From Opitutales bacterium (GTDB lineage Bacteria > Verrucomicrobiota > Verrucomicrobiia > Opitutales > Coraliomargaritaceae), in NCBI GenBank assembly GCA_018607135.1, contig JABBCA010000102.1, positions 6,742 to 70,741 on the forward strand: DNA of 64,000 nucleotides. The letters run 5' to 3'. Position numbers and translations under genes: made by a program. Shown here piece after piece: positions 1 through 64,000 of this stretch. Under the pieces are notes generated by a model, which was not told the DNA's origin, ran no database searches, and saw only the letters and a program-made list of their open reading frames with translations. Within the stretch, counting starts at the first letter, position 1; each line of letters opens with the position of its first letter.

Positions 1-21
1 AAGGCACAGAACAGAATTTGG

Positions 22-105
22 GAACATCGAACATTCAACGCCGAACGTCCAAAAAAGAAATAGGACTCTACCGATTCGATGTTCAAAGTTGGACGTTCGA
101 TGTTC
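22..105. repeat. Inverted intergenic repeat (GAACATCGAAC / GACGTTCGATGTTC family)
   Basis: Two arms at about 22-50 and 78-105 are imperfect reverse complements built from GAACATCGAAC and GACGTTCGATGTTC words. They lie just beyond the 3' end of the CreD-like gene. The same words recur at 22048-22075 inside the AddA-like gene, so this is a dispersed family. It resembles short intergenic repeats common in this phylum; that part is recollection, not something shown here. Confidence 0.6.
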
Positions 106-123
106 ACCAGCTCCTCTCTGCAC

Positions 124-152
124 TAATTGTTCTATCAACAATCATTCTGTCG
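124..152. repeat. GACAGAAT-family repeat at a gene end
   Basis: On the minus strand this reads GACAGAATGATTGTT followed by a degenerate second half. It supplies the last codons and the TGA stop of the CreD-like gene. Related copies lie at 8760-8819, 13374-13461, 18704-18732 and 19541-19567. Two of those also overlap stop codons. Confidence 0.6.
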
Positions 153-1389
153 AATCGATCACTCCCTCAGGCATCGGCGGAGGCGTATATTTAGCAGGTT
201 TGCTGGAGCCAAACACCTGCGACCAATTCATTTTGGCCGTCGCAGCCATCAGCACACCAAGAGTTGCGACTGCACCGACAGCTATGGTCAGCCCACTCAG
301 ACCATCGAAGAAGAAGCTGTAACTAAACAACACCATATAAATAAACTGTGCAGTCAAAGCGATGCGCGCAAGCTGACGCCCGCCAACAGCATTCAAATAC
401 CCTCCCACCAGAGCCAGTGAAACCGCGGCCGAAAGAACAAAGCACAAATGGATCGGCATGATATCCACAGTGTAAGCAAACAAGAGCTGAAACGCGAAAC
501 ACCCAGCAGCCAAAAAGAAATAATTCATTGGGTGCAGATTCATCCCTTTGACCGCACCAAAAATCAACAACACCGCAAAGAAGAACAACAACGACACGGG
601 CGCAAAGAAGCTGATACGACTCGCCACAGGACCAGGGTTCAAAACCTTCGGCATATCCATACCTATTGACTGCGCGCCGATCACATCGGGATAGTCCCAA
701 ACCAATGCCCAGCCTCCATCGTCTATCTCGCTTCGTCCCGTAGGAGACCCCGTTCCCGCAGGGAAATCAATCGATTCAAAGTCAGTCGACATCTGTAATT
801 TGAAATTTTGCACACGCTCCGCATCCCCCAAACTATAGTCCCATCGATTGAGCCCACGCGCATGATAACGCACCGTCAGCGGCACGGAACTCTTTGCAGG
901 AATCACCACCGCTTGGGTGATCGATCCCTCACGTAAGACGGGTTCATCCACACCAGAACCTTTTAACTCAAATATAAATTCATTATAACTCGCATGCGAG
1001 GACGGTAAACTAAACGACACAAATACGGTCTGCTCAATAGGCGTCACATTCGGTATTTCATAGCGTGCCTCGAATTGAGCTTGATACGTGCGATACCAAA
1101 ACAACCCTTTCCGCTTCGGTTCATACTGAAGGCTCACCCCGACATCACTTTGATTCGGATATACCACGCTACGCCCGGTCGCACTCGCAGGAGACTCATA
1201 CCACGCCACCGGATGCGACTGCTTCAGCTCGGGCCCCCAAGTATCGACCACAGCATGCGTCATCATCCCAGATCGATCCATAGAGCGATGCGTCAACGCA
1301 CCCCCTAGAATAAACCACGCAACTGCAGTGCAAATGAAGATAAAACCAATCGCGAGAATGGAACGGAAAGTAAGTTTATGAGAATGCAT
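142..1389 (-). CDS. CreD-like inner membrane protein
   Basis: The 415-residue protein starts with a membrane segment (about residues 10-32). A long non-cytoplasmic beta-rich domain follows, then about five closely spaced C-terminal helices from about residue 258. The C-terminal block, with its NLHPMNYFFLAAG segment and a final MNW, matches the CreD family of inner membrane proteins. E. coli CreD belongs to the CreBC regulon and affects envelope properties; its biochemical role is unknown. No CreBC two-component genes are nearby. The gene lies 76 bp downstream of a secreted-protein gene on the same strand, so the two probably form an operon. The stop codon lies inside a GACAGAAT-type repeat, so the last few residues may derive from the repeat. 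Confidence 0.7.
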   Translation of the reverse strand: MHSHKLTFRSILAIGFIFICTAVAWFILGGALTHRSMDRSGMMTHAVVDTWGPELKQSHPVAWYESPASATGRSVVYPNQSDVGVSLQYEPKRKGLFWYRTYQAQFEARYEIPNVTPIEQTVFVSFSLPSSHASYNEFIFELKGSGVDEPVLREGSITQAVVIPAKSSVPLTVRYHARGLNRWDYSLGDAERVQNFKLQMSTDFESIDFPAGTGSPTGRSEIDDGGWALVWDYPDVIGAQSIGMDMPKVLNPGPVASRISFFAPVSLLFFFAVLLIFGAVKGMNLHPMNYFFLAAGCFAFQLLFAYTVDIMPIHLCFVLSAAVSLALVGGYLNAVGGRQLARIALTAQFIYMVLFSYSFFFDGLSGLTIAVGAVATLGVLMAATAKMNWSQVFGSSKPAKYTPPPMPEGVIDSTE

Positions 1390-1465
1390 GGTTTAAAAAA
1401 GAGTTAGAATTTAGGACGTAGAAGTTCGTTTAGGTCGTGTTTGTGGGTCTCAAATGGCATGAGAA

Positions 1466-3130
1466 TCATTGATTAAGATCCTTTCGCGTGTAATAGAGCC
1501 GGACATGGGGGGATTCATCGTCGCAGATTTGCTTACTCAAACGCACCAGCCCTCCGCTTTCACCACTGCCATCGATGCCAACATTCCCTTCAATCGCAGT
1601 GGCTTGATACACTTTAGGCAATTGAACCAGCCACTTCACTTCATTGATAAAGAGAGGCGTTCGAGGAAGTTCTAGCATGGCAGCACCCTCTACCGGTTCC
1701 ATCGCGGCCCCCTTGGCAGTAAACACATAATGGATACGAGTCTTCCCTTGAATATTTTGCGGCAATACCACCGATAAGACTCCTTCCGCCGAGAGCAATG
1801 GCTCAACCGACCGTCCTTCTACATCGCAAGTGAGCAACTTGCTCGAGCCAGGCAGAGTGAATTCGTAGCGCGTTGAAGCCACATGATCCACGGCCACCTC
1901 GGCGCGATGCAACACACCACCCTCGACCACCAAGTCCGTGTAATACGTTGCCTGCGAAATGGTCGCGTCTGCGGTCTTCAATCGCGGCAGGGCCTTAGCC
2001 ACAATCTGCAAACCCTCACGATTCGTATCTAAATATCGATACAACTCGCGCGCGCCAGAAGTTGTAGCCACCCAAGATGGAGGTCGATTCGCTTCAAGCC
2101 ACGCAGCGCCCTTCGGCACAATCGAAAACCCATCAAAGGGCATCACATAATAAGTAGAATTCCAGCCCACAACCGAATCGACCAACACACGCGGCACCTC
2201 TAGAGCGGATTCCACGTCTAACATGGGTATGGCATAGACTACAACAAGTTCTCGATGCAACGCCGCGTCATCTTTCCACTCTGCAATCACCTTCAGCCCC
2301 GACTCAGACATTTCAATACGATAGGGCTGCGCTAAATCAGCACTTTCCAACGACCGCAAATCAACCGCTGGAGGCATTTGCAATACCGCTTGCGTCGTCC
2401 GCCCGTTATCCGTCGCCGACAGTCGAATTCGACTCTCCAGTAACAATTGCCCCAGCTCGGAGCGAACCAGTGAAACCGAGTCCCCCCGCCAACGAGTCGG
2501 AAGCAAAGCTTGAGGCTGGTAGTGCTGCACGACCACCCTTCCACCCGAAGATGGTAAACCAATCGACTCATCATAACGACCCGATAGCTCCGAACCATTA
2601 ACCAATAAAGAACCAGGTTCATAAGGATGCTGCACAGTCAACACACTCCTTGTAGCGGGAATCGCCTCGAAATCGACCAGCGTGCGCACCCCCTCTTGCG
2701 TCCCCAGCACATTCATATTCGCGTGAATACGCAGTGACAATGACGTATCGGGCTCAAACAGCGCACACAAATACCCGCCCTTCGTCAGCAATTTAGCATT
2801 CTCAGGTTCAACATGTAGAACCACAAAATCGTCACTCAACAAAGGGATCGTTTGCCATTCTTCCGACAAGTTCGTCACTGAAAATTCAGCCATCAATTGC
2901 GGCCTACCCGCAGGCAAACAATCCAACAAATACTTCGCCGAATCCACGATCACATTTATAGGAGGCTTCGCAGGCTCCTCAGCCAGACTGCGCTCCACTT
3001 CACTGACACGCTCCAACAAACTCGCCAATTCCGCATACGGCATCGTCACCGACGCCTTTTCCAGTTCAGAGTCCGCCCAAAGTGCGCCCGCCAAAGCTCC
3101 ACAAATTATGTAGGTAAGTATTTTCTTCAT
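1466..3130 (-). CDS. Secreted beta-rich protein of unknown function, upstream of the CreD-like gene
   Basis: A 554-residue protein with a clear signal peptide (MKKILTYIICGALAGALWA, residues 1-19). The mature part shows no motif I recognise. It is rich in short hydrophobic/polar alternations suggesting beta structure, and has only a few cysteines, near residues 68, 103, 445 and 538. There is no transmembrane segment apart from the leader, so it is probably periplasmic. It precedes the CreD-like gene on the same strand and diverges from the TPM gene across a 142-bp AT-rich spacer. A role as periplasmic partner of the CreD-like protein is a guess from gene order only. Confidence 0.65.
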   Translation of the reverse strand: MKKILTYIICGALAGALWADSELEKASVTMPYAELASLLERVSEVERSLAEEPAKPPINVIVDSAKYLLDCLPAGRPQLMAEFSVTNLSEEWQTIPLLSDDFVVLHVEPENAKLLTKGGYLCALFEPDTSLSLRIHANMNVLGTQEGVRTLVDFEAIPATRSVLTVQHPYEPGSLLVNGSELSGRYDESIGLPSSGGRVVVQHYQPQALLPTRWRGDSVSLVRSELGQLLLESRIRLSATDNGRTTQAVLQMPPAVDLRSLESADLAQPYRIEMSESGLKVIAEWKDDAALHRELVVVYAIPMLDVESALEVPRVLVDSVVGWNSTYYVMPFDGFSIVPKGAAWLEANRPPSWVATTSGARELYRYLDTNREGLQIVAKALPRLKTADATISQATYYTDLVVEGGVLHRAEVAVDHVASTRYEFTLPGSSKLLTCDVEGRSVEPLLSAEGVLSVVLPQNIQGKTRIHYVFTAKGAAMEPVEGAAMLELPRTPLFINEVKWLVQLPKVYQATAIEGNVGIDGSGESGGLVRLSKQICDDESPHVRLYYTRKDLNQ

Positions 3131-3272
3131 CGAGAACCATAGTAAAGCCTCTCTTTGAAAACAGTATGAACTCAGTGTGAAATCGAGCAGAAAACCAACA
3201 AATAACTAATCTTAAATAGGTTAATTATTTATTTGCTAATGTCGATAACTTTGGGATACTCAGCGCTACTAT

Positions 3273-4097
3273 ATGTTACGTCACTTATTAATTTGTTCAT
3301 ACTGCCTAAGCACAGCGTTCTCAGCACAGCTACATGCTACTGGCGGAGATGAGTTGATTGCTCGATTAACGCCCAATGGCAGTATCACGGACTCCGCCAA
3401 TCTGCTCTCAACAACTAAAGAGCAGCAATTACGAGGAGTCCTCGACAAGCTCAATCAAGACACAGGCGCGGCGTTAGTGGTCGTCACCCTTCCTTCAATG
3501 GAAGGCGGCCAGATCGATGACTTCACCAACCGTCTCTTCGAGAAATGGGGCGTGGGTGAAGCCGATCAAGACAATGGTGTCATGCTATTGGTTGCCGTTA
3601 AAGAACGGAAGATGCGAATCGAAGTCGGCTACGGCTTGGAAGCGGTGATTCCAGATGGTTTAGCTGGGCAAATCCGTGACGACTATGTGCTCGCTAATTT
3701 CAAGAAACAGCAATTCGAACGAGGGGTCGAGTCTGGCGCACTCAAACTAGCTGAACTGATCGCAAATCACTATGGAGCAAAAGTTGCGACGAAAGCCCCA
3801 CCTGCGAAACGAAATAGGTCTAAACCTAGCGACAACAGCCTCTCTAACATTTTTTTCTTCTTATTCATTGCAGGATATGTCGTGTATCGAGTCATACGGA
3901 GTTGCAATGGGAGCGACGACGACCATTGGGGTGGAGGCAGTTACAGTGGCCGCCGCAGACGCTACCGTGGAGGCAGCGGTTGGTATATCGGCGGCCATGG
4001 GGGCGGCCGTTCGGGTGGCGGCTTCGGCGGCGGAGGCGGTTTTGGAGGCTTCGGTGGAGGAAGTAGCGGCGGCGGTGGCGCTTCCGGCGGTTGGTAA
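3273..4097 (+). CDS. TPM-domain protein (YgcG/TLP18.3 family), secreted, glycine-rich tail
   Basis: The 274-residue protein has a signal peptide (about 1-23), then a TPM domain (about 35-170) with the typical opening ITDSANLL and the segment EVGYGLEAVIPD. A single membrane helix follows at about 190-208, then a glycine/serine-rich tail that gives low-complexity shadow frames. TPM proteins are membrane-anchored with the domain outside; some have phosphatase-like activity and others act in photosystem or respiratory repair. A TPM protein beside LemA is a recurrent bacterial pairing and is seen here, with a nucleotidyltransferase gene between. Function in this organism is unknown. Confidence 0.85.
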   Translation: MLRHLLICSYCLSTAFSAQLHATGGDELIARLTPNGSITDSANLLSTTKEQQLRGVLDKLNQDTGAALVVVTLPSMEGGQIDDFTNRLFEKWGVGEADQDNGVMLLVAVKERKMRIEVGYGLEAVIPDGLAGQIRDDYVLANFKKQQFERGVESGALKLAELIANHYGAKVATKAPPAKRNRSKPSDNSLSNIFFFLFIAGYVVYRVIRSCNGSDDDHWGGGSYSGRRRRYRGGSGWYIGGHGGGRSGGGFGGGGGFGGFGGGSSGGGGASGGW

Positions 4098-4126
4098 CCA
4101 TGAACATTTAATCAAAGGAATTTATA

Positions 4127-4834
4127 ATGAGACCAGAAACATTTACAGAATCAGTTCAACAAGCACTGGGCGACAAACTACAAGCAGTCGTGCTCTACGG
4201 ATCATCCGCAGCAGGCGACTATATTGAAGGTCGCTCCGATTATAATGTGCTCCTACTCGCAAACGATTGGAGCGTGGCAACACTCAATGCAATGCGCAAT
4301 GTGACGGGAAAATGGCAAGAGGCTGGCAACCCTGCCCCACTTTGCTTCACACCGCAGCGGTTTAAAGATGCAGCAGATGTATTTCCCATGGAGATGCTCG
4401 ACATCATCGATGCGCATCGTGTCTTACTTGGCGACGACCCCGTGAGCGCGATCACAGTCGACCGCTCACACCTACGCCATCAGGTGGAATTTGAACTACG
4501 CTCAAAACTTTTGAAGCTACGTCAAAGCTACTTGCAGATGCGTAAACCCGAAAAGGCCCTACCGCAGCTACTGGTCGATTCGCTCAGCTCGCTTCAAGCC
4601 GTCAGCCGAGGTGCGCTTCGCCTCTTCAACGAGTCAGTGCCTTCCGACAAACTTGAGGCGACACGTGCTCTAAGTAAAGAGAGCGGCGTCAAGCTCGACA
4701 CCTTCGAAATCATTCACCAACTCAAACAAAATCCAGCACTTGCTAAAAAGCACAACTGCACGGAACTCTTTAGCAATTACCTCGAACAAATTGAATCACT
4801 CCTCGATCATGTCGATGCGGATACAAACGATTAA
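4127..4834 (+). CDS. Nucleotidyltransferase-fold protein
   Basis: A 235-residue cytoplasmic protein. Near residue 33 it carries LYGSSAAGDY followed by SDYNVLLL, matching the GSxxxGD and DxD-type pattern of the pol-beta nucleotidyltransferase fold (kanamycin nucleotidyltransferase/MNT-like). The expected second acidic residue appears as SDYN, so the metal site may be incomplete. The C-terminal half is helical and may be a HEPN-like or KNTase-C domain. It lies 29 bp after the TPM gene and 17 bp before lemA, so the three genes are probably cotranscribed. Substrate unknown. Confidence 0.7.
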   Translation: MRPETFTESVQQALGDKLQAVVLYGSSAAGDYIEGRSDYNVLLLANDWSVATLNAMRNVTGKWQEAGNPAPLCFTPQRFKDAADVFPMEMLDIIDAHRVLLGDDPVSAITVDRSHLRHQVEFELRSKLLKLRQSYLQMRKPEKALPQLLVDSLSSLQAVSRGALRLFNESVPSDKLEATRALSKESGVKLDTFEIIHQLKQNPALAKKHNCTELFSNYLEQIESLLDHVDADTND

Positions 4835-4851
4835 CCTTTAAGAAACAGATT

Positions 4852-5445
4852 ATGAAGGAAGAAAAAAACGGATGCCTCATGGGCGCACTCATTGGCGGCG
4901 GTGCCATACTCTTGATCGCGCTCATCGCTTTCTTTTGGATCAAAGGAATTTACAACAACATCATCTCCCAAGACGAAGCCGTCGATGCCAGTTGGGCACA
5001 AGTCGAGAATGTCCTACAGCGGCGTTACGATTTAATCCCAAACCTTGTGAACACCGTAAAGGGCTTTGCGAAACAGGAGCAGGGCGTCCTCACCGAAGTC
5101 ACAGCACTACGGAGCCAATGGGCCAATGCAGGCAGCGTTGCCGATAAAGCAGAAGCCTCTTCTGGCCTCGAACGTGCTCTCGGTAGACTCATGGTGATCT
5201 CTGAGAAATACCCAGACCTGAAATCAAACGTCAACTTCCTTCGCCTTCAAGACGAGCTCGCTGGCACTGAAAACCGAGTCTCCGTAGAGCGTCGCCGCTA
5301 CAATGTAGCCGTGCAGGCCTACAACACCACCATTCGCACCTTCCCAGCTGTTTTCATCGCCAACAACATGGGCATGGAGAAACGCGACGCCTACTTTGAA
5401 GCCGAGACTGAAGCCACCACCGCACCAGTAGTAGACTTCGAATAG
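4852..5445 (+). CDS. lemA: LemA family protein
   Basis: A 197-residue protein with an N-terminal membrane helix (about 10-31) and a helical LemA domain. The diagnostic stretch is DASWAQVENVLQRRYDLIPN, then VKGFAKQE, and later NFLRLQDELAGTENRV and RRRYN. LemA proteins are single-pass membrane proteins with a four-helix body. Their function is unclear, and they often sit with TPM-domain proteins as here. A perfect hairpin follows the stop codon and probably ends this transcript. Confidence 0.93.
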   Translation: MKEEKNGCLMGALIGGGAILLIALIAFFWIKGIYNNIISQDEAVDASWAQVENVLQRRYDLIPNLVNTVKGFAKQEQGVLTEVTALRSQWANAGSVADKAEASSGLERALGRLMVISEKYPDLKSNVNFLRLQDELAGTENRVSVERRRYNVAVQAYNTTIRTFPAVFIANNMGMEKRDAYFEAETEATTAPVVDFE

Positions 5446-5446
5446 C

Positions 5447-5473
5447 GCACACTGCTTGAAAAACGCAGTGTGC
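5447..5473 (+). terminator. Hairpin terminator after lemA
   Basis: Perfect 9-bp arms GCACACTGC and GCAGTGTGC enclose a 9-nt loop, 2 nt after the lemA stop. Only a weak T-rich stretch follows (AGTTTAT), so efficiency is uncertain. Confidence 0.6.
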
Positions 5474-5551
5474 AGTTTATAGCAAACGTCCATAAGGACA
5501 GATCAAACCTACTGCACGTTCGCTACACGTCATGCAAACGTTCCAGACGAC

Positions 5552-6049
5552 ATGATAGACCTAAGCAATGCTGAGATCGTCCTGATGATCGCCTGTGGGC
5601 TACTCATCGCGTCAGCTTGCGTGTATCTCTGGAAAGACCGAAGCGACGAAGACGAGTGGAAAGCATCGTCATTACGCCGACCTGCCGCACCTCCTCAGAC
5701 TACCAAGGGACCAGCCCCCAAGGCCGACACAACTAAAAACGATGCAACGAATCCTCTCCCAAGTCACTTCCAGAGATTCGTCGAGTATCCAGTATTCCTA
5801 GGCTACGGAGGCTTCGCGTTGGGCGCCCTCATTCCCATGCTCTTAATTCTCATCGTATGTGGTGATGCAATCGAAGACACACGCTACGAACTGATCGTGT
5901 TCTACGGCATCCTACTCCTGTGGAATATAAGCTTCACCCAGCTATTCAAATTCAGGCTCAAACTACCGATCTTCCCAATACCAATCATCTGGGCGCTGAT
6001 CCCACTGGCTGGCATCGGCATCTGGGATCTAGCTTTCGGCGTGTATTAA
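5552..6049 (+). CDS. Small four-helix membrane protein of unknown function
   Basis: The 165-residue protein has an N-terminal helix (about 8-26), a Pro/Lys/Thr-rich linker, and three further hydrophobic segments (about 74-97, 105-127, 134-160). I recognise no family. It sits on the same strand as lemA but after a probable terminator, with a 106-bp gap, so it may have its own promoter. Confidence 0.6.
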   Translation: MIDLSNAEIVLMIACGLLIASACVYLWKDRSDEDEWKASSLRRPAAPPQTTKGPAPKADTTKNDATNPLPSHFQRFVEYPVFLGYGGFALGALIPMLLILIVCGDAIEDTRYELIVFYGILLLWNISFTQLFKFRLKLPIFPIPIIWALIPLAGIGIWDLAFGVY

Positions 6050-6180
6050 AAACACCGAAAAGCGCTTTACTGAATTTCGAAGAATCACCCCAGTGGCGTC
6101 GTTGCTTGCAACGGCCCCCGAGCGAGCAGCACTTCCTCTCGAAAAGGCCTTCGCAAGCGAAGACACCACAAATGAATGAA

Positions 6181-6921
6181 CTACCGCAACTTCTCACCAA
6201 AAAAGCGCAACAACAGCGCCTGACAGTTTCGAGCGACCGCGGGATTATAGCGCGGTCCTTCATCGCGAAGAAACGCATGCGCTGCATTGAACTCATGCCA
6301 TTCGTAATCAGCACCAACCTCCTCAAGGCGTGCGGCAATCTTTTGACGCCCCTCAAGTGGAACATGCGGATCCTGCCGGCCCCACACAAACATGAAGGGT
6401 GTCGTCACACCTTCAAAACGAGCGAGCGTATCGTCCTGCTTGTCCGCACCCAGTGTCCCCGAGTGAATATCCGTCGGATAAAACGCACCGACTGCCGAGA
6501 CGGCAGGTTGAAAACCTGCTCTCACCGCTAGGTGACCACCGAGACACACTCCAAAGCTACCCACCTTACCCGTGCTACGCGGATGCGCCGCAAGATACTC
6601 AGAAAGCACCACCGAGTCCTCGTCAAAGGATTCAATCTCCTTGGTAAACTTCAACTCGTTACCACGCTCCGTGCCAGCCGCATCGTAGGCCAAAACCGAG
6701 CCAAGTTCCTCAAACTCATGATACACCTCAGGCACCGCGACCAAAAAGCCATTCCCTGCCAGCTCCGAAGCCATCCGACGAATCGGCCCTGTCATCTGAT
6801 AGATCTCCGAATAGAAAATCACCGAAGGATGCCTCCCCTCGCCCACTGGCACAAATAGATGCGTGCGCATCGGTCCGCGCGCAGTTGGAAGGTCCACAAA
6901 AGTATCTGGCTCTATGTTCAT
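6181..6921 (-). CDS. Dienelactone hydrolase family protein
   Basis: The 246-residue alpha/beta hydrolase has the nucleophile elbow GVCLGG with Cys126, Asp184 (GRQDPHVP) and His215 (AAHAF) forming a Cys-Asp-His triad. This is typical of dienelactone hydrolases rather than serine esterases. No signal peptide is visible, so it is cytoplasmic. The true substrate cannot be read from sequence; family members act on dienelactones or other small esters. It stands alone, converging on the gene to its left, with a repeat-rich intergenic region upstream. Confidence 0.88.
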   Translation of the reverse strand: MNIEPDTFVDLPTARGPMRTHLFVPVGEGRHPSVIFYSEIYQMTGPIRRMASELAGNGFLVAVPEVYHEFEELGSVLAYDAAGTERGNELKFTKEIESFDEDSVVLSEYLAAHPRSTGKVGSFGVCLGGHLAVRAGFQPAVSAVGAFYPTDIHSGTLGADKQDDTLARFEGVTTPFMFVWGRQDPHVPLEGRQKIAARLEEVGADYEWHEFNAAHAFLRDEGPRYNPAVARNCQALLLRFFGEKLR

Positions 6922-7347
6922 ACAAGCAGTGCATTCGATCCGAAGCGAATTGTAGAGTCTTAATCCTACGCTTAATCATAATCTTAATCCTCCACGCTCA
7001 TGGCGAACAGTGAATCTTTCGGGAGCGTCTGGCTCTCGAGAAACACAAATCGAAAGTGTAAATTAATCGGACGTAATGTCAGGACGGAGCCCGACGCCCC
7101 CAAGGATACATTTTAACATGATACACTTCCCGACCCTCCAATGTTATAAATCTGCGCCTATCTGCGTAATCAGTGATTCTAAAACACGCCTGATCGGATT
7201 AACGTTAATTCACGTAAATTAACGGTTCAAACAGCGTTCGTCGTGCGACCACACGGGAAGATTAGGATTAAGAATAAGATTACGAGTAAGACCGATACAT
7301 GAGCTTTAACACTTGTCACAAGGAATGAACCCACGAAGCGTATACAG
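6922..7347. other. Repeat-rich intergenic region
   Basis: No gene is evident in these 426 bp. The left edge has a run of CTTAATC/TCTTAATCC words (about 6959-6991). The right edge has the opposite orientation, GATTAGGATTAAG (about 7260-7272), so the ends are loosely inverted. Between them lie a block with TATCTGCGTAATCAG and another with TTAACGTTAATTCACG. Both look like dispersed intergenic repeats. Divergent promoters for the flanking genes must lie here, but I cannot place them with confidence. Confidence 0.4.
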
Positions 7348-8031
7348 ATGTCCGAAGACTTAGAGAATCTTGATTTATTGACCCACGAAGAAGCCCGCGT
7401 GCTTGGATGCTTACTAGAAAAAGCAGCAACCACTCCGGACATATACCCGCTTACGCTCAACAGCTTAATCACTGCGTGTAATCAAAAGACCAATCGGCAG
7501 CCAGTGGTCGACTACGACGAAGAAACCATCGCTGAAGCGATCGAAGGCTTGCGCGCGAAGCAACTCGCCTTTCGAATCGACGGTGCAGGTTCACGAGTGC
7601 CTAAATTTCGACACAATATTGATGAAAAGTTAGGCTTGGTTAAAGCAGGGAAAGCACTGCTCACAGTTCTCCTCTTGCGTGGCCCCCAAACGCTTGGCGA
7701 ACTCCGTGCACGCACAGAACGCATGCATAGCTTCCTCGACACCGAAGCAGTCGAACAAGAACTCCGTGAATTAATTGAAGAAATCGACCCACCACTTTGG
7801 CGCAAACTCCCACAAGCTCCTGGCCAGAAAGAAGCCCGCTATCAACACCTGCTCTGCGGCGAAGTTGACGGCGAAGTCCAACAAGTAGAACTCCCATCAG
7901 GATCTGCGATGACCGCAGTTCAAAACCGAAACGCACGTATCGATGCACTCGAAAGCAAAGTCCGCAACTTAGAAACTGAACTTTCAGAATTCAAAGCTGC
8001 GTTTGAACAATTCAAGCAACAGTTCGACTAA
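7348..8031 (+). CDS. YceH family protein (DUF480/UPF0502)
   Basis: The 227-residue protein matches YceH, with the opening [20 protein letters not shown] and then [14 protein letters not shown]. The family has two winged-helix domains (about 8-90 and 95-165). Its C-terminus (about 190-227) is a short coiled coil. The molecular role of YceH is not established; DNA binding is suggested by the fold. It is followed 21 bp later by a DUF2293 gene, suggesting one transcript. Confidence 0.9.
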
Positions 8032-8052
8032 ACCTCGCGATCCTCTGAGCCG

Positions 8053-8724
8053 ATGCACGAAAGCCTGACCGTTCGGCCCTCGACCAAACCACGTCATGTA
8101 GTCACTCAACAAGGTGAACTACTGGCGGTGCCAGACGACTGGGACCGACTCCTCCCAGGTGACGCCGCATTGAGTCGACGCATCAAAGCCGACGGACCTG
8201 ATTGGACCGTAAAAGAGAAGAAAGGCCGAAAGGAATTTTCACGCGGGATCTGGGCGCCAGCCGACCGGATCGCTGCGCTGCAACTAGCTCGTAATCTTGA
8301 AAAGCAAGACCCAGCTTATCAAAAACAATTAGATGCGGGTCGTGCGCGACGTGCAAAAGCTGAACTGAGCTATGTGGAAGATTTCACCGAGGCCTTACGG
8401 AGCCATTTAAACTTCCATCCACGCTACCACTTACTCGCAAATCGCTTAGCAGGATTGATCTCCGCGCATGCCACCCCAGTAGGCAGTGGCACTGTCGCCC
8501 GCACCAAGCGTATCCCGATCGAGCAACGCGCAGAGGCGGCGACCATCGCATGGCTACGTCACCAAACAACCGCCTACGACCACATGCACATTCCGACGGT
8601 CAAAGGCGCTCGGCGTGAGACTCGCCGCTTACTGGCCAAAGAATCGAAGCGCTTACTCGACAGCTATCGCAATGGCACTCGGATTGATGTGGAGAATTGC
8701 CCGCTGCAAAAAGCGATTCGTTGA
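8053..8724 (+). CDS. DUF2293 domain protein
   Basis: A 223-residue basic cytoplasmic protein. The C-terminal half carries the DUF2293 signature: VGSGTVARTKRIPIEQRAE, then WLRHQTTAYD, and further on RRETRRLLAKESKRLL. The function of the family is unknown. The high content of Arg and Lys would fit nucleic acid binding, which is inference. Confidence 0.8.
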   Translation: MHESLTVRPSTKPRHVVTQQGELLAVPDDWDRLLPGDAALSRRIKADGPDWTVKEKKGRKEFSRGIWAPADRIAALQLARNLEKQDPAYQKQLDAGRARRAKAELSYVEDFTEALRSHLNFHPRYHLLANRLAGLISAHATPVGSGTVARTKRIPIEQRAEAATIAWLRHQTTAYDHMHIPTVKGARRETRRLLAKESKRLLDSYRNGTRIDVENCPLQKAIR

Positions 8725-8759
8725 ACCCATCATTCCGTATTTTAGGTAAATGATTTATT

Positions 8760-8819
8760 GGCAGAATAATGACTACTCATACGCAATAATCAATTTCCAC
8801 TCTCCAAAATGATTCTGCC
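8760..8819. repeat. Degenerate GACAGAAT-type inverted repeat
   Basis: GGCAGAATAATGA at 8760-8772 and AATGATTCTGCC at 8808-8819 face each other across about 35 bp. This is the same layout as the better-preserved copy at 13374-13461. It lies between two convergent genes. Confidence 0.5.
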
Positions 8820-8879
8820 TTTTCCCAAAAGCATCAGCGACCCGCAAGAGAGTGTTGTTATTGAGAAGTCGTGTCCCTC

Positions 8880-9758
8880 TCATTCAGCAATCGGCGGCTC
8901 ATTCATCACATACTTAGCCCAGAAACCATCGTTATCGTTGCCGGGAATTTCATCGCTAAGGATCCACCAGTTTTCTACACAGTCTGAATAATCGACACCA
9001 CCAAAGTGGATGTAAGACCATTCATGGGGATACCCGTCTGGGTAATAAGCGGCGATGATACGATCCGCTTCCGTCCACAATTGCTGGGCCTTCTCATTCG
9101 AAGAAGCCTTTGCCTGTGCCAGAAATTTAGTATCTTTGCTCCGATACTCGAGCGTAGTGTAAGGGCCACGGTCGCCCCAATCGGCCCCAACAGCTGCATT
9201 GCCATCGTCAATTGCGAAATACGTCGCAGTGTTTTTCACATAAACCAAGTCAGCCTTCGCAGTTTGTTTTTCATTCCACTGACTATGCTGCACCACGATC
9301 ACATTCGCTTTCACAGTTGCCGCCGGAACTGTTTTTAAAATTTCAAAAATCCAATCAGCAGTGATATTCGACTGTCCCGCTTCTTGAACCCAAACCTTAC
9401 CCCCGTTTTCTAAGACAGGGATCACTCTTTCAGCGATCCCTGTCACAGAACCGATCCAATCATCATCCGCATCGGTCCAATGATCACCGAATGCCATATC
9501 GAAAAGTGTATCCGAATCTAGGAAGGGGCCCTTCTGAATACCATAGGCGCCTGCAACTGCATAATAATTCACTCCCGCATAATCCTTATGAATGAGCATA
9601 CAACCCAAGGCTGCTTGCGCATGGAGATCGTCTGGATCTGGCTTACTATCAAACTGAGCCACCAAAAGGTCTTTGGATATATTAAAAACGGGTCGAGTAT
9701 CCGCCCTCGCAAATACACACGAAGCACACAGTAAAACAGTTACGAAATATTTATTCAT
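8880..9758 (-). CDS. Secreted protein with a nucleoside-hydrolase-like acidic motif
   Basis: The 292-residue protein has a signal peptide (about 1-19) and mature start around ADTRPVF. Near residues 36-46 the segment [12 protein letters not shown] resembles the N-terminal calcium-binding aspartate cluster (DxDxxxDD) of inosine-uridine nucleoside hydrolases and DUF1593 proteins, with one difference in spacing. Mid-protein features also fit that fold ([10 protein letters not shown]; a late ENWWILSDE acidic site), but similarity is too weak for a firm assignment. It is probably periplasmic or exported. Alternative: an uncharacterised secreted family of marine Verrucomicrobiota. It is monocistronic. 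Confidence 0.55.
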
Positions 9759-10210
9759 AGGTCAGTTTATTTAAAGGGTAGGATCCAATGCCTCTCTTCG
9801 ATGTCACTTGCCAGTGATCACCAAGAGCTGAAGCAAGAATATGCACTGTCCAAGGAACACATAACTACTCATCGAACCAACCATAAAACACCGCCGGAGG
9901 CTCTCTTTCGGAATCACTCCATTATCCTTAAAAGAGTAGCCAGAAGACAGGATTCAGTATTCAGAATTGAATGCGAACGATTTACGAAACTTGAAACGTC
10001 ATAACAATAACGAGTGCCTCGATTCCACAATTACTTCATGGTCAAGGACTGTCTCCTGTCTTCTGAATTGCTTCGCCAGCTACGGCAGGCCTTCGTCTGA
10101 CTCCTGTATTGAAGATTATGAATAAGATACACTTGAGGCATCCAAGGCTTTGCAAAAGAGTGAAAACCTGTTCAGCTATTTATTAACAAGAACAAATTCA
10201 CTGATAACAC
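9759..10210. other. Intergenic region with inverted CAGAAGACAGG repeat
   Basis: No convincing gene in 452 bp. CAGAAGACAGGATTCAG-type words near 9949-9965 are mirrored by CTCCTGTCTTCTGAATTGC near 10051-10069, forming a large imperfect inverted repeat. A block with CGCCAGCTACGGCAGGCC lies beside the right arm. This looks like another dispersed intergenic element. Promoters for both divergent neighbours should lie here. Confidence 0.4.
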
Positions 10211-12283
10211 ATGATCGGTCTTATTGAAAACTCAGGCGCAGCCCCCCGCAAGGCGGGCTACTTGACTGCGCTCATAGAGTCCATATTCAAGGAAGGCGGT
10301 TCCTTGCAGACCTCACTTAAGTTGGACCACCGGCCCGAGCAATGCGCGATGGCAATTGCCACGGCGAGCGCGCTTGAAAGCGACCATCCGCTGCTCTTCG
10401 AAGCCGGCACGGGTGTTGGCAAAAGTCTCGCCTACTTGATCCCTGGCATCATCCAGTCCATCGAGACCGAGCGCCCATTTATCATCTCCAGCCATACGAT
10501 CAGCCTCCAAGAGCAAATTCGAGAGAAGGATTTAAAAATCTGCGAAAAGCTTTTTAATACCGTCCCCGAGCTACACCGCTACGCCAAATTCAAAACCGCG
10601 CTCATGGTCGGCAAGGGCAACTACTGTTGTAGCACACGACTCAGTAATGCACTCAAGGACGCTCAATCCAACAAACAGACAGAACTCCTTGCCAACGAAG
10701 AAAAAACCGAACTCATCCGCATGGCGAACTGGTCGTCCACCAGCACCAACGGACTCGTGCAGGAGCTCAGCCCACCGCCACTGCCCACCGTCTGGGATGA
10801 AATCAATGCCGAAAGCTCTACCTGCTCGCGTAAAAACTGCGACCCCAACACCTGCTTTTATCAACGCGCACGCAAACAACTGCTCTCGGCTAATTGCGTG
10901 ATAGTGAACCACAGTCTACTCTTCGCACTCATCAATGCAGGCATGCCCCCGGCAGAAGAAGCGAAAGGCATCCTGCTCGCCGATGACTTTGTGGTTCTTG
11001 ACGAAGCACATCGTATCCCTGCCATTGCGACGGACCACTTCGGCGCGCATATCAGCTCCTACGCCGTGGATCGAGCGCTGAAGCGCGTGTATAACCCACG
11101 CACCAACCGCGGAATCCTCCGCAGACACGGCCAAAAATGGGATCACGATGCAGTAGATAATGCCATCGGCGCAACGCATGAATTCTTCAGCTATCTAGGT
11201 GACACCTTTCTCACCAAGAAACCGATCCTTCGACTCCACGACCCCGACTTTTGCGACAACATCCTTTCTGGTCCACTCAAGGAGGTCGCAGAACGCCTCG
11301 GCGCACTCATCCAAAAGAGCGATGATGAACGCGTCCAAGACGAGCTCCGCGACCACAGGCGTCGCATCATGGGCTATCGCGATGCGATCAATGCTTTCAT
11401 TGCGTTCGCTGAAGACGACCACGTTCAATGGTTAGAGCGAAGCGGTAAAAAGGGTCAGACTGTCACCCTCCGCAGCGCCCCTCTAGATGTCGCGCCCTAC
11501 CTGCGCAAACACATCTTCCAGCGCGGCACCGCAGCAGTGCTCACGAGTGCCACCCTTTCTGATGGATCCAACCTCGACACCTTCCAAGAAAAAGCGGGTG
11601 CCGAGGTCGCTGAAACACAAGTCGAGTATTCGCCATTCAACTACAAGAAAAACTGCAAGATTTACGTCGCCACCGACGCACCGCTTCCCGAACCCGGACA
11701 AGGGCGGCTCGACCTCGACTACCTCGCAAATATGATTTGCTGGTGCAGTCGCCGCGTCGAAGGTGGCACCCTCGTGCTCTTCACTAGCCACTTCGATCTA
11801 CGCCAAGTGCGCGAGCGCTCAGAAGCTTTTTTCAAGAAGATCAAACGCCCCCTCTTCACGCAAGGCCATGGGTTTGCCCGCACCGAGCTCACTCAGCAAT
11901 TCGCCGCTGCAGGCAATGGTGTGCTTTTCGGCACGGATAGCTTTTGGACGGGCGTCGATGTCCCCGGGCCTGCACTCTCGCAAGTAATCATTGCGCGACT
12001 CCCCTTTGAAAATCCCAACCACCCGGTTATGGAAGCCCGCAGCGAATACATTCAACAACGCGGCGGCAACCCCTTCGCCGAGATGACGGTGCCCGATGCA
12101 CTGGTTAAATTTCGCCAAGGTATTGGACGCCTCATCCGTCGCCACGAGGATACTGGCAGCATCGTCATACTCGATTCCAGAATCGTAACTAAGCCCTACG
12201 GCTCACGCTTCATCGAAGCCCTCCCTATACCCGATTACCAACGCTTCAATCGAGAAAATCGCAATACAGTATTTGATAGTTAG
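10211..12283 (+). CDS. DinG/XPD-type ATP-dependent DNA helicase
   Basis: The 690-residue superfamily 2 helicase has Walker A GTGVGKS (66-72), Walker B DEAH (264-267) and motif VLTSATLSD. Cysteines at about 139/140, 205, 210 and 215 are arranged like the 4Fe-4S cluster of DinG/XPD. The late block with GTDSFWTGVDVPG and the QGIGRLIR motif are helicase motifs V and VI. DinG-type helicases unwind 5'-to-3' and remove R-loops and other structures during repair. The translated first 30 residues look unusual, so an internal start is possible. PP2C and TPR genes follow closely. Confidence 0.9.
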   Translation: MIGLIENSGAAPRKAGYLTALIESIFKEGGSLQTSLKLDHRPEQCAMAIATASALESDHPLLFEAGTGVGKSLAYLIPGIIQSIETERPFIISSHTISLQEQIREKDLKICEKLFNTVPELHRYAKFKTALMVGKGNYCCSTRLSNALKDAQSNKQTELLANEEKTELIRMANWSSTSTNGLVQELSPPPLPTVWDEINAESSTCSRKNCDPNTCFYQRARKQLLSANCVIVNHSLLFALINAGMPPAEEAKGILLADDFVVLDEAHRIPAIATDHFGAHISSYAVDRALKRVYNPRTNRGILRRHGQKWDHDAVDNAIGATHEFFSYLGDTFLTKKPILRLHDPDFCDNILSGPLKEVAERLGALIQKSDDERVQDELRDHRRRIMGYRDAINAFIAFAEDDHVQWLERSGKKGQTVTLRSAPLDVAPYLRKHIFQRGTAAVLTSATLSDGSNLDTFQEKAGAEVAETQVEYSPFNYKKNCKIYVATDAPLPEPGQGRLDLDYLANMICWCSRRVEGGTLVLFTSHFDLRQVRERSEAFFKKIKRPLFTQGHGFARTELTQQFAAAGNGVLFGTDSFWTGVDVPGPALSQVIIARLPFENPNHPVMEARSEYIQQRGGNPFAEMTVPDALVKFRQGIGRLIRRHEDTGSIVILDSRIVTKPYGSRFIEALPIPDYQRFNRENRNTVFDS

Positions 12284-12317
12284 TTATTTCACCATTTAAT
12301 CACCTCTCACCTCTCAC

Positions 12318-13034
12318 ATGAACATCAAAGTCCACGGCATCAGTGATTGCGGTTTACAACGCTCAAGCAACGAAGACGCTCTCTTCATCGACGAAGCACA
12401 TAGTGCCTTTGCGGTCGCAGATGGACTTGGTGGACTCCCTGGCGGAGCTGAAACAAGTCAGCGAATCGTCGAGTTGCTCACCAAGACGTTTGCGCATGTG
12501 GACTCTGAGGAAGAGCGCCCCGACCTCGCGGAACTCATCATAGAAATCAATCGTATTGTTACCAGAGAGGGCTTAGCAGCACACCCGCTTACAGGATCTG
12601 GCAGCACGCTCAGCATTGGGCAGATTGTTAAGGACCAGTTCCTAATCGCTCACGTCGGCGATTCAGCAATCTACCATCTAAGGGAAGGCCAACTGGAACA
12701 ACTGACCATTGATCATACTATGGAGCAGGAGTTCATCAATCAACTCGGTGAAGGTGCACGCGACTCAATGCCGCGAGAATACCCTCACACGCTCACTCGC
12801 TGCGTCGGGCAGCAAGAAGAGCTACGCGTCGATCAGACTCGCATCAAACTGAAGACCGGCGACCGTATCCTGCTCTGCACCGATGGACTCAATAAAGTCC
12901 TCACCGACCGACAAATCCAATGCCTGCTCGAAGCCGAGAGCACCCCCGAAGCAATCGCTCGGTCACTCGTAGAGAGCGCAAATGCCAATGAAGGACCTGA
13001 TAACATCACCATCATAGTCATCATCATCGAATAA
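12318..13034 (+). CDS. PP2C-family Ser/Thr protein phosphatase
   Basis: The 238-residue protein has the PP2C metal motifs: RSSNEDA near residue 15, VADGLGG near residue 34, HVGDSAIY near 114, LLCTDGL near 192 and the closing GPDNIT near 227. This is the compact bacterial PrpC/Stp1 type that dephosphorylates Hanks-type kinase targets, using two Mn/Mg ions. No cognate kinase is in the window. It is cytoplasmic. The stop codon is one base before the next gene's GTG start, implying translational coupling. Confidence 0.9.
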   Translation: MNIKVHGISDCGLQRSSNEDALFIDEAHSAFAVADGLGGLPGGAETSQRIVELLTKTFAHVDSEEERPDLAELIIEINRIVTREGLAAHPLTGSGSTLSIGQIVKDQFLIAHVGDSAIYHLREGQLEQLTIDHTMEQEFINQLGEGARDSMPREYPHTLTRCVGQQEELRVDQTRIKLKTGDRILLCTDGLNKVLTDRQIQCLLEAESTPEAIARSLVESANANEGPDNITIIVIIIE

Positions 13035-13035
13035 C

Positions 13036-13341
13036 GTGAAAAAATCTGAAATTTTCTTACCCAAAGTCGAGGCCAAGCCCGACAACATGCTCTTCCGCTT
13101 CAGTCTCGCACAAGCCCTCTACGAAGAAGGAAGCACGGAAGCATCCATTGAGCACCTACAACGCTGCGCAGACTCTCGCGACGACTGGATGCTTCCACGT
13201 ATCCTACTCGGCAAAGCAATGCTCCAACACGGACAAGCAGATGCAGCTAAACCCATACTAGAGTATTCTCTAAAGCTAGCGGTCGAGCAGCACCACGATG
13301 ATCCCGCAGAGGAACTGCGCGAGATATTAGCGGATCTGTAA
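13036..13341 (+). CDS. Small TPR-like protein
   Basis: A 101-residue protein beginning with GTG, one base after the phosphatase stop codon. The segments PDNMLFRFSLAQALYEEGSTE, then DDWMLPRILLGKAMLQHGQADAA form two tetratricopeptide-like helical hairpins. It is likely a small scaffold. The tight coupling suggests a partner or regulator of the phosphatase or helicase, which is inference. Confidence 0.7.
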   Translation: MKKSEIFLPKVEAKPDNMLFRFSLAQALYEEGSTEASIEHLQRCADSRDDWMLPRILLGKAMLQHGQADAAKPILEYSLKLAVEQHHDDPAEELREILADL

Positions 13342-13373
13342 ATTCTCCAATGAACTCATTGCTCTGCATATCG

Positions 13374-13461
13374 GACAGAATCATTTTTCGACAGAATAAT
13401 TCTGAAAACGACGGAGACTCCACAATCACTGGTAATGATTCTGTCGAATAATCATTCTGTC
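13374..13461. repeat. GACAGAAT inverted repeat, best-preserved copy
   Basis: The left arm (13374-13404) begins GACAGAATCATTTTTCGACA. The right arm (13434-13461) is its near-exact reverse complement, ending ATAATCATTCTGTC. They are separated by 29 nt. Each arm itself holds two GACAGAAT words about 16 nt apart. It lies between a TPR-like gene and a DUF1294 gene. Confidence 0.7.
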
Positions 13462-13481
13462 TAAATACTCTCATTTTTACA

Positions 13482-13853
13482 ATGAAACGACTCCCGATAT
13501 TTCTCCTGATGATCATACTTCCCGTGTTGGTCGTAGTGCGGTCTTTCGAACAAGTCGTTTGGTATATCACAGTCGGCTACATCCTCGTAGTCTCATTGAT
13601 CACGTTCGGATTCTATTGGCACGACAAACGCCAAGCTCAGAAAAAAGGTCAACGTATCCCAGAGAAAGTGCTCCACCTGTTGGAGCTCATCGGTGGATGG
13701 CCTGCCGCTTACCTCGCTCAACAACAATTTCGCCACAAAACGTCCAAACGCAGCTACCGCATCCTCTATTGGTGCATCGTCGCCATCTACCAATACCTCG
13801 CACTGGAGTGCCTGTTGAATTGGAAGATTTTGAAATTAATCTTAGGTAAATAG
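13482..13853 (+). CDS. DUF1294 membrane protein
   Basis: The 123-residue protein has two N-terminal helices (about 5-20 and 24-44), then the DUF1294 signature: YWHDKRQA, PEKVLHLLELIGGWPAA and QQQFRHKTSKRSYR. A final hydrophobic segment follows. DUF1294 proteins are small inner membrane proteins of unknown function, sometimes fused to cold-shock domains; that fusion is absent here. Confidence 0.85.
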   Translation: MKRLPIFLLMIILPVLVVVRSFEQVVWYITVGYILVVSLITFGFYWHDKRQAQKKGQRIPEKVLHLLELIGGWPAAYLAQQQFRHKTSKRSYRILYWCIVAIYQYLALECLLNWKILKLILGK

Positions 13854-13859
13854 ACCAAA

Positions 13860-13887
13860 TTGCCCACAGTCAATAGACTGTGGGCAA
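13860..13887. terminator. Hairpin between convergent genes
   Basis: Perfect 12-bp arms TTGCCCACAGTC and GACTGTGGGCAA with a 4-nt AATA loop. It sits 6 bp after the DUF1294 stop and faces the end of the MamK-like gene. A C-run rather than a T-run follows on the plus strand, so a bidirectional stem-type terminator is likely. Confidence 0.65.
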
Positions 13888-13948
13888 TCCCCCCTAGTAT
13901 AGTAAGTGCACACAAACGAACTCAGTGCCCTGACTACAAACAATTGTG

Positions 13949-15100
13949 CTAATTAAAAAGTATCTGCCACTGAGTATCACGTGCCGCACGAGCAGCTTTC
14001 ATTGCCCCCAATCCCACGTAGCGCTTATAATCTTCCCCGACTACGCGAACACGCGGATCTGCAAAGCCCTCATCAACCAACCTCTTTTGAAGCTCTGTAT
14101 CGATCCCCTTGATACGACTACCGCCTCCAGTAATGAGGATATTTTGTAATAAAGTGACTACAGACTCTGATGGTGCGCTAACAATCAATGCCTTCACTGA
14201 TTCGAAAATTCGATCCAGCAATTCATTGCACGCCGTGCCGACAATATCGGCCACCTCAATCACCTGCGTCTTGCCGCCAACCACTACATTCACATCAATC
14301 GGGCGACGACTTCCCCCGACATAGGAATGGTTCTCCTTCAAGTCACGAATTTGCAAGAGCGATAGTTTCATGTCTGGATACACCTGCGCAAGTCCGCGAG
14401 CAATGGCGTTATCAATCGTGTCACCTGCATACGGAAAACTCAGTTCATCTTCTTTACGCGGGAAATAGCCTTGCACAAGACACAGATCTGTCGTGCCTGC
14501 ACCAATATCGACGAACAAAGAGTTTTGCACGGGATCCACATAGTGAGGCTCACTCAAACGTGAATCCTCCCGATAGCCCAACGCTGCCAAGAACGGTTCG
14601 GGGATTATCAAAATGCGATCAAATACACCCGTTACTGCACTGCGCAGCACTTCCTTAGATTGCACGCTGGTATTTGCAGGCATACCGATCACTGCACGTA
14701 TTTCCGCAGAACCAGAGGCATCCACTTTGTTACGCATATGACGCAACAAATCACGCGTGGCTTTCACATCACTGATCACCCCATCCTTGAGTGGCCAGAC
14801 TAAGTCCAAATGTAATTTATTCTGAAGCGCATCATCCCCAAAAAACACTTCTTTGCTAGTCGGCAAGATACCATTGACTAAACCATCGCGGATATAACCA
14901 ACCACGGAAGGCATTAATTTACTCACGCTGTAATCGGATGAACTCTCGTGACCTGAAAGTATGAACGATGTATTTGTGCCCAAATCAAGACCTACAAAAA
15001 TGAGTTCTTTCTTTTTTGAGCTGCCATTCAGCTTCGGCTTGGAGGCGGTATCGGTGGTAGGTTCTTCAGTAATTGGGTCGAGCGTATCTGTTTTCATCAT
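13949..15100 (-). CDS. MamK-like actin-family ATPase
   Basis: The open frame reaches 15181, but that start would overlap the upstream gene. I prefer the paired ATGs at 15097/15100, giving about 382 residues. Numbering from 15097: a low-complexity linker (1-31), phosphate-1 motif DLGTNT (38-43), phosphate-2 motif DIGAGTTD (197-204) and adenosine motif ITGGGSRI. Between these, LDLVWPLKDGVISD, AVIGMPANTS, the EPFLAALGY loop and the KENHSYVG segment align well with MamK. MamK forms filaments that position magnetosomes. No other magnetosome gene is visible, so this is probably a MamK-like cytoskeletal protein with another cargo. Hsp70/MreB-type ATPases are the alternative. It is cotranscribed with the small gene upstream. 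Confidence 0.8.
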   Translation of the reverse strand: MMKTDTLDPITEEPTTDTASKPKLNGSSKKKELIFVGLDLGTNTSFILSGHESSSDYSVSKLMPSVVGYIRDGLVNGILPTSKEVFFGDDALQNKLHLDLVWPLKDGVISDVKATRDLLRHMRNKVDASGSAEIRAVIGMPANTSVQSKEVLRSAVTGVFDRILIIPEPFLAALGYREDSRLSEPHYVDPVQNSLFVDIGAGTTDLCLVQGYFPRKEDELSFPYAGDTIDNAIARGLAQVYPDMKLSLLQIRDLKENHSYVGGSRRPIDVNVVVGGKTQVIEVADIVGTACNELLDRIFESVKALIVSAPSESVVTLLQNILITGGGSRIKGIDTELQKRLVDEGFADPRVRVVGEDYKRYVGLGAMKAARAARDTQWQILFN

Positions 15101-15143
15101 CTGTTTTTGGGTTCTAGTTATTGGTTCAATTGTTCTAAAAAAT

Positions 15144-15548
15144 CTAAGCGCTTTGACGCTCATCACTGAGCATATCATCAATCATTCCAGCGAGATCCAG
15201 CGTCGTCCCAGAATTAAGCGCTTCAGGTCGCGACTCCTTGGCTTTAGTAACTTCAGAGCGTTCATGTTGAGGTGTCGGTGCTCCCTTGAGCATTACCGAA
15301 TGCGGATTACTTTGTTCATTCAGGCGCATCATCACTAAATCTGCAGTCATACGAATCGTCTCCCAACGCTGTCGCTCTTCCATTAGAATCTGTTGCATCT
15401 GGTCTATTTCAATATCGCGGCATTCATCCGACTGAACCACCTCATTGAGTCGCAATTCAGCACCCTTGACATCTCCATCTGTGTAACGCTTCCACACCTC
15501 ACAAAAGCAAGTGCGCAAATCGGCAATAGGGTCATTTAGGTCTAGCAT
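15144..15548 (-). CDS. Small helical protein paired with the MamK-like actin
   Basis: The open frame extends to 15608. The ATG at 15548 (MLDLNDPIADLR) gives a more natural 134-residue cytoplasmic protein. It has a long helical stretch (about 25-80), rich in Glu, Gln and Met, and a disordered middle. A short C-terminal helix follows (LDLAGMIDDMLSDE), of the kind used as a docking peptide. I recognise no family. It ends 43 nt before the actin-like gene. A role as adaptor or regulator of the filament is inferred only from gene order. Confidence 0.6.
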   Translation of the reverse strand: MLDLNDPIADLRTCFCEVWKRYTDGDVKGAELRLNEVVQSDECRDIEIDQMQQILMEERQRWETIRMTADLVMMRLNEQSNPHSVMLKGAPTPQHERSEVTKAKESRPEALNSGTTLDLAGMIDDMLSDERQSA

Positions 15549-15893
15549 AAAGTTTAACAGAATGAGTGATTCCGACTTCGTAAAAGACCTCAAAATGCAA
15601 CAAGTCAATTAATTTTTAACTTACCTTTAGTCGTTAGGTTATTTAATTCAGTAATCCTCTAAGGAGTCCACCTTGCATAAATCGAACTCGCACCTAGACT
15701 AGGTCAGAACCCCTCCAAAAGAAACTGACCGATAGTCTTACCTAAAGAGAAGATCATCCCTGAATTCGACATCGAGAAACCACGTAGATGCACATTCGAC
15801 TCCCTAAGTTATTCAAAATCTATACGATAAAAATTGATAGAAAGTGCCTCAAAACGCTCGCACTCATATCACGCAGCTTACAACCTCGTCCAC

Positions 15894-18704
15894 ATGCCCA
15901 CTAAAGTCAGTCTTGACTGGAATTCTCCACTTTTACCAGCAGTCACCAAACGTCTACTTGCAAATGTAGAGTCTGGCATCGTCGACTTGAGCGACACTAT
16001 GGTCATTGTGCCCACCAAGCAGGCTGGACGTCGCTTGCTTGAAGCCCTTGCACTTGCAGTTTCAAAGCAAGATCGTGGACTCTTTCCGCCTGAAATCATC
16101 ACACCCGATCAACTGCTTGGGAATGTAATCCAAAGCGACGCACTTGCCAGTGAAGAAAGCAGCACCGCCGCCTGGTTCTCTGCCCTGAGCAGCATCGACT
16201 TTGCCCACTTTAGCGCCCTCTTCCCCATAGCACCGACAATTAGCACAGGCTGGAAACTGGGTATGGCGCAGCGCTTAATGCAACTTCGGAGCGAACTAGG
16301 TGAAGAAGGTCTCGATTTCGCTACTGCGGCAGAGCGGGCCTGCGAAGGAGGCCATGAGCCTGAACGTTGGCGACAGCTCGCACGCTTAGAAGGCCTAGCC
16401 ATTGACGAACTGAAGCACCGCGAATTGACGGACCCGAAGCAAGCACGACGTGAGGCTGCAGAGAACTACGTGGCTCCCGCCCACGTCAAAGCCATCATTC
16501 TCGCCGCTACCCCCGATCCTCAGCCACTGCCTTTAAAAGCCATCGAAAAAGCTACCTCACAGCTCTCCGTTGAAGTGTGGACCTACGGCCCAAGCGAACA
16601 CTTTGATGACTGGGGACGTCCACTCACACAAGTCTGGCAAACACGCCCACTTGATTTCGAAGCATGGGATTGCCACTTTCAGACCTTAGCCGACCCCAAA
16701 GCCACCGCGACCTCGATCGCTCAGCTCATCCAATCAGCAGAGCCCGAATCCGCCCTACTCGGCATCGCCGACCCCGACTTAAACCCAGTGGTCGCGGATG
16801 AATTATTAGCGCAGGACATTGCCTCTTACGATCCAGAGGGTCGAAGCGTTCAAGACGGAGGTGTCGGCCGTTTGACGGAACTCCTCTGCCAGCTTTGCAA
16901 CGACCAGAGCACGACGACAGTTCGCAGCTTATTACAACACCCAGACATTAACCATTGGCTCAACAGCCAAGACGACCAGTCAGATCGGCTACGCAAACTC
17001 GACAAGCTATTCGAGCAACACCTCGCCGCCGACCTCCAATCCTTAATTCATTTTTCGGGCTATGATAATGATTACTACGCGGACCTGCACCTAGCCCTCA
17101 AAGCCATCGCGAAACTGGCACGTGAACTCTCAGGCAAAGCTCCGTTCGCCGAATCACTCGCACGTATCCTACGATCCATTTACGCAAATCGAGAAGTCGA
17201 AAGCAAAGGCACTGCCGAGATCCCATGGAAAGAACGAGCGGAAGCGATTCAAGGCATTCTGAAAGCTTGCAGCGAAACTGAACAAGCATTCCGCAATCTA
17301 CCCAGTGACTTTAGCCGCGAAGCTTTCCGCAGCAACTTGAAGCGTGCCAAGGTATATCCAGATCGGCCACGCGACGCACACGACCTACTCGGCTGGCTCG
17401 AACTCCTCTGGAACGACGCACCTCACTTAATCTTAGCTGGCCTCAACGAAGGCAAAGTTCCTGAATCCGTGATCGGCGATGCCTTCTTACCCGAAACCCT
17501 CCGCGAAGCGCTTGGCTTGCGCACGAATGCAATGCGTTTTGCGCGCGATGCCTATTTACTCGAAGCCCTCTGCCGTCGCCGAGCCAATCAGGCGGGCCGT
17601 ATCGACCTGCTTATTCCGCAAACAGCAGCCGATACCACACCACTACGACCTTCTCGCCTCTTGTTTCTCGGAGCGCCAGAAACACTCTTACCTCGCACCC
17701 GCCAACTGTTCCGTGAGATTGATCCAGCGAATTCGCATACTACGTATAACTTAGCATGGAAATTATCCCCACCTCCTGACCTGCCACTGCCAGAGTCTAT
17801 TTCTGTCAGCGCGCTTAAAAACTACTTAGAGTGCCCATTCCGTTTCTTCCTGCGGACTCTTTTAAAGATGCGCACCCTAGACGTAAAAAGCCGGGAGCTC
17901 ACACCAGCAAGGTTCGGCACTCTTTTTCACGACACACTGTCTCACCTCAAAGGCCAAACCATCGACGGACAGACTCAAGAGGCGACACTAGTCAAAGAAC
18001 TCCACAAGATCGCCGACAACACGATACAGCACCGTTACGGGAAGAGACTATCCTTTGCCCTACGCCTGCAACGCGAGGCACTCATGGCACGCATCCATGC
18101 CTTCTGCCAACATCAGATCGAAGATGTAAAATTAAATGGGAGTATCCATATATTAGATACCGAAGCGCCTTTTAAAATCGAGGTGGACGATTTTACGATA
18201 AAGGGGACGATCGACCGTATTGACCAACGAGACGATCGAATCGAACTCATTGATTACAAAACTGCTGACACGCCTAAGACGCCGCAAAAAGCCCACCTCG
18301 CGACGGTTCCTAAAAAAGGTGCGTTGAAGCACCTTCCTGATGAAGCCTTCTTCGAACACGAAGGCAAAAGCTACTATTGGACTGACCTCCAACTCCCGCT
18401 ATATCTCCTTTCAAAAAAAGAAAGCGGCAAAGAACGTCCATCCGCAGCATATATCAACTTAGCGAAAACGGTAGATAAGTCAGGCATCGCCCGTTGGGAA
18501 GATTTAACCGACAGCCATCTCACCAGTGCTGAAGCGTGCGCAGGCGCCATCATCAAAAAGATCAAAGCAGGCGAGTTCTGGCCACCCAATCCAAACATTA
18601 GAGCCGAGTATGACGACTTCGCCCCCCTCTTCCCCGACGGCATCGAAAACTCCGTAGATGTAGATGCGTTTAAAAACTACCAATTCAAATCAGACGTGAA
18701 TTAG
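15894..18704 (+). CDS. AddB/RexB-like nuclease of a RecBCD-type complex
   Basis: The frame opens at 15834, but ATG 15894 (MPTKVSLDWNSPLL) is a better start, giving 936 residues. The N-terminal two thirds resemble the inactivated helicase fold of AddB (VIVPTKQAGRRLLEAL; no Walker A seen). The C-terminal part is a PD-(D/E)XK nuclease: LECPFRFFLRTLL, GTLFHDTL, then IKGTIDRIDQ and ELIDYKTAD (Asp and DYK catalytic residues). The CxxCxxxxxC tail that completes the AddB iron-sulfur cluster is not visible, so this may be a cluster-free version. With the AddA-like gene at 19583 it probably forms an end-resection enzyme for double-strand break repair. The TAG stop is the first part of a GACAGAAT repeat. 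Confidence 0.85.
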   Translation: MPTKVSLDWNSPLLPAVTKRLLANVESGIVDLSDTMVIVPTKQAGRRLLEALALAVSKQDRGLFPPEIITPDQLLGNVIQSDALASEESSTAAWFSALSSIDFAHFSALFPIAPTISTGWKLGMAQRLMQLRSELGEEGLDFATAAERACEGGHEPERWRQLARLEGLAIDELKHRELTDPKQARREAAENYVAPAHVKAIILAATPDPQPLPLKAIEKATSQLSVEVWTYGPSEHFDDWGRPLTQVWQTRPLDFEAWDCHFQTLADPKATATSIAQLIQSAEPESALLGIADPDLNPVVADELLAQDIASYDPEGRSVQDGGVGRLTELLCQLCNDQSTTTVRSLLQHPDINHWLNSQDDQSDRLRKLDKLFEQHLAADLQSLIHFSGYDNDYYADLHLALKAIAKLARELSGKAPFAESLARILRSIYANREVESKGTAEIPWKERAEAIQGILKACSETEQAFRNLPSDFSREAFRSNLKRAKVYPDRPRDAHDLLGWLELLWNDAPHLILAGLNEGKVPESVIGDAFLPETLREALGLRTNAMRFARDAYLLEALCRRRANQAGRIDLLIPQTAADTTPLRPSRLLFLGAPETLLPRTRQLFREIDPANSHTTYNLAWKLSPPPDLPLPESISVSALKNYLECPFRFFLRTLLKMRTLDVKSRELTPARFGTLFHDTLSHLKGQTIDGQTQEATLVKELHKIADNTIQHRYGKRLSFALRLQREALMARIHAFCQHQIEDVKLNGSIHILDTEAPFKIEVDDFTIKGTIDRIDQRDDRIELIDYKTADTPKTPQKAHLATVPKKGALKHLPDEAFFEHEGKSYYWTDLQLPLYLLSKKESGKERPSAAYINLAKTVDKSGIARWEDLTDSHLTSAEACAGAIIKKIKAGEFWPPNPNIRAEYDDFAPLFPDGIENSVDVDAFKNYQFKSDVN

Positions 18705-18732
18705 ACAGAATCATTTTTCGACAGAATCATTC
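18704..18732. repeat. GACAGAAT repeat, left of the GxxExxY gene
   Basis: Two words, GACAGAATCATT and GACAGAATCATTC, start 16 nt apart. The first begins inside the AddB-like stop codon. Its inverted partner is at 19541-19567, so the pair brackets one gene. Confidence 0.65.
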
Positions 18733-18743
18733 AACTCTAGCGT

Positions 18744-19544
18744 ATGCCCATTATTAGCACAGTCACAACAACTGCCCTAAACCAAGATTCGTTTCATCAG
18801 GTTGATCATGTGATAATGGGGAAAGCTTTCAAAATCCATAATCAGATAGGCCGACTACTCGATGAAAAAGTCTATCAAACATGCTTAGCGAAGGCCTCTC
18901 TCGAATCACAAATAGAGTGCCAACGGGAAGTGGAAGTTAAAGCCACACTCTCCACGTTCGCAAAATCCTTCTTCATTGACCTATTGGTTCAGAATGGAGC
19001 CATTTATGAAATAAAAACGACAAGCGCACTGAACAATGCCCATGAAGCACAGCTCCTAAATTATTTACTGCTCTTAGGTATACAGCACGGGAAATTAATA
19101 AACTTTCGCCCGAGCTCAGTGGAATACCGTTTCGTCTCTACTTCACTCAAGAGTCGAGATCGGCATTTGTTCAACATCGACACCAAGGATTGGCATGCCG
19201 AGTCAAAAAAATGCGTAATACTTAAAGACTTAGTATCAGAAATTTTGGACGACTGGGGCTCCCATCTACACGTAGATTTATACCGACAAGCCCTCATTGA
19301 ACTGATCAGTAACGGTCAACCATCACAACAAGTAGATCTGTTCATCAATTCAGAGAAAGTAGGAGAACACGAAACCTGCCTTCTGAGCCCTGATACCGGA
19401 CTGCATATTTCATCTATCAAAAAAGGCATTCCATCGTATCGAAACCACCTCACCCGTTTCCTACACTCGACAAATTTAAAGCACTTACAATGGCTCAATT
19501 TCAACAACCATGAGATCAAGCTCATGACACTCCATCAAAAATAA
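18744..19544 (+). CDS. GxxExxY protein (long form)
   Basis: A 266-residue cytoplasmic protein. Residues about 20-130 carry the GxxExxY pattern as GRLLDEKVYQTCL, then FFIDLLVQNGAIYEIKTT (D...E-K pattern of the PD-(D/E)XK nuclease fold) and AQLLNYLLLLGIQHGKLINF. The family is common and of unknown role; the fold suggests a nuclease-like or degenerate nuclease protein. The extra C-terminal half includes LYRQALIELI and ends with LKHLQWLNFNNHEI, an extension I associate with planctomycete and verrucomicrobial homologues. It sits between AddB-like and AddA-like genes and is bracketed by inverted GACAGAAT repeats. Confidence 0.8.
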   Translation: MPIISTVTTTALNQDSFHQVDHVIMGKAFKIHNQIGRLLDEKVYQTCLAKASLESQIECQREVEVKATLSTFAKSFFIDLLVQNGAIYEIKTTSALNNAHEAQLLNYLLLLGIQHGKLINFRPSSVEYRFVSTSLKSRDRHLFNIDTKDWHAESKKCVILKDLVSEILDDWGSHLHVDLYRQALIELISNGQPSQQVDLFINSEKVGEHETCLLSPDTGLHISSIKKGIPSYRNHLTRFLHSTNLKHLQWLNFNNHEIKLMTLHQK

Positions 19545-19567
19545 TTCTGTCGAACAATCATTCTGCC
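19541..19567. repeat. GACAGAAT repeat, right of the GxxExxY gene (inverted)
   Basis: ATAATTCTGTCGAACAATCA plus TTCTGCC is the reverse complement of the 18704-18732 element. It contains the TAA stop of the GxxExxY gene. Confidence 0.65.
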
Positions 19568-19582
19568 TAAAAACATTTCAAT

Positions 19583-22500
19583 TTGAACTCTCTCGAACAT
19601 ATCGCGATTTCAGCCTCGGCTGGTTCTGGCAAGACCTACCAGTTAACCAACCGTTTTATATATCTACTTCACCTTGCGGAACAGCCAGAGCGCATCGTCG
19701 CACTGACTTTTACGCGGACGGCTGCAGGTGAGTTCTTTCAAAAGATCATTGAGAAGCTTTGCACCGCAGCCGAATCCCCTACCAATGCATCTGCCCTCTC
19801 GACAGAACTCGGCATCACTGCTGATTCCGCACGCTACCACCACCTCCTGCAACTGCTCATCCGCAGCATGCATCAGCTGAACCTACAAACACTTGATAGC
19901 TTCTTCTTTCGTGTCGTCTCGGCGTTCTCCCTTGAGCTCGGGCTCTCTGGAAACCTCAACCTTCTCGATCAAAGCAGTGAGCCGCGCATGCGTAATGAAG
20001 TGCGCGACAGTATCGTCCATAGCTCAGGCGAGCTCACTGCAGAGCTCAATGAATTTTGGCATGCATTCAAACAAGCCACTTACGGGCAAGAAAAACGCAG
20101 TGTCGAAGGCGTCGTTTCAGAGTTTATCGAGCAGCTTTACGCGCTCTATCTCGATGCGCCACAAGCCGCACTCTGGGGAGATGCAAATACCATCTGGCCC
20201 AGCGGTTGCCCTTGGAAAACTTCAGCGAATACAGACTGGGATCAACTGGGATCACATTTGCTCTCGATGCTCCCAGATGATCTGAGCGCCAGCCAACGAA
20301 ACGATTTCAAAACCCTCGCAGTTAAACTTCAACTGTATCCTACCGAAGAAAAAACCAATGCATTGCTAGACCGTGCCCTAGCTCAAGCCGACGAGATCCT
20401 TGCTGGCCAAACCGTTATTCAATGTGGTCGTGGTAAAAACAACCAACTAAATTTAAGTGGTCCAACCTCTTCAGCGTTGGCGGATTGCTTACGTGCCATC
20501 GTATGGCATCACTTAAAACGCGCACTTGAAAACACACAAGGCGTTCACCGCATACTCGAAGCCTATCATGAAAACTACGACAGGCTGGTGAGGCGCCCGG
20601 GGCGACTCGCATTCGCCGACCTCACGCATTTGCTTTCACCGCAGAATGAAGGCTCGCCGATGGGTCAGGTAGATGATGCCACCCGCCAGTTGATGGACTT
20701 CCGCCTGGATGGTCAATTCGACCACTGGTTATTTGACGAGTTTCAAGATACCAGTCGCCCCCAGTGGGATGTCGTTGCCAATCTAATCGATGAGATCGTG
20801 CAGGATGCTTCCGGCGAGCGCTCGTTCTTTTATGTCGGTGATACCAAGCAATGCCTTTACCTCTGGAGAAATAGTGATGATCGCCTCTTTCACGATATCC
20901 AGCTTCAGTATCCAAACATTCAGAAGCAACCGCTCTCGGTTTCGTGGCGTTCCGCACAACCCGTATTAGATGCCGTCAATGAAGTCTTTTCGGATCAAGC
21001 AGCCATCACCGAACACTTTTCGAAGGACGCTTCCGCACGCTGGGCGCGAGCGTGGCAAACACACGCAGCCTCACCAACAACGAAAGACCGCAGCGGCTTC
21101 GCTTGCTGGATTGAAGCCACCAAGGAAGAAGACGTCACCCGCAACCAGCAGATACTCCATCTACTCACCGACTTAGATCCGATTAGCAAAGGAATGAGCG
21201 TCGGCGTCCTTGCACGTAAAAACTCAGACGCTACCGAAATTGCCGAATATCTACGCGAGCATAGCAAGTTTCCGGTGCACACCGGCTCCGCAATTCAACC
21301 CGCGATCGATAATGCGGCTGGCGTCGCACTACTCGCACTGATTCGTCTCGCGGCACATCCCAGCGATCCACATGCGCTGGGCTACTTACGAATGATTGAC
21401 GTCTCCACTCAGGGCACGCCACTTGCAGACTCTGCCATCGAGCTCCGCGCACGACTCCTGTCAACCAGCAACGAAGCCGCGGTGCGCTGGGCTGCTAAGC
21501 GCATCGCTAGCCACCTGCCTGACGACGACCATCGCCACCGCGAACGACTCGAAAGCTTGGTCGCCAAAGCACGCGACTTCGACACTGAGGAACGACGCGA
21601 CATCGACGGGCTACACGAATTCTTACAAAACAGTCAAAGTGGCGACTGCCCTGTAAACGATGCAATCATCGTCGAGACGATCCACAAATCGAAGGGCTTG
21701 GAGTATGATGTCGTGATACTCGTCAACGAAGATAAGACCGTCCGCAGCGAACGTCGCATTAGCCCACTACTCGACGGTCAAGGAAATGCAGAGTGGGTGA
21801 TGGAACCGATCAAGAAAGAGTTGATGCGCGCCGATCCGACTCTCGAAAAATTCCTAGAGCAAAGCGAAAGCCAGCGCGGCTTCGGTAACCTCTGCACGCT
21901 TTACGTCGCCATGACCCGAGCCAAGCGTGCGCTCTACATGATCAGCGATCCCAAAGGTGCGCACCAAGGCTCAACCGTGCGCTACCTCCGAGATATACTA
22001 GGCGATACTGCGACGCCAACGGAGCTCTTCCACATTAAAGATTCAAAATTGGACGTTGGACGTTCAATGTTCAAATACCCACTACTTTGGAGCACAGGCG
22101 ACCCGAACTGGCACGAAACCTTTAAAGCACCTTCAAAGGAAACACTACCCACCACCCACCGCCCACGAGCCACTCCTACTTTCGAACCGGCACACCCACG
22201 GCTGCAGCTTGCGCGTCCTTCAGCGGGAAAAAGATTCAAGCAAGACGCTGGTAAAGCTTTCGAACTCGGCGAGCAAGCAACGACCTTCGGCAGCAAGGTG
22301 CACGATGCTTTCGAACAAATTGAATGGCTCAGTGAGAACGACAAGAATGTCGGCACCACAGAAGTCACTGACGCCCTCCTCACCTGCTTTGAAAACCCAG
22401 AAATTAAAGGACTCTTCACTCAGCCAAAGACACCCACCACAGTCTGGCGAGAGCGTGCTTTTAGCTACGTCGAAGGCGATCAGTTCTACAATGGTATTTT

Positions 22501-22732
22501 TGATCGAGTCGTGCTCCACCACGAACCCTCAGGAAAAATCGAGCGCGCTGAGATTATCGATTATAAAACAGATCGTATTCATGAATACAATACAATCAAA
22601 GATGCCTGCGAGCGCCACCGACCACAATTAGAAGCCTACGGTAAAGCCCTCTCAAAGATTATACACATCGACGCATCGAAAATCTCGCTGAAGCTACTGT
22701 TCACTAGTGTAACTCAACTAGTTGAACTGTAG
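19583..22732 (+). CDS. AddA-like UvrD-family helicase-nuclease
   Basis: The 1049-residue protein starts with TTG. Walker A ASAGSGKT is at residues 11-18 and Walker B/DEXQ is in WLFDEFQDTSRPQWD. SF1 motif V lies in VETIHKSKGLEYDVV and motif VI in LYVAMTRAKRAL. The C-terminal PD-(D/E)XK nuclease shows GIFDRVV and EIIDYKTDR. This is the AddA architecture, and an AddB-like gene lies upstream, so the two should form a break-processing helicase-nuclease. Near residues 822-833 a stretch reading KLDVGRSMFK is encoded by a copy of the dispersed GACGTTCGATGTTC-type repeat. It lies between helicase motif VI and the nuclease domain. Confidence 0.9.
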   Translation: MNSLEHIAISASAGSGKTYQLTNRFIYLLHLAEQPERIVALTFTRTAAGEFFQKIIEKLCTAAESPTNASALSTELGITADSARYHHLLQLLIRSMHQLNLQTLDSFFFRVVSAFSLELGLSGNLNLLDQSSEPRMRNEVRDSIVHSSGELTAELNEFWHAFKQATYGQEKRSVEGVVSEFIEQLYALYLDAPQAALWGDANTIWPSGCPWKTSANTDWDQLGSHLLSMLPDDLSASQRNDFKTLAVKLQLYPTEEKTNALLDRALAQADEILAGQTVIQCGRGKNNQLNLSGPTSSALADCLRAIVWHHLKRALENTQGVHRILEAYHENYDRLVRRPGRLAFADLTHLLSPQNEGSPMGQVDDATRQLMDFRLDGQFDHWLFDEFQDTSRPQWDVVANLIDEIVQDASGERSFFYVGDTKQCLYLWRNSDDRLFHDIQLQYPNIQKQPLSVSWRSAQPVLDAVNEVFSDQAAITEHFSKDASARWARAWQTHAASPTTKDRSGFACWIEATKEEDVTRNQQILHLLTDLDPISKGMSVGVLARKNSDATEIAEYLREHSKFPVHTGSAIQPAIDNAAGVALLALIRLAAHPSDPHALGYLRMIDVSTQGTPLADSAIELRARLLSTSNEAAVRWAAKRIASHLPDDDHRHRERLESLVAKARDFDTEERRDIDGLHEFLQNSQSGDCPVNDAIIVETIHKSKGLEYDVVILVNEDKTVRSERRISPLLDGQGNAEWVMEPIKKELMRADPTLEKFLEQSESQRGFGNLCTLYVAMTRAKRALYMISDPKGAHQGSTVRYLRDILGDTATPTELFHIKDSKLDVGRSMFKYPLLWSTGDPNWHETFKAPSKETLPTTHRPRATPTFEPAHPRLQLARPSAGKRFKQDAGKAFELGEQATTFGSKVHDAFEQIEWLSENDKNVGTTEVTDALLTCFENPEIKGLFTQPKTPTTVWRERAFSYVEGDQFYNGIFDRVVLHHEPSGKIERAEIIDYKTDRIHEYNTIKDACERHRPQLEAYGKALSKIIHIDASKISLKLLFTSVTQLVEL
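22048..22075. repeat. Dispersed repeat read in frame inside the AddA-like gene
   Basis: ATTGGACGTTGGACGTTCAA plus TGTTCAAA contains the same words as the intergenic repeat at 22-105. It keeps the reading frame open and adds about nine residues (KLDVGRSMF). Confidence 0.65.
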
Positions 22733-22843
22733 GGCTCGAGCTTGCTCGATGCCGCGATGACACCAAAGTGAATCAACTGATCCTACGGCGGCGCTTTGCT
22801 AGCAAAGGCCCTACGTATTTAATCCCTCAGCTCAGCTGGGCAA

Positions 22844-24802
22844 TCACCGAGCACTTTCAATCATTTGAAACAACGACTCCTTCTCGCTTGCCTCGATCTT
22901 AGAATCAGTCACCGCCTCATAAGCCGCATCGATATCATTCTTCACCCAATAGCGCACCGACTGAGACAGCGAGTTTTTGCGGAGATCCTCGTTATCGATA
23001 GTAGATGCCCAAAGAAAGCCAGCCTCGGGGTCGGTCTTCGATATGGTTCGAGTTAATGTCTCCACCGATTTATCGCGATTCATCCCGCGCTCTAAAGTCG
23101 AGATCCACTCCGATGCAGCCATCGGATCATGGCGCACAAAAGTCCGTGTCACACTGCTATAGATATCTGCATTTTGCTGTTCATTCAATGTAGCAGGGAT
23201 GCGATCCAGCATCTCCACAGCAGCCTGCGGGTCCTGTTGCGCCCATTCTTGAAACCCGCTGCGCAAATAATTGGCTTGCTTGCCCTCTTCAACCGAAGTT
23301 TCCAAATAGCTCAAAGCCGCCACCGGATCAGCCTGCATCCAATTTTTGTATACCGATTGTAGCGCCGAGCTACGCGCTTGATCGTCTCCCAGCGATTCAG
23401 CCCACTCCAAGGCTCCCGGTTGATCATACTTGGACCAATCAGCCACCACGCGAGAAGCAAGCTCACGCTGCACATCGGAATCGCTGGTCTGAGCCACGAT
23501 GGTCTTCACTGCGTCCACCCCGTAGCGCGAAATTTGCCAGCCCATATTGCTCAACGCCCGCCGTTTCTCATCCTCATAGGCGAGACTCGACGCAAATTCA
23601 ATCGCCGCGGCAGGATCTTGCTCCGCCATCTGCTGCGCGAAACTACCAATCGCGTTCATACGAGCGCTTCCAGCAGGTAAGTTCATCACAAATGCCTCCG
23701 CGCGTTCGCGATCCACCTGCACCAAAGCCCGCATTACATCACCAACCTTATTATCATACACCTGCCCAGTCGCCACTTCGCCGACCCAATGATACATGGC
23801 CTCAATCTGCTCAAAATCCTTCTTCCATGAAAGATTACTAAACGAAATACTCTCTAAAACTTCACGGCGCTCCATAGGGTCTGACTTCGCTTCAATAAAT
23901 GCCTTCGCAGTATCAAAATCTTGATTCAACAAACGCCGAAAGACCTCCTTCTTTGAATTGTAAACCGTCCCGTCAATCGGAAGCGACTCCAGCCATCCGA
24001 GTGCCGCCATCGGATCGTCCTGCATCCAATTATTCAAAGCACCCGACAAAGCCTGCACTTTCTGCGGCCCATCAGGCATCGCTAAAGCGGCACTCCTCGC
24101 AGTTTCCAGATCCTCGTTTGCCCACGTCTGGTAAATATTCCGCATCAGCCAATCCGCTCGATGCCCCAACTCTTGCATATTCTTAGCCATTTCCACGGCT
24201 GCCCTCGGGTCTTCTACCGCGACCGTCTGAATCACCGCCTGCATCGCACTTTGTTGCGCACGTTGATTGCTCAGCTTCAATGCCGACTGATAGGCAACCT
24301 GCGGATTCTCTTTAGCCCAGGCACCGTAAAACGAATTCCGCAAGCCCCACTGCTGGTCCATTGGCTGCTTATCAATATAAACCAGCATCCCTTGCGGGTC
24401 CGATTCCGCCCACTTTGTTGCTAACATCGTTTGAGCCATCCAACGCAATGAGCGCGGATACTTCTGCACGCCATCCATCAGCATGGCAAAGTCCCCAGTG
24501 TCTGCCGACTTCATACGCGCCAGCAGAGCCTCCATTTGATCCAACTGATCCTTCCCCTCAAGTTCCTTCAGCCACGCATCCGTGTCAGATAAGGACTTCA
24601 GCGATCCCGCCCGGACGCTTACAGACGCAGCTGCGCCCTTTTCAACATAGCTGTCTCCCTGCGGGTGAGTGACCTCCACTACCGACAGTCCACCACTCCC
24701 TTTTGCCCCATGAGCCGTTGAATCGGCGCTCGGCGAGCCCGCTAAAAACCATCCAAGCAACAAGCCAATCGAAAGAGCACTAAGGGGTAACAACCATTTC
24801 AT
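22844..24802 (-). CDS. Secreted or membrane-anchored repeat protein (W-x-x-x-DPxAA repeats)
   Basis: The 652-residue protein has an N-terminal membrane or signal segment (about 3-24). The rest is built of about 13 helical-hairpin repeats of roughly 30-40 residues. Each centres on a motif like W..(D/N)DP.AAL.W: NNWMQDDPMAALGW, KNWMQADPVAAL, QEWAQQDPQAAVEM, VADWSKYDQPGALEW. This is a TPR/HEAT-like solenoid. Similar proteins are frequent in Verrucomicrobiota and have no assigned function. It probably acts as an extracytoplasmic binding scaffold. It is monocistronic. Confidence 0.7.
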   Translation of the reverse strand: MKWLLPLSALSIGLLLGWFLAGSPSADSTAHGAKGSGGLSVVEVTHPQGDSYVEKGAAASVSVRAGSLKSLSDTDAWLKELEGKDQLDQMEALLARMKSADTGDFAMLMDGVQKYPRSLRWMAQTMLATKWAESDPQGMLVYIDKQPMDQQWGLRNSFYGAWAKENPQVAYQSALKLSNQRAQQSAMQAVIQTVAVEDPRAAVEMAKNMQELGHRADWLMRNIYQTWANEDLETARSAALAMPDGPQKVQALSGALNNWMQDDPMAALGWLESLPIDGTVYNSKKEVFRRLLNQDFDTAKAFIEAKSDPMERREVLESISFSNLSWKKDFEQIEAMYHWVGEVATGQVYDNKVGDVMRALVQVDRERAEAFVMNLPAGSARMNAIGSFAQQMAEQDPAAAIEFASSLAYEDEKRRALSNMGWQISRYGVDAVKTIVAQTSDSDVQRELASRVVADWSKYDQPGALEWAESLGDDQARSSALQSVYKNWMQADPVAALSYLETSVEEGKQANYLRSGFQEWAQQDPQAAVEMLDRIPATLNEQQNADIYSSVTRTFVRHDPMAASEWISTLERGMNRDKSVETLTRTISKTDPEAGFLWASTIDNEDLRKNSLSQSVRYWVKNDIDAAYEAVTDSKIEASEKESLFQMIESAR

Positions 24803-24925
24803 ATCAGCACGTTAGAACGGAGCCCCCACAGGGCAAGTGGCTTCGTAAAAATAAAGCTTTAAGCTTAATGACGAAAAAGTATCGACCTACCCCAAAAATC
24901 ACTTTTGCTAACACACTTTCCAAGC

Positions 24926-25262
24926 GGGCCCTGTAGCTCCATGTCCGCCATAGCCTAGCAGGCGAAGGCGGAAGTGGTTAGTTCCGAGGAGCGCAGCGAC
25001 GACATCCATTGCGTAAGCAATGACTTGGGGACCAGTCCCCTGCGATTTAGTTCGACGAGCCACGAAAATACCTTTTCTTACAACTTTTCCAATCGGGCCT
25101 GTAGCTCCATGTCCGCCGAAGCCTAGCAGGCGAAGGCGGAAGTGGTTAGTTCCGAGGAGCGCAGCGACGACATCCATTGCGTAAGCAATGACTTGGGGAC
25201 CAGTCCCCTGCGATTTAGTTCGACGAGCCACGAAAATACCTTTTCTTACAACTTTTCCAATC
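24926..25262. repeat. Two tandem 168-bp repeats carrying 5' fragments of the tRNA-Ile2 gene
   Basis: Units run 24926-25094 and 25095-25262 and are almost identical, apart from one extra C near the start of the first. Each begins with the first 13 nt of the tRNA (GGGCCTGTAGCTC). It then diverges into a block with short hairpins (ATTGC-GTAA-GCAAT; GGGGAC-CA-GTCCCC). Each ends with the same leader (ACCTTTTCTTACAACTTTTC) that stands in front of the complete tRNA at 25263. Thus the tRNA promoter plus 5' end has been copied twice. Confidence 0.85.
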
Positions 25263-25338
<76 letters not shown>

Positions 25339-25358
25339 CTTTCAATGAGATTTCAGCG

Positions 25359-25610
25359 ATGGCCTCCGTCTACATCCTCCAGGGAACAACTGGACGCTAC
25401 TACATAGGTTGCACTGAGGATATTGAGAAACGCGTGACACGACATAACTCGGGCATGGTTCATTCGACAAAGCGCATCGGTCTACCTGTAAGCTTAATCG
25501 CCTATTGTAACGTTGAAGATATGGCTAAGGCCAGAACTCTAGAAGCAAAACTTAAAAGCTGGAAGAATTCGAAGAAAGCGCTGCAATGCATAAGGAGCTT
25601 CAACCCTTAA
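25359..25610 (+). CDS. Small GIY-YIG endonuclease
   Basis: An 83-residue single-domain protein starting at ATG 25359, 20 nt after the tRNA. A longer frame exists, but it reads through the tRNA and is spurious. Motifs are VYILQ and GRYYIG (GIY-YIG), the catalytic Arg/His region EKRVTRHN, and Glu in LEAKLKSWKNSKK. It matches the YhbQ/UPF0213-type stand-alone GIY-YIG group. Some members cut structured DNA; most are uncharacterised. A perfect hairpin follows (25616-25632), then a 34-nt copy of the tRNA 3' end. The gene is therefore framed by tRNA sequence on both sides. Confidence 0.85.
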   Translation: MASVYILQGTTGRYYIGCTEDIEKRVTRHNSGMVHSTKRIGLPVSLIAYCNVEDMAKARTLEAKLKSWKNSKKALQCIRSFNP

Positions 25611-25615
25611 AGCAG

Positions 25616-25632
25616 CCCCGACAAAGTCGGGG
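25616..25632 (+). terminator. Hairpin after the GIY-YIG gene
   Basis: CCCCGAC-AAA-GTCGGGG forms a perfect 7-bp stem and abuts the duplicated tRNA 3' end. It is a probable terminator or a structural end of the cassette. Confidence 0.6.
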
Positions 25633-25666
25633 TTGGTCGTGGGTTCAAGTCCCACCGGGCCCACCA
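25633..25666 (+). repeat. 34-nt duplicate of the tRNA-Ile2 3' end
   Basis: The sequence is identical to 25305-25338 (variable loop, T arm, 3' acceptor strand and CCA), 328 bp downstream. Together the two copies act as direct repeats around the GIY-YIG gene. They look like the attL/attR pair left by elements that integrate into tRNA 3' ends. Confidence 0.85.
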
Positions 25667-25760
25667 TCCTTCGCTTGAGCGCAGCGAACAGCGAAGGATG
25701 CCACGCCGAAGCTTTGAGCTCAAAGCGTAGGCGGGCCGATCGGTAAAATATTGCGCTCAA

Positions 25761-26174
25761 GCTACGGCTTGGCATGCCATCCTACGCTTGCTTTACCGAA
25801 CTTTTTGAGAGCTTCGGCTTGGCATGCCATCCTTCGCATGCTTTACCGAACTTTTTGAGAGCTACGGCTTGGCATGCCATCCTACGCTTGCTTTACGGAA
25901 CTTTTTGAGAGCTTCGGCTTGGCATGCCATCCTACGCTTGCTTTCCGAAACTTTTTGAGAGCTACGGCTTGGCATGCCATCCTACGCTTGCTTTACCGAA
26001 CTTTTTGAGAGCTACGGCTTGGCATGCCATCCTACGCTTGCTTTACGGAACTTTTTGAGAGCTTCGGCTTGGCATGCCATCCTACGCTTGCTATACCGAA
26101 CTTTTTGAGAGCTACGGCTTGGCATGCTTTACGGAACTTTTTGAGAGCTTCGGCTTGGCATGCCATCCTACGCC
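25761..26174. repeat. Tandem array of 50-bp units, about 8.5 copies
   Basis: The unit reads roughly GCTTCGGCTTGGCATGCCAT then CCTACGCTTG, CTTTACCGAA and CTTTTTGAGA. Full copies start at 25761, 25811, 25861, 25911, 25961, 26011 and 26061. One copy with an internal deletion starts at 26111, and a partial copy ends the array. The sixth base alternates A/T in most successive copies, suggesting amplification as 100-bp pairs. The inverted sequence at 25674-25720 has related words. Frames through the array look protein-like but are artefacts of 50-bp periodicity. Confidence 0.9.
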
Positions 26175-26289
26175 CGACTGGGCGGCACCTCGATGTTAAG
26201 CCCCACAGCGGGTTCCATTCCTGCCCGGTCTTGGAGTCTGTCGAATGCGTCGAACGCAACAAAGAACACAAAAATGCCTGGAGGCTGCC

Positions 26290-26451
26290 ATGACCAAGCT
26301 ACACCACAGATTCAACCGTGAGGCCGAACGCAAAAAGGAGGACGAATCCTTGTTCTGGTGGCTCGTCGCACTCTTGCTTTTACAAAGCACCTTTCAACCT
26401 GCACCGCAGTTTCCGCGGTGCGGCATCGCGACAGAGGGTTTCAAAACCTGA
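26290..26451 (+). CDS. Possible small membrane protein
   Basis: The ATG at 26290 follows a good ribosome-binding site (GGAGG, 5-nt spacing) and opens a 53-residue frame. A charged N-terminus (KLHHRFNREAERKKEDE) precedes one hydrophobic helix (LFWWLVALLLLQ). The C-terminal third runs through a hairpin (GCACCGC/GCGGTGC, 26401-26421) and may be repeat-derived. No family recognised. It converges on hsdR. Confidence 0.35.
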   Translation: MTKLHHRFNREAERKKEDESLFWWLVALLLLQSTFQPAPQFPRCGIATEGFKT

Positions 26452-26477
26452 TAAAGCTAATTGGCAATCCGTGCCGA

Positions 26478-29400
26478 TCACCCTGTCGCGAAATCATCCG
26501 CTAACAGCTCAGCCTGTTTGAGGATATTTTCCGTCGCGATCTTCTCTAGGTCGGGTGGATAACCGAACCGCTTCAGCGTGGTTTTCACCAAGGCTCGCAT
26601 TTTGATTCGGACTTTCTCCCGCTTCGTCCAATCGATAGTCGCATTCTTCCGAATGAGATTAACTAGCACGATAGCCAAGTCCTTCAGAGTGTCATTGTCC
26701 ATGACCTCCATCGCGGAATCATTATCCGCCAGAGCCATGTAGAAGGCATATTCATAATCGGAGAGGCCGACTTCTTTCGCTTCGAGATCGGAGGCTTTGA
26801 TCTCCTTGCCCATCTCGATGAGTTCTTGAATCACCTCAGCGGCTGTCAGCACATTATTCTGATATTTCCTAATCGCGTTTTCGAGCATCTCAGAAAGCTT
26901 TTTGCTCTGCATCGCGTTGCGCTTGGTGCGGCTCTTGATCTCGTCGTTTAGGAGCTTCCTGAGAAGTTCAACGGCGAGGTTCTTCTGTTCCATGCCTCGA
27001 ACTTCTTCCATGAACTCATCCGAGAGAATGGAAACATCCGGTTTCTGTATTCCGGCGGCATCGAACACATCCACCACCCCCTCGGAAACCACCGCCTTGT
27101 CGATCAGTTGGCGCACGGCGGATTCGACCTCAGTCGAGCTTCGACCGCCGTTGCCTCCTCCGCCACCATCGAATTTCACGAGCCGGGCTTTCACCGCTTG
27201 GAAGAAGGCCACTTCGTCCTTCGCCTCCATTGCCTCATCACTAGGCACAGCCAGGGCAAAAGCTTTCGAGAGGGTGTTCACCTCTTTACAGAAACGCTCT
27301 TTGCCGTCTTCGATCCCAAGGATAAAATCCTGGGCTTCGACAAGCAGCATCATTTTGCGGCGTGTATCCGCCTCAAAATACTCGTCGTAGGAAAATCCAT
27401 GAAGGATTTGCGCCACGACTTCCAGTTTCTCTCTCATCAAGGCGATAGCCTCTGATTGATCGAACGTCGGCTTTCCTTTTCCTCCGCTCTCCGTGTAGGT
27501 CGCGAGTGCTTCCTTCAATGACGTAGCAATACCGAGGTAATCAACAATCAAGCCACCTTCTTTGTCTTTGTAGACGCGGTTCACTCGGGCAATGGCCTGC
27601 ATCAGATTGTGCCCCTGCATCGGCTTATCCACATAAAGTGTGTGTAGGCTCGGAGCATCAAACCCAGTGAGCCACATATCCCGCACGATCACGATTTCCA
27701 GCCCGTCGGAAGGGTCTTTCAATCGCTCAGCCAGATTCTGGCGATCATGCTTATTGGTCGAGTGCCTTGCCCACTCTACGGGGTCGGAACTGGTGCTGGT
27801 CATCACCACCTTGATTTTCCCTTTTCTGAGGTCGTCGTCGTGCCAGTCAGGACGAAGTTTCACAATCGCCTCATAAACCTCGACCGCAATACGGCGGCTC
27901 ATCGCGACGAACATGACTTTCCCCTCGAATGCTTCCTGACGGGTCTCGAAGTGCTCAATAAAATCTTCTGCAATCGCTTCTACGCGCCTTGGATGACCGA
28001 CGATTGCTTCGAGCTGTGTCCACTTCGCCTTGGCTCTCTGGCTGGCCGCATCTTCCTGTCCCTCGGTTAGCTGATCGAATTCCTCATCGAGATCGGCAAT
28101 TTTCTCCTCGTCGAGGTTCAGCTTGGCGAGGCGTGATTCGTAGTAAATGCGCACCGTCGCACCGTCCAGAACTGCCTGTTCGATATCGTAGACGTCGATG
28201 TAATTGCCAAAAACAGCAGGAGTCGAAGCATCATCGCGCTCAATCGGTGTTCCGGTAAAGCCAATGAAACTGGCTTCAGGCAAGCCGTCTCGCAAATACT
28301 TGGCAAAGCCGTATTTGATAACGGCCTGATCGCCTTTCTCCACAGTCTTTGCGGCAAAACCATACTGCGAACGATGGGCTTCGTCGGCCATCACGACGAT
28401 ATTCCTGCGCTCCGAAAGCGTTTCATAAACGGAGGAGCCTTCCTCGGGAGCGAACTTCTGAATCGTGGTGAAAATGATTCCGCCTCCTTCAGTCTTGAGA
28501 AGTTCCTTGAGGTGGTCTCGATCTTCCGCTTGCACGGGTGTCTGCCGGAGGAGCTGCTTGCAGCCCGCGAAGGTATCGAAGAGCTGCTGATCGAGATCGT
28601 TGCGATCCGTCAACACGACGACAGTCGGATTGTTCAGCGCGAGCACGATCTTTCCGGTGTAAAAAACCATCGAGAGGGATTTCCCGGACCCCTGCGTGTG
28701 CCAGACCACACCTGCCTTCTGGTCTCCGGCTGGCTGATCTTTGACCGTGGGCAGATTGCCATAGGCTACGGGATCTTCCATCACCCGATCCGAAACCGCA
28801 GTCGCCCGTTTGGTGGATTCCACGGCGCGATTGACGGCGTGGTATTGGTGATAGGCTGCGATTTTTTTGACGGTCTGGATCTGCTTCAGCCCGTTCTCAT
28901 CTTCGCTTTCTGACTTCTCGAAAACGGTGAACTGTTTGATGAGGTCAAGCAACACATCGGGACGGAGCAGTCCTTTGCAGAGCGTTTCGATCTGTGGAAT
29001 CACCTTGTCGTCTTCCTTGATCCCATCGACGGTTTTCCAACGCATGAAGCGTGAAAAGCCAGCCGTCAGTGACCCCGCTCGGGCTTCGATCCCATCGGAG
29101 GCGATAAGCACGGTATTGTAGTCGAAAAGCCGGGGAATCTCCTGCTTGTAGGTCTGGAGCTGGTCGTAGGCCTTACGAACCGTTGCGTTCTCATCCGAAG
29201 GATTCTTTAGCTCGATCACGACGAGCGGCATTCCATTGACCAAAACAAGAACGTCCGGTCGCTTCGTCACAATCGTTCCGCGCTGCGATGCCTGCACCGT
29301 AAACTGATTCGTGATCTCCAAGCGATTATTGGAAGGACACTCAAAGTCCACCAAATTCACAATCTCGCCCCGCGCTTCACCGTCCTTCTGGATTTCGACT

Positions 29401-29675
29401 TTGATCCCTTCAGTTAGGTAGCGATGAAACTCCTCGTTGTTCTCCAAGAGATTCTGGCTGGAAAGTGAAAGCACCATCCGCAAAGCCGTATCGCGTGCTT
29501 GTTCCGGAACCTTCGGATTCAGCGCGGCCACCATCTCCCGCAAAGTCTCTTCGACGACGACCTTCTGAGGGTCAAGTCGGTTGAGTTGCTCGGGGGAAAC
29601 AAAGCGATAGCCTTGGTTCTCCAAGACTTCGAGGCAGAATTCCTCCACCGCTGATTCTGTAATGCGTTGCGACAT
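26478..29675 (-). CDS. hsdR: Type I restriction enzyme subunit R
   Basis: The start at 29675 (MSQRITESAVEEFCLE) gives 1065 residues, normal for HsdR; the longer frame overlaps the upstream gene. The N-terminal nuclease has PD at about 140-141 and ELK at 155-157 (PD-(D/E)XK). The SF2 motor shows Walker A HTQGSGKS (about 326-333) and DEAH at 431-434. The VVLTDRNDLDQQL and GFTGTP motifs follow, and motif VI is in ARVNRVY. A helical C-terminus docks to the methylase. HsdR translocates and cuts unmethylated DNA when bound to HsdM2S. It is the last gene of a long minus-strand operon, separated from hsdM and hsdS by accessory genes. Confidence 0.95.
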   Translation of the reverse strand: MSQRITESAVEEFCLEVLENQGYRFVSPEQLNRLDPQKVVVEETLREMVAALNPKVPEQARDTALRMVLSLSSQNLLENNEEFHRYLTEGIKVEIQKDGEARGEIVNLVDFECPSNNRLEITNQFTVQASQRGTIVTKRPDVLVLVNGMPLVVIELKNPSDENATVRKAYDQLQTYKQEIPRLFDYNTVLIASDGIEARAGSLTAGFSRFMRWKTVDGIKEDDKVIPQIETLCKGLLRPDVLLDLIKQFTVFEKSESEDENGLKQIQTVKKIAAYHQYHAVNRAVESTKRATAVSDRVMEDPVAYGNLPTVKDQPAGDQKAGVVWHTQGSGKSLSMVFYTGKIVLALNNPTVVVLTDRNDLDQQLFDTFAGCKQLLRQTPVQAEDRDHLKELLKTEGGGIIFTTIQKFAPEEGSSVYETLSERRNIVVMADEAHRSQYGFAAKTVEKGDQAVIKYGFAKYLRDGLPEASFIGFTGTPIERDDASTPAVFGNYIDVYDIEQAVLDGATVRIYYESRLAKLNLDEEKIADLDEEFDQLTEGQEDAASQRAKAKWTQLEAIVGHPRRVEAIAEDFIEHFETRQEAFEGKVMFVAMSRRIAVEVYEAIVKLRPDWHDDDLRKGKIKVVMTSTSSDPVEWARHSTNKHDRQNLAERLKDPSDGLEIVIVRDMWLTGFDAPSLHTLYVDKPMQGHNLMQAIARVNRVYKDKEGGLIVDYLGIATSLKEALATYTESGGKGKPTFDQSEAIALMREKLEVVAQILHGFSYDEYFEADTRRKMMLLVEAQDFILGIEDGKERFCKEVNTLSKAFALAVPSDEAMEAKDEVAFFQAVKARLVKFDGGGGGNGGRSSTEVESAVRQLIDKAVVSEGVVDVFDAAGIQKPDVSILSDEFMEEVRGMEQKNLAVELLRKLLNDEIKSRTKRNAMQSKKLSEMLENAIRKYQNNVLTAAEVIQELIEMGKEIKASDLEAKEVGLSDYEYAFYMALADNDSAMEVMDNDTLKDLAIVLVNLIRKNATIDWTKREKVRIKMRALVKTTLKRFGYPPDLEKIATENILKQAELLADDFATG

Positions 29676-29677
29676 GT

Positions 29678-30370
29678 TTAGGTGGCCAGATAGGCTTGCT
29701 TGGGATCGGTGGGAGTTCTGGGAAACGCCAGCTGTAGCTTCCTTTCGGCTTTCAGCGGAGCCAAATACTGGCCTCTTAAGGTGGTAATCTCCCGGTTGAG
29801 GAGAACGGACAGGGCGCCCGAGGTCACATATTGCCCACGGCAAAGTTCCAGGATCACTTGTATCATCTCCTCGCGGCTCAACTTCTTTTTTGTTCTGGGC
29901 GATTGGGCAATCGTTTCGAGTTCTTGCCTGAATGCGGGTGTCAAAGTCGCAATATCATCCACAAACGGGTAACTAAACTGGACGTGCACGATTCTTCCCT
30001 TTTCGTCCAAATTCGTAGTGCTCGGCTCCAAATTCGTAGTGTTCGACTCCAAATTCGTAGTGCTCGGCTCCAAATTCGTAGTGCTTTCAAACACATCTTC
30101 CGCAGTCGGCAGCATATGTCCGGGAATGTGATAGGTCTTGGCGCGATACTGACCAGTGGTCTCAAGGATACCCGACTTCTCAAGCCCATTCAGCGTCGCA
30201 CCGAGGTCTCGGGGGTGTTCCATACAGAATTGTGAGAGCCTCGTATGGGTGACTACCGCCATTTTCGCGGCCCATTCCTGCCAACGTCCGCGTTTCGTGT
30301 AGCTAAGGGCAGAAACACGCGTCGGCACAAGCTGAACCATTTCGTTGGAGGTAGCGTTGATTTGGAACAT
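29678..30370 (-). CDS. Chimeric DNA-binding protein (nuclease-type N-terminus joined to winged-helix C-terminus)
   Basis: In this 230-residue protein residues 1-37 (MFQINATSNEMVQLVPTRVS, ending WQEWAAKM) resemble the start of the ORF at 32198-32476. The rest looks like the C-terminal part of AlbA_2-type ATP-binding regulators: a winged helix (LSQFCMEHPRDLGATLNGLE), four TTNLE repeats (30009-30083 in DNA), then a second winged helix ending LAFPRTPTDPKQAYL. The ATPase/AlbA part is absent. The stop codon is 2 nt before hsdR, so it is translationally coupled to it. Either a real fused regulator or a recombination remnant kept for coupling. Confidence 0.6.
   Translation of the reverse strand: MFQINATSNEMVQLVPTRVSALSYTKRGRWQEWAAKMAVVTHTRLSQFCMEHPRDLGATLNGLEKSGILETTGQYRAKTYHIPGHMLPTAEDVFESTTNLEPSTTNLESNTTNLEPSTTNLDEKGRIVHVQFSYPFVDDIATLTPAFRQELETIAQSPRTKKKLSREEMIQVILELCRGQYVTSGALSVLLNREITTLRGQYLAPLKAERKLQLAFPRTPTDPKQAYLAT
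30009..30083. repeat. 21-bp tandem repeat encoding TTNLEPS units
   Basis: Three full units (30009-30029, 30030-30050, 30051-30071) start AAATTCGTAGTG, followed by a 12-nt partial unit. On the coding (minus) strand they encode repeated TTNLE-type heptapeptides, forming a linker. Copy number could vary between strains. Confidence 0.8.
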
Positions 30371-30408
30371 CGTTGTCTAAGTTTTGGAGCGCCAGAAAAA
30401 AACGAACG

Positions 30409-31773
30409 CTAATACAGGTCACCTAAAATAACACGAGTAGCCGAATCTTTGCCCAATTTTTTAACGTCTCCCTCCGATATACTTGGGTAGAGCTTATTCT
30501 TTCGAAGAAGCGAATATTGAATCACCTCCCGTTGTGCGCGCTTGTTGAAAATTTCGGCGACAATAGCAGGGTGCGTTTTTATTGATCGGGCAAAATTTTG
30601 AACCTCCCAACAGTGCGGTTTCTGGTGCCTTACATAAAAACGAGTCAATTCGTCGCTCGCGACCAACTTGCCATCGGCCCATTGATCCGCTTCCTGCTCA
30701 CGCTGGTCATCTTTCTGATTTTCGTAATCAGTAATCGACTCTCCTGCTTTATTCAAATGCAGCATTAGATGGCCGATTTCATGAAAGAGAACTCTCCAGA
30801 ACTGGGCATGATTTCGATATTTTAGACCATGGACGATCACCGCTTTTGCTGGCGTCATCAGTTTAGTGCACCCCCTCAAGGCGGATTGCTTCATAATTGG
30901 AACAAAAACTAGAGCGACACCAGCCTTTCGCAGCTCTTCTTTTACCTCCGGTATAATTTTCAAAACGTCGTCGTGTTGAGTGTATTCTCTTAGCCTTTTG
31001 ACGGCACTATCGAGCTTATCCCGGTCAAAGGGTTCGACAGTAATGCTCGCCGCGGCCTGCTCACCGATCCAGCACCACATGCCCGCGCTAATCGGATTAG
31101 TCTGCTGGCTTGTATCCTGATAAGCCGCCATCTTTTCCCATGCGCCTTGAGCAGCTTTTTCAACTCCTTGAAGGTTGGGCGCTTTAAACAGCTGACACAG
31201 CTCTGACCTTTTTTCCTTCGGGCTTTGGCTCTTTTTGACCAAGCCCATTTCAACCATTACCCGATAATCAACAAAGGAGAGGATTTTTTTCTCTTCTTCA
31301 TCCGGCTGTCGATCCTCGATATGCAACTTGGGAGATTCCTCACGATTCCAATTCCTTTTCCGGAGGATTTCGAAGGCCTCCCGGCTCGCAAGGAGAGTGC
31401 GCAGATTATTACTCACCGACTTGGAGGGGCGCATATGTCCGCGTAGCCACCGCGAAATGTTCTTTTCTCCGTAACCCGTGATCTCTGCTGCTTCTTTTTG
31501 GGTGATGCCGTATTTGTCTAGAAAGGCCTGTATTTCCTTCGGCGTGATCGCCTCAGAGATTTTGTCTAAATAGGCATCAATTGCTTCGCCACCTTCGTCA
31601 CCGACAACAACGCAATCGCACTGATTGCAGCGATGCAGCGGGACATGCGGGACACTTACAGAACCCAGATCAGGTGCTTCTGTTTCGAAGTCTTCATAAA
31701 CGAGCTGCATGGTGCCTTTCTCACATTGAAAGCAAGGGAAGTCGTTCGCTTCGTCTTTTTGTTTGTTTTTCAT
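30409..31773 (-). CDS. MqsA-like zinc/HTH antitoxin fused to an ImmA/IrrE metallopeptidase
   Basis: The 454-residue protein has an N-terminal zinc site (CxxC at 14/17 and 49/52) and an XRE-type helix-turn-helix (about 78-130; ITQKEAAEITGYGEKNISRWL), the layout of MqsA antitoxins. The C-terminal domain has the HEIGH zinc-peptidase motif (331-335) preceded by FWRVLF, as in ImmA/IrrE peptidases. ImmA/IrrE proteins cleave repressors in response to DNA damage or single-stranded DNA. The small gene 4 bp upstream is its probable toxin partner. Two palindromes ahead of that gene are candidate operators for the HTH domain. Function as antitoxin is inference from architecture and gene order. Confidence 0.8.
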   Translation of the reverse strand: MKNKQKDEANDFPCFQCEKGTMQLVYEDFETEAPDLGSVSVPHVPLHRCNQCDCVVVGDEGGEAIDAYLDKISEAITPKEIQAFLDKYGITQKEAAEITGYGEKNISRWLRGHMRPSKSVSNNLRTLLASREAFEILRKRNWNREESPKLHIEDRQPDEEEKKILSFVDYRVMVEMGLVKKSQSPKEKRSELCQLFKAPNLQGVEKAAQGAWEKMAAYQDTSQQTNPISAGMWCWIGEQAAASITVEPFDRDKLDSAVKRLREYTQHDDVLKIIPEVKEELRKAGVALVFVPIMKQSALRGCTKLMTPAKAVIVHGLKYRNHAQFWRVLFHEIGHLMLHLNKAGESITDYENQKDDQREQEADQWADGKLVASDELTRFYVRHQKPHCWEVQNFARSIKTHPAIVAEIFNKRAQREVIQYSLLRKNKLYPSISEGDVKKLGKDSATRVILGDLY

Positions 31774-31777
31774 CGGA

Positions 31778-32158
31778 CTACTTTTTCTTTCTAATTCTTT
31801 TTAACGGGAGCGGTGGCCCGCCCGCATCATGGGGGTGGATCGCGAGCATAACCTTCGGCGGCTTACCTTTAGGCGACATTGTAATGTGGATTAGGATTTC
31901 ACCGGCATCATCCCAGCGCATGACGAATTGATGGCGTTGCAGGTCAGCATGACTATTCTTGGGCTTTAAGAAGATTTCGTATGTTTCAAGATCCTTGATG
32001 AGTTCCTCGTAAAATGCGGATTGGCGAATTCCCCATTGATTCAGCCACCTTATGGATGGGCTGTTTCCATCAAAGAAGCGTCTCTTTTTGTCGCGGAGGC
32101 ACTCCAGGATAAGAAGTCTGACTTTTTCGCTACTGGTTGGTCTGTCGGGCTTCTTCAT
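31778..32158 (-). CDS. Putative toxin partner of the MqsA/ImmA protein
   Basis: A 126-residue basic protein, with helical N-terminal half (SEKVRLLILECLRDKKRRFF; FYEELIKDLETYEIFLKP) and a beta-rich end (HQFVMRWDDAGEILIHITMS). I do not recognise the family. The size, charge, position just after two palindromes, and 4-bp spacing from an antitoxin-like gene suggest a type II toxin. No catalytic residue can be named. It may instead be a structural partner. Confidence 0.55.
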   Translation of the reverse strand: MKKPDRPTSSEKVRLLILECLRDKKRRFFDGNSPSIRWLNQWGIRQSAFYEELIKDLETYEIFLKPKNSHADLQRHQFVMRWDDAGEILIHITMSPKGKPPKVMLAIHPHDAGGPPLPLKRIRKKK

Positions 32159-32166
32159 TAATAAGG

Positions 32167-32226
32167 GGTGCTTTTTATCACTTTTGTCGAATAAATTCTA
32201 CAAAAAAGTGCTTTTTAACACTTTTT
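32167..32226 (-). promoter_or_regulatory. Paired operator-like palindromes ahead of the toxin-antitoxin-like pair
   Basis: Site 1 is GGTGCTTTTTATCACTT at 32167-32183. Site 2 is AAAAAGTG-CTTTTTAA-CACTTTTT at 32203-32226, with perfect 8-bp arms. They share the pattern AAGTG-N8-CACTT and their centres are 40 bp apart, about four helical turns. This fits cooperative binding by the HTH antitoxin encoded downstream (autoregulation). No footprint or promoter motif is certain. Confidence 0.5.
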
Positions 32227-32476
32227 GCAATTTCTCGCGAATTACTCTAGTGGCTTCAACAGTGTCATCCATGTTCGCCTCTAATAGGTGAGGAAGCAGC
32301 TGGGTTTCATCAAACCCGTCGAACTCTTTTTGAATAATCAGTAACTCCTCACCAAGCGATTCCGGCATCTTCGCCATCCACTCCTGAAGGTGCCCTCGCT
32401 CGGTAAAGCCGAGATCCGAGAACCGCTTGGGCACAAGCTGGACAATTTCGTTGGAAGTGGAGTTGATTTGGAACAT
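32198..32476 (-). pseudogene. Truncated nuclease-like gene (N-terminal part only)
   Basis: A 92-residue frame. Residues 1-59 match the start of a DUF4268/NucS-like endonuclease family (FSDLGFTERGHLQEWMAKMP, then GEELLIIQKEFDGF). In that family the next block carries the nuclease core (ENKLDD-type). Here it is replaced by an unrelated tail (LLPHLLEANMDD to the end). The frame ends inside the operator region of the next gene pair. It starts 3 bp after the reverse transcriptase C-terminal frame, so it is still in the operon. Its first 36 residues are paralogous to the start of the ORF at 29678-30370. Confidence 0.6.
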
Positions 32477-32479
32477 GGC

Positions 32480-32947
32480 TTAACTTTGCTTTTTCTTGTT
32501 AAAACGGGCTAAGAGTGACTCTACGAATTGCGTGCTATCCTCATAATCGAATACATCGACCTCTGAGCTCGGTATGATCGGAGTCATCTCGGAAATCGCC
32601 TTCTTGTTGATGATTTTGGATGTTCTGAGAGCTGTCTTTAGTTTATCTGACTTGATCCACTCACTGTTCCAGAGATTCAGGCCATAGTTACCGCCATCCT
32701 CACCACCTACTAAATCACACAAGGCTTCCGAGTAAGAGATCTCGATCATTGCGGGGCATGAAATACGTTGAAGCCAGATTTGCAGATGTCCGTTATTCGG
32801 AAGTATATCCAGACGTTTTTTGATTTTGGTAAAGACCTCGGTCACATCGTCTACATGGCTCAAGAGAACACTCAAAATACCAGCAATTAGTGGGTGGGTG
32901 CGCGGGTGAAGAATCGCAATGTCAACCGATATGCCAATCATTGGCAT
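32480..32947 (-). CDS. C-terminal part of the reverse transcriptase (out of frame with the N-terminal part)
   Basis: A 155-residue frame that overlaps the end of the RT frame by 26 nt in another phase. It begins inside the palindrome at 32924-32954. The stretch DIAILHPRTHPLIAGILSVLL onward looks like the helical thumb/C-terminal part of a reverse transcriptase, not an independent protein. Deleting 16 nt at the palindrome joins the two frames into one of 534 residues. It could be made separately from the internal ATG, but no clear ribosome-binding site supports this. Confidence 0.55.
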   Translation of the reverse strand: MPMIGISVDIAILHPRTHPLIAGILSVLLSHVDDVTEVFTKIKKRLDILPNNGHLQIWLQRISCPAMIEISYSEALCDLVGGEDGGNYGLNLWNSEWIKSDKLKTALRTSKIINKKAISEMTPIIPSSEVDVFDYEDSTQFVESLLARFNKKKQS

Positions 32948-34100
32948 ATCGGTTATGTAGAGGCTTTCCCTCCTTATGATAGCGCTTGTGCGCCTTCTCC
33001 AGACGATTTAGGAAATCTTTCAAAAGGGTGAGGCTGTAGCCTGATCCAGAATGTTTGGAAATAAACCCGTGAATCAGTAACAACTGTTTTTGCAGATTCT
33101 TATCGAACTGTCTGGTTTCTAACCAATCCAGCTTATCCGGTTTAACGGACTCTCTGATCACGGCTCCAGTCAGCGTAGTTTTACTCGGGTGGAGCTTGAA
33201 CCCGAGAGACTGTAGTAGCTCAGATAAAATCTTAAGTATGCGCTCTCCTTCAGTCGGATGGTTCGTGAAGATTCGATAGTCATCTCGATAGCGAAGGATA
33301 TGATACTCATGGAGACCCGCCTTCTTTAAAGCCAAACAAAGAATCAAATCGGCGTAACCCAGAACGATCTCTGCTACAAAGTCCATCAGCACCGAACCTT
33401 GAGGTATGCCGTTGGTTTGTCCGTAGCTCATATCGCGCAGCAATACATCGACTTTATCTCCCATCAAGTTGGCTTTGCCCTTACTTGCTTTTGCGATCTT
33501 CTTTCCGTTGATAGCCCACGCTAAGGAGTGCGTGTAAACAGAGCCATAGCAGTCAGTGATGTCTGTCTTGGCCATATAGGCATAGTCCAATGATAGCTCA
33601 ATCGACCTCTGCTCGATCTCATGCCACCACGTCAATATTTGTGCTGCCTTATCTGACTTTTTGCCAAGCGAGATAACTGGTAAACTAAGACATTGAATGC
33701 GTGGGTTGCTTTGAAAACGACGAAAGCGTCTTCTCAGAGCATTCCAATTTTCCTCTGAAGTCAGAAGGTTAACCAATGCATAATACAAGGCGGGATGGAT
33801 CAGAGTGAATGGTCGCCATGCATATTTTCCGTCCTTATTGGCTAGCAAGGTATGGTTTACGTCATCGTAATTACTGGCGGAATCTTTACTGACACAGTAA
33901 CTCTTGAGTTGTTTGCCATTTAGAACCTTAGAGACCTTTGCGAGAACCTCCTCAAAACAGAAGTATGGTGGCAGCTCAAAGTTGCAGTAACTCTCGCGCT
34001 TGATGAAGAACTGCTCGGCCTGAGCATAATCCAAATCAAGAAGGCCAAGGGTGTCTCCCTTAGCAACTCCAGCTTCTTGTTTGGATTTTTTCTCGGCCAT
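32922..34100 (-). CDS. Reverse transcriptase of the defence-associated (UG/Abi-like) type, frameshifted
   Basis: The 392-residue frame has RT motif A as KTDITDCYGS (Asp180, Asp183), motif B as GIPQGSVLMD (233-236 PQGS), motif C as RYRDDYR (271-274, the active-site DD) and motif D as LGFKLHPSKT. The unusual YRDD core, lack of a retron or group II intron context, and the restriction-modification setting suggest one of the unknown-group (UG/DRT) antiviral RTs; the exact group is not readable by eye. The frame ends at a palindrome that looks like a templated 16-nt insertion. Its start lies 11 nt after the hsdS stop, so it is part of the hsd operon. Confidence 0.85.
   Translation of the reverse strand: MAEKKSKQEAGVAKGDTLGLLDLDYAQAEQFFIKRESYCNFELPPYFCFEEVLAKVSKVLNGKQLKSYCVSKDSASNYDDVNHTLLANKDGKYAWRPFTLIHPALYYALVNLLTSEENWNALRRRFRRFQSNPRIQCLSLPVISLGKKSDKAAQILTWWHEIEQRSIELSLDYAYMAKTDITDCYGSVYTHSLAWAINGKKIAKASKGKANLMGDKVDVLLRDMSYGQTNGIPQGSVLMDFVAEIVLGYADLILCLALKKAGLHEYHILRYRDDYRIFTNHPTEGERILKILSELLQSLGFKLHPSKTTLTGAVIRESVKPDKLDWLETRQFDKNLQKQLLLIHGFISKHSGSGYSLTLLKDFLNRLEKAHKRYHKEGKPLHNRYANDWHIG
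32924..32954. repeat. Perfect palindrome at the RT frame break
   Basis: Arms AACCGATATGCCAA (32924-32937) and TTGGCATATCGGTT (32941-32954) with a 3-nt TCA loop. On the coding strand the second half looks copied from the first by a snap-back event. It contains 16 nt whose removal restores the frame (34100 to 32480 is 1621 nt; minus 16 is 1605, divisible by 3). Confidence 0.9.
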
Positions 34101-34111
34101 TAGGGTAGGGT

Positions 34112-35461
34112 CTAAGCGGTAACGCGAATTTCGCCTTTCATCAGCTTTGGAAGAAGCGTGTCGCGGAGGTCGGTTAGGGTTTGGATTTGTTTAGCGTTAG
34201 ATTCGACCTTACTGAATAAAGGCGATGCTAATTGATGGAAATCAATCAATCGTTGATCGTCGGGACGTATGAGTTCTACTTCAGAGAAGGATGTTGTATT
34301 TATGTTTAAGGTTGCAGAACCTCCGGCTCCTAAATTTTGCAGAAACCCGTTGAGCGTCTTCAGTCTTAAAAAGAGGTATTCCGTTTCATTTTTCTGATTC
34401 GGAACAATAGAGTTTATCTGCTGATTGGTTTGTGCCGCAGAACTCGTCAGGGCTACTAATCCAACTGTCGCGATACAGCTTACCATTATTGATCCTTTTG
34501 GAATTGTTTTGTTACTCTGTGATTCTGCCCCTTCAGAGCTTAGGTATTCACCGCTTCTCAGAATAAACACATTGCCGTGCATATCAGGTATTTTGATGAA
34601 AAGCACTTCATCCCCATAGTTACTTTTAATCGCCTTGCTCGGAGTTTTTCCGCAGACGATCTTTCCGAAATCCTTCAATTTGCCAATCTGCCACCCCTCT
34701 GGAATCTCGCCAAGCTCTGACGGTATCATCTTCCCGCCGCTGTCCTTGTAGGGGTTGCCGTTTTCGTCGGGGAAGTTGAAGTCGATGAACCACCGTTTGA
34801 AGAGGGTTTGGGCAAGGGCTTCCAAGGTCTCGTTCTGCTCCCGCAACAACTCGATTTTGTCGTCCAAGCTACCGAGAACAGCAGCGATGGCTTTTTGCTC
34901 GGGGAGAGGTGGAAATGTCCGCGTAAACCCCTCTAGCATTCCTTTGGTCAAGGCATTCCGTGTAGCTCCTGCACTGGCTAGTCCCAAAAGATCTCCCTTA
35001 TTGGCCCGTGTAACCAGCATGTATTCAAGGAATCTCGGACTGGCTTCATATTGGTCTGCTCGAACAATAGCAACGTGCTGATTAACTCTGGCTGGAAGAA
35101 AACTTGAAGGGACACGACACACTCTTGCCACAGAGTCTCCGGTAATATTTATTAGGACATCCTCTGCCTCAATCTCGACATTAGCGAGTTGCCCCGCTTG
35201 CTCATCGTCTATGAAAGCCAATCCACTTGGCTCAAACTTGAGATCGAGAATATTTTGACTACGAATGAGCGAAATGCCTTGTTCTTTGTATGCATCTTTT
35301 CCCCCTCTTGGCGTTGCTCCGCTTCCGATTTTAGTTGTCAGTTCCGATAGAGGTCTTGGTGTCCACCCCTCAGGCACCCGCTCACCATCTTCGCCGAGGT
35401 AAAACCCCTTTTTGAAGTCGGAAGTTTGAGGAGTGAAGTTTGAATTATTTTCCGTGTCCAT
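34112..35461 (-). CDS. hsdS: Type I restriction-modification specificity subunit S
   Basis: The start at 35461 (MDTENNSNF), 4 nt after the Abi_2 stop, gives 449 residues, typical of HsdS. There are two target-recognition domains. TRD1 opens VPEGWTPRPLSELTTKIGSG and TRD2 opens IPEGWQIGKLKDFGKIVCGK. Each is followed by a conserved helical spacer (LPEQKAIAAVLGSLDDKIEL; later TLTDLRDTLLPKLMKGEI). The subunit selects the bipartite DNA target for both methylation and cleavage. Target sequence cannot be predicted from this. Confidence 0.95.
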   Translation of the reverse strand: MDTENNSNFTPQTSDFKKGFYLGEDGERVPEGWTPRPLSELTTKIGSGATPRGGKDAYKEQGISLIRSQNILDLKFEPSGLAFIDDEQAGQLANVEIEAEDVLINITGDSVARVCRVPSSFLPARVNQHVAIVRADQYEASPRFLEYMLVTRANKGDLLGLASAGATRNALTKGMLEGFTRTFPPLPEQKAIAAVLGSLDDKIELLREQNETLEALAQTLFKRWFIDFNFPDENGNPYKDSGGKMIPSELGEIPEGWQIGKLKDFGKIVCGKTPSKAIKSNYGDEVLFIKIPDMHGNVFILRSGEYLSSEGAESQSNKTIPKGSIMVSCIATVGLVALTSSAAQTNQQINSIVPNQKNETEYLFLRLKTLNGFLQNLGAGGSATLNINTTSFSEVELIRPDDQRLIDFHQLASPLFSKVESNAKQIQTLTDLRDTLLPKLMKGEIRVTA

Positions 35462-35465
35462 GATG

Positions 35466-36416
35466 TTACTTCGCCTCGGTAGTCCAAACGGGGTGGGCTT
35501 TCCAATTTTCGGTGAGTCCCATTTTTTTGAGTGCATTTGGGCACTTGGGGGCGTCGTCTGTAATGAGGGTTTCGATACGCTGGCACCAGTTGTTCGTAAA
35601 ATTGGACTCCGCGGCGCAATACGTGAGTAGTTTGCGTTGCAGGAGTAGACTGGCGAAAAGGTGACCATTGCTGAGAAGCTGCGGGGCTTGCCATAGTTTA
35701 CCTTGAGGCAGCTCCGGTTTGATCGACCATTCGCGATCCCAGAGGCGGGCATGATGCGCGCAAAGATTACGCACATAGACGAGATGGTGGAGGGCGGAGA
35801 TAAAGTCGAGCGGCTGCAGCTTGTAGCGTGATGCTATCCGTTTCACGTCGGCTTTTTGCATGCCTTCGATCATGCGAGAGAGTGTGCCAAAGGACATGAT
35901 CTCGGTCGCCACCCAAATCGGGAGGTCAGGAAACTCTGAGTAGGTTTTTTCAAAATGCTCAATAAATCGCTCGCTGGAGCGTTTGCTTTCTCCGCGAAGG
36001 CTACCCAGCCACTGTTTGTGGTTGAAGGCGGCTTCCTCGTTTTTTTTGCCAGTGTGCTTGACTGCTGTATAGAAATTTTCCGTGTCAGTATGCCCAAAGG
36101 CCTGATACTTTTCGCCAAAGGTGTAGGCGGCGCTGGTGCGGATATCCAACTCGATCACCTCCATTGATTCGTAAATCAGGTCGCGCAGGTTGCGGTCGAA
36201 CTCGTAGGCATGGCGAATCTGCTCAAAGCTCGTGCCCTTTATAAATTGATGACGTGAGGCTTCAAAAGCCAAGCCGTAACCGCTAAAGCGGTAGTAGTTC
36301 AAATGGCGAAGAAACGCTTCGGCATCGGTCGTGCATTCGATTTCAAGTCCGGCATCTTTAAGCTTTTGGAGCTGGCCGGTGACAGATAACCAAGTTTTAG
36401 CGTAAGGAGCTTTCAA
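35466..36416 (-). CDS. Abi_2 family (AbiD/AbiF-like) abortive infection protein
   Basis: The 316-residue cytoplasmic protein has the Abi_2 hallmark opening YAKTWLSVTGQLQKLKDAGL, then LRHLNYYRFSGYGLAF, then FDRNLRDLIYESMEVIELDI. Its late RNLCAHHARLWDR segment supplies the HEPN-type RxxxxH (R-N-L-C-A-H) catalytic site of RNases. Family members trigger abortive infection or act as TA toxins. The gene is inserted between hsdM and hsdS, 4 nt before hsdS, so expression is tied to the restriction system. Confidence 0.85.
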   Translation of the reverse strand: MKAPYAKTWLSVTGQLQKLKDAGLEIECTTDAEAFLRHLNYYRFSGYGLAFEASRHQFIKGTSFEQIRHAYEFDRNLRDLIYESMEVIELDIRTSAAYTFGEKYQAFGHTDTENFYTAVKHTGKKNEEAAFNHKQWLGSLRGESKRSSERFIEHFEKTYSEFPDLPIWVATEIMSFGTLSRMIEGMQKADVKRIASRYKLQPLDFISALHHLVYVRNLCAHHARLWDREWSIKPELPQGKLWQAPQLLSNGHLFASLLLQRKLLTYCAAESNFTNNWCQRIETLITDDAPKCPNALKKMGLTENWKAHPVWTTEAK

Positions 36417-36543
36417 GCAACCACTCCTTTCATTCGGTTCCAGAAACTAGGGCAAAAAAAGACGCGCCCTTTATGTGCATTCTCCCGAAGGACAAGAGGC
36501 ACGGCGCGTGTGTTACTTTCAAACATGCCAATAGGATCAAAAT

Positions 36544-36561
36544 GTGCAAGTATTTTTGCAC
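36544..36561. promoter_or_regulatory. Small palindrome between hsdM and the Abi_2 gene
   Basis: GTGCAA-GTATTT-TTGCAC is a 6-6-6 palindrome in the only sizeable gap (about 200 bp) of the operon. It may be an operator or part of an internal promoter for the Abi_2 gene. No other gene in this gap is convincing. Confidence 0.3.
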
Positions 36562-36617
36562 GTTGTGTCATAAGCGATAATAACAATCGGGGCATGTTTA
36601 AGGCGCTTCGCATTCGA

Positions 36618-38165
36618 TTAAAACTCTAGCTCAATACCCACCTTGGCGAGCTGGGTTTGGATTTCCTGATTCAGCTCGGCTTCTTTTTGAATTTGAGCGG
36701 TGAGCTTGCCGGTGAGGTCGGCGATTTTTTCCTCGTAGGGTATGCCGTCGTCTTCCTCATCAGGAATGCCGACGTAGCGACCTGGAGTGAGAATGAAGCT
36801 GTGCTTCTCGATGTCAGTGAGGCTGGCGGCTTTGCTGAATCCTTTCTCGTCTTCGTAGTCGCCTGTCTGCTTTCGCCAGTTCAGATAGGCATCGCGAATC
36901 TTCACCATGTCCTCCTCCGCAAAGGCGCGGTGGGTGCGGTCTTCCATGTAGCCCATGCTGGAGGCATCGATGAAGAGCGTTTCTTCCTGAGTGCGGCCAC
37001 GGCGCAAAAACCAGAGGCAGGCGGGAATGCCAGTGTTGTAGAAAAGCTGCTTCGGTAAAGCGACGATGCAATCGACCAGATTGGCTTTGACGAGAGCCTG
37101 CCGAATTTCGCCTTCGCCAGACTGATTCGAGGAGAGCGAGCCATTGGCCAAAACGAGTGAGCAAATCCCCGTCGGCGCAGTGTGGTAGAGCATGTGCTGA
37201 ATCCAACCATAGTTGGCGTTGCCCTTCGGTGGGGTTCCATACTGCCAGCGAGCGTCTCCTTGGAGCAGCTCAACGCCCCATTCGTCCTGATTGAAGGGTG
37301 GATTGGCGATGATGAAGTCGGCCTTCAGGTCGCGGTGCTCATCCTTGAGGAAAGAGCCCTCGGCGTTCCATTGGATTCCGCTGCCGTCAATGCCGCGAAT
37401 GGCTAGGTTCATGCGGGACAGCTTCCAAGTGGTCTGGTTGCTCTCCTGACCGTAGAGCGAAAGGTCATCCAATCCGCCGCCGTGCTCTTCCACGAACTTC
37501 TCGGACATGACAAACATACCACCCGAACCACAGGCAGGGTCATAGACCCGCCCCTTGTAAGGCTCGATCATTTCCACCATCAGGCGGACAATCGACTTCG
37601 GCGTATAGAACTGTCCGCCCTTCTTGCCCTCGGCATTGGCGAACTCGCCAAGGAAGTATTCATACACCCGGCCAAGCAAATCCTTACTCTGAGCAGCGGC
37701 ATCGCCAATCGCAGTATCTGCAATCAGATCGATCAGACCGCCGAGCGTGGCTTGATCGAGGTTTTCCTTGGCGTAGATCTTCGGCAGCACGCCTTTGAGC
37801 GAAGCGTTCTCCCGCTCGATGGCATCCATCGCAGTATCCAGTGCCTTGCCAACGGTGGGCAGTTTGGAAGAGGCGTGAATCGTTTCCCATCGAGCTTCAC
37901 TGGGCACCCAGAAGACACCCGCTCCCGCATAGAAGTCGCGGTCTTCGAGGTCGATAAACTCACCCTCACCAAAGTCCGTTTCGCCTGCCTTCAGCTTCTC
38001 ACGGTATTCCTCAAAAGCATCCGAAATGTATTTCAGGAAGATCAGTCCTAACACGACGTGCTTATATTCAGCGGCGTCGATGTTCTTGCGCAGCTTGTCG
38101 GCAGCTTTGAAAAGCTGTTTTTCAAACGGCTCGGAGGCTTTGGCGGTTTTCTTTTTCGCAGGCAT
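36618..38165 (-). CDS. hsdM: Type I restriction-modification DNA methyltransferase subunit M
   Basis: The start at 38165 (MPAKKKTAKASEPFEKQLF) gives 515 residues. The HsdM N-terminal helical domain (LRKNIDAAEYKHVVLGLIFLK) is followed by GGQFYTPKSIV. The SAM-binding motif is DPACGSGG (209-216) and the catalytic motif is NPPF (288-291), typical of N6-adenine methylases. A C-terminal coiled coil (ADLTGKLTAQIQKEAELNQE) contacts HsdS. Start codon is 4 nt after the ParD-like stop. Confidence 0.95.
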   Translation of the reverse strand: MPAKKKTAKASEPFEKQLFKAADKLRKNIDAAEYKHVVLGLIFLKYISDAFEEYREKLKAGETDFGEGEFIDLEDRDFYAGAGVFWVPSEARWETIHASSKLPTVGKALDTAMDAIERENASLKGVLPKIYAKENLDQATLGGLIDLIADTAIGDAAAQSKDLLGRVYEYFLGEFANAEGKKGGQFYTPKSIVRLMVEMIEPYKGRVYDPACGSGGMFVMSEKFVEEHGGGLDDLSLYGQESNQTTWKLSRMNLAIRGIDGSGIQWNAEGSFLKDEHRDLKADFIIANPPFNQDEWGVELLQGDARWQYGTPPKGNANYGWIQHMLYHTAPTGICSLVLANGSLSSNQSGEGEIRQALVKANLVDCIVALPKQLFYNTGIPACLWFLRRGRTQEETLFIDASSMGYMEDRTHRAFAEEDMVKIRDAYLNWRKQTGDYEDEKGFSKAASLTDIEKHSFILTPGRYVGIPDEEDDGIPYEEKIADLTGKLTAQIQKEAELNQEIQTQLAKVGIELEF

Positions 38166-38169
38166 AAAA

Positions 38170-38349
38170 TTATTGATTCTTAGGTGACTTCTTTTTCGCG
38201 CTCTTTTTGGGAGCCGAATGAAGTTGGGATTCACGGATCTCCAGAAGGCGAAGTCCCTCGCGCACCACCTCACTGGCGGAGCGATAGCGTCCTTGCTCAA
38301 CCAATTGGTTGACGAATTCTTCGAGCTTATCGGTCAGTGAGACATTCAT
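38170..38349 (-). CDS. ParD/CopG-type ribbon-helix-helix antitoxin-like protein, first gene of the hsd operon
   Basis: From ATG 38349 (MNVSLTDKLEEFVNQLV) this gives 59 residues. The ribbon-helix-helix core NVSLTDKLEEFV and RYRSASEVVREGLRLLE matches ParD antitoxins. A Lys/Ser-rich tail (APKKSAKKKSPKNQ) replaces the usual toxin-binding end. No ParE toxin gene is adjacent; the next gene is hsdM, 4 nt later. It may act as a repressor of the operon. An orphan antitoxin is the alternative. Confidence 0.8.
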   Translation of the reverse strand: MNVSLTDKLEEFVNQLVEQGRYRSASEVVREGLRLLEIRESQLHSAPKKSAKKKSPKNQ

Positions 38350-38385
38350 TCGTTGGCAGGTTAGGGACTCAGTCAAAAATGTCAA

Positions 38386-38716
38386 AGTTCGTTATTGGGA
38401 GATTTTGCCGCTTTGCGGTCATTTCGCAGAAATGTTCACGCAAGCCGGATGAGAGGGGCATCGCCTCCGTTTCATCCTAAATTCGGCAGTCAAAAATGAG
38501 AAAAAGGTTAAAGCAATTGTAGATGAATCAGTTACGCTCAAGCGAGCTCTCGCCAAAATGGCGACGATTTTTTTCTCATTTTATGACCGCAATGGGTTGA
38601 GAGGTCTTGCCGCCAATCCAGCGTTCCAAGCCACTTGCAGTGGGGACCACAGCTAAGTGTCTTGCGCCTTGTATTGACGGCAAACCTTCCCAACTGCCGA
38701 TTTTAGGTTCATCCAC
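38386..38716. other. Intergenic region upstream of the hsd operon
   Basis: No gene seen in 331 bp. It should contain the hsd operon promoter (leftward) and that of the small gene at 38717. CAAAAATGAGAAAAA near 38493 and TTTTTTTCTCATTTTA near 38568 are inverted to each other across about 60 bp and could pair. Confidence 0.35.
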
Positions 38717-38926
38717 ATGAGCGATTTTACTATTCCAACCTTATTCGGCACGCCGCCACCTGGCCCGGAGTCCATCGAGCGCGATGGTCGCCGCTACGTG
38801 CGCGAGTGGCCTGCTTCAAAACTGGAGCCAACGGTTCCCTACATCGAAAAGGACGGCCAGCGATACTTGCTGGACGAGGCTGCTGAGTTGAACCCGAACT
38901 ATGCAAACGGACTTTTTGAGCAATAG
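38717..38926 (+). CDS. Small conserved-looking hypothetical protein
   Basis: The 69-residue acidic protein contains an internal duplication: IERDGRRYVRE at about 20-30 and IEKDGQRYLLDE at about 43-54. The regular codon pattern and repeat suggest a real gene, but the family is not recognised. No signal peptide or helix. Confidence 0.45.
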   Translation: MSDFTIPTLFGTPPPGPESIERDGRRYVREWPASKLEPTVPYIEKDGQRYLLDEAAELNPNYANGLFEQ

Positions 38927-38998
38927 GATTCAGGGCAAAGCCTTAAAAACAACCGCCGGCATGGTTCATTCGACGATGCCTGAAATAGACGCTACGGA

Positions 38999-41900
38999 TC
39001 AACGAGCCACTTCGACTTTTAAAAAGCCTGGATTGCTCGTAACTGGAATACTTGCACGCACTCGTGTGTAGGTGGCTGTATCCTCCAAAATTTCTTCGGT
39101 TACGCCCGTTGACGACCAGACTACATTTGGACTTAGCGAGTTTGTCTGCAAACATTGGACAGTAATACCAGCATCCTTGCGTCTCTTAAACTCGATGGAA
39201 AATTCGCCAGACGCTAGGTCGGGCTCCAAATCGGCCAGATTAATAATTAGCGGCTCGGAGAGCGTGCCAAATTCGTAAAGATTGGCGAGGCCATCCTGGT
39301 CTGGGTCTGCTTGGTCTCCAGCGATCGAAGGTGTGTTGGCATCTGCGCCAAACTTATCGAAGCGCCAGTCATCCACAGGCAGGTCTTCGATGACTTGTGA
39401 CGCAGATGGGCTGGTGTCTACGCCGTAGGCGGTTTGGGGAACTAGATTCAGCGTTATCGTCTCAAGGCCTTCAGCAACTGAGTCGGTGAGTGGCGTGACG
39501 TCAAAAGATACTGAAGTAGTGTTTGCAGGCAGATCTACACTTGCGGGGAAGGTGAAGTCTAATCCACCTTGAGCCAAACCGATGCTTTCAATCGTGATAG
39601 TAATGGCCCCAGTCGGCCCTACTCGATTGATGGTGAATTGGGCACTGCTCGGCGAGAGCTCAGAAAATGGGGCGCTGGGCCCCTCGAGGCTGAGAATGGG
39701 CTTGTCGTTGACGCTGACCGACTCCTCGAAGGCATTACTATTTAGAAAGTAATCAAACTGATCGCTTACCGACGCACGAACCGTGGCCAACTCAGACCCT
39801 TCGATCAGCGCATCAGGTAGTCCAGCGATCGTCACTTCGGCGCTCGCAGCGCCCGCAGGGATCGTTATCTGCCCTGAGAGTTGTTGGTAATCAGTGCCGT
39901 GTAGTGCGACACCTGCGACACCGTAATTGATTGATAGCGGCAGCGGCGATATAGGATCACGTGTGAAGCGAATCGTGCCGACACTGTTATTGCCCTCCCC
40001 TGTGTTGTTATCGGTCAAATCGACGGTAACGGTTGGAATTTCATCATCGTGAATATCGATAAAGATATTGGAAGGATCCCGATCTCGGACGTAGCCAGTG
40101 CCGTTATTGAGACGAAACTGCGTCTTTTCGTAGCCTTCCAGTTCTGTATCGTTGATCGCAAGGACCTGTAGAACCGCGGTGCTTGCACCCGCTGGAATCA
40201 CGATACTCTTTACCCCGGTATCAAAGGCGTAGTCGACACCGTATTCAGCAAGCCCTGGGGCGGCGTCCGTGCCAATATTAACAGTGAGCGCGTTGGTGGT
40301 ATCACCGTAGCGAATAAAGAGCACCTCTGCACTGCCGCCGTCCTCTGCCATGGCGCGGCTCATAGGTATGGCGCGCACGCGTGGGTCTGCGCTCTCGTTA
40401 TCTTCGATCAATAGAGTCGCTTTGGTTGTGGTGCTGTTGACGACTGATACATTATCCAGCATACCGAGTGAGAGCACCACGTCTTCAGGGCCTTCCACAT
40501 TGGAATCATCCACGGCAGTCACGGTCAACGTGAGGCTATCAATGTTGCTTGCCATAAAATAGACGCCGTTCACTGGTGCTGGGCTTAGAGTGTAGTCGGT
40601 ATTCTCGATCGCATCGCCAGAAGTGGAAACGCGAAAGCTGATATCGCTAGCAAAATTATTGGCTAATTTGACCCGAGAAATGGTGAACTGCCCGACTGCG
40701 CCACCCTCTGCTGGTGCCCCGGTCGCCGTCACTTGGAGCGCACGGGCGCGAAAACCGACGTCAACAGCACTTGGGCCGACGACGACTGGATTCGTGAACC
40801 CGCGTGTCCCGTAGGTATCAAAATCCTTGCGCGCACGCACCGTATAGCTAGCAGCAGGTAGGCTCCCGATGACGTAATTTCCGTCTTCGTCGGTAAGTGT
40901 GGCACGGTAGTCGGAATCATTCAATCCGAGGCCGTTACTCACCGCGACTCCTGCCACACCATTTCCAGCATGATCGATAATTTGGCCTGAAATCGAAAAG
41001 TCCGTAGGCGTTCCAACAGTGATAGGAATCGACTTAAAACAAGTGCCGCCTTTCATGTCAGAGACCACCGCGATGACGTTGTAAACACCTGCAGCACTCC
41101 AACTTCGACTGCGTGCCGTGAAGGTTGACCAACTGAAGTTTTGATACACTTGATTGTCAAAATACCAATAATAGCAAAGTTCGTCGCCATCCGCATCTGA
41201 GATATTTGATAGAGTAAAATCAACGGATTCGCCGACCGCTGGATTCGTGTTTGAAGCAGTCAACATTGCCGTTGGCGGTGAATTCGTGCTGAAGTCCTGC
41301 TCGTGGTGCACTTGCACATCGATCCAAGAGTAGTCGGTGCTCCGTGCGACGGGGGTTATGTGCACCCCTTGCTCATGATCCGAGAAGGTCCAACCGATGG
41401 GGATGGGCGAATCGCTGGTGTCTTTTTTAGACCAATAGGTGACGTCGATACGGTGTGGTATGCCCTGATTGATCGTCCACCCTGGTCCTTGCGCTTGGAG
41501 CAAAAGACCGTTTCGAAATGCGGTATTGTTGTAGTTATTGCGGTATTCGAGCCAATAGCTCCCACGGTTGGGCGTGGGGACTTGAATTGCATAGTGCTTG
41601 TCTGGGTCAATCGTGCTATCGTCAATGGCATAGATACGATGCCGTCCACTGACTAAACTTTCGACGTATTCGGAATCCTTGAGCCACCCCAAGCGCTGCT
41701 TTTGAAACGCACAGAAGCCTGTATCATTTAAATTGTAATTCTCGGCCATCACACAATACCCGTGCCCATACTCAATGCTGGAGCTTGGACCAATGGAGGC
41801 TTTGAGGTCTGTATCCCAACCATTGGAGTGAAAGAGTTTGAGGTTATGCCCTAGCTCATGCACGAGCAGACCCTCGGTGCTAAAACGGACCCAAAGGTCG

Positions 41901-43210
41901 CCTGGATTATTACCAATATTAGCGAAACCGCCAAACGTCCCGGGCGAACCATTGTAGCGATACACGCGATGCCCGTATTGGCTGGGGTCATACCCCATAT
42001 CAATTGCGACCTGTCTAGCATCACTGCCGAGTAGTGCGACCCCCTGACTGGCATTGGCATAGTAGGATTGATTTTCGGGAAGCACGATTACGGGCGTGAC
42101 AGTAGGCAGAATTTGCATGCGCCCCCATGAGGATTCTAACAAGTGTTCATTTACCGTTTGTAGGTTGGAATAGACGCTGGCCTCGGTCTGCACAACGTCG
42201 TTGGGCTGATCCGCGAACGTAACCCGCATGTAAAGCAGTGTTCGATAACCAGTCGATTGACCACCAGTCGCAACACCTCCCTCTCGATTCGTCAGTGGCA
42301 GTGAGTCTGGCTGCCCCGTAATAGAGGATGCAGGAGCCGCAGCCATGAGTTCGCTCTCAGACGGTGCACCCGAACTCCCTCCATTGAACAGCGATGCTGC
42401 AGTCTGAGTTTCCTCTGGATTGATTACGGGTGAATCAAAGCTATCCGTGCCCACATGGCTTACATTTCCAGCTAGTCGATGACTTTCAGCTTCGATTTGC
42501 TCCAATGGCATCGCGTTAAAAACTGCAGTTGAATCGATGGCGAAGCCCTCTAGCTGAACAGTTTTGATTGAAGTGACTTGCACCAAGTGGCCAATGGGAA
42601 ACGCATCGTAAGTCTTATCGCCGATAGTCGCCTTATGAATAATTGATGGAAGGTCTGGGCATGAATGACTCTCCGTGCGGTTATGCCCACAGGTAGACGC
42701 CTCCCAATGACATGCTGAAAATACATTCCAGTCGCCTGCCCCTTCAATAGGCTCTTCTAGGAATGTTTGCAAAGTAGTCGGCAACGAGGCCAGCACCGCT
42801 GGAGGTAACATTTGCTCCCATGCGAGCTGGGGATCTTTTTTGATTAAATTTTTCAGCGATTCCTGTCTCGCCTGCGCGAGCTCTTGAATACGAAGTGGTG
42901 TAATCGCTTTGCCTGACAACTCGTCGAGTGCCCACTGGTTGAACTCACGAACAGCAGATAGGTCGATCTTAGACTCGTCGGCAGTGCGGGCCTGAACCAG
43001 TTGCTCGGTCCAAGAATCTAAGGTGGGCGCCTGCACTGGAGCCCTCGCGTCACTCACCAGGGAGGGATCAAGCAGAGCAGTTGATGTCGGCTCGGTATGC
43101 AGATAGCCATTGGCTGCGAGCGACTTACTTGGCTGGCGCTCTACACGAAACAATCCGAAAATTGCTGCAAGTATTAAGGCAAGGATTCCAAAATAGGCGG
43201 ATGTCTTCAT
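38999..43210 (-). CDS. Large secreted zinc-metalloprotease-like protein with PKD and Calx-beta domains
   Basis: The 1403-residue protein has an N-terminal signal/anchor (about 4-21) and a propeptide-like region. The catalytic domain has HELGHNLKLFH (451-461), the HExxHxxxxxH zinc motif with an extra turn-type histidine, as in reprolysin/M6-like proteases. Next come a PKD-like domain (about 648-735), a carboxypeptidase-regulatory-like domain (about 742-805) and several Calx-beta repeats (about 820-1245). The end segment has DDWRFDKFGAD and DQDGLANLYEFG, a C-terminal block common in this phylum. It is likely surface-exposed and may act on glycoproteins or self-processing. It is located downstream of the sulfatase/GH110 genes on the same strand. 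Confidence 0.8.
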   Translation of the reverse strand: MKTSAYFGILALILAAIFGLFRVERQPSKSLAANGYLHTEPTSTALLDPSLVSDARAPVQAPTLDSWTEQLVQARTADESKIDLSAVREFNQWALDELSGKAITPLRIQELAQARQESLKNLIKKDPQLAWEQMLPPAVLASLPTTLQTFLEEPIEGAGDWNVFSACHWEASTCGHNRTESHSCPDLPSIIHKATIGDKTYDAFPIGHLVQVTSIKTVQLEGFAIDSTAVFNAMPLEQIEAESHRLAGNVSHVGTDSFDSPVINPEETQTAASLFNGGSSGAPSESELMAAAPASSITGQPDSLPLTNREGGVATGGQSTGYRTLLYMRVTFADQPNDVVQTEASVYSNLQTVNEHLLESSWGRMQILPTVTPVIVLPENQSYYANASQGVALLGSDARQVAIDMGYDPSQYGHRVYRYNGSPGTFGGFANIGNNPGDLWVRFSTEGLLVHELGHNLKLFHSNGWDTDLKASIGPSSSIEYGHGYCVMAENYNLNDTGFCAFQKQRLGWLKDSEYVESLVSGRHRIYAIDDSTIDPDKHYAIQVPTPNRGSYWLEYRNNYNNTAFRNGLLLQAQGPGWTINQGIPHRIDVTYWSKKDTSDSPIPIGWTFSDHEQGVHITPVARSTDYSWIDVQVHHEQDFSTNSPPTAMLTASNTNPAVGESVDFTLSNISDADGDELCYYWYFDNQVYQNFSWSTFTARSRSWSAAGVYNVIAVVSDMKGGTCFKSIPITVGTPTDFSISGQIIDHAGNGVAGVAVSNGLGLNDSDYRATLTDEDGNYVIGSLPAASYTVRARKDFDTYGTRGFTNPVVVGPSAVDVGFRARALQVTATGAPAEGGAVGQFTISRVKLANNFASDISFRVSTSGDAIENTDYTLSPAPVNGVYFMASNIDSLTLTVTAVDDSNVEGPEDVVLSLGMLDNVSVVNSTTTKATLLIEDNESADPRVRAIPMSRAMAEDGGSAEVLFIRYGDTTNALTVNIGTDAAPGLAEYGVDYAFDTGVKSIVIPAGASTAVLQVLAINDTELEGYEKTQFRLNNGTGYVRDRDPSNIFIDIHDDEIPTVTVDLTDNNTGEGNNSVGTIRFTRDPISPLPLSINYGVAGVALHGTDYQQLSGQITIPAGAASAEVTIAGLPDALIEGSELATVRASVSDQFDYFLNSNAFEESVSVNDKPILSLEGPSAPFSELSPSSAQFTINRVGPTGAITITIESIGLAQGGLDFTFPASVDLPANTTSVSFDVTPLTDSVAEGLETITLNLVPQTAYGVDTSPSASQVIEDLPVDDWRFDKFGADANTPSIAGDQADPDQDGLANLYEFGTLSEPLIINLADLEPDLASGEFSIEFKRRKDAGITVQCLQTNSLSPNVVWSSTGVTEEILEDTATYTRVRASIPVTSNPGFLKVEVAR

Positions 43211-43363
43211 GGGGCACTTGAGTCACATTAGATTTCGTTTAAAAGCACGGAGGGCGCATCTAATGACTGGGTAAAACTTTAGAGGTGTTGTCTTTACAAC
43301 TTAAACGAGATGCTAACTTACCCAGAACGTGATGATATGCAAAAAACATCTACGACTCAGAAA

Positions 43364-43375
43364 GTAAACGTTCAC
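43364..43375. promoter_or_regulatory. Candidate LacI-type operator
   Basis: GTAAACGTTCAC, an imperfect palindrome around ACGT, lies about 155 bp upstream of the metalloprotease start. Similar words are at 49718-49730, 60275-60287 and 60390-60402. The shared core is AACGTT. Confidence 0.3.
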
Positions 43376-43476
43376 CAGTCAATCAAGCGGCTCTCTAGCG
43401 GTGGATTTCGCGGCACCCAGAACTGCAATCAGATAGGCAAGGTGCTCCGTCTCAGGGTAGACCTGTCGCAGTCAGC

Positions 43477-45102
43477 TTACCGAACAATACCCCGAGAGTG
43501 CTCGATGATAACAGCGGATTCGGGTGCAGGTTTGCCATTGGCTCGGAGCAACTCGTTGTTGCTTAATCTGCCACCATCCAGCCCGCGGATATGAATCAGT
43601 GGAAAACGATCCGACTGTAGCTTATTTCGAGTGATATTGATATCTTTGTGAATGGTTTCAGCGCCTATGTTATCGATGAGAATGCTCTCTGCCCCCGAGC
43701 CAATCACCGTATTACCCGTGACTTGTAAGTTTGAGCTAGCCCCCGACTCTAGCCATATATATTCGGGTGCAATTTTAATACCTTGAATGTGGCAATTCAC
43801 TACGCGGTTGTTACGAATCTCACCGTTATTCGCCTTGATGAGGATACCGCGCGAGCGAAGATTCCCAAACTCGCTTTCGACCACAGAAAAGCCGTTTCCC
43901 ATCCTATTCATAGAGGCAATGACACTTCCAGCACCTATGTCCATGGATTGATCCAGTTCGATTCGATATGCGTCCTGAAGAAACTCCATGACCCGCGGCA
44001 AAAGATGCACCGACTTCAGTGCTGCCTCATCTGAGGCGTTCAGTTTACCCACTGGTTGGATAGAGCGCACCCTCGCTTGCGGCATCAAGTGCCCATCCTC
44101 GTCGAGTATCTGCAAAGAGTCTCCGACCTCAATATCAAGACCTCGTTTGGCCAACACACGGAGCGAGTGACCATCTGATGCGACGACCATGTGGTAAGAT
44201 CCACAAATATTCACACCGTCATCCCCCATCCACATCGCGCGGCAATTCTCAATTCTAGGTCCGACCTCAGCAAATTTGCTGTGAAAACCATCCGCGTTGA
44301 GGGAATGCAGACGGCCATCGCGACGATCAATCACACACTTCCGATAGACACTTTCAGTGGAATGTTCTTCAAGGAAACCAAAACAAGGCGACGCATAGAG
44401 TGTAACGTTTTCCAGCACAGTGCTGTCCGAATCATAGAGATGGACCGCATGCGGATGATAGCGACCTTTTAGTGACTCACTAGAGATCACAACAAAATCG
44501 CCGACTTGCTCGCCTCCGTCTTTGGCAGGATTCAAGCCGTATATACGCAGGTGGTTATCGGGTAAAACCTCAATCTGCATACGATAGTAACTGCCAAATC
44601 TAAGCTCACGTTCCGCTGTATAAATCGAATGCTTAAAGACGATTGCTGTCTCAGCATGAGGGAAGCCCTCTTGAATTTTTATGATATGAGACTTTCGGTC
44701 TTTCGAGATTTCAACAATCTCTCCTTGGGTGTATGGCAGTGGATCGTAATCAATAGTTAGCCCACGAATTTTCAAATTCACACAATTCTCGATAAAAACA
44801 GCGCGCGTCGTCTCAGTGCAAACCATCTCAACGCCTGTTGCTTCTATCGTAAAATCTTTAATATTCTCCAAGAGTAAGTGGGTGCCATCTTCGGGTTGCA
44901 CGAAGTAGCGACCGGGCGGTATCCGAACGCTGGGATCGCCTCGTTCAATGGCAGCACATATCATCTCGGGCAGCTCTCTCGATGGAACCGCTGAGGCTTG
45001 CTGCGAGCAAGCTGTGGTCGATAGCAACAGCGCGGAACATCCGATGCACAGCAACAGCCAAGGCAACAAGTGATCCGTCTTTTTTTTAATTAGATTCAGC
45101 AT
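43477..45102 (-). CDS. Exported parallel beta-helix protein, GH110-like
   Basis: The frame opens at 45135, but ATG 45102 (MLNLIKKKTDHLLPW) starts a natural leader with a possible lipobox (STTACS), so this may be a lipoprotein of 541 residues. The body has right-handed beta-helix repeats. LKIRGLTIDYDPLPYTQGEI and ADGFHSKF, then GDDGVNICGSY (Asp-Asp near residues 294-295), parallel the GH110 blocks at 55670 and 60714. GH110 enzymes hydrolyse terminal alpha-1,3-galactose. Similarity is more distant here, so substrate may differ. Its start overlaps the end of the symporter gene, implying coupling. Confidence 0.65.
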   Translation of the reverse strand: MLNLIKKKTDHLLPWLLLCIGCSALLLSTTACSQQASAVPSRELPEMICAAIERGDPSVRIPPGRYFVQPEDGTHLLLENIKDFTIEATGVEMVCTETTRAVFIENCVNLKIRGLTIDYDPLPYTQGEIVEISKDRKSHIIKIQEGFPHAETAIVFKHSIYTAERELRFGSYYRMQIEVLPDNHLRIYGLNPAKDGGEQVGDFVVISSESLKGRYHPHAVHLYDSDSTVLENVTLYASPCFGFLEEHSTESVYRKCVIDRRDGRLHSLNADGFHSKFAEVGPRIENCRAMWMGDDGVNICGSYHMVVASDGHSLRVLAKRGLDIEVGDSLQILDEDGHLMPQARVRSIQPVGKLNASDEAALKSVHLLPRVMEFLQDAYRIELDQSMDIGAGSVIASMNRMGNGFSVVESEFGNLRSRGILIKANNGEIRNNRVVNCHIQGIKIAPEYIWLESGASSNLQVTGNTVIGSGAESILIDNIGAETIHKDINITRNKLQSDRFPLIHIRGLDGGRLSNNELLRANGKPAPESAVIIEHSRGIVR

Positions 45103-46516
45103 TTCTGCGTGCCTCAAGTGCCTCACGGATTTCATAAGCCTTGGCTTCTGTTATGGGATAATAAAATGCTAGAAGAATAGCGCCGGCGAGCGAGATCGCA
45201 GGAATTCCGGTAAAACATACACGCATCCAAAATAGAGTATCCTCTGACTGGGGACCCTCGAGAGTCGCGTCGAAGCCTGTTCCCGAAAGCACATATCCCG
45301 CCATTAAAAGCGCAACCGCCGCTCCAATCTTAAAGGTCCAACTGTAAACCGCACTGAACATCCCCTCCCGGCGTTCCCCTGTTTTCAGCTCATCAGCATC
45401 CACTGCCTCCGGGATCATGGCATTTACAAAAACATAGGCAGCGGCACTACCGATCCCTAATAAAATAGAAGGGATAATCGATAGGTAGGGATTGTCAGGA
45501 GTATAGAACGGCCACTTTAAGAGTGTGCCAATTAAAGCGATGGAGAACGCGAAAATCATGGTGCTTCGTTTACCCCAAAAGGTAGACAGCTTTTGCAACA
45601 GTGGAACCGCCAAAACGGTTGAAATCGGTATAGTGTAGTTGACGATCGACATCAGCTTTCCTGAAGCATCGCCCTTATCTCCACCATACATGTGATAGAT
45701 CGTGACGTAATAGCCGAGGGACCCAACCATCATCAGACCCAACAAGCTAACTACGGTAATCAGCGCTAGATTTAAGAAGGGCCAACAAGACAAGGTCTCT
45801 TTAACGCTATGCCAGAGTGGTATCTTCTTGGACGATTTAACCTCTCCTTGCACCAAGCTCGGGTGCTCTTTAGCAAAGATTGCTGGAACCATGATCACCA
45901 CGAATACGAGTGCCCCTACCCACAGGCTATTCCACTTCATGCCCTCAGCCCGGTCTTCGAAACAATCCAAGCTCGTCAGCCAATAGAGACTGGAAATCGC
46001 AAAAAAGCCAATTTGCTGCAAAACAGTTCGTATCGCCATGACGCTACCACGCTCGTGATAGTCTGGAGAGATCTCCATCCCCAAAGCAATGTAAGGCACC
46101 GAATAGATCGTAAACGCGACGTAGAAGATTAGTGATGAAAGCAGTAGCCAGATAAAGTAAAAATTCTCGCTCTGCCCATTGGGAAACCACCAGACACCAA
46201 TAAAACTGACCGCACATAACAACGCACCGAGAGCAATCCATGGGCGACGGCGACCAAAACGGGAGCGAGTATTGTCAGTCACATGCCCCATAAAAGGGTC
46301 GGTAACTGCGTCCCACAGTCGGCATATTGCAATCACCCAGCCAATCAGAACCGGATCTAGACCCAAGGTATCGTTGAAGATCGGGTTATAAAACTGCATG
46401 TAGCCCTGAATCAGAAGCGCATATCCAATCATGCCCGACCCGTAGAGTAACTTCGACGAGAATCCGACACGGTCTTCGGGGCGTGTTTCGTGCGCGTGCT
46501 TCAACTTTAGACTCAT
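45086..46516 (-). CDS. GPH-family (MelB-like) sugar:cation symporter
   Basis: The 476-residue protein has about 12 membrane helices. MGHVTDNTRSRFGRRRPWI is the GPH/MelB signature between helices 2 and 3, and the DAVTDP motif precedes it. The AVYSWTFKIGAAVALL stretch belongs to the later half. Such symporters import mono- or oligosaccharides and glycosides with Na+ or H+. Its place among sulfatases and GH110-type genes suggests import of desulfated or partly sulfated galacto-oligosaccharides. Confidence 0.9.
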   Translation of the reverse strand: MSLKLKHAHETRPEDRVGFSSKLLYGSGMIGYALLIQGYMQFYNPIFNDTLGLDPVLIGWVIAICRLWDAVTDPFMGHVTDNTRSRFGRRRPWIALGALLCAVSFIGVWWFPNGQSENFYFIWLLLSSLIFYVAFTIYSVPYIALGMEISPDYHERGSVMAIRTVLQQIGFFAISSLYWLTSLDCFEDRAEGMKWNSLWVGALVFVVIMVPAIFAKEHPSLVQGEVKSSKKIPLWHSVKETLSCWPFLNLALITVVSLLGLMMVGSLGYYVTIYHMYGGDKGDASGKLMSIVNYTIPISTVLAVPLLQKLSTFWGKRSTMIFAFSIALIGTLLKWPFYTPDNPYLSIIPSILLGIGSAAAYVFVNAMIPEAVDADELKTGERREGMFSAVYSWTFKIGAAVALLMAGYVLSGTGFDATLEGPQSEDTLFWMRVCFTGIPAISLAGAILLAFYYPITEAKAYEIREALEARRNAESN

Positions 46517-46586
46517 AGAATTTTGGGTGTGATTTTATAGAAACGATCTACGCAGATCACAGTGTAGACTATCTGATCTTTTAGGA

Positions 46587-48242
46587 TCAAGGCATCGTGC
46601 GCTTCAAGAGTTTACGATAGTCTTCTTGTTGACTCGATATCGGCACTTCCATCTCGCTGAGATACTCATGAATCTTGCCACTCAATGCTTCAACTTTTTC
46701 GGGGTAGGATGGTGCGGCATCGACCCGCTGAGGGCGGTCTTCTCTGATGTTAAACAGCAGCGTCTGCGCTGGATAGCCATCAGGTAAATTCTGATACAAT
46801 CCTGGGCTCACCTCGGTGGTAAGCATCAACAGATCGTCTCCCTTCAGGTGCCAAGCATAGAGCGGAACTTGACCTGCATCTTGCTTGTTGTTTTCGCCGT
46901 TGGCCTCATAGCAATAGGACCAGCGAGAAGACTGTATACTGGCAATCGAGAGCGAATCACGCGGACCTTCTTTTGTATGGCCAGTCAAATACGGAAGCAG
47001 GCTTTTACCATCGATACCTGCAGGGATTTCAGCGCCCGCAGTTTCGAGGACAGTTGGCATGATGTCAGCCAAACTTGCGATCTCGTCGTTAACTCCGACC
47101 ACCACCTTACCTGGCTGTGAAATGATCAAGGGAACATTCAGGCCCCCCAACCAGCCAGTGCCCTTCCCACCTCGGTTTGGTGCGTTATAGGGCGGAACAT
47201 TGTATAATGTGCAGCCATTGTCTGCGGAAAAAATAAAGAGCGTGTTATTGACCTCTCCGTGCTTACGCAAAGTGCTCATAATTTTGCCGATACCATCATC
47301 GAGAGCCAAAAGATGCCCCGCATACAAGTCAGTGAATCGATTGCCAGTATTGAATTTCTCGATGTAATGCTCGGGCGGGCGACGTATTCCACCATGCAAG
47401 GTCTTCGGTGCATAGTATAAAAAGAATGGCTGATCATCCGTAAGTGCGTCATCAATAAAATGCACTGCCTTTTCGTTGAAAAGATCTGTCAAGAATTCGC
47501 CTTTGGGACGAGGCGGATACAGCTCATGCCCCTCCCACAGAGTGCGCGAGTTGTAGTCTTGATCGTCGTAACTGTTGTAACCAAAGTAATAATCAAACCC
47601 GCGATCGAGTGGATGTTGCCCTGGTTTCGACGAAGTTTTCCACGGCGTTTCTTTGAGCGCTTCAGACAATTGCGGCCACAGCCCATTGTAGTGTTCATGA
47701 ACTGGGAGCTCTTGGCCTAAATCATTGACCCATGCATCTTCGACATACCTAAAGTCTTGTTGTGCTACGTGCCATTTTCCGACAACCCCTGTGCGGTAAC
47801 CCACTGCCTTTAAGGGCTCGGCGAGAACCACTCGATCCGCAGGTATACCAAAGTCATCCACATCTTTATTTCTATAGGCACCCCAGCTTTGCTGAAAACT
47901 ACCCGTCAGTATACCGGCTCGGCTAGGCCCGCAAAGTGCGGCGGTCGCGAAAGCACGATTAAAGATTGCAGCATTGTTCGACAGCTTTGACAGCTCGGGC
48001 ATGCACTCACTGGCCGCTTTGATGTGCGCCTGCAGGTCGATGGCACCCTGGTGCCCTTGATTTTGCCGATATTTTTCAGCAATCTCGGGCTCTATCTGCT
48101 CGGGGGTAAGGTGCTGAGCGTAGGGGGGAATCCAGCCCAAGCCGACATCATCCAATACTATAAAAATAACGTTAGGACGATCAGCACGCAATACGCATAC
48201 TGATGTGAGAACAATTAGAGCGACAAGGGGGAGAGATTTCAT
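46587..48242 (-). CDS. Exported sulfatase (formylglycine type)
   Basis: The 551-residue protein has a signal peptide (about 1-20). Metal-binding Asp pair is at 31-32 (IVLDDVG), and catalytic motif CGPSR at 104-108 has Cys104 to be converted to formylglycine. GKWHVAQ and FSADNGC are later active-site segments. S1-type sulfatase acting on sulfated sugars in the periplasm; regiospecificity cannot be told. The maturation enzyme is not in the window. Confidence 0.92.
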   Translation of the reverse strand: MKSLPLVALIVLTSVCVLRADRPNVIFIVLDDVGLGWIPPYAQHLTPEQIEPEIAEKYRQNQGHQGAIDLQAHIKAASECMPELSKLSNNAAIFNRAFATAALCGPSRAGILTGSFQQSWGAYRNKDVDDFGIPADRVVLAEPLKAVGYRTGVVGKWHVAQQDFRYVEDAWVNDLGQELPVHEHYNGLWPQLSEALKETPWKTSSKPGQHPLDRGFDYYFGYNSYDDQDYNSRTLWEGHELYPPRPKGEFLTDLFNEKAVHFIDDALTDDQPFFLYYAPKTLHGGIRRPPEHYIEKFNTGNRFTDLYAGHLLALDDGIGKIMSTLRKHGEVNNTLFIFSADNGCTLYNVPPYNAPNRGGKGTGWLGGLNVPLIISQPGKVVVGVNDEIASLADIMPTVLETAGAEIPAGIDGKSLLPYLTGHTKEGPRDSLSIASIQSSRWSYCYEANGENNKQDAGQVPLYAWHLKGDDLLMLTTEVSPGLYQNLPDGYPAQTLLFNIREDRPQRVDAAPSYPEKVEALSGKIHEYLSEMEVPISSQQEDYRKLLKRTMP

Positions 48243-48413
48243 GGGGGAGAGTTATCAGTGCGCTCACTGTTCCTCCGATCAAAGAGGGCTTGAACATCGC
48301 AATGATTGTGAATGCTGAGGGTCTGAATCAGTTGTGCAGGTATAAGCGACTTCAAAGCCCAAGTGAATCAGCGAATCCTGAACTTGTAGACTGAGTATCA
48401 AAAGAAAATGGAT

Positions 48414-48469
48414 AAAAAAATAGCGCTCGAACACCAATGAACCTAACCCACATTTGGTGCCGAGCGCTA
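48414..48469 (-). terminator. Rho-independent terminator of the PEP-CTERM gene
   Basis: On the minus strand, stem TAGCGCTCG/CGAGCGCTA (48421-48429 and 48461-48469) with an inner CACCAA/TTGGTG pairing is followed by a run of seven T. It lies 16 bp past the PEP-CTERM stop. Confidence 0.9.
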
Positions 48470-48484
48470 TACCCTATAAAAAAA

Positions 48485-49663
48485 CTACGCTTGAGTCTTA
48501 CGTGCTCTAGAACGTGAAGAAACGAGGCTGAGTGCAAACATGCCAAGGATCACTCCGAATGCACCGACCTCAGGAACAGCCGTGAGGAAACCTTGATCGG
48601 TGATTGAGTAAGCGCCACCGTCGATCGCATTCAGTTGGTCTACGGTGAGGCCAGAAGCGTCTGTGCCAAAGCGAATAGTATTTTCTTTAAAGCCGCTGAT
48701 CGCAACCGTGCCTGTGAGCCAATCGATGGACGCACTGTCAGTGAAAAACAATTCAGTAACCGATGCATCGATGTCTAAAGTGAGACTTGAGCCAGTGCCC
48801 AAGTTAAGGAAACCAAGACTCGACTGATTTGCATTCACATCGAGCGTAAAGCCGTTGTTGTTAGCAATGACAACATTGCCCTGCATGCCGCCCGCACCAT
48901 TAAGAACGAGTGAAGCCCCGTCTCCATTGACCTGAATCTTATGCCCTGTGTTTAAGAAACCACCTGCAATAATCGTGTTGGAGGTAACAGAGCTACCAGC
49001 AAAAATCGCGATGTCGCCTTCATAACCAGTATTGTCTGCAGTTGCACCAAAGGTAACGCCTGTGTCACCAGCTCCAATCCGGATACCCGCACTAGATCCA
49101 TCGTTACCACCAGTGATCGCGCCATTGAAATTAATAAATCCAGTAACGCTGTTAGTTGCGCCGCTTGTATCCGTCTGGATGATAGAATTTACACTCAGAA
49201 CACTCGTATTGGTAAAAGTAATCGAGTCACCCGAACTGTTACTGAAACCAAAATTAGAAAACCCACCGAGTGTGTTATCAATCGTTACGTTTCCGGAAAA
49301 CTGCAGATTACTTACTGGATTTACGCCCCCGCGAACATTGCGAATGGCGACTCCAGTATTACCTGCTGTATTTAGATCAATAGTGAGCACTCCACCGTTC
49401 GTGCTAGATACCACCTGGTCGCTAGGATTGAAATTATTTTGTATGCGGTTTATTGTAAAATTAGCGTCAACAATAGGCTGACCATTAAGCTGAGCGAACT
49501 CGCTGTTGGTATCAGCAATGCTTTCAGTTGTCCAATTGAGCGAATTGCTCCAAAGGTTATCGCCATCATTGTTGTTAAAGACGCGTTGAGTCTGTGCTTG
49601 AATTTGTGTAGCGGCAAGTAGTGAAAGAGCTGCTGTGGTAATTAGGGGATATGAATATTTCAT
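48485..49663 (-). CDS. PEP-CTERM-like exported protein
   Basis: The 392-residue protein has a signal peptide (1-23), an Asn/Thr/Ser/Gly-rich beta-repeat body (NNFNPSDQ, NFNGAITGGNDG, then GTGSSLTLDID), and a C-terminal tail VPEVGAFGVILGMFALSLV followed by an Arg-rich end. The tail matches the PEP-CTERM sorting signal with PEVGAFG replacing PEPST. Such proteins are sorted by exosortase to the cell surface or matrix. It has its own strong terminator and a candidate operator 55 bp upstream, so it is a separate transcript within the locus. Confidence 0.85.
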   Translation of the reverse strand: MKYSYPLITTAALSLLAATQIQAQTQRVFNNNDGDNLWSNSLNWTTESIADTNSEFAQLNGQPIVDANFTINRIQNNFNPSDQVVSSTNGGVLTIDLNTAGNTGVAIRNVRGGVNPVSNLQFSGNVTIDNTLGGFSNFGFSNSSGDSITFTNTSVLSVNSIIQTDTSGATNSVTGFINFNGAITGGNDGSSAGIRIGAGDTGVTFGATADNTGYEGDIAIFAGSSVTSNTIIAGGFLNTGHKIQVNGDGASLVLNGAGGMQGNVVIANNNGFTLDVNANQSSLGFLNLGTGSSLTLDIDASVTELFFTDSASIDWLTGTVAISGFKENTIRFGTDASGLTVDQLNAIDGGAYSITDQGFLTAVPEVGAFGVILGMFALSLVSSRSRARKTQA

Positions 49664-49717
49664 AACATTAGGATGGTGTGGGGCAGATGTTCGTCAAGTA
49701 AGTCGCACCTGCAGTTT

Positions 49718-49730
49718 GTTTAACGTTTAC
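49718..49730. promoter_or_regulatory. Candidate LacI-type operator
   Basis: GTTTAACGTTTAC, an imperfect palindrome centred on ACGT, lies 55 bp ahead of the PEP-CTERM gene start and just beyond the end of the sulfatase gene at 49771. Confidence 0.35.
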
Positions 49731-49770
49731 TAGTGAGCTTAACACAGTGTTTAAGCGGGATAAAGAGACT

Positions 49771-51345
49771 CTAAGGGACCGGAAGAAAGGCGTCATATTC
49801 TGGATTTATGTCTGCGTCTCGAAAAATCGGGCGATCTTTCCACAACTCATAGGTAGCTCTGAGTTGCGTGAGGTCCTCTGGAGCCAGCCCTTTATCGCCA
49901 GAAGCGAGCAACCAATCACCCAGCGCTAGACGATGTGCCTCTAAAACGCACGTATAGCGAGGATCCGCAGCCAGATTCTCAACCTGATGCGGGTCTTTGG
50001 ACAAATCATAGAGTTCTTCCAATGGACGTTTGCCAAACCAATGCGCAGCTTGGTAATCGGTGAGCTTACCTTCGGAGTGCAAACGCTTCATTTCAGTCAC
50101 AATCGGCAAGTGATCCCGATACTGAGCTTGTAGCCTACTACGCTCAGGATGGTAATTTCTTATGTATCGAAAGCTCTCGGATCGAGCGGACCGAATAGCA
50201 TCGATCGTATAATCGCAGCGATCTCGGGCCGAAAAGACATAAGAATGTCCTTTAAACTCGTGCGACAAAAGGTTCTCACCATCCAAATAATTTGGCATCG
50301 ATGCGTGCCCAAGTGCGAGTGTCGTTGCTGAAATATCGAGCGAAGACACCAAACCATCGAAAACCTTGCCCGACTCAATCCACTCGTGTCCACCCGCGAT
50401 GATCAATGGAATGTGAACACCGCCTTCATACAAAAATTGCTTATGTCGCAGGGAGGTATTCGAACCGTGGTCGGAGAAAAAGAATATTACAGTTTGGTCT
50501 AATTCGCCATCGGCTTCGAGTTCCGCTAGAATGTCTCCGACCTGCGCATCCACACCACGAACCGCATTGTAGTGATTCGTCCACGCTTCACGATAAGTCG
50601 CAGTATCTGGAAAATACGGAGGCAGCGGCACCGCGTCAGCTTGGAGCAGCGCCGACTTTGGCGTGTATCGGTTTCCCGCCTTGCCGCCCCAAAGCATGAT
50701 CTGCCCAAACCACGGCTGTTCGTTGCTTGGGCGGGAGTCCCACACGTCTCGTGTCCAGGCACTCTCGGGCACACGATGCGTGGTGCTATGTGTAGCTTTA
50801 TTGCCCTGCCAGCCATTCATGCTTGGTTCATAGTCATGCGCGGTGCCTACTGAATAGAGTTCGTGGCGATTGTAATGAAAGTTATAATCATCTTTACCAC
50901 TATTAAAGGTAAAGTAACCCGCTTCCCGCATTAACTCGGGAATCGTTTGCATGCCCTCAGGAAGATAAATTCGAAGGTTTTCTGGCACAATCACGCCTTC
51001 GACAGTGCGACTTGAACGGTGTTGATGTGTGCCCGTGCTGGTTTGCATCACACCAGTGATGATTGCCGATCGACTGGCTGAGCATACCGAGGCGGTCGCA
51101 TACGCGCGCTCAAATAGGACACCCTGCCCTGCTAAACGGTCTAAATTGGGCGTGCTACTTTGATTTACAGGATCACCGTAGCATCCCATGAATGGTGAAA
51201 GATCCTCTACAAAAATCCAGAGGACATTTGGCCTTTCGTAAGCGCTCGTAACACAAAGCCATCCGCCAAGGAAAGCGGGAAGCAACCAGAGCCTTCTTAC
51301 CGCCTGATATCTATACAAAAACGACTTTGTTGCCTTCATATTCAA
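49771..51345 (-). CDS. Exported sulfatase (CSASR type)
   Basis: The 524-residue protein has an N-terminal signal segment (about 18-35). The metal site is WIFVEDLSP (ED, near 47-48), and catalytic motif CSASR lies at 88-92. FSDHGSNTSLRHKQFLYEGG and SARDRCDYTIDAIRS are active-site and substrate-site segments. The same landmarks occur in the sulfatase at 62464, which lacks a leader, so the two are close paralogues in different compartments. It lies 12 bp after the small secreted-protein gene on the same strand. Confidence 0.92.
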   Translation of the reverse strand: MNMKATKSFLYRYQAVRRLWLLPAFLGGWLCVTSAYERPNVLWIFVEDLSPFMGCYGDPVNQSSTPNLDRLAGQGVLFERAYATASVCSASRSAIITGVMQTSTGTHQHRSSRTVEGVIVPENLRIYLPEGMQTIPELMREAGYFTFNSGKDDYNFHYNRHELYSVGTAHDYEPSMNGWQGNKATHSTTHRVPESAWTRDVWDSRPSNEQPWFGQIMLWGGKAGNRYTPKSALLQADAVPLPPYFPDTATYREAWTNHYNAVRGVDAQVGDILAELEADGELDQTVIFFFSDHGSNTSLRHKQFLYEGGVHIPLIIAGGHEWIESGKVFDGLVSSLDISATTLALGHASMPNYLDGENLLSHEFKGHSYVFSARDRCDYTIDAIRSARSESFRYIRNYHPERSRLQAQYRDHLPIVTEMKRLHSEGKLTDYQAAHWFGKRPLEELYDLSKDPHQVENLAADPRYTCVLEAHRLALGDWLLASGDKGLAPEDLTQLRATYELWKDRPIFRDADINPEYDAFLPVP

Positions 51346-51357
51346 TGAACCAATTGA

Positions 51358-52089
51358 CTAGAAGCTCGCCAGATTCAAAAAACGAACACGTAAACGTTCA
51401 TTGCCAGCGCTGCCACCAGACACCACGGCAAAGAGCGGATCTTCATTCACTTGAGTCACCATTGAACTGTGAACCATCCGCCAACCACTTTCATTCGCTG
51501 CCGCAACCTTCAAATTAAAAGCAAAACGTTCACCATCCACTTCATACTCGGTGATTTCGGTTTTACCGGGTTTGATTCGAATCAGCGTGTCCTCAGCCCC
51601 CGTCCCCAAAACGATCTCGCTGTTACTTAAATTTAAAACTCTTAAATGTCCCGACGGTAACGACTCTTTGTCAGCAGCTAACATGACCGACTGAATGGCC
51701 TTCTCCCTAGGAATTACCAATAAAAATATGTTCGAAACTTTTGGTGGTGCTTCGTTGATGGTGGCATATGCACGCATGACTGGGCCTTCGTCAGTTTCCA
51801 CCTTTTCATAGAAGTGAAATGGCCAGGTTCCCGCAAACGAATGCTTTAAGCCCATGTTCTGATAAGAGAAAGTAATCGGCTTATAGTCTAAACCCTGCTG
51901 GTGATAAAGACGCTTTGGAGTGTCCTCGCCCATCCTCCCCAATAAGATCGTCTTAAAGTCAAAGCGAACCAGCTCCGCATCGGCACTACCCGATTGCGCC
52001 TTTGCGCTGTAACAAAATAAAGACAGATACGAACAAGTCGTCAGTAAGAGTAAGATCGTTCTCATTATCAAATTTCTATATTTCATCAC
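51358..52089 (-). CDS. Small secreted protein coupled to the Verru_Chthon protein
   Basis: The 243-residue protein has a signal peptide (about 10-32, ending SAKA) and a mature beta-rich domain with no recognised family. Its start overlaps the end of the Verru_Chthon gene by 14 nt, indicating translational coupling. It resembles in placement the small partner proteins of Verru_Chthon cassettes, but sequence does not let me assign it to one. Confidence 0.6.
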   Translation of the reverse strand: MMKYRNLIMRTILLLLTTCSYLSLFCYSAKAQSGSADAELVRFDFKTILLGRMGEDTPKRLYHQQGLDYKPITFSYQNMGLKHSFAGTWPFHFYEKVETDEGPVMRAYATINEAPPKVSNIFLLVIPREKAIQSVMLAADKESLPSGHLRVLNLSNSEIVLGTGAEDTLIRIKPGKTEITEYEVDGERFAFNLKVAAANESGWRMVHSSMVTQVNEDPLFAVVSGGSAGNERLRVRFLNLASF

Positions 52090-55000
52090 TAGTTAACCAG
52101 CGGAAGGAGACGATCTCGAAACGCCGCCCAAATTGTTCATTCACAAAGGATGCCAACTCAGATACGCGTGCATCTGGCGTGTCGATTGAATCCACGTAGT
52201 CTGGTAAACGCTGCAACACAGCTTCACAATAAACCTCTGCTTGAATGCGATCATCTAGAGCATCACGAGCATTACCGTAGGCTCGAATGATAAAGGTATC
52301 GGAGCGTGGACGCAGGCTAGGGCCGATGCGGTTCAAAAGTTTACCTTGCGTAAGATAGCCCGCAATTCCCTCTGCATAGGAGCCCAAGCCTGCTGCGCGA
52401 AAACCATAGAGCCTTTCATCCGACAAAGGTAATTCATCAATTGCCTCAATCACGTAATCCTCAAAGCCTGAATTCAAGTTGGCTTTCTCGATAGCAGCCT
52501 GCAAAGCCCCAAAGATACGCGGATCCTCTGCGAGTTCGCTCAAGTCAGGCAAACTGCTATTCAACTCTGAACCACGGTCTGTAAATACGGCCAATTCGGC
52601 GTCGCTCCGAATGGATCGATTCACAAATTCGGAAAGACTCAAAAAGGGACCTCTGCGTTTGACCTCTTGAACCATTGCCTCGGCAAGGCTTCTTATTTCG
52701 GTCTGACTCAAGATACGAATCCCTTTCCAAGCATCGGTCTGACTGGACCAATTAGCAGTCGATCCTGCTGTAGTCGGATTAAAAGCGCTTTGAGGCTCTG
52801 GTATATCTAAAAAGAGAGCACCATCTGTAACCGACACGTCTCCGGCTTGACGCCCAAAGTATTGAGAAAAGATGGCTTCCCACGCCCTCACGGAAGTCGA
52901 ATTGATATTAAAGGCACCATCCAACAACAGTGCGGACGCGGCTTTGTCAAAAGAGGTTAAATCTTGAAGCGTTTCAGCGTCCAAATCGCTGCCAGCGAGC
53001 ACCATTTTTCCATTGTCTAAAGGGAAGGTGGGCTGCTGCTGACTTGGAACTGTTGAAACAAAGAATCGATCCCATAATTGACGGTTCGTGATCCACTGAT
53101 AGTCGGGGACGAAGTCATTGTCCGTATATGAATTACTCTGTAAATGGTAGTTTGCATGAGCTTCGCCGACGACAAACGACGGCCCAAAATTATTACTGTC
53201 CCACTCGCCATTCCCATTAAGTTTAAGTTCATCCGGCTCAGCACTTCTCAGATCAAGATGTCTAAAATCGCCCACCGAGAGAATCTCTTCATCAGCATTC
53301 GGCAATCGAAACAAAACCAATCGGTCCGATCCTTCTGGCGTATCGGAGAATCCCAGAAACGAAGCTTGATCAGTGCTCCAAGTTTCAATCTTAAAATTTT
53401 CATTCGCTACCTGATATCCAAATTGACTGCCTGGCACGCTTATTTCGCTATTTTCAACAACCGTTAAAAAATAGTATTGTCTATTCACAAAGTTGTAGGC
53501 GCCTAGCGACGCATCTTTTTCGCCTGGAACAGTATTACTGCTATTGGCTCGAATATTATGCCGATGTAACAAACTTGCCGTATCACGAAGCTGCGGATAG
53601 GTCTCTGAAACTTCTGGATTTATAGTTTTGAGGCCTAGTTCATATCCAATCAGTGACACGTCTAAACCATCCTCGTGAGCCGGTTGATTCGTGCTAGGTA
53701 ACCCCCTAAAGTTCAGCGAGCTACTACTATCAAAGGAGAACACCTCAACAGGCGATGGGCCATTCTGATCATCTCCAAAAAAATGTGACGATTGCTCAGA
53801 GACCGTGTCTTTGCCAGTAAGCAGTCCGCTCGGTTGCTCATCACCGTTGTCATCGTAGAATTTCCAGCGCAAATTACGATACTCCGCGTATTGGGTGCTG
53901 CCTCGGTCACGCAAAATAAAGTTGGACCAGATGTCCAGTTCACTATTATTGTCTACGTCTTGTGGGGTGCGTAGGTCTATGAAGACAGACGGCGGGTCGA
54001 CTCCCAATGAAGCTACATCCATGATGACTTCATCCTCTGCATCCTGATAAAACCCGAAGGTGCCCCACCCTTGTCGCATCGTGACCGCCTGAGAGGCGCT
54101 TGGTGAATATTCTTGATTGGATTGCATCGTGAAGATTCTCGATTCACCAGGTGGAATGGTGATCTCATTGCCTCCGGATTCATTCGTTAACTCAAAATCG
54201 ATGTAACGTTCGCGATCCCCTCCCTGCCATTTCTCATAAAATACAGGGAATTCTCCAACTGCACCCCCAGCGATGGGGAGACCATTCCAATCACCGTCTT
54301 GATAGTAGCCTGCTGCATATAAGTAGCGCCAGTCCCCCTCGGTGCGGTTCTGCCGTCTCCATCTGACAACCAATCCTTCGTTGGCAACAATCGTTTTGTT
54401 GTAGGGATTCCAAAGAACAATAGACGGCAAATGATATATCCGTGGACGAAAACTATAATTGTCCGTTTGCACGGGATCCTGCGTGGCAGCAACTCGAATC
54501 ACGGTGTGCAACTGAAAGCGCTCTAAAATTGGGTAGACTCCGATTTGCTCCTGACTCAAATCGGTTGGCGTGATCAGATATTCATCTGCCTGATTACGAG
54601 CGCCCAGTTGAGCATATTGACGAAAAACGTCCCAACTTGGCCCACCGCCTCTTACCGTTGGATGATAAGGTCTGTAAATTTCATCATGCGGGAGATACTT
54701 ATCAATGACGTCGGTCTTAAAAGTCGCTCGATTCATTCGAAGCGCTGAGCTGAGATCCAGTTGTAAGCCTCCACGCAGTGTATCGGAGAGAACGCCTTTG
54801 TGAAAAAGTGTGGCTGACTGAGATAGGTGCGCAGACTTAGCCGTTAAATTCGCTTCGTTCAGGTTAAAAACGGTATCCATTTCATTGTAACGGATCCAAT
54901 CCTTACTGTCAGCTTGTGGTTCCAGCCCAAAGTCATCATAAGCAATTGAGCCATTCGAAAGAGGCAGCAACGGAGGACTTCCTGGTTCAAAATTTGTCGA

Positions 55001-55579
55001 TACGGAATTCAACTTAGCTTTGACGCCCTCGTCGATGACTGCGTATGCATACCCTCCTGCTTCAACGAGGACATACGGTGCTTGCAAGGGGACCAGCTCT
55101 GGGCTGTTCAATTCCTCAATCGCCGCAAAGCCAGATGCCAACTTGACAGAATTATCAGTTAAGGCGACCGACGGTTCATAATTTAGCTGACCTTCATTAC
55201 CGCTCACGAGCCAAGTCTGCAATTCGGCTTTTGCGCGCGGATCGATGCCTTCTGGAAAGCCTGCACTTATATTCTCAGGCTGCTTCCACACACCCGTCCA
55301 ATGAGGGTGAAGCATTCTCCCTGAGCTGCCTCTTTGTATGTCGAGAATTTCCGCACGTGCGCTGACTCTTTGATCCTGACCAAGCGATTCTTGAAGCTGA
55401 CCGATTGCAACCTTCATGCCAAGCAGTGCATTCGACTGTGCATTCAACAAACGAACTTGCTTGTCCGAAGTTTGAATTTCTACCTGAGTTAAGGTCGTCA
55501 ACGATAGAACCAAGATCAATACGAATGCCATCAACGAAAGCGCGATGACGAGTGCAAATCCATTACGTTTCTTATTCAT
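52076..55579 (-). CDS. Verru_Chthon cassette protein A-like prepilin-type protein
   Basis: The start at 55579 (MNKKRNGFALVIALSLM) gives 1167 residues. The prepilin-like leader KKRNGF precedes a hydrophobic helix (FALVIALSLMAFVLILVLSL). AMG-like features QLQESLGQDQRVSARAEIL and GVWKQPENISAGFP follow, matching the TIGR02600 type described from Verrucomicrobia. It is anchored by a type IV-pilin-like N-terminus with a very large exported body. Usually found with cassette proteins B-D; here only a small secreted protein follows. Its function is unknown. The position between sulfatase genes suggests a role at the surface in glycan handling. Confidence 0.85.
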   Translation of the reverse strand: MNKKRNGFALVIALSLMAFVLILVLSLTTLTQVEIQTSDKQVRLLNAQSNALLGMKVAIGQLQESLGQDQRVSARAEILDIQRGSSGRMLHPHWTGVWKQPENISAGFPEGIDPRAKAELQTWLVSGNEGQLNYEPSVALTDNSVKLASGFAAIEELNSPELVPLQAPYVLVEAGGYAYAVIDEGVKAKLNSVSTNFEPGSPPLLPLSNGSIAYDDFGLEPQADSKDWIRYNEMDTVFNLNEANLTAKSAHLSQSATLFHKGVLSDTLRGGLQLDLSSALRMNRATFKTDVIDKYLPHDEIYRPYHPTVRGGGPSWDVFRQYAQLGARNQADEYLITPTDLSQEQIGVYPILERFQLHTVIRVAATQDPVQTDNYSFRPRIYHLPSIVLWNPYNKTIVANEGLVVRWRRQNRTEGDWRYLYAAGYYQDGDWNGLPIAGGAVGEFPVFYEKWQGGDRERYIDFELTNESGGNEITIPPGESRIFTMQSNQEYSPSASQAVTMRQGWGTFGFYQDAEDEVIMDVASLGVDPPSVFIDLRTPQDVDNNSELDIWSNFILRDRGSTQYAEYRNLRWKFYDDNGDEQPSGLLTGKDTVSEQSSHFFGDDQNGPSPVEVFSFDSSSSLNFRGLPSTNQPAHEDGLDVSLIGYELGLKTINPEVSETYPQLRDTASLLHRHNIRANSSNTVPGEKDASLGAYNFVNRQYYFLTVVENSEISVPGSQFGYQVANENFKIETWSTDQASFLGFSDTPEGSDRLVLFRLPNADEEILSVGDFRHLDLRSAEPDELKLNGNGEWDSNNFGPSFVVGEAHANYHLQSNSYTDNDFVPDYQWITNRQLWDRFFVSTVPSQQQPTFPLDNGKMVLAGSDLDAETLQDLTSFDKAASALLLDGAFNINSTSVRAWEAIFSQYFGRQAGDVSVTDGALFLDIPEPQSAFNPTTAGSTANWSSQTDAWKGIRILSQTEIRSLAEAMVQEVKRRGPFLSLSEFVNRSIRSDAELAVFTDRGSELNSSLPDLSELAEDPRIFGALQAAIEKANLNSGFEDYVIEAIDELPLSDERLYGFRAAGLGSYAEGIAGYLTQGKLLNRIGPSLRPRSDTFIIRAYGNARDALDDRIQAEVYCEAVLQRLPDYVDSIDTPDARVSELASFVNEQFGRRFEIVSFRWLTSDEI

Positions 55580-55669
55580 TAGATTAGGGGTAAGGTGGTA
55601 TCTATAGGTATGGCCCCCTTGATTACACATCGAGACCTCGGTTGTTTCTTAAAAAGTAAGTTGCATGGA

Positions 55670-58600
55670 CTAGTCGATTAGAGAGCCGTCAATGACGACA
55701 TTGTCCGAGTGTTGGACAATGAAACGCTGCGCATTTCGCTCGCGGTCTGGATAATCTTTGGTCGATTCTATCGTATTATTCTCCCACACCAATCCATCCA
55801 CACAGTAGACATCGAGTAGCGTAACTTTATCAAAAACACGAAAGGTATTGTTTGCTATTTTGATATTTCGGTTGTATCGACTCAGCTCACGATCTTCTTG
55901 TATACCGGCTTTGACATCGATAACCGCCTTGCCCCAAACCCCAAAAAGGCAATTGTCAAAAACGTTATTGCGGATGACGCAATCACTAACTCCTCCCTGC
56001 TCATACCAGAAGGCGGCATCACCTTCGAATAGGATGGCTGCCCCAGGTGCATGAAAATAATTGTTTTCGACAACTGTTCGTCCACGGCAATTCAGCAACA
56101 TGCCGCGCGCACGGTTGTTGCGTATGATGTTATTTGCGATGAGGACCTCTGGATAGTCTCGGATCTCAGCAATAGCGTCACCAATTTTTAGATCCGCAGG
56201 AAGCTTTTCAGTCAATGTGACCTCGGAACATTCCTTATTGATGTGATGCACGCTCTTTACAGTGGCCTTACCGTAGGTCAAGAGACTGTTACTGCGAACA
56301 AATTCGATCTCAGTGCCTGTCTGCAAATAATCAAAGCCCATTTGCTGATTGTGCATAAAGCGAACGATGATCGAATCGTCGCCAGTCGCTTCAACAATCC
56401 TTTGATAGACGCCGTGGATATTTGTCGCGTCATCCTTTTGATTCTCGAAGAGATTATTGGTGAGCTCAATCTTGCCAGTGCAGTTCACAAAGTGAGTAGC
56501 GTCCGCTGTTGTGCTGTTCATGCGATTACCAGAGGGAGTCACCTTGCAATCATTGACCACGATATTGCGCGAGTTTTGCCCCAATATACCCATGCCACCG
56601 GCGTGATGTATCGTTACTTTATCTATGCGCACATTTTCTGTCTTTGTAAGAACAATACCAGGATGGTCTCGATGGTTCGGCCCGAAAACCATTGTATTTC
56701 CGACCGTCCCGCGAAGGTTCGGCACATTGATCCGCACCTTACGGCCTTCTAAGTGAGTCGCAGGGTAGCCACCCCCCTCTCGAAGGAAATAGTGATCTCT
56801 GACCATGAAGGCCGTCTCGCGCTTAACGGTGTCGTATTCCAGCATGTGAGCACTTCCGTAAATGCCATTCTTGGAAACGGTGCTCGTTGAAACACGATCT
56901 ACCTGATTCTCAGTAAAATAAAGCATACCTCCTCGCAGCAAAAACGGGTGCCCTTCGACGATTTCTACATCCATATATTCTTTTTCTACACCAAGAATGA
57001 TTGCTTCTGAATGAAATGGACGGGAGAAATCGATAGAGAAATTAGTCAGTAGTATGTTTTTAGAGTGCTCTGCAACAAAAGGATTCATCGCTCCGTGAAA
57101 CATGAATTGCGCCCCACCACCTTCAATCGTCACGTTTTCCATACCGACCATGTCAAAGGCAATACGCTTAAGCCCCTCGTCATTATTGCTAACAAACAAG
57201 TAGCGCTCACCCGCATAGGTTGGATAAAAATCGTAAACTCCCGGCTCGAAGACTAAGCGCGACAATTCGTGCTGCTTACAAACTTCAAGCGCTTGCTTGA
57301 TTGCCAAGGTGTCGTCCGCACCATCGTCGGGACAGGCTCCGTAGTCGGCAACCTTTACGTCGATGACTTCTTGGACTCCAGAATACTTAGCGACTCCCAT
57401 GTCACGCTCCCAATGCTTCAATTTCGTTTTAAGACTTTTCATAATAGCTGGATATTTTTCAGAGAGATCCAGGCCTTCGGCAGGGTCCTCTTTAATGTTA
57501 TATAATTCTAATTTCCCACTGCGATGTGCCATGAGTTTCCACTCACGCTCTCGCACCGAAGCATACAGGTCCTCGTATGAACGATAGCCAAAGATGGGCG
57601 CACCTCGATCCAATCGTTTTTGGTCACGTAGTGGCTCAACCAGAGAGATCCCATCCAGTTCGATGAATCCCCCCGAATCTCCACCAGCGATCTCAACCAA
57701 CGTTGGAAACAAATCTAGTGACTGCACCGCGTCTTGAACTTCACCTGCCTGCGTGACGCCAGGCCATTGAATAAACATTGGAACCCGTGCGCCTCCTTCG
57801 TAGAGCGCAGTGCCTCCCATCTTGCCCCCTCGAAAGGGTGAATTCTCAAAGTAGCCACCTTGATCTGATAGGAAAATAATGACGGTTTCATCTGTTATTC
57901 CTTTATCTTCGAGCGCGTCTCGCACACGGCCGACCGAGTCATCCACAGACTTGACCATCGCCATATAGTGCGCCTCCTTCCCCTGAAAGCCCTTTTCTTC
58001 GAAATGGGAAACATAGTCCCGACGACCGATATGCGGCGTATGCACTGAGTAATACCAAAAAGACATCATGAATGGATTGTCTTGATCGTAACCCTTTATA
58101 AATGTAACCGCTTCATCAGTAAGTTTATCGGTTAAGTAGGCCTGGTCTTCTTCGTCAAATTCGTCGGAGCTTCTAAAGTAATCTGGATAATAAGAGCTTG
58201 GGTTGCCTTGATTCGTTGTTCCAATCTGCCGATCAAAGCCTTGGTCGGTCGGGTGAAAGCCTTCAGGGCCAAGATGCCACTTACCAAGGAACAGATGGTA
58301 GTAACCCAGTTCTTTCAGTGCCTCTGCATAGGTCACGTGTTTGAGCGGAAGCCAATTTCGCGAGGGAACGTCCCCTGGATCGTTATCGTAGAGATGAAAA
58401 GCGCCGTCTTCGTTCCATGGAATATGGCGTGTCATTTGCAAGCGAGCAGGATGCTTTCCGCTGAGTAAACCGGCACGACTAGGGCTACAGGTGGGCGACG
58501 GGATGTAACACTGCACAAAATCGACACTCTCCGCAGCGAGCGCGTCGATGTGTGGCGTCTCAAAATCATTATTTCTAAAGCCCAAATCCGACCAGCCTAG

Positions 58601-58705
58601 GTCATCGACAAAAAATAGAACGATGTTTGGCGGCGTTGCGTGTATAAGACCACATAACGAGAGAAATATCACTAAGTAATGCCTAAAATGTAGGGGTAAC
58701 ATCAC
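55670..58705 (-). CDS. Exported sulfatase-GH110 fusion enzyme
   Basis: The 1011-residue protein has a signal peptide (about 5-23). The sulfatase domain (about 25-440) has FFVDDLGWSDLG (DD 34-35), catalytic CSPSR (73-77), GKWHLG and FLSDQGG. The second domain (about 447-1011) is a right-handed beta-helix with GH110 marks: VSNNDEGLKRIAF, NFSIDFSRPFHSEA, then TADATHFVNCTG and KDDATNIHG, with the Asp-Asp pair (758-759) corresponding to catalytic acids of GH110. GH110 cleaves terminal alpha-1,3-galactosides. One chain could remove a sulfate and then the exposed galactose (inference). Natural domain fusions of this kind are rare to my knowledge. Confidence 0.9.
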   Translation of the reverse strand: MMLPLHFRHYLVIFLSLCGLIHATPPNIVLFFVDDLGWSDLGFRNNDFETPHIDALAAESVDFVQCYIPSPTCSPSRAGLLSGKHPARLQMTRHIPWNEDGAFHLYDNDPGDVPSRNWLPLKHVTYAEALKELGYYHLFLGKWHLGPEGFHPTDQGFDRQIGTTNQGNPSSYYPDYFRSSDEFDEEDQAYLTDKLTDEAVTFIKGYDQDNPFMMSFWYYSVHTPHIGRRDYVSHFEEKGFQGKEAHYMAMVKSVDDSVGRVRDALEDKGITDETVIIFLSDQGGYFENSPFRGGKMGGTALYEGGARVPMFIQWPGVTQAGEVQDAVQSLDLFPTLVEIAGGDSGGFIELDGISLVEPLRDQKRLDRGAPIFGYRSYEDLYASVREREWKLMAHRSGKLELYNIKEDPAEGLDLSEKYPAIMKSLKTKLKHWERDMGVAKYSGVQEVIDVKVADYGACPDDGADDTLAIKQALEVCKQHELSRLVFEPGVYDFYPTYAGERYLFVSNNDEGLKRIAFDMVGMENVTIEGGGAQFMFHGAMNPFVAEHSKNILLTNFSIDFSRPFHSEAIILGVEKEYMDVEIVEGHPFLLRGGMLYFTENQVDRVSTSTVSKNGIYGSAHMLEYDTVKRETAFMVRDHYFLREGGGYPATHLEGRKVRINVPNLRGTVGNTMVFGPNHRDHPGIVLTKTENVRIDKVTIHHAGGMGILGQNSRNIVVNDCKVTPSGNRMNSTTADATHFVNCTGKIELTNNLFENQKDDATNIHGVYQRIVEATGDDSIIVRFMHNQQMGFDYLQTGTEIEFVRSNSLLTYGKATVKSVHHINKECSEVTLTEKLPADLKIGDAIAEIRDYPEVLIANNIIRNNRARGMLLNCRGRTVVENNYFHAPGAAILFEGDAAFWYEQGGVSDCVIRNNVFDNCLFGVWGKAVIDVKAGIQEDRELSRYNRNIKIANNTFRVFDKVTLLDVYCVDGLVWENNTIESTKDYPDRERNAQRFIVQHSDNVVIDGSLID

Positions 58706-58735
58706 GATAGATAGAATGATTAACGAACTTAAGGT

Positions 58736-60217
58736 CTAAACAGTGGGCGAGATTTCCTCATTAAGGGATCGCAGATGCGTATGCAGTTCACTATGAAAAT
58801 CATCGATGATTGCGTCCGTATGTCTGCCATCTCCTTTGAGTATCGGTTCCATCTGGTAAGGATCATTTTCTAAGTCGAACAGTATATGGTTCGACGGTTT
58901 GCGTTTTTGAGCAATGTATCGAATCTCGCGACCAGTGAGTAATTCGCCTGCTTTCGGTGTAGTTATATAAGTATAACGCTTCGACCGGAAGCCTCTCCAA
59001 GATCCATAGCCGATGTAAGCCATTTCTGGGTCGGAGTTTGCTTTTGCATTCGCAGACAAAGTCGCCGAAAAATCGATACCGTCGACCTCAGATGGCACCG
59101 CTTGCCCAGTAAGACCCATTAATGTCGGCATTAAGTCAACACTACTAAACAGTCGGTCATCCGCATACGGATCGACTCCGGGCACACGCATCATTAGGGG
59201 CACCCGAATGGATTCCTCAAAAGGCACTCCTTTGGTCATCAAGTTATGAGAGCCCAACATTTCTCCATGATCTGAACTAAAAACGATAATCGTCTTTTCG
59301 TAGAGCCCACTGCGCTTGAGGTATTGGATTAAGGTTCCAAAAGAATCATCCAAAGCGGTGCATGCGCCAAAGTATCCCTTGACTGCACCTTCGAATTGAT
59401 CACCGAAATCGGTCGTTTCGATATTAGGCCTGACTGCAAGTGGATCCATGCCGTCATACATGGCCTCGTAATCTTTGGGTGCGTAGTATCCGTAGCCGTT
59501 CTTCTCGTGGCCTTTATTACCAGGCGTGTAACGCTTTTCTGTAGAGAGCGTTTCATGATACGAACCGTTGTGCGGCGGTCCGTAAGATACGACGAGATTG
59601 AATGGCCGATCGTCCTTTTGATTCATAAACTCGATGGCCTTGTTCGTAACGTGATTCGGTTGCCAGCCTTCTCCATATCGCTTCACCTTACCGTTTTCCT
59701 CAAAATCGAGAACGAAGTGGGCATGATTATGGATTGCAGATGTCCAGTAATCGTAATCGGCTCTTAAAAACTCGGGAGTGATACCATCCCAGACTTTGTG
59801 CGCATCGCGTCCGTTTAAGTGCCATTTACCGATGTATCCGTTTCGATATCCATTCTCTTTAAAGTTTCGACTTAGGAGCTGCTCGGCACGAACGTGCTCA
59901 TCGCCGTTTTTAATCACTCCATGATTTTGCGGATAGCGCCCCGTGAACCAGCACGCACGGTTAGGACTGCATACTGGTGCGGTGGCGATTGCGTTGTCGA
60001 ACGAGATGGATTGCTTCTGGAACGCATCTAAATGTGGTGTGATTACCGGGTCTTCCCCGCGATATCCAAGCGCTTGAGCACGCCACTGGTCCGTGTGGAC
60101 AAATATCACATTATAGGGCTGGTTTCGCAATTCACTGGATGACCACGCATGACTGGGGAACACACAACTGCTGGATAGAGCTAGGGCACTTTTTTGGAGG
60201 AAATTCCTACGATTCAT
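58736..60217 (-). CDS. Tat-exported sulfatase with CSPNR motif
   Basis: The 493-residue protein has a twin-arginine leader (NRRNFLQKSALAL). Metal residue is in VHTDQWR, and catalytic motif CSPNR is at 83-87, with Asn in the more variable fourth position. GKWHLNGRD and FSSDHGEMLGSH follow. An S1-type sulfatase; Tat export implies folding before export. First gene of the minus-strand group that faces the GH110/sulfatase pair across the 60.2-60.7 kb spacer. Confidence 0.92.
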   Translation of the reverse strand: MNRRNFLQKSALALSSSCVFPSHAWSSSELRNQPYNVIFVHTDQWRAQALGYRGEDPVITPHLDAFQKQSISFDNAIATAPVCSPNRACWFTGRYPQNHGVIKNGDEHVRAEQLLSRNFKENGYRNGYIGKWHLNGRDAHKVWDGITPEFLRADYDYWTSAIHNHAHFVLDFEENGKVKRYGEGWQPNHVTNKAIEFMNQKDDRPFNLVVSYGPPHNGSYHETLSTEKRYTPGNKGHEKNGYGYYAPKDYEAMYDGMDPLAVRPNIETTDFGDQFEGAVKGYFGACTALDDSFGTLIQYLKRSGLYEKTIIVFSSDHGEMLGSHNLMTKGVPFEESIRVPLMMRVPGVDPYADDRLFSSVDLMPTLMGLTGQAVPSEVDGIDFSATLSANAKANSDPEMAYIGYGSWRGFRSKRYTYITTPKAGELLTGREIRYIAQKRKPSNHILFDLENDPYQMEPILKGDGRHTDAIIDDFHSELHTHLRSLNEEISPTV

Positions 60218-60713
60218 AGACGCTTAATCTTGCACCGATGCCTGCAACTGTCAACGAGCTCAAAAACACGAAGTGGTTAACGTTGAATCAATCGAGTTTG
60301 AATTTAGAGCACCGTGAAGATCCCCACGAGGTTTAGTGCTCATACCACTTTTACATTGGCAAAAATAGCAGCCCTCAGGTCTTAAATAATTGAACGTTAA
60401 CCAAAGTGATCACTTACGGCCATTGACTCTCAATTGTGATCGTTAAATTTGGTATAACTCGCAAACTTTCAACTCCTAATCACGCAACCATTACTTCACA
60501 TCTATTTTAACTGACACCCCACTCGCACCACTACAGCGATGACCGCGCCAAGACACCCAAATCCAACTGCGGAAAAACTGTGAAACTGTAGACCGTTTCA
60601 AAACCCCCTACTGATAACTTATAGATTAGGAACCATTTCAACTCTCGTAGCGTTTCACAATGTGAAGGTGGCGGGTTGTTTCAGCAAAGCTACGAGTCGC
60701 TAACATCAATGCC
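60218..60713. promoter_or_regulatory. Divergent regulatory spacer with paired operator-like motifs
   Basis: There is no gene in these 496 bp. GGTTAACGTTGAA (60275-60287) and TTGAACGTTAACC (60390-60402) are inverted copies of one motif, 115 bp apart. TGAAAC-N8-GTTTCA (60581-60600) is a further palindrome, about 115 bp before the GH110 start. The arrangement fits one regulator controlling both divergent transcripts, possibly by looping. The regulator family (LacI type) is a guess from motif shape. Confidence 0.45.
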
Positions 60714-62435
60714 ATGCAAGTCTTAAACAAGGGCACTCCAGTCAACTACAAGGAATCCTGCATTATTCGGATTCAACCAGTAGATGGAGACAACATAAGC
60801 AGTCTTCGTGACGCACTTCGATGCATCCCAGATGATCAATCGTGCACACTCATATTGGAACATGGGGATTACCACTTTTACAGCGACCACGCCACTGAGC
60901 TCTTTTGCTTCGTCTCTAACAACAGCGAGGGACTCAAACGAATCGCGGTTCCTCTAATCGGAATCCATGATCTAACCATCGATGGCCAAGGATCAAGGCT
61001 CATATTTCATGGCCGTGTGTGCCCATTCCTTATCCGAAACTGCACAGGTATCACTCTTAAAAATTTCAGTGTTGATTACGTTAGGCCCTTTGTTTCTCAA
61101 GGCACGATTCAAGCAGTAGACACAGAAGCTGTGACTGTGCGTATGGATACCGAGAACCCCTACTACTTCGATGGTGGTCGCATCTGGTTTAGTGGCGATT
61201 GCTACCACCAACAAGGTTGCCAAAACGGGAAACTCTTCAAGCGCGATAGTTTTTTACACTGCTTAGAATTTGATACCCACAAACGTGAGACCGCGTATGG
61301 GGTGCAGGACCATTACAAAATGCCCGCGAGCGGAGTCTCTGAGATTGAGGAAGGCCTTATACGCCTTGCAACCTCTTACCCGACTCCTCTGCCACAAATC
61401 GATAATACTCTCGTCATCTCACACGATCACCGAGATTGTTTCGGTGTCTGCATCGATGAATCGAGCGAAGTTACCATCGAAGGCGTAGATATCTATCATA
61501 CTGGAGCGATGGCTTTTATTGCTCAGCGTTCAGACACGATCAGCCTACTCTCCTGCACCGTTGCCCCCCATCCCAATAACGGCAGAATGGTCTCCAGCTT
61601 CGCAGACGCGAGTCACTTCGTTAATTGCCGAGGGCTTATCCGTATTATTGGGTGTCGCTTTGAAAACATGCTCGATGACCCAGTCAACGTCCATGGGATC
61701 TACTCCCCCGTTTGCCGTATCATCGATAAGCACACCATCGAAGTAATGAATGGTCATCATGAGCAGGCTGGAATACCAGTCGCAGACCGAGGTGCGGAAA
61801 TACGCTTTGTGGATCAGAACAGCTTGCTGCCCATAGCCCACGGTATGGTAAAGCGAGTGGAATCAATCAACCGATTCACTTGGCGAGTGGAATTTGTGAA
61901 TGCGCTGCCTTCTGTAATTCGAACTGGCGACTGCATCGAGTCTCTTCAGTGGGTTCCAGATGTAGAGATTCGCGACTGTGTGTTTGGGAAAAACCGCGCG
62001 CGCGGACCATTAATATCGACTGCGGGCAGCGTGAAAATAGAAGGTAACCATTTTCACCATGCAGGTTCTGCCATCAAAATTTCAGGAGACTGCAACGACT
62101 GGTTTGAATCCGGCGCAGTCAAAGACGTCCTCATACGCAATAACATCTTTGACAATTGCGGCTATGGAAAATGGGGCACCGGAATCATCGCAATTGATCC
62201 TGAAATACGCCCTTCCCATTTGGGACACAACGCCTACCACCAGAATATCTCTTTAATCGAAAATGAATTCCGCACCTTTCATCAAGAGCTCATCTTTGCT
62301 CGGTCCGTCGATGGACTGATCATTCAGGGGAACCGTATTGAGAAGACCCGCGACTACCCAGAGAAAGAAACCACCTTTGAGGGTTTAAAGACGGAGGCTT
62401 GCCTGCATGTTCAGTCGGACCTGCCGTCGTGCTAA
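60714..62435 (+). CDS. GH110-family alpha-galactosidase-like protein without signal peptide
   Basis: The 573-residue beta-helix protein is clearly paralogous to the second domain of the fusion at 55670: VSNNSEGLKRIAV, NFSVDYVRPFVSQG, GVQDHYKM, ASHFVNCRG and MLDDPVNVHG with Asp321-Asp322 as putative catalytic pair. No leader is visible at this start (MQVLNKGTPVNYK), so the enzyme should be cytoplasmic. An unseen upstream start with a leader is not supported. It is followed 28 bp later by a leaderless sulfatase, on the same strand. Confidence 0.85.
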   Translation: MQVLNKGTPVNYKESCIIRIQPVDGDNISSLRDALRCIPDDQSCTLILEHGDYHFYSDHATELFCFVSNNSEGLKRIAVPLIGIHDLTIDGQGSRLIFHGRVCPFLIRNCTGITLKNFSVDYVRPFVSQGTIQAVDTEAVTVRMDTENPYYFDGGRIWFSGDCYHQQGCQNGKLFKRDSFLHCLEFDTHKRETAYGVQDHYKMPASGVSEIEEGLIRLATSYPTPLPQIDNTLVISHDHRDCFGVCIDESSEVTIEGVDIYHTGAMAFIAQRSDTISLLSCTVAPHPNNGRMVSSFADASHFVNCRGLIRIIGCRFENMLDDPVNVHGIYSPVCRIIDKHTIEVMNGHHEQAGIPVADRGAEIRFVDQNSLLPIAHGMVKRVESINRFTWRVEFVNALPSVIRTGDCIESLQWVPDVEIRDCVFGKNRARGPLISTAGSVKIEGNHFHHAGSAIKISGDCNDWFESGAVKDVLIRNNIFDNCGYGKWGTGIIAIDPEIRPSHLGHNAYHQNISLIENEFRTFHQELIFARSVDGLIIQGNRIEKTRDYPEKETTFEGLKTEACLHVQSDLPSC

Positions 62436-62463
62436 AGTCAGCAAGTAGGTAGTTAGCAACCTC

Positions 62464-63825
62464 ATGAATATTCTATGGATTTACGTTGAGGACCTGAGCC
62501 CTTGGCTTCCTGCCTGGGGTGATTCAACGATTGCCACTCCGAACATTGATCGATTGGTGGCAAGGGGTTCGGCATATATCAATTGTTTTTCAAACTCTCC
62601 GGTCTGCTCACCCTCTAGAAGCGGCACGATCACGGGTTGCTATCCCACACGAATTGGCTCGCACCACCACGTATGCTCCCGCCCAGGAGAGCCGAAGCTA
62701 TCTCTACCTAAAAACATCCGCACTCTACCCGAACTATTTAGAGATGCAGGATACTTCACCTACAATCTAGGCAAAGACGATTACAACTTCGACTATGACC
62801 GCAACGAACTCTATCACGGTGATTATGAGACCCCAGGCTTCTATGGCCACCACCACAAGGGAACAGTCCCCTTCGACATCGTAAACAGAGAGTGGACCTA
62901 CTGGAGACGTCGCAAACCCGGCCAATTCTTTTTTGGGCAAATTGGTCTATGGGGCGGAAAAAACAGCCGGGCGGTGCCCAATCCAATCGATCCTGCCGGC
63001 ATGCACCTACCCGATTATTATCCCGATATACCTCAGTTTCGCGAGGAATTCGCCAGACACTATGAATGCATTCAAATCGTCGATCAAGAGGTCGGAAAAA
63101 TTATCCACGCATTGGAAACAGATAAGCTGCTCGACGAAACTTGCGTATTTTTCTTTTCAGATCACGGCATGGGTTCTTTGCGACACAAGCAATTTTGCTA
63201 CGATGGCGGAACGCACATTCCTTTGATTCTTTCGCTACCAAATGGAGAAAACGTAGGCCAGTCGAACCATCAGCTAATCAGCTCCATAGACATTGCAGCC
63301 ACAAGTCTCGCACTCGCCGGATTGTCCATACCTAAGTGGATGGACGGCAGGGATTTCTTGAGCCCGGAGTATCCACGCGAGTATGTCGTCTCAGCCCGCG
63401 ACCGCTGCGACTACACCATCGATCATATTCGCTCAATTAGAACACCCAATTTTCGCTATATTCGAAACTTTCTCACCGATCGACCACTCATGCAGCCCCA
63501 GTATCGCGATCAAACAGAGACTTACCTAGCCTACCGAAAGATGTTTCAAGATGGCGAATTAACTGCAATACAAGCAGCATTTGCAGGTGACGAACGACCC
63601 GCCGAGGAACTCTATGACCATCAAAATGATTCGGACGAATCACACAATCTAGTAAACGACCCAGCCTACGCAACGATCCTCGATACAATGCGTAGTCACT
63701 TAGAAAAGTGGATCGAAGAGACTGGTGATTTAGGCGCGATTCCAGAAAGTTCAGAACAATTAACTGCACTGATTGATCGATGGGGCAAAGAGAGGTGCGT
63801 TAACCCAGAGTATCAAACTGTTTAG
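62464..63825 (+). CDS. Sulfatase without signal peptide (CSPSR type)
   Basis: The 453-residue protein begins directly with the catalytic fold (MNILWIYVEDLSPW; metal-binding ED 9-10). Catalytic CSPSR is at 48-52. FSDHGMGSLRHKQFCYDGG and SARDRCDYTIDHIRSI match the exported paralogue at 49771 block for block. Lack of any leader implies cytoplasmic location, unusual for this group. Its Cys would need cytoplasmic formylglycine formation. Cotranscribed with the leaderless GH110 gene. Confidence 0.92.
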   Translation: MNILWIYVEDLSPWLPAWGDSTIATPNIDRLVARGSAYINCFSNSPVCSPSRSGTITGCYPTRIGSHHHVCSRPGEPKLSLPKNIRTLPELFRDAGYFTYNLGKDDYNFDYDRNELYHGDYETPGFYGHHHKGTVPFDIVNREWTYWRRRKPGQFFFGQIGLWGGKNSRAVPNPIDPAGMHLPDYYPDIPQFREEFARHYECIQIVDQEVGKIIHALETDKLLDETCVFFFSDHGMGSLRHKQFCYDGGTHIPLILSLPNGENVGQSNHQLISSIDIAATSLALAGLSIPKWMDGRDFLSPEYPREYVVSARDRCDYTIDHIRSIRTPNFRYIRNFLTDRPLMQPQYRDQTETYLAYRKMFQDGELTAIQAAFAGDERPAEELYDHQNDSDESHNLVNDPAYATILDTMRSHLEKWIEETGDLGAIPESSEQLTALIDRWGKERCVNPEYQTV

Positions 63826-63845
63826 CCAATCATATCGATCGCAGT

Positions 63846-64000
63846 CTAATTTCCTTCGAATTCGACTAAGTTCTCGGTCTCAATGGTGACCAGTTTGTGC
63901 GACTTTTTAGGCTTTCGAGTGGTGCTTGCGTGAAGCCAATGACCAGTTAACACAGAACGAGTTGGTTTCTCAGGAACACCGAACGATCGCCGATGCAGCA
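63846..64000 (-). CDS. 3' end of a minus-strand gene, truncated by the window edge
   Basis: An open frame runs from the edge to a TAG stop at 63846-63848, giving at least 50 codons. The segment RSFGVPEKPTRSVLTGHWLH and the closing HKLVTIETENLVEFEGN look like real protein. The basic, short C-terminus could belong to a GntR/LacI-type sugar-responsive regulator, but this is only a suggestion from size and locus. It converges with the sulfatase gene. Confidence 0.5.
   Translation of the reverse strand, partial: LHRRSFGVPEKPTRSVLTGHWLHASTTRKPKKSHKLVTIETENLVEFEGN

What the first reader, a model, noticed from the sequence alone, without database searches (positions are those of the whole stretch)
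32480..34100. Reverse transcriptase interrupted by a 16-nt snap-back palindrome
Seen: the RT frame (34100 to 32922, motifs DITD, PQGS, YRDD) ends at a perfect 14-bp-arm palindrome (32924-32954). A second frame (32947 to 32480) continues with RT-like C-terminal sequence. The coding strand reads ...TATGCCAATGA, then TTGGCATATCGGTTGA (16 nt), then CATTGCG. Deleting those 16 nt gives YAND-IAILHP and one frame of 534 residues. The inserted half mirrors the adjacent half, as expected from templated fold-back synthesis. Inference: a recent, possibly reversible inactivation (phase variation) of a costly antiviral RT, or a natural two-part protein.
Basis: partly seen in the sequence, partly recalled or inferred. 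Interest (0 to 1): 0.85.

Follow-up and report, generated by a model that had tools for sequence, protein, structure and literature searches.

The report
Frameshifted Abi-P2 reverse transcriptase gene
A bacterial anti-phage reverse transcriptase gene (Abi-P2 family), sitting inside a type I restriction-modification locus, has been knocked out of frame by a small mirror-image duplication of its own sequence; this looks like an ordinary recent loss-of-function mutation, or possibly an assembly error, and there is no evidence that it is a genetic switch.

Summary
Window 32924-32954 is a perfect palindrome (15-bp arms, 1-nt spacer), with about 1e-4 expected by chance in 64 kb. It separates two frames that match one PADLOC profile, AbiP2, end to end (positions 7-351 and 356/357-487 of 489). 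The gene is an Abi-P2 polymerase with intact YRDD motif and priming tyrosine, lying between hsdS and hsdR of a type I RM locus.

The interpretation needs correcting. All 72 full-length homologues compared are one frame across this site. The downstream arm reads IGISV in the C-terminal frame, which fits conserved columns (+8.8 bits).

The palindrome occurs once in the genome, and a 437-kb sample shows no convincing further case in a gene. It is most likely a single template-switch insertion that inactivated a costly defence gene. Sequencing or assembly error is the main rival and cannot be tested here. Nothing supports phase variation or a natural two-part protein. The neighbouring PDC-S11 gene is also truncated, so the island is partly decayed. 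Interest is low.

The parts
32922..34100 (-). N-terminal frame of the Abi-P2-type reverse transcriptase (392 aa; about 375 native residues and then a frame-shifted tail of about 17). It carries the priming Tyr46 equivalent, DITD (180), PQGS (233) and YRDD (271).
   Evidence: AbiP2 profile 7-351/489, E 4e-152; match ends at residue 375; 7r08
32480..32947 (-). C-terminal frame of the same gene (155 aa from the first ATG; homology begins at MPMIGISVDIA). Part of the C-terminal helical domain.
   Evidence: AbiP2 profile 357-487/489, E 4e-33; 7r08 393-540
32940..32954 (-). Upstream arm (coding strand), the inferred inserted inverted copy. It lies outside the homologous part of the N frame.
32939..32939 (-). 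1-nt spacer of the palindrome
32924..32938 (-). Downstream arm, original coding sequence. In the C frame it encodes IGISV, matching conserved homologue columns.
32922..32924 (-). Premature stop codon (TGA) of the N-terminal frame
34112..35776 (-). HsdS, type I restriction specificity subunit (frame as listed; homology begins near residue 132)
36618..38300 (-). HsdM-like type I methyltransferase frame (identified from reading the sequence and from similarity to frames beside homologous RTs; not profile-searched)
26478..29843 (-). HsdR-like type I restriction subunit frame (same basis as HsdM)
35466..36416 (-). AbiD / Abi_2 family protein between hsdM and hsdS
32198..32476 (-). Truncated PDC-S11 defence-candidate gene (60 of 375 profile positions), a second decayed gene in the island

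Best explanation
[quoted passage not shown] It was inactivated by one short templated mutation. During replication the growing strand switched template, copied about 12-15 nt of adjacent coding sequence in inverted orientation, and returned. This added about 19-22 nt (a +1 frame change) immediately upstream of the copied sequence and created a perfect palindrome. Translation now ends at a TGA at the end of the palindrome, early in the C-terminal helical domain, so the protein lacks most of the domain that borders the DNA channel and forms trimer contacts. Loss of function is therefore expected. Shown: one family across both frames, which arm is original, uniqueness in the genome. Inferred: the template-switch mechanism, recency, loss of function.
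For: Both frames hit consecutive parts of one AbiP2 profile with nothing missing. The 72 full-length homologues aligned are continuous ORFs across the site. The downstream arm region in the C frame scores +8.8 bits against homologue columns, versus -11.7 for the alternative reading. The spacing from N-frame residue 364 to the conserved Asp of VDIA is 22 codons in 39 of 72 homologues (21-23 in 61 of 72) but 29.33 codons here, a gain of about 19-22 nt and a frame change. The palindrome has no other near-match copy in the genome, so it is not a dispersed repeat. The priming-tyrosine column (72/72 Y) and the R, D and D of YRDD are invariant and present here. The helical domain takes part in trimer formation, oligomers are needed for polymerisation, and deletion of the last 46 residues abolished antiphage activity of the related AbiK (PMC9508834). 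Template-switch mutations at quasipalindromes are documented in E. coli (PMC7202029).
Against: No reads or close relatives were available. The nearest homologues are about 50-52% identical, so the exact insertion borders and the date cannot be fixed, and an assembly error is not excluded. The inverted copy explains about 12-15 nt of the 19-22 nt gained. The remaining 7-mer TCTACAT has an inverted match about 105 nt away, but about 0.07 such matches are expected by chance within 300 nt on either side.
Confidence: 0.75

Rival explanations
1. Sequencing or assembly artefact: the genome is a 106-contig draft and the inverted copy does not exist in the cell.
For: Draft assembly. Both frames are otherwise clean, as they would be if the gene were really intact.
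Against: A simple fold-back chimaera would not return to the original strand as this does. The event is isolated: in 437 kb of the same genome the only other palindromes with arms >=13 and spacer <=1 are an operator-like site before a TetR-type gene and one inside a membrane-protein gene that shows no frame break.
Confidence: 0.17
2. Two-part protein: the halves are made separately (stop and re-start at ATG 32947) and assemble into a working polymerase.
For: The ATG of the second frame lies inside the first frame, about 20 nt before its stop, so reinitiation is conceivable. The break falls near a loop of variable length in homologues.
Against: No split homologue at this point among 72 full-length ones. 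The nearest Shine-Dalgarno-like AAGGAGG ends 21 nt before the ATG. The ATG is buried in a very stable RNA hairpin.
Confidence: 0.04
3. Reversible phase variation: gain and loss of the inverted copy switches a costly defence gene off and on.
For: Palindromes are prone to deletion; three other Abi-P2 homologues also carry single in-frame stops, so broken copies are not rare.
Against: No second state was seen and no repeat array or site-specific recombinase was identified at the site. Only about 3-nt repeats border the insert. The three other broken homologues have plain stops at other places, with no palindrome noted at them.
Confidence: 0.03
4. Programmed +1 frameshift at GGT-TGA-C (the stop context resembles that of prfB) gives a full-length protein.
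For: A +1 shift at the stop would enter the C frame directly.
Against: The glycine tRNA would pair poorly after slipping (general knowledge). The product would replace the conserved IGISV stretch. No homologue uses this.
Confidence: 0.01

Closest known systems
Abi-P2 (AbiP2) polymerase, PDB 7r08; PADLOC PDLC03744
   Same: Same regions in order, YRDD active site, priming Tyr61 equivalent (Tyr46 here), C-terminal helical domain sequence
   Different: Open reading frame interrupted inside the helical domain
Quasipalindrome-associated template-switch mutation (E. coli, yeast)
   Same: Short inverted copy of adjacent DNA, producing or extending a perfect palindrome
   Different: Here the state before the mutation is inferred from distant homologues, not from a parent strain; a few inserted nt are not explained by the adjacent template
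Type I RM loci with an embedded Abi-P2-like reverse transcriptase
   Same: hsdM, hsdS, RT and hsdR neighbours as in a subset of homologue loci
   Different: Additional AbiD, truncated PDC-S11 and MqsA/IrrE-like genes between hsdM and hsdR

Membership tests
Abi-P2 reverse transcriptases | Best match to the AbiP2 profile over the whole length | tested here: met
   Profile 7-351 (E 4e-152; next best RT_UG14 1e-46) and 357-487 (4e-33)
Abi-P2 reverse transcriptases | RT catalytic motif YxDD | tested here: met
   YRDD at 271-274; R, D and D invariant in 72 homologues
Abi-P2 reverse transcriptases | Priming tyrosine (Tyr61 of 7r08) | tested here: met
   Aligns with Tyr46; 72/72 Y; role from PMC9508834
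Abi-P2 reverse transcriptases | Single polypeptide with C-terminal helical domain | tested here: not met
   Domain sequence present but out of frame: a member by descent, disrupted
Abi-P2 reverse transcriptases | Template-independent, protein-primed DNA synthesis and phage defence | not testable with these tools
   Needs expression and phage assays
Template-switch (quasipalindrome) insertion | Inserted sequence is the inverted copy of adjacent ancestral sequence | tested here: met
   15-nt perfect inverted copy; adjacent arm shown to be ancestral by homologues
Template-switch (quasipalindrome) insertion | Parent allele without the insertion | not testable with these tools
   No close relative carries the gene; the two same-genus genomes lack it
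Phase-variable gene | Two states in one population or strain set | not testable with these tools
   One assembly only
Dispersed palindromic repeat (REP/RPE-like) | Several similar copies in the genome | tested here: not met
   Only this copy; other hits of the 15-nt arm have 2 mismatches and do not pair into a palindrome

The most novel reading that the evidence does not exclude
Abi-P2 polymerases are switched on and off by gain and loss of self-templated palindromes inside the gene, a phase-variation mechanism without recombinase or repeat tract.
Probability: 0.03. Interest if true: 0.65.

Novelty: new member of a known kind. Interest (0 to 1): 0.2.

Why it matters
It is a clean natural example of a short template-switch mutation knocking out an abortive-infection polymerase while the surrounding restriction-modification genes remain open. 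It also shows that homologue columns, not the palindrome itself, decide which arm is new. If the state proved reversible it would be a new kind of defence switch, but nothing here indicates that.

Tried and rejected
Dispersed repeat: no further copies in the genome. Genome-wide palindrome-making process: 437 kb of the same genome has three palindromes with arms >=13 and spacer <=1, this one included; one is operator-like before a TetR-type gene and one lies in a gene that shows no frame break, and other organisms' loci show a similar excess. Transcription terminator: no T run follows the hairpin. Two-step templating of the extra TCTACAT: an inverted 7-mer lies about 105 nt away but is not significant. 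Intact second copy of the RT in the genome: none. Copies in phage, plasmid and viral collections: only distant homologues of at most about 52% identity, so no empty-site comparison at DNA level was possible. I did not build a mended gene; the two frames were searched separately.

Full report
Observation. On the minus strand the frame 34100-32922 (392 aa) ends at a TGA that overlaps the last base of a perfect palindrome, and a second frame begins inside the palindrome and runs to 32480. The inverted repeat is 32924-32938 / 32940-32954, 15 bp per arm with one base between. From base composition, 0.0066 repeats with arms of at least 15 and spacer of at most 1 are expected in 3.53 Mb, hence about 1e-4 in the window. 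The single strand folds into the expected hairpin (DNA z -6.3; RNA z -4.7). The palindrome is unique in the genome.

Identity. Both frames match the PADLOC AbiP2 profile in consecutive parts, 7-351 and 357-487 of 489, with E-values of 4e-152 and 4e-33. The same family search of the whole genome finds only these two pieces. The best solved relative is Abi-P2, 7r08: residues 37-380 match the N frame and 393-540 the C frame. The alignment places its priming Tyr61 on Tyr46 here, invariant in 72 of 72 homologues, and the R, D and D of YRDD are invariant too. The role of Tyr61 and of the helical domain is from PMC9508834.

Which half is new. 80 homologous loci from bacterial and archaeal genomes, plus relatives from the window's own order, were collected. 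72 full-length proteins were aligned and all run uninterrupted across the site. A profile from them was compared with each frame separately, without joining them: the N frame matches to residue 375 and the C frame matches from shortly before MPMIGISVDIA. The downstream arm reads IGISV in the C frame. From N-frame residue 364 to the conserved Asp, homologues have 22 codons (39 of 72; 21-23 in 61 of 72), while the window has 88 nt. The excess is thus most likely 22 or 19 nt, not 16. The borders cannot be fixed because loop length varies.

Mechanism. A short inverted copy placed next to its template, with return to the original strand, is the signature of a template switch at a quasipalindrome, documented in E. 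coli (PMC7202029). This step is inferred. A 7-mer of the insert (TCTACAT) outside the palindrome has an inverted match about 105 nt away, which is not significant. The rest of both frames is open with intact motifs, suggesting a recent event or an artefact.

Consequence. The N product ends early in the C-terminal helical domain. In Abi polymerases this domain forms oligomer contacts, oligomers are required for polymerisation, and deleting 46 C-terminal residues abolished AbiK antiphage activity (PMC9508834). Loss of function is the likely outcome, but it is inferred. Re-start at ATG 32947 is unlikely: the ATG sits in the stem of the RNA hairpin and the AAGGAGG motif ends 21 nt upstream.

Context. 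The RT lies downstream of hsdM, AbiD and hsdS and upstream of hsdR (hsdM and hsdR were named from their sequence and from similarity to frames at homologue loci, not by profile search). Matches to the window's hsdM and to its hsdS were found in 19 of 85 homologue loci each, and to hsdR in 17, so the arrangement recurs. The next gene, PDC-S11-like, is truncated to 60 of 375 positions. A further ORF at 29678-30370 begins with a 53-nt stretch 87% identical to the start of that gene. The island therefore shows other rearrangement and decay.

Broader pattern. Of the homologues, three (L038, L068, L071) have a single in-frame stop in an otherwise complete gene, so occasional inactivation of Abi-P2 genes is not special to this genome. 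These are plain stops at other places. Screening 437 kb of the same genome gave no second convincing case of a templated palindrome in a gene.

Verdict. This is a real sequence feature with the interpretation partly corrected: an ordinary inactivating template-switch insertion in a known kind of defence gene, with assembly error as the main rival and no support for a switch.

Noticed in passing
window 32198-32476 and 29678-30370: A truncated PDC-S11-like gene, and a second ORF whose first 53 nt are 87% identical to its start but which then continues with unrelated sequence; apparent recombination remnants in the RM island.
   Followed up: partly
L038:1046-1048, L068:5562-5564, L071:5292-5294: Abi-P2 homologues in three unrelated genomes (Fodinibius, Arcobacter, Blastomonas) each with a single in-frame stop in an otherwise complete gene.
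   Followed up: partly
L014:7905-7929, L023:8355-8379, L107:7693-7717: An identical 25-nt palindrome, AACTATCCGGAAATTCCGGATAGTT, downstream of Abi-P2 in three unrelated loci, inside similar coding sequence (...ATIRKFRIVR...) with divergent flanks. It also occurs exactly in 42 IMG/VR stretches, in several of which it is not in that coding context. It may be a recurrent DNA-level element; not explained.
   Followed up: partly
window 30409-31773: Fusion of an MqsA-type zinc-finger/HTH part with an IrrE-like (Peptidase_M78) part, matching PD-Lambda-2_B in part; a 51% identical relative, next to a relative of the 31778-32158 ORF, occurs beside the RT in L003.
   Followed up: no

Follow-up and report, generated by a model that had tools for sequence, protein, structure and literature searches.

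The window, by which we mean the whole stretch of 64,000 nucleotides analysed here (C62:6742-70741), belongs to a marine member of the Verrucomicrobiota whose genome (3.53 Mb in 106 contigs) is 99.98% complete. A single locus within it holds both a set of exported desulfating and degalactosylating enzymes and a leaderless pair of the same enzyme types (Table 1). The exported enzymes and a candidate symporter lie on the minus strand (43477, 45086, 46587, 49771, 55670, and 58736, named by their first coordinate), while the leaderless pair forms a two-gene unit on the plus strand, in which 60714 and 62464 are separated by 28 nt and are followed by a convergent LacI-type regulator that crosses the window end. 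One 17-kb part of the window contains five sulfatase domains, with matches to carrageenan sulfatases.

Table 1. Features of the locus; coordinates are counted from the first nucleotide of the window.
Coordinates	Strand	Feature	Evidence
43477..45135	-	Exported beta-helix protein with remote similarity to GH110	53% orthologue in a GPH/leaderless-GH110 operon of G274
45086..46516	-	GPH-type cation symporter, candidate importer	Pfam and TIGR profiles; neighbourhoods of relatives
46587..48242	-	Exported sulfatase, S1_19-like	Pfam; orthologues in GPH/leaderless-GH110 operons
49771..51345	-	Exported S1_8 sulfatase, FGly motif CSASR	PDB 9bbd, E 1e-113; leader score 1.91
55670..58705	-	Exported fusion: S1_16/S1_19-like sulfatase (residues ~24-440) and GH110B-type GH110 (~446-1006)	Pfam; PDB; leader score 2.72; GH110B clade
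58736..60217	-	Exported sulfatase with Tat-like leader MNRRNFLQKSALA	Pfam; leader score
60581..60600	+	Inverted repeat TGAAAC-N8-GTTTCA upstream of 60714, possible operator	
60714..62435	+	Leaderless GH110 of exo-alpha-1,3-galactosidase type, 573 aa	ORF; PDB 7jw4, E 5e-99; tree; catalytic residues intact
62464..63825	+	Leaderless S1_8 sulfatase, 453 aa, FGly motif CSPSR	ORF; PDB 9bbd (S1_8B), E 6e-120; tree
63846..64000	-	LacI-type regulator, 3' part; whole gene (C62:70587-71681) extends beyond the window	

Several other features of the window were recorded. The Tat-like leader of 58736 stands amid the apparently Sec-type sulfatases around it. The sulfatase cluster also encloses a protein resembling Verru_Chthon cassette protein A (52076-55630), a homologue of which (L125:10829-14491, 31% over 481 aa) flanks a leaderless GH110/S1_8 locus in G274, a genome from the same order and a different family, as well as a PEP-CTERM-like exported protein (48485-49663) whose N-terminus is similar to that of L122:10016-11158, from a GPH/GH110 locus in G019, a genome of the same family. 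At 26478-38300, the type I restriction-modification genes HsdR, HsdS, and HsdM are interleaved with Abi_2, a reverse transcriptase, and an HTH/M78 protein, and this region is likely a defence island.

Export leaders were scored with a simple hydrophobicity heuristic of our own, on which cytosolic controls range from -0.4 to 1.0 and the exported proteins of the window from 1.8 to 3.4; four relatives that it missed (L041, L047, L061, and L163) were relabelled as leader-bearing after their sequences were read. The initial annotation had described an exported sulfatase and GH110 domain, in 49771 and 55670, together with leaderless counterparts, and this description was borne out. Both exported proteins carry leaders, that of 49771 starting from a TTG codon, and both 60714 and 62464 begin at their catalytic domains, with scores (1.09 and 0.07 for the two) at or close to the range of the cytosolic controls. 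The first residues of the sulfatase domain, MNILWIYVEDLSP, are also the first of the 62464 protein; the corresponding residues of mature 49771 are PNVLWIFVEDLSP. Six codons before the start of 62464 there is an in-frame stop, and the other frames are closed nearby. The N-terminus of 60714 is polar and is preceded by an in-frame stop about 16 codons upstream; there is neither an earlier ATG, GTG, or TTG nor a hydrophobic stretch. The initial annotation named upstream leaders among the observations that would count against it; a hidden or frameshifted leader is excluded for both genes, as none occurs in any frame.

The sulfatases 62464 and 49771 are both PF00884 members and are mutual best matches within their own genome, with 45-46% identity. 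Their best PDB matches are S1_8B, S1_8A, and S1_8C, their FGly motifs fit the pattern C-x-[PA]-S-R, and the equivalents of C92 and R96 are aligned, which identifies them as S1 subfamily 8-like enzymes; by analogy with S1_8B, they may be 2-O-sulfohydrolases. The match of 62464 to the oligosaccharide-active S1_8B (9bbd, 405 bits) exceeds that to the monosaccharide-active S1_8A (271 bits), and Tyr389 of the oligosaccharide loop is retained, although Lys393 is not. In a tree of the S1_8 group, 62464 groups solely with a leaderless gene of G274, which is 65% identical to it, aligns without gaps over 453 residues, and also starts at the sulfatase domain. Within the phylum, only 2 of the 68 scorable members of this group are leaderless and 66 carry leaders, two further rows cut by contig ends standing outside the 68; leaderless S1_8 relatives also occur in Mesobacillus (Bacillota) and on a haloarchaeal plasmid of Halomontanus. 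The view that a cytoplasmic sulfatase of this class is unusual is thus right as far as S1_8 members of this phylum are concerned. It does not extend to sulfatases in general: besides these leaderless relatives, one study lists 141 of 521 and 106 of 480 sulfatases of the Kiritimatiellales strains F1 and F21 as predicted soluble cytoplasmic proteins (PMC6388578).

By Pfam, 60714 is a GH110 protein and 55670 is a sulfatase joined to a GH110 domain. The two GH110 units are 37% identical and are each other's best match within the genome, and the best PDB match of both is GH110B 7jw4 (E 2e-167 for the fusion). The beta-helix and GLAA-B barrel domains of the family (PF23764/PF23763/PF13229) are present, and 60714 retains Asp321, Asp344, and Asp345 along with nearly all residues of the GH110B minus-1 subsite. 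The one that differs, position 480 (GH110B numbering), is Glu in GH110B, Arg in the 6-sulfate-binding GH110A, and Ser in 60714. In a quick IQ-TREE phylogeny of 73 rows, 60714 falls inside a clade of 16, every one of which is leaderless (SH-aLRT 94), and the GH110 half of the fusion falls in a 17-row GH110B clade of the P. distincta type, in which 16 members have leaders (SH-aLRT 100). With its separate clade and a Ser in place of Glu480, 60714 is not of the GH110B subtype, and the fusion's GH110, with clade membership and Glu480, is. Ser480 occurs in 15/16 of the leaderless clade versus 1/38 exported rows; it may alter the C6 pocket, which by itself is no proof of a sulfated substrate. The leader label changes 5 times on the tree, compared with 23 times in shuffles (0/500).

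Eight leaderless GH110 proteins from other Verrucomicrobiota (L190-L192, L198, L199, and L203-L205) form a second group that lies deeper in the tree, and neither a sulfatase nor a symporter was detected near these eight. A first contig scan with 60714 as the sole query gave no match. The in-frame fusion of an S1_16-like sulfatase with a GH110B-type domain at 55670-58705 is the only one recognised among the 73 GH110 proteins, other long N-terminal extensions among which were not all identified.

The initial annotation regarded the exported and leaderless enzymes as duplicates of each other, and here we differ. For both pairs a recent duplication is ruled out by the trees, in which the GH110s occupy separate clades, and by the identities (45% for the sulfatases and 37% for the GH110s). 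Because the two pairs represent old, separate lineages, and because the exported GH110 is fused to a sulfatase of a different subfamily, its nearest match being a kappa-carrageenan S1_16 enzyme, 'duplicated' is the wrong word.

The genome encodes one clear formylglycine-generating enzyme (FGE), which matches 6s07 (E 7e-117), has the active-site motif CHESYC, and is leaderless. No sulfatase-type radical SAM maturase (anSME) was found above cut-off in the genome; the sole match is MoaA-like and below cut-off, and maturation by this route was rejected. As the single clear FGE is leaderless, maturation is expected in the cytoplasm, and a cytoplasmic S1 sulfatase could therefore be active there. 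The leaderless maturase and the leaderless state conserved in relatives both fit a cytoplasmic FGly sulfatase.

As had been proposed, 45086 is a GPH-type symporter gene; its product matches MFS_2 with 267 bits, above the cut-off, and TIGR00792 with 200 bits, below the cut-off of 231. Close relatives of 45086 adjoin a leaderless GH110 in both other genomes in which they were found, G019 (90% identity) and G274 (77%). The same operons hold an orthologue of 46587 (70% and 64%, respectively), and that of G274 also holds one of 43477 (53%). The LacI of this G274 operon and the LacI-type regulator next to 62464 share 52% identity. In the window, the operon of 45086 has no GH110, and some 15 kb separate it from the leaderless pair, which forms another operon; the window therefore holds parts of two separate G274 loci. 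These neighbourhoods of its relatives are what suggest a role for 45086 in the pathway proposed below. The inverted repeat at 60581 is unique in the window as an exact match, and inexact matches are no more frequent there than chance predicts; the idea of a LacI operator common to this site and the operons of 45086 or 49771 was therefore rejected.

Further observations come from 19-kb stretches around sampled GH110 genes. Leaderless neighbouring sulfatases occur in 8/10 loci with a leaderless GH110 and in 0/10 with an exported one (Fisher p 0.0007, or 0.007 after near relatives were collapsed), and these sulfatases belong to several lineages that are mostly less than 35% identical to each other. 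In two loci, L120 and L122, an exported sulfatase is paired with a leaderless GH110. GPH or SSF transporters are present in 8/15 loci of the leaderless clade versus 2/22 exported loci (p 0.006). In G274, the 65% identical S1_8 relative lies beside a leaderless GH110, with a GPH-type transporter between them. As the GH110 genes switched state only a few times, a test corrected for the tree has just 1-3 independent pairs among these related loci and hence no power, so that the matching of leader state between GH110s and neighbouring sulfatases is suggestive and not an independent proof.

Taken together, these features make it fairly probable, in our judgement, that 60714 and 62464 act in the cytoplasm, within a sulfated-galactoside pathway that has steps on either side of the inner membrane. 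The exported sulfatases and the 55670 fusion would trim the substrate outside the cell or in the periplasm, and a small alpha-galactoside, still sulfated, would be imported, most likely by the candidate symporter 45086. Once in the cytoplasm, this compound would lose a sulfate (probably 2-O) of its terminal alpha-galactose to 62464, which the leaderless FGE would have matured, and galactose would then be released by 60714, an inverting GH110. Such a division, with part of the substrate trimmed outside and part imported sulfated, is the interpretation that the initial annotation had offered. The split between compartments is supported, since relatives are leaderless as well and both a GPH symporter and a cytoplasmic maturase go with this state; the notion of duplication is not. 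More tentatively, and with rather less conviction, we suggest that this may be a widespread, undescribed route in the Verrucomicrobiota, by which GPH/SSF symporters would carry sulfated alpha-galactosides through the inner membrane with the sulfate attached, and a dedicated cytoplasmic branch of S1 and GH110 enzymes would desulfate and cleave them beside an exported branch for the same bond.

An unlikely alternative, though one to be taken seriously, is that the leaderless enzymes are cytoplasmic but that the residue cut by GH110 arrives only partly sulfated or not at all, 60714 acting mainly on unsulfated alpha-galactosides and 62464 on a released monosaccharide or another small ester. Some S1_8 and S1_15 enzymes of P. 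distincta do act on galactose monosulfates (PMC12549532), the leaderless GH110 of L117 has no sulfatase and adjoins a leaderless GH28 and symporters, and the Ser that prevails in the clade at position 480, which decides the 6-sulfate pocket, is the residue of neither GH110A nor GH110B. The closeness of 62464 to the oligosaccharide-active S1_8B and its retained Tyr389, even with Lys393 missing, argue against a monosaccharide substrate.

The identity of the glycan is a separate matter. With L206:17008-19707, taken as a GH150 by synteny with the U2A locus, as a single query with no positive control, no GH150B-type carrageenase was found in the genome, and no GH2 (PF02836) was found in it with positive controls. 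The GH150 endo-carrageenase and GH2 beta-galactosidase that define a lambda-carrageenan locus are thus not seen here, so carrageenan itself is doubtful as the substrate and its full breakdown by this genome is unsupported. Just as likely as full carrageenan breakdown is the use of a scavenged oligosaccharide or of a different sulfated glycan capped with alpha-1,3-galactose. The absence of these homologues from so complete a genome would also suit a glycan of host or bacterial rather than algal origin, such as a sulfated exopolymer capped with alpha-galactose, and other members of GH110 have blood-group B or alpha-Gal as their substrate (PMC7939477); given five sulfatase domains in 17 kb that match carrageenan sulfatases, we consider this improbable.

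It is equally improbable that non-classical export or cell lysis brings 60714 and 62464 to the outside, all desulfation then taking place there, since leaderlessness is conserved across two families and throughout a clade of 16, in contrast to the clear leaders of relatives, and the FGE and symporters supply what the cytoplasm would need. That leader loss left the pair inactive or decaying is very improbable indeed, for although no close orthologue of the pair occurs in the same genus, the genes have no stops, the FGly motif and the GH110 catalytic and minus-1 residues are kept except at position 480, and 62464 aligns gaplessly with its relative in another family.

If a conserved cytoplasmic sulfatase-glycosidase pair exists as we propose for 60714 and 62464, there are marine bacteria that take up the sugar in its sulfated form; this would hide the product from competitors, free sulfate inside the cell, and require symporters for sulfated sugars. 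The gene set provides a concrete means to test the site of desulfation in Verrucomicrobiota. Cytoplasmic sulfatases as such are already predicted for the phylum in the study of strains F1 and F21 (PMC6388578), which gives a genome count; in the passages covered here, we found no leaderless sulfatase matched with a leaderless glycosidase and a symporter. In the literature covered, which is incomplete and does not prove absence, we found no description of such a matched GH110-sulfatase-symporter set or of the leaderless GH110 clade.

A partial parallel is a plasmid of Mesobacillus foraminis (L213:2324-5644), on which a leaderless S1_8-type sulfatase (36%) has a GPH symporter directly upstream and an FGE-family gene nearby, but this organism is Gram-positive and has a ROK-family gene instead of a GH110. 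The closest characterised system is the lambda-carrageenan cascade of Pseudoalteromonas distincta U2A (S1_8B, S1_15B, GH110A/B, GH2, and GH150; PMC12549532), in which S1_8B takes the 2-sulfate off the terminal alpha-galactose and GH110A or GH110B then releases galactose, steps that its authors place in the periplasm. The window would share this succession of S1_8 and GH110, and both of its pairs best match the S1_8B and GH110B of that cascade; a related P. carrageenovora locus has an MFS transporter and a LacI regulator, as here. PdGH110B (PDB 7jw4/9beu; PMC7939477) is a direct relative of the fusion's GH110. Its fold, its three catalytic Asp residues, and the greater part of its minus-1 subsite recur in 60714, which differs in its Ser480 and its separate leaderless clade. 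Whereas the oligosaccharide steps of U2A are placed in the periplasm, the second pair of the window is leaderless, and no GH150B-type or GH2 homologue was found in this genome. The kappa/iota-carrageenan pathway of Zobellia galactanivorans (PMC5698469) likewise applies sulfatases and exo-galactosidases to sulfated galactans, but its GH127 and GH129-like steps are predicted outside the cytoplasm, with the monosaccharide being taken up. Both of these cascades (PMC12549532, PMC5698469) put desulfation outside the cytoplasm, before uptake, whereas the locus described here would carry part of it to the inside.
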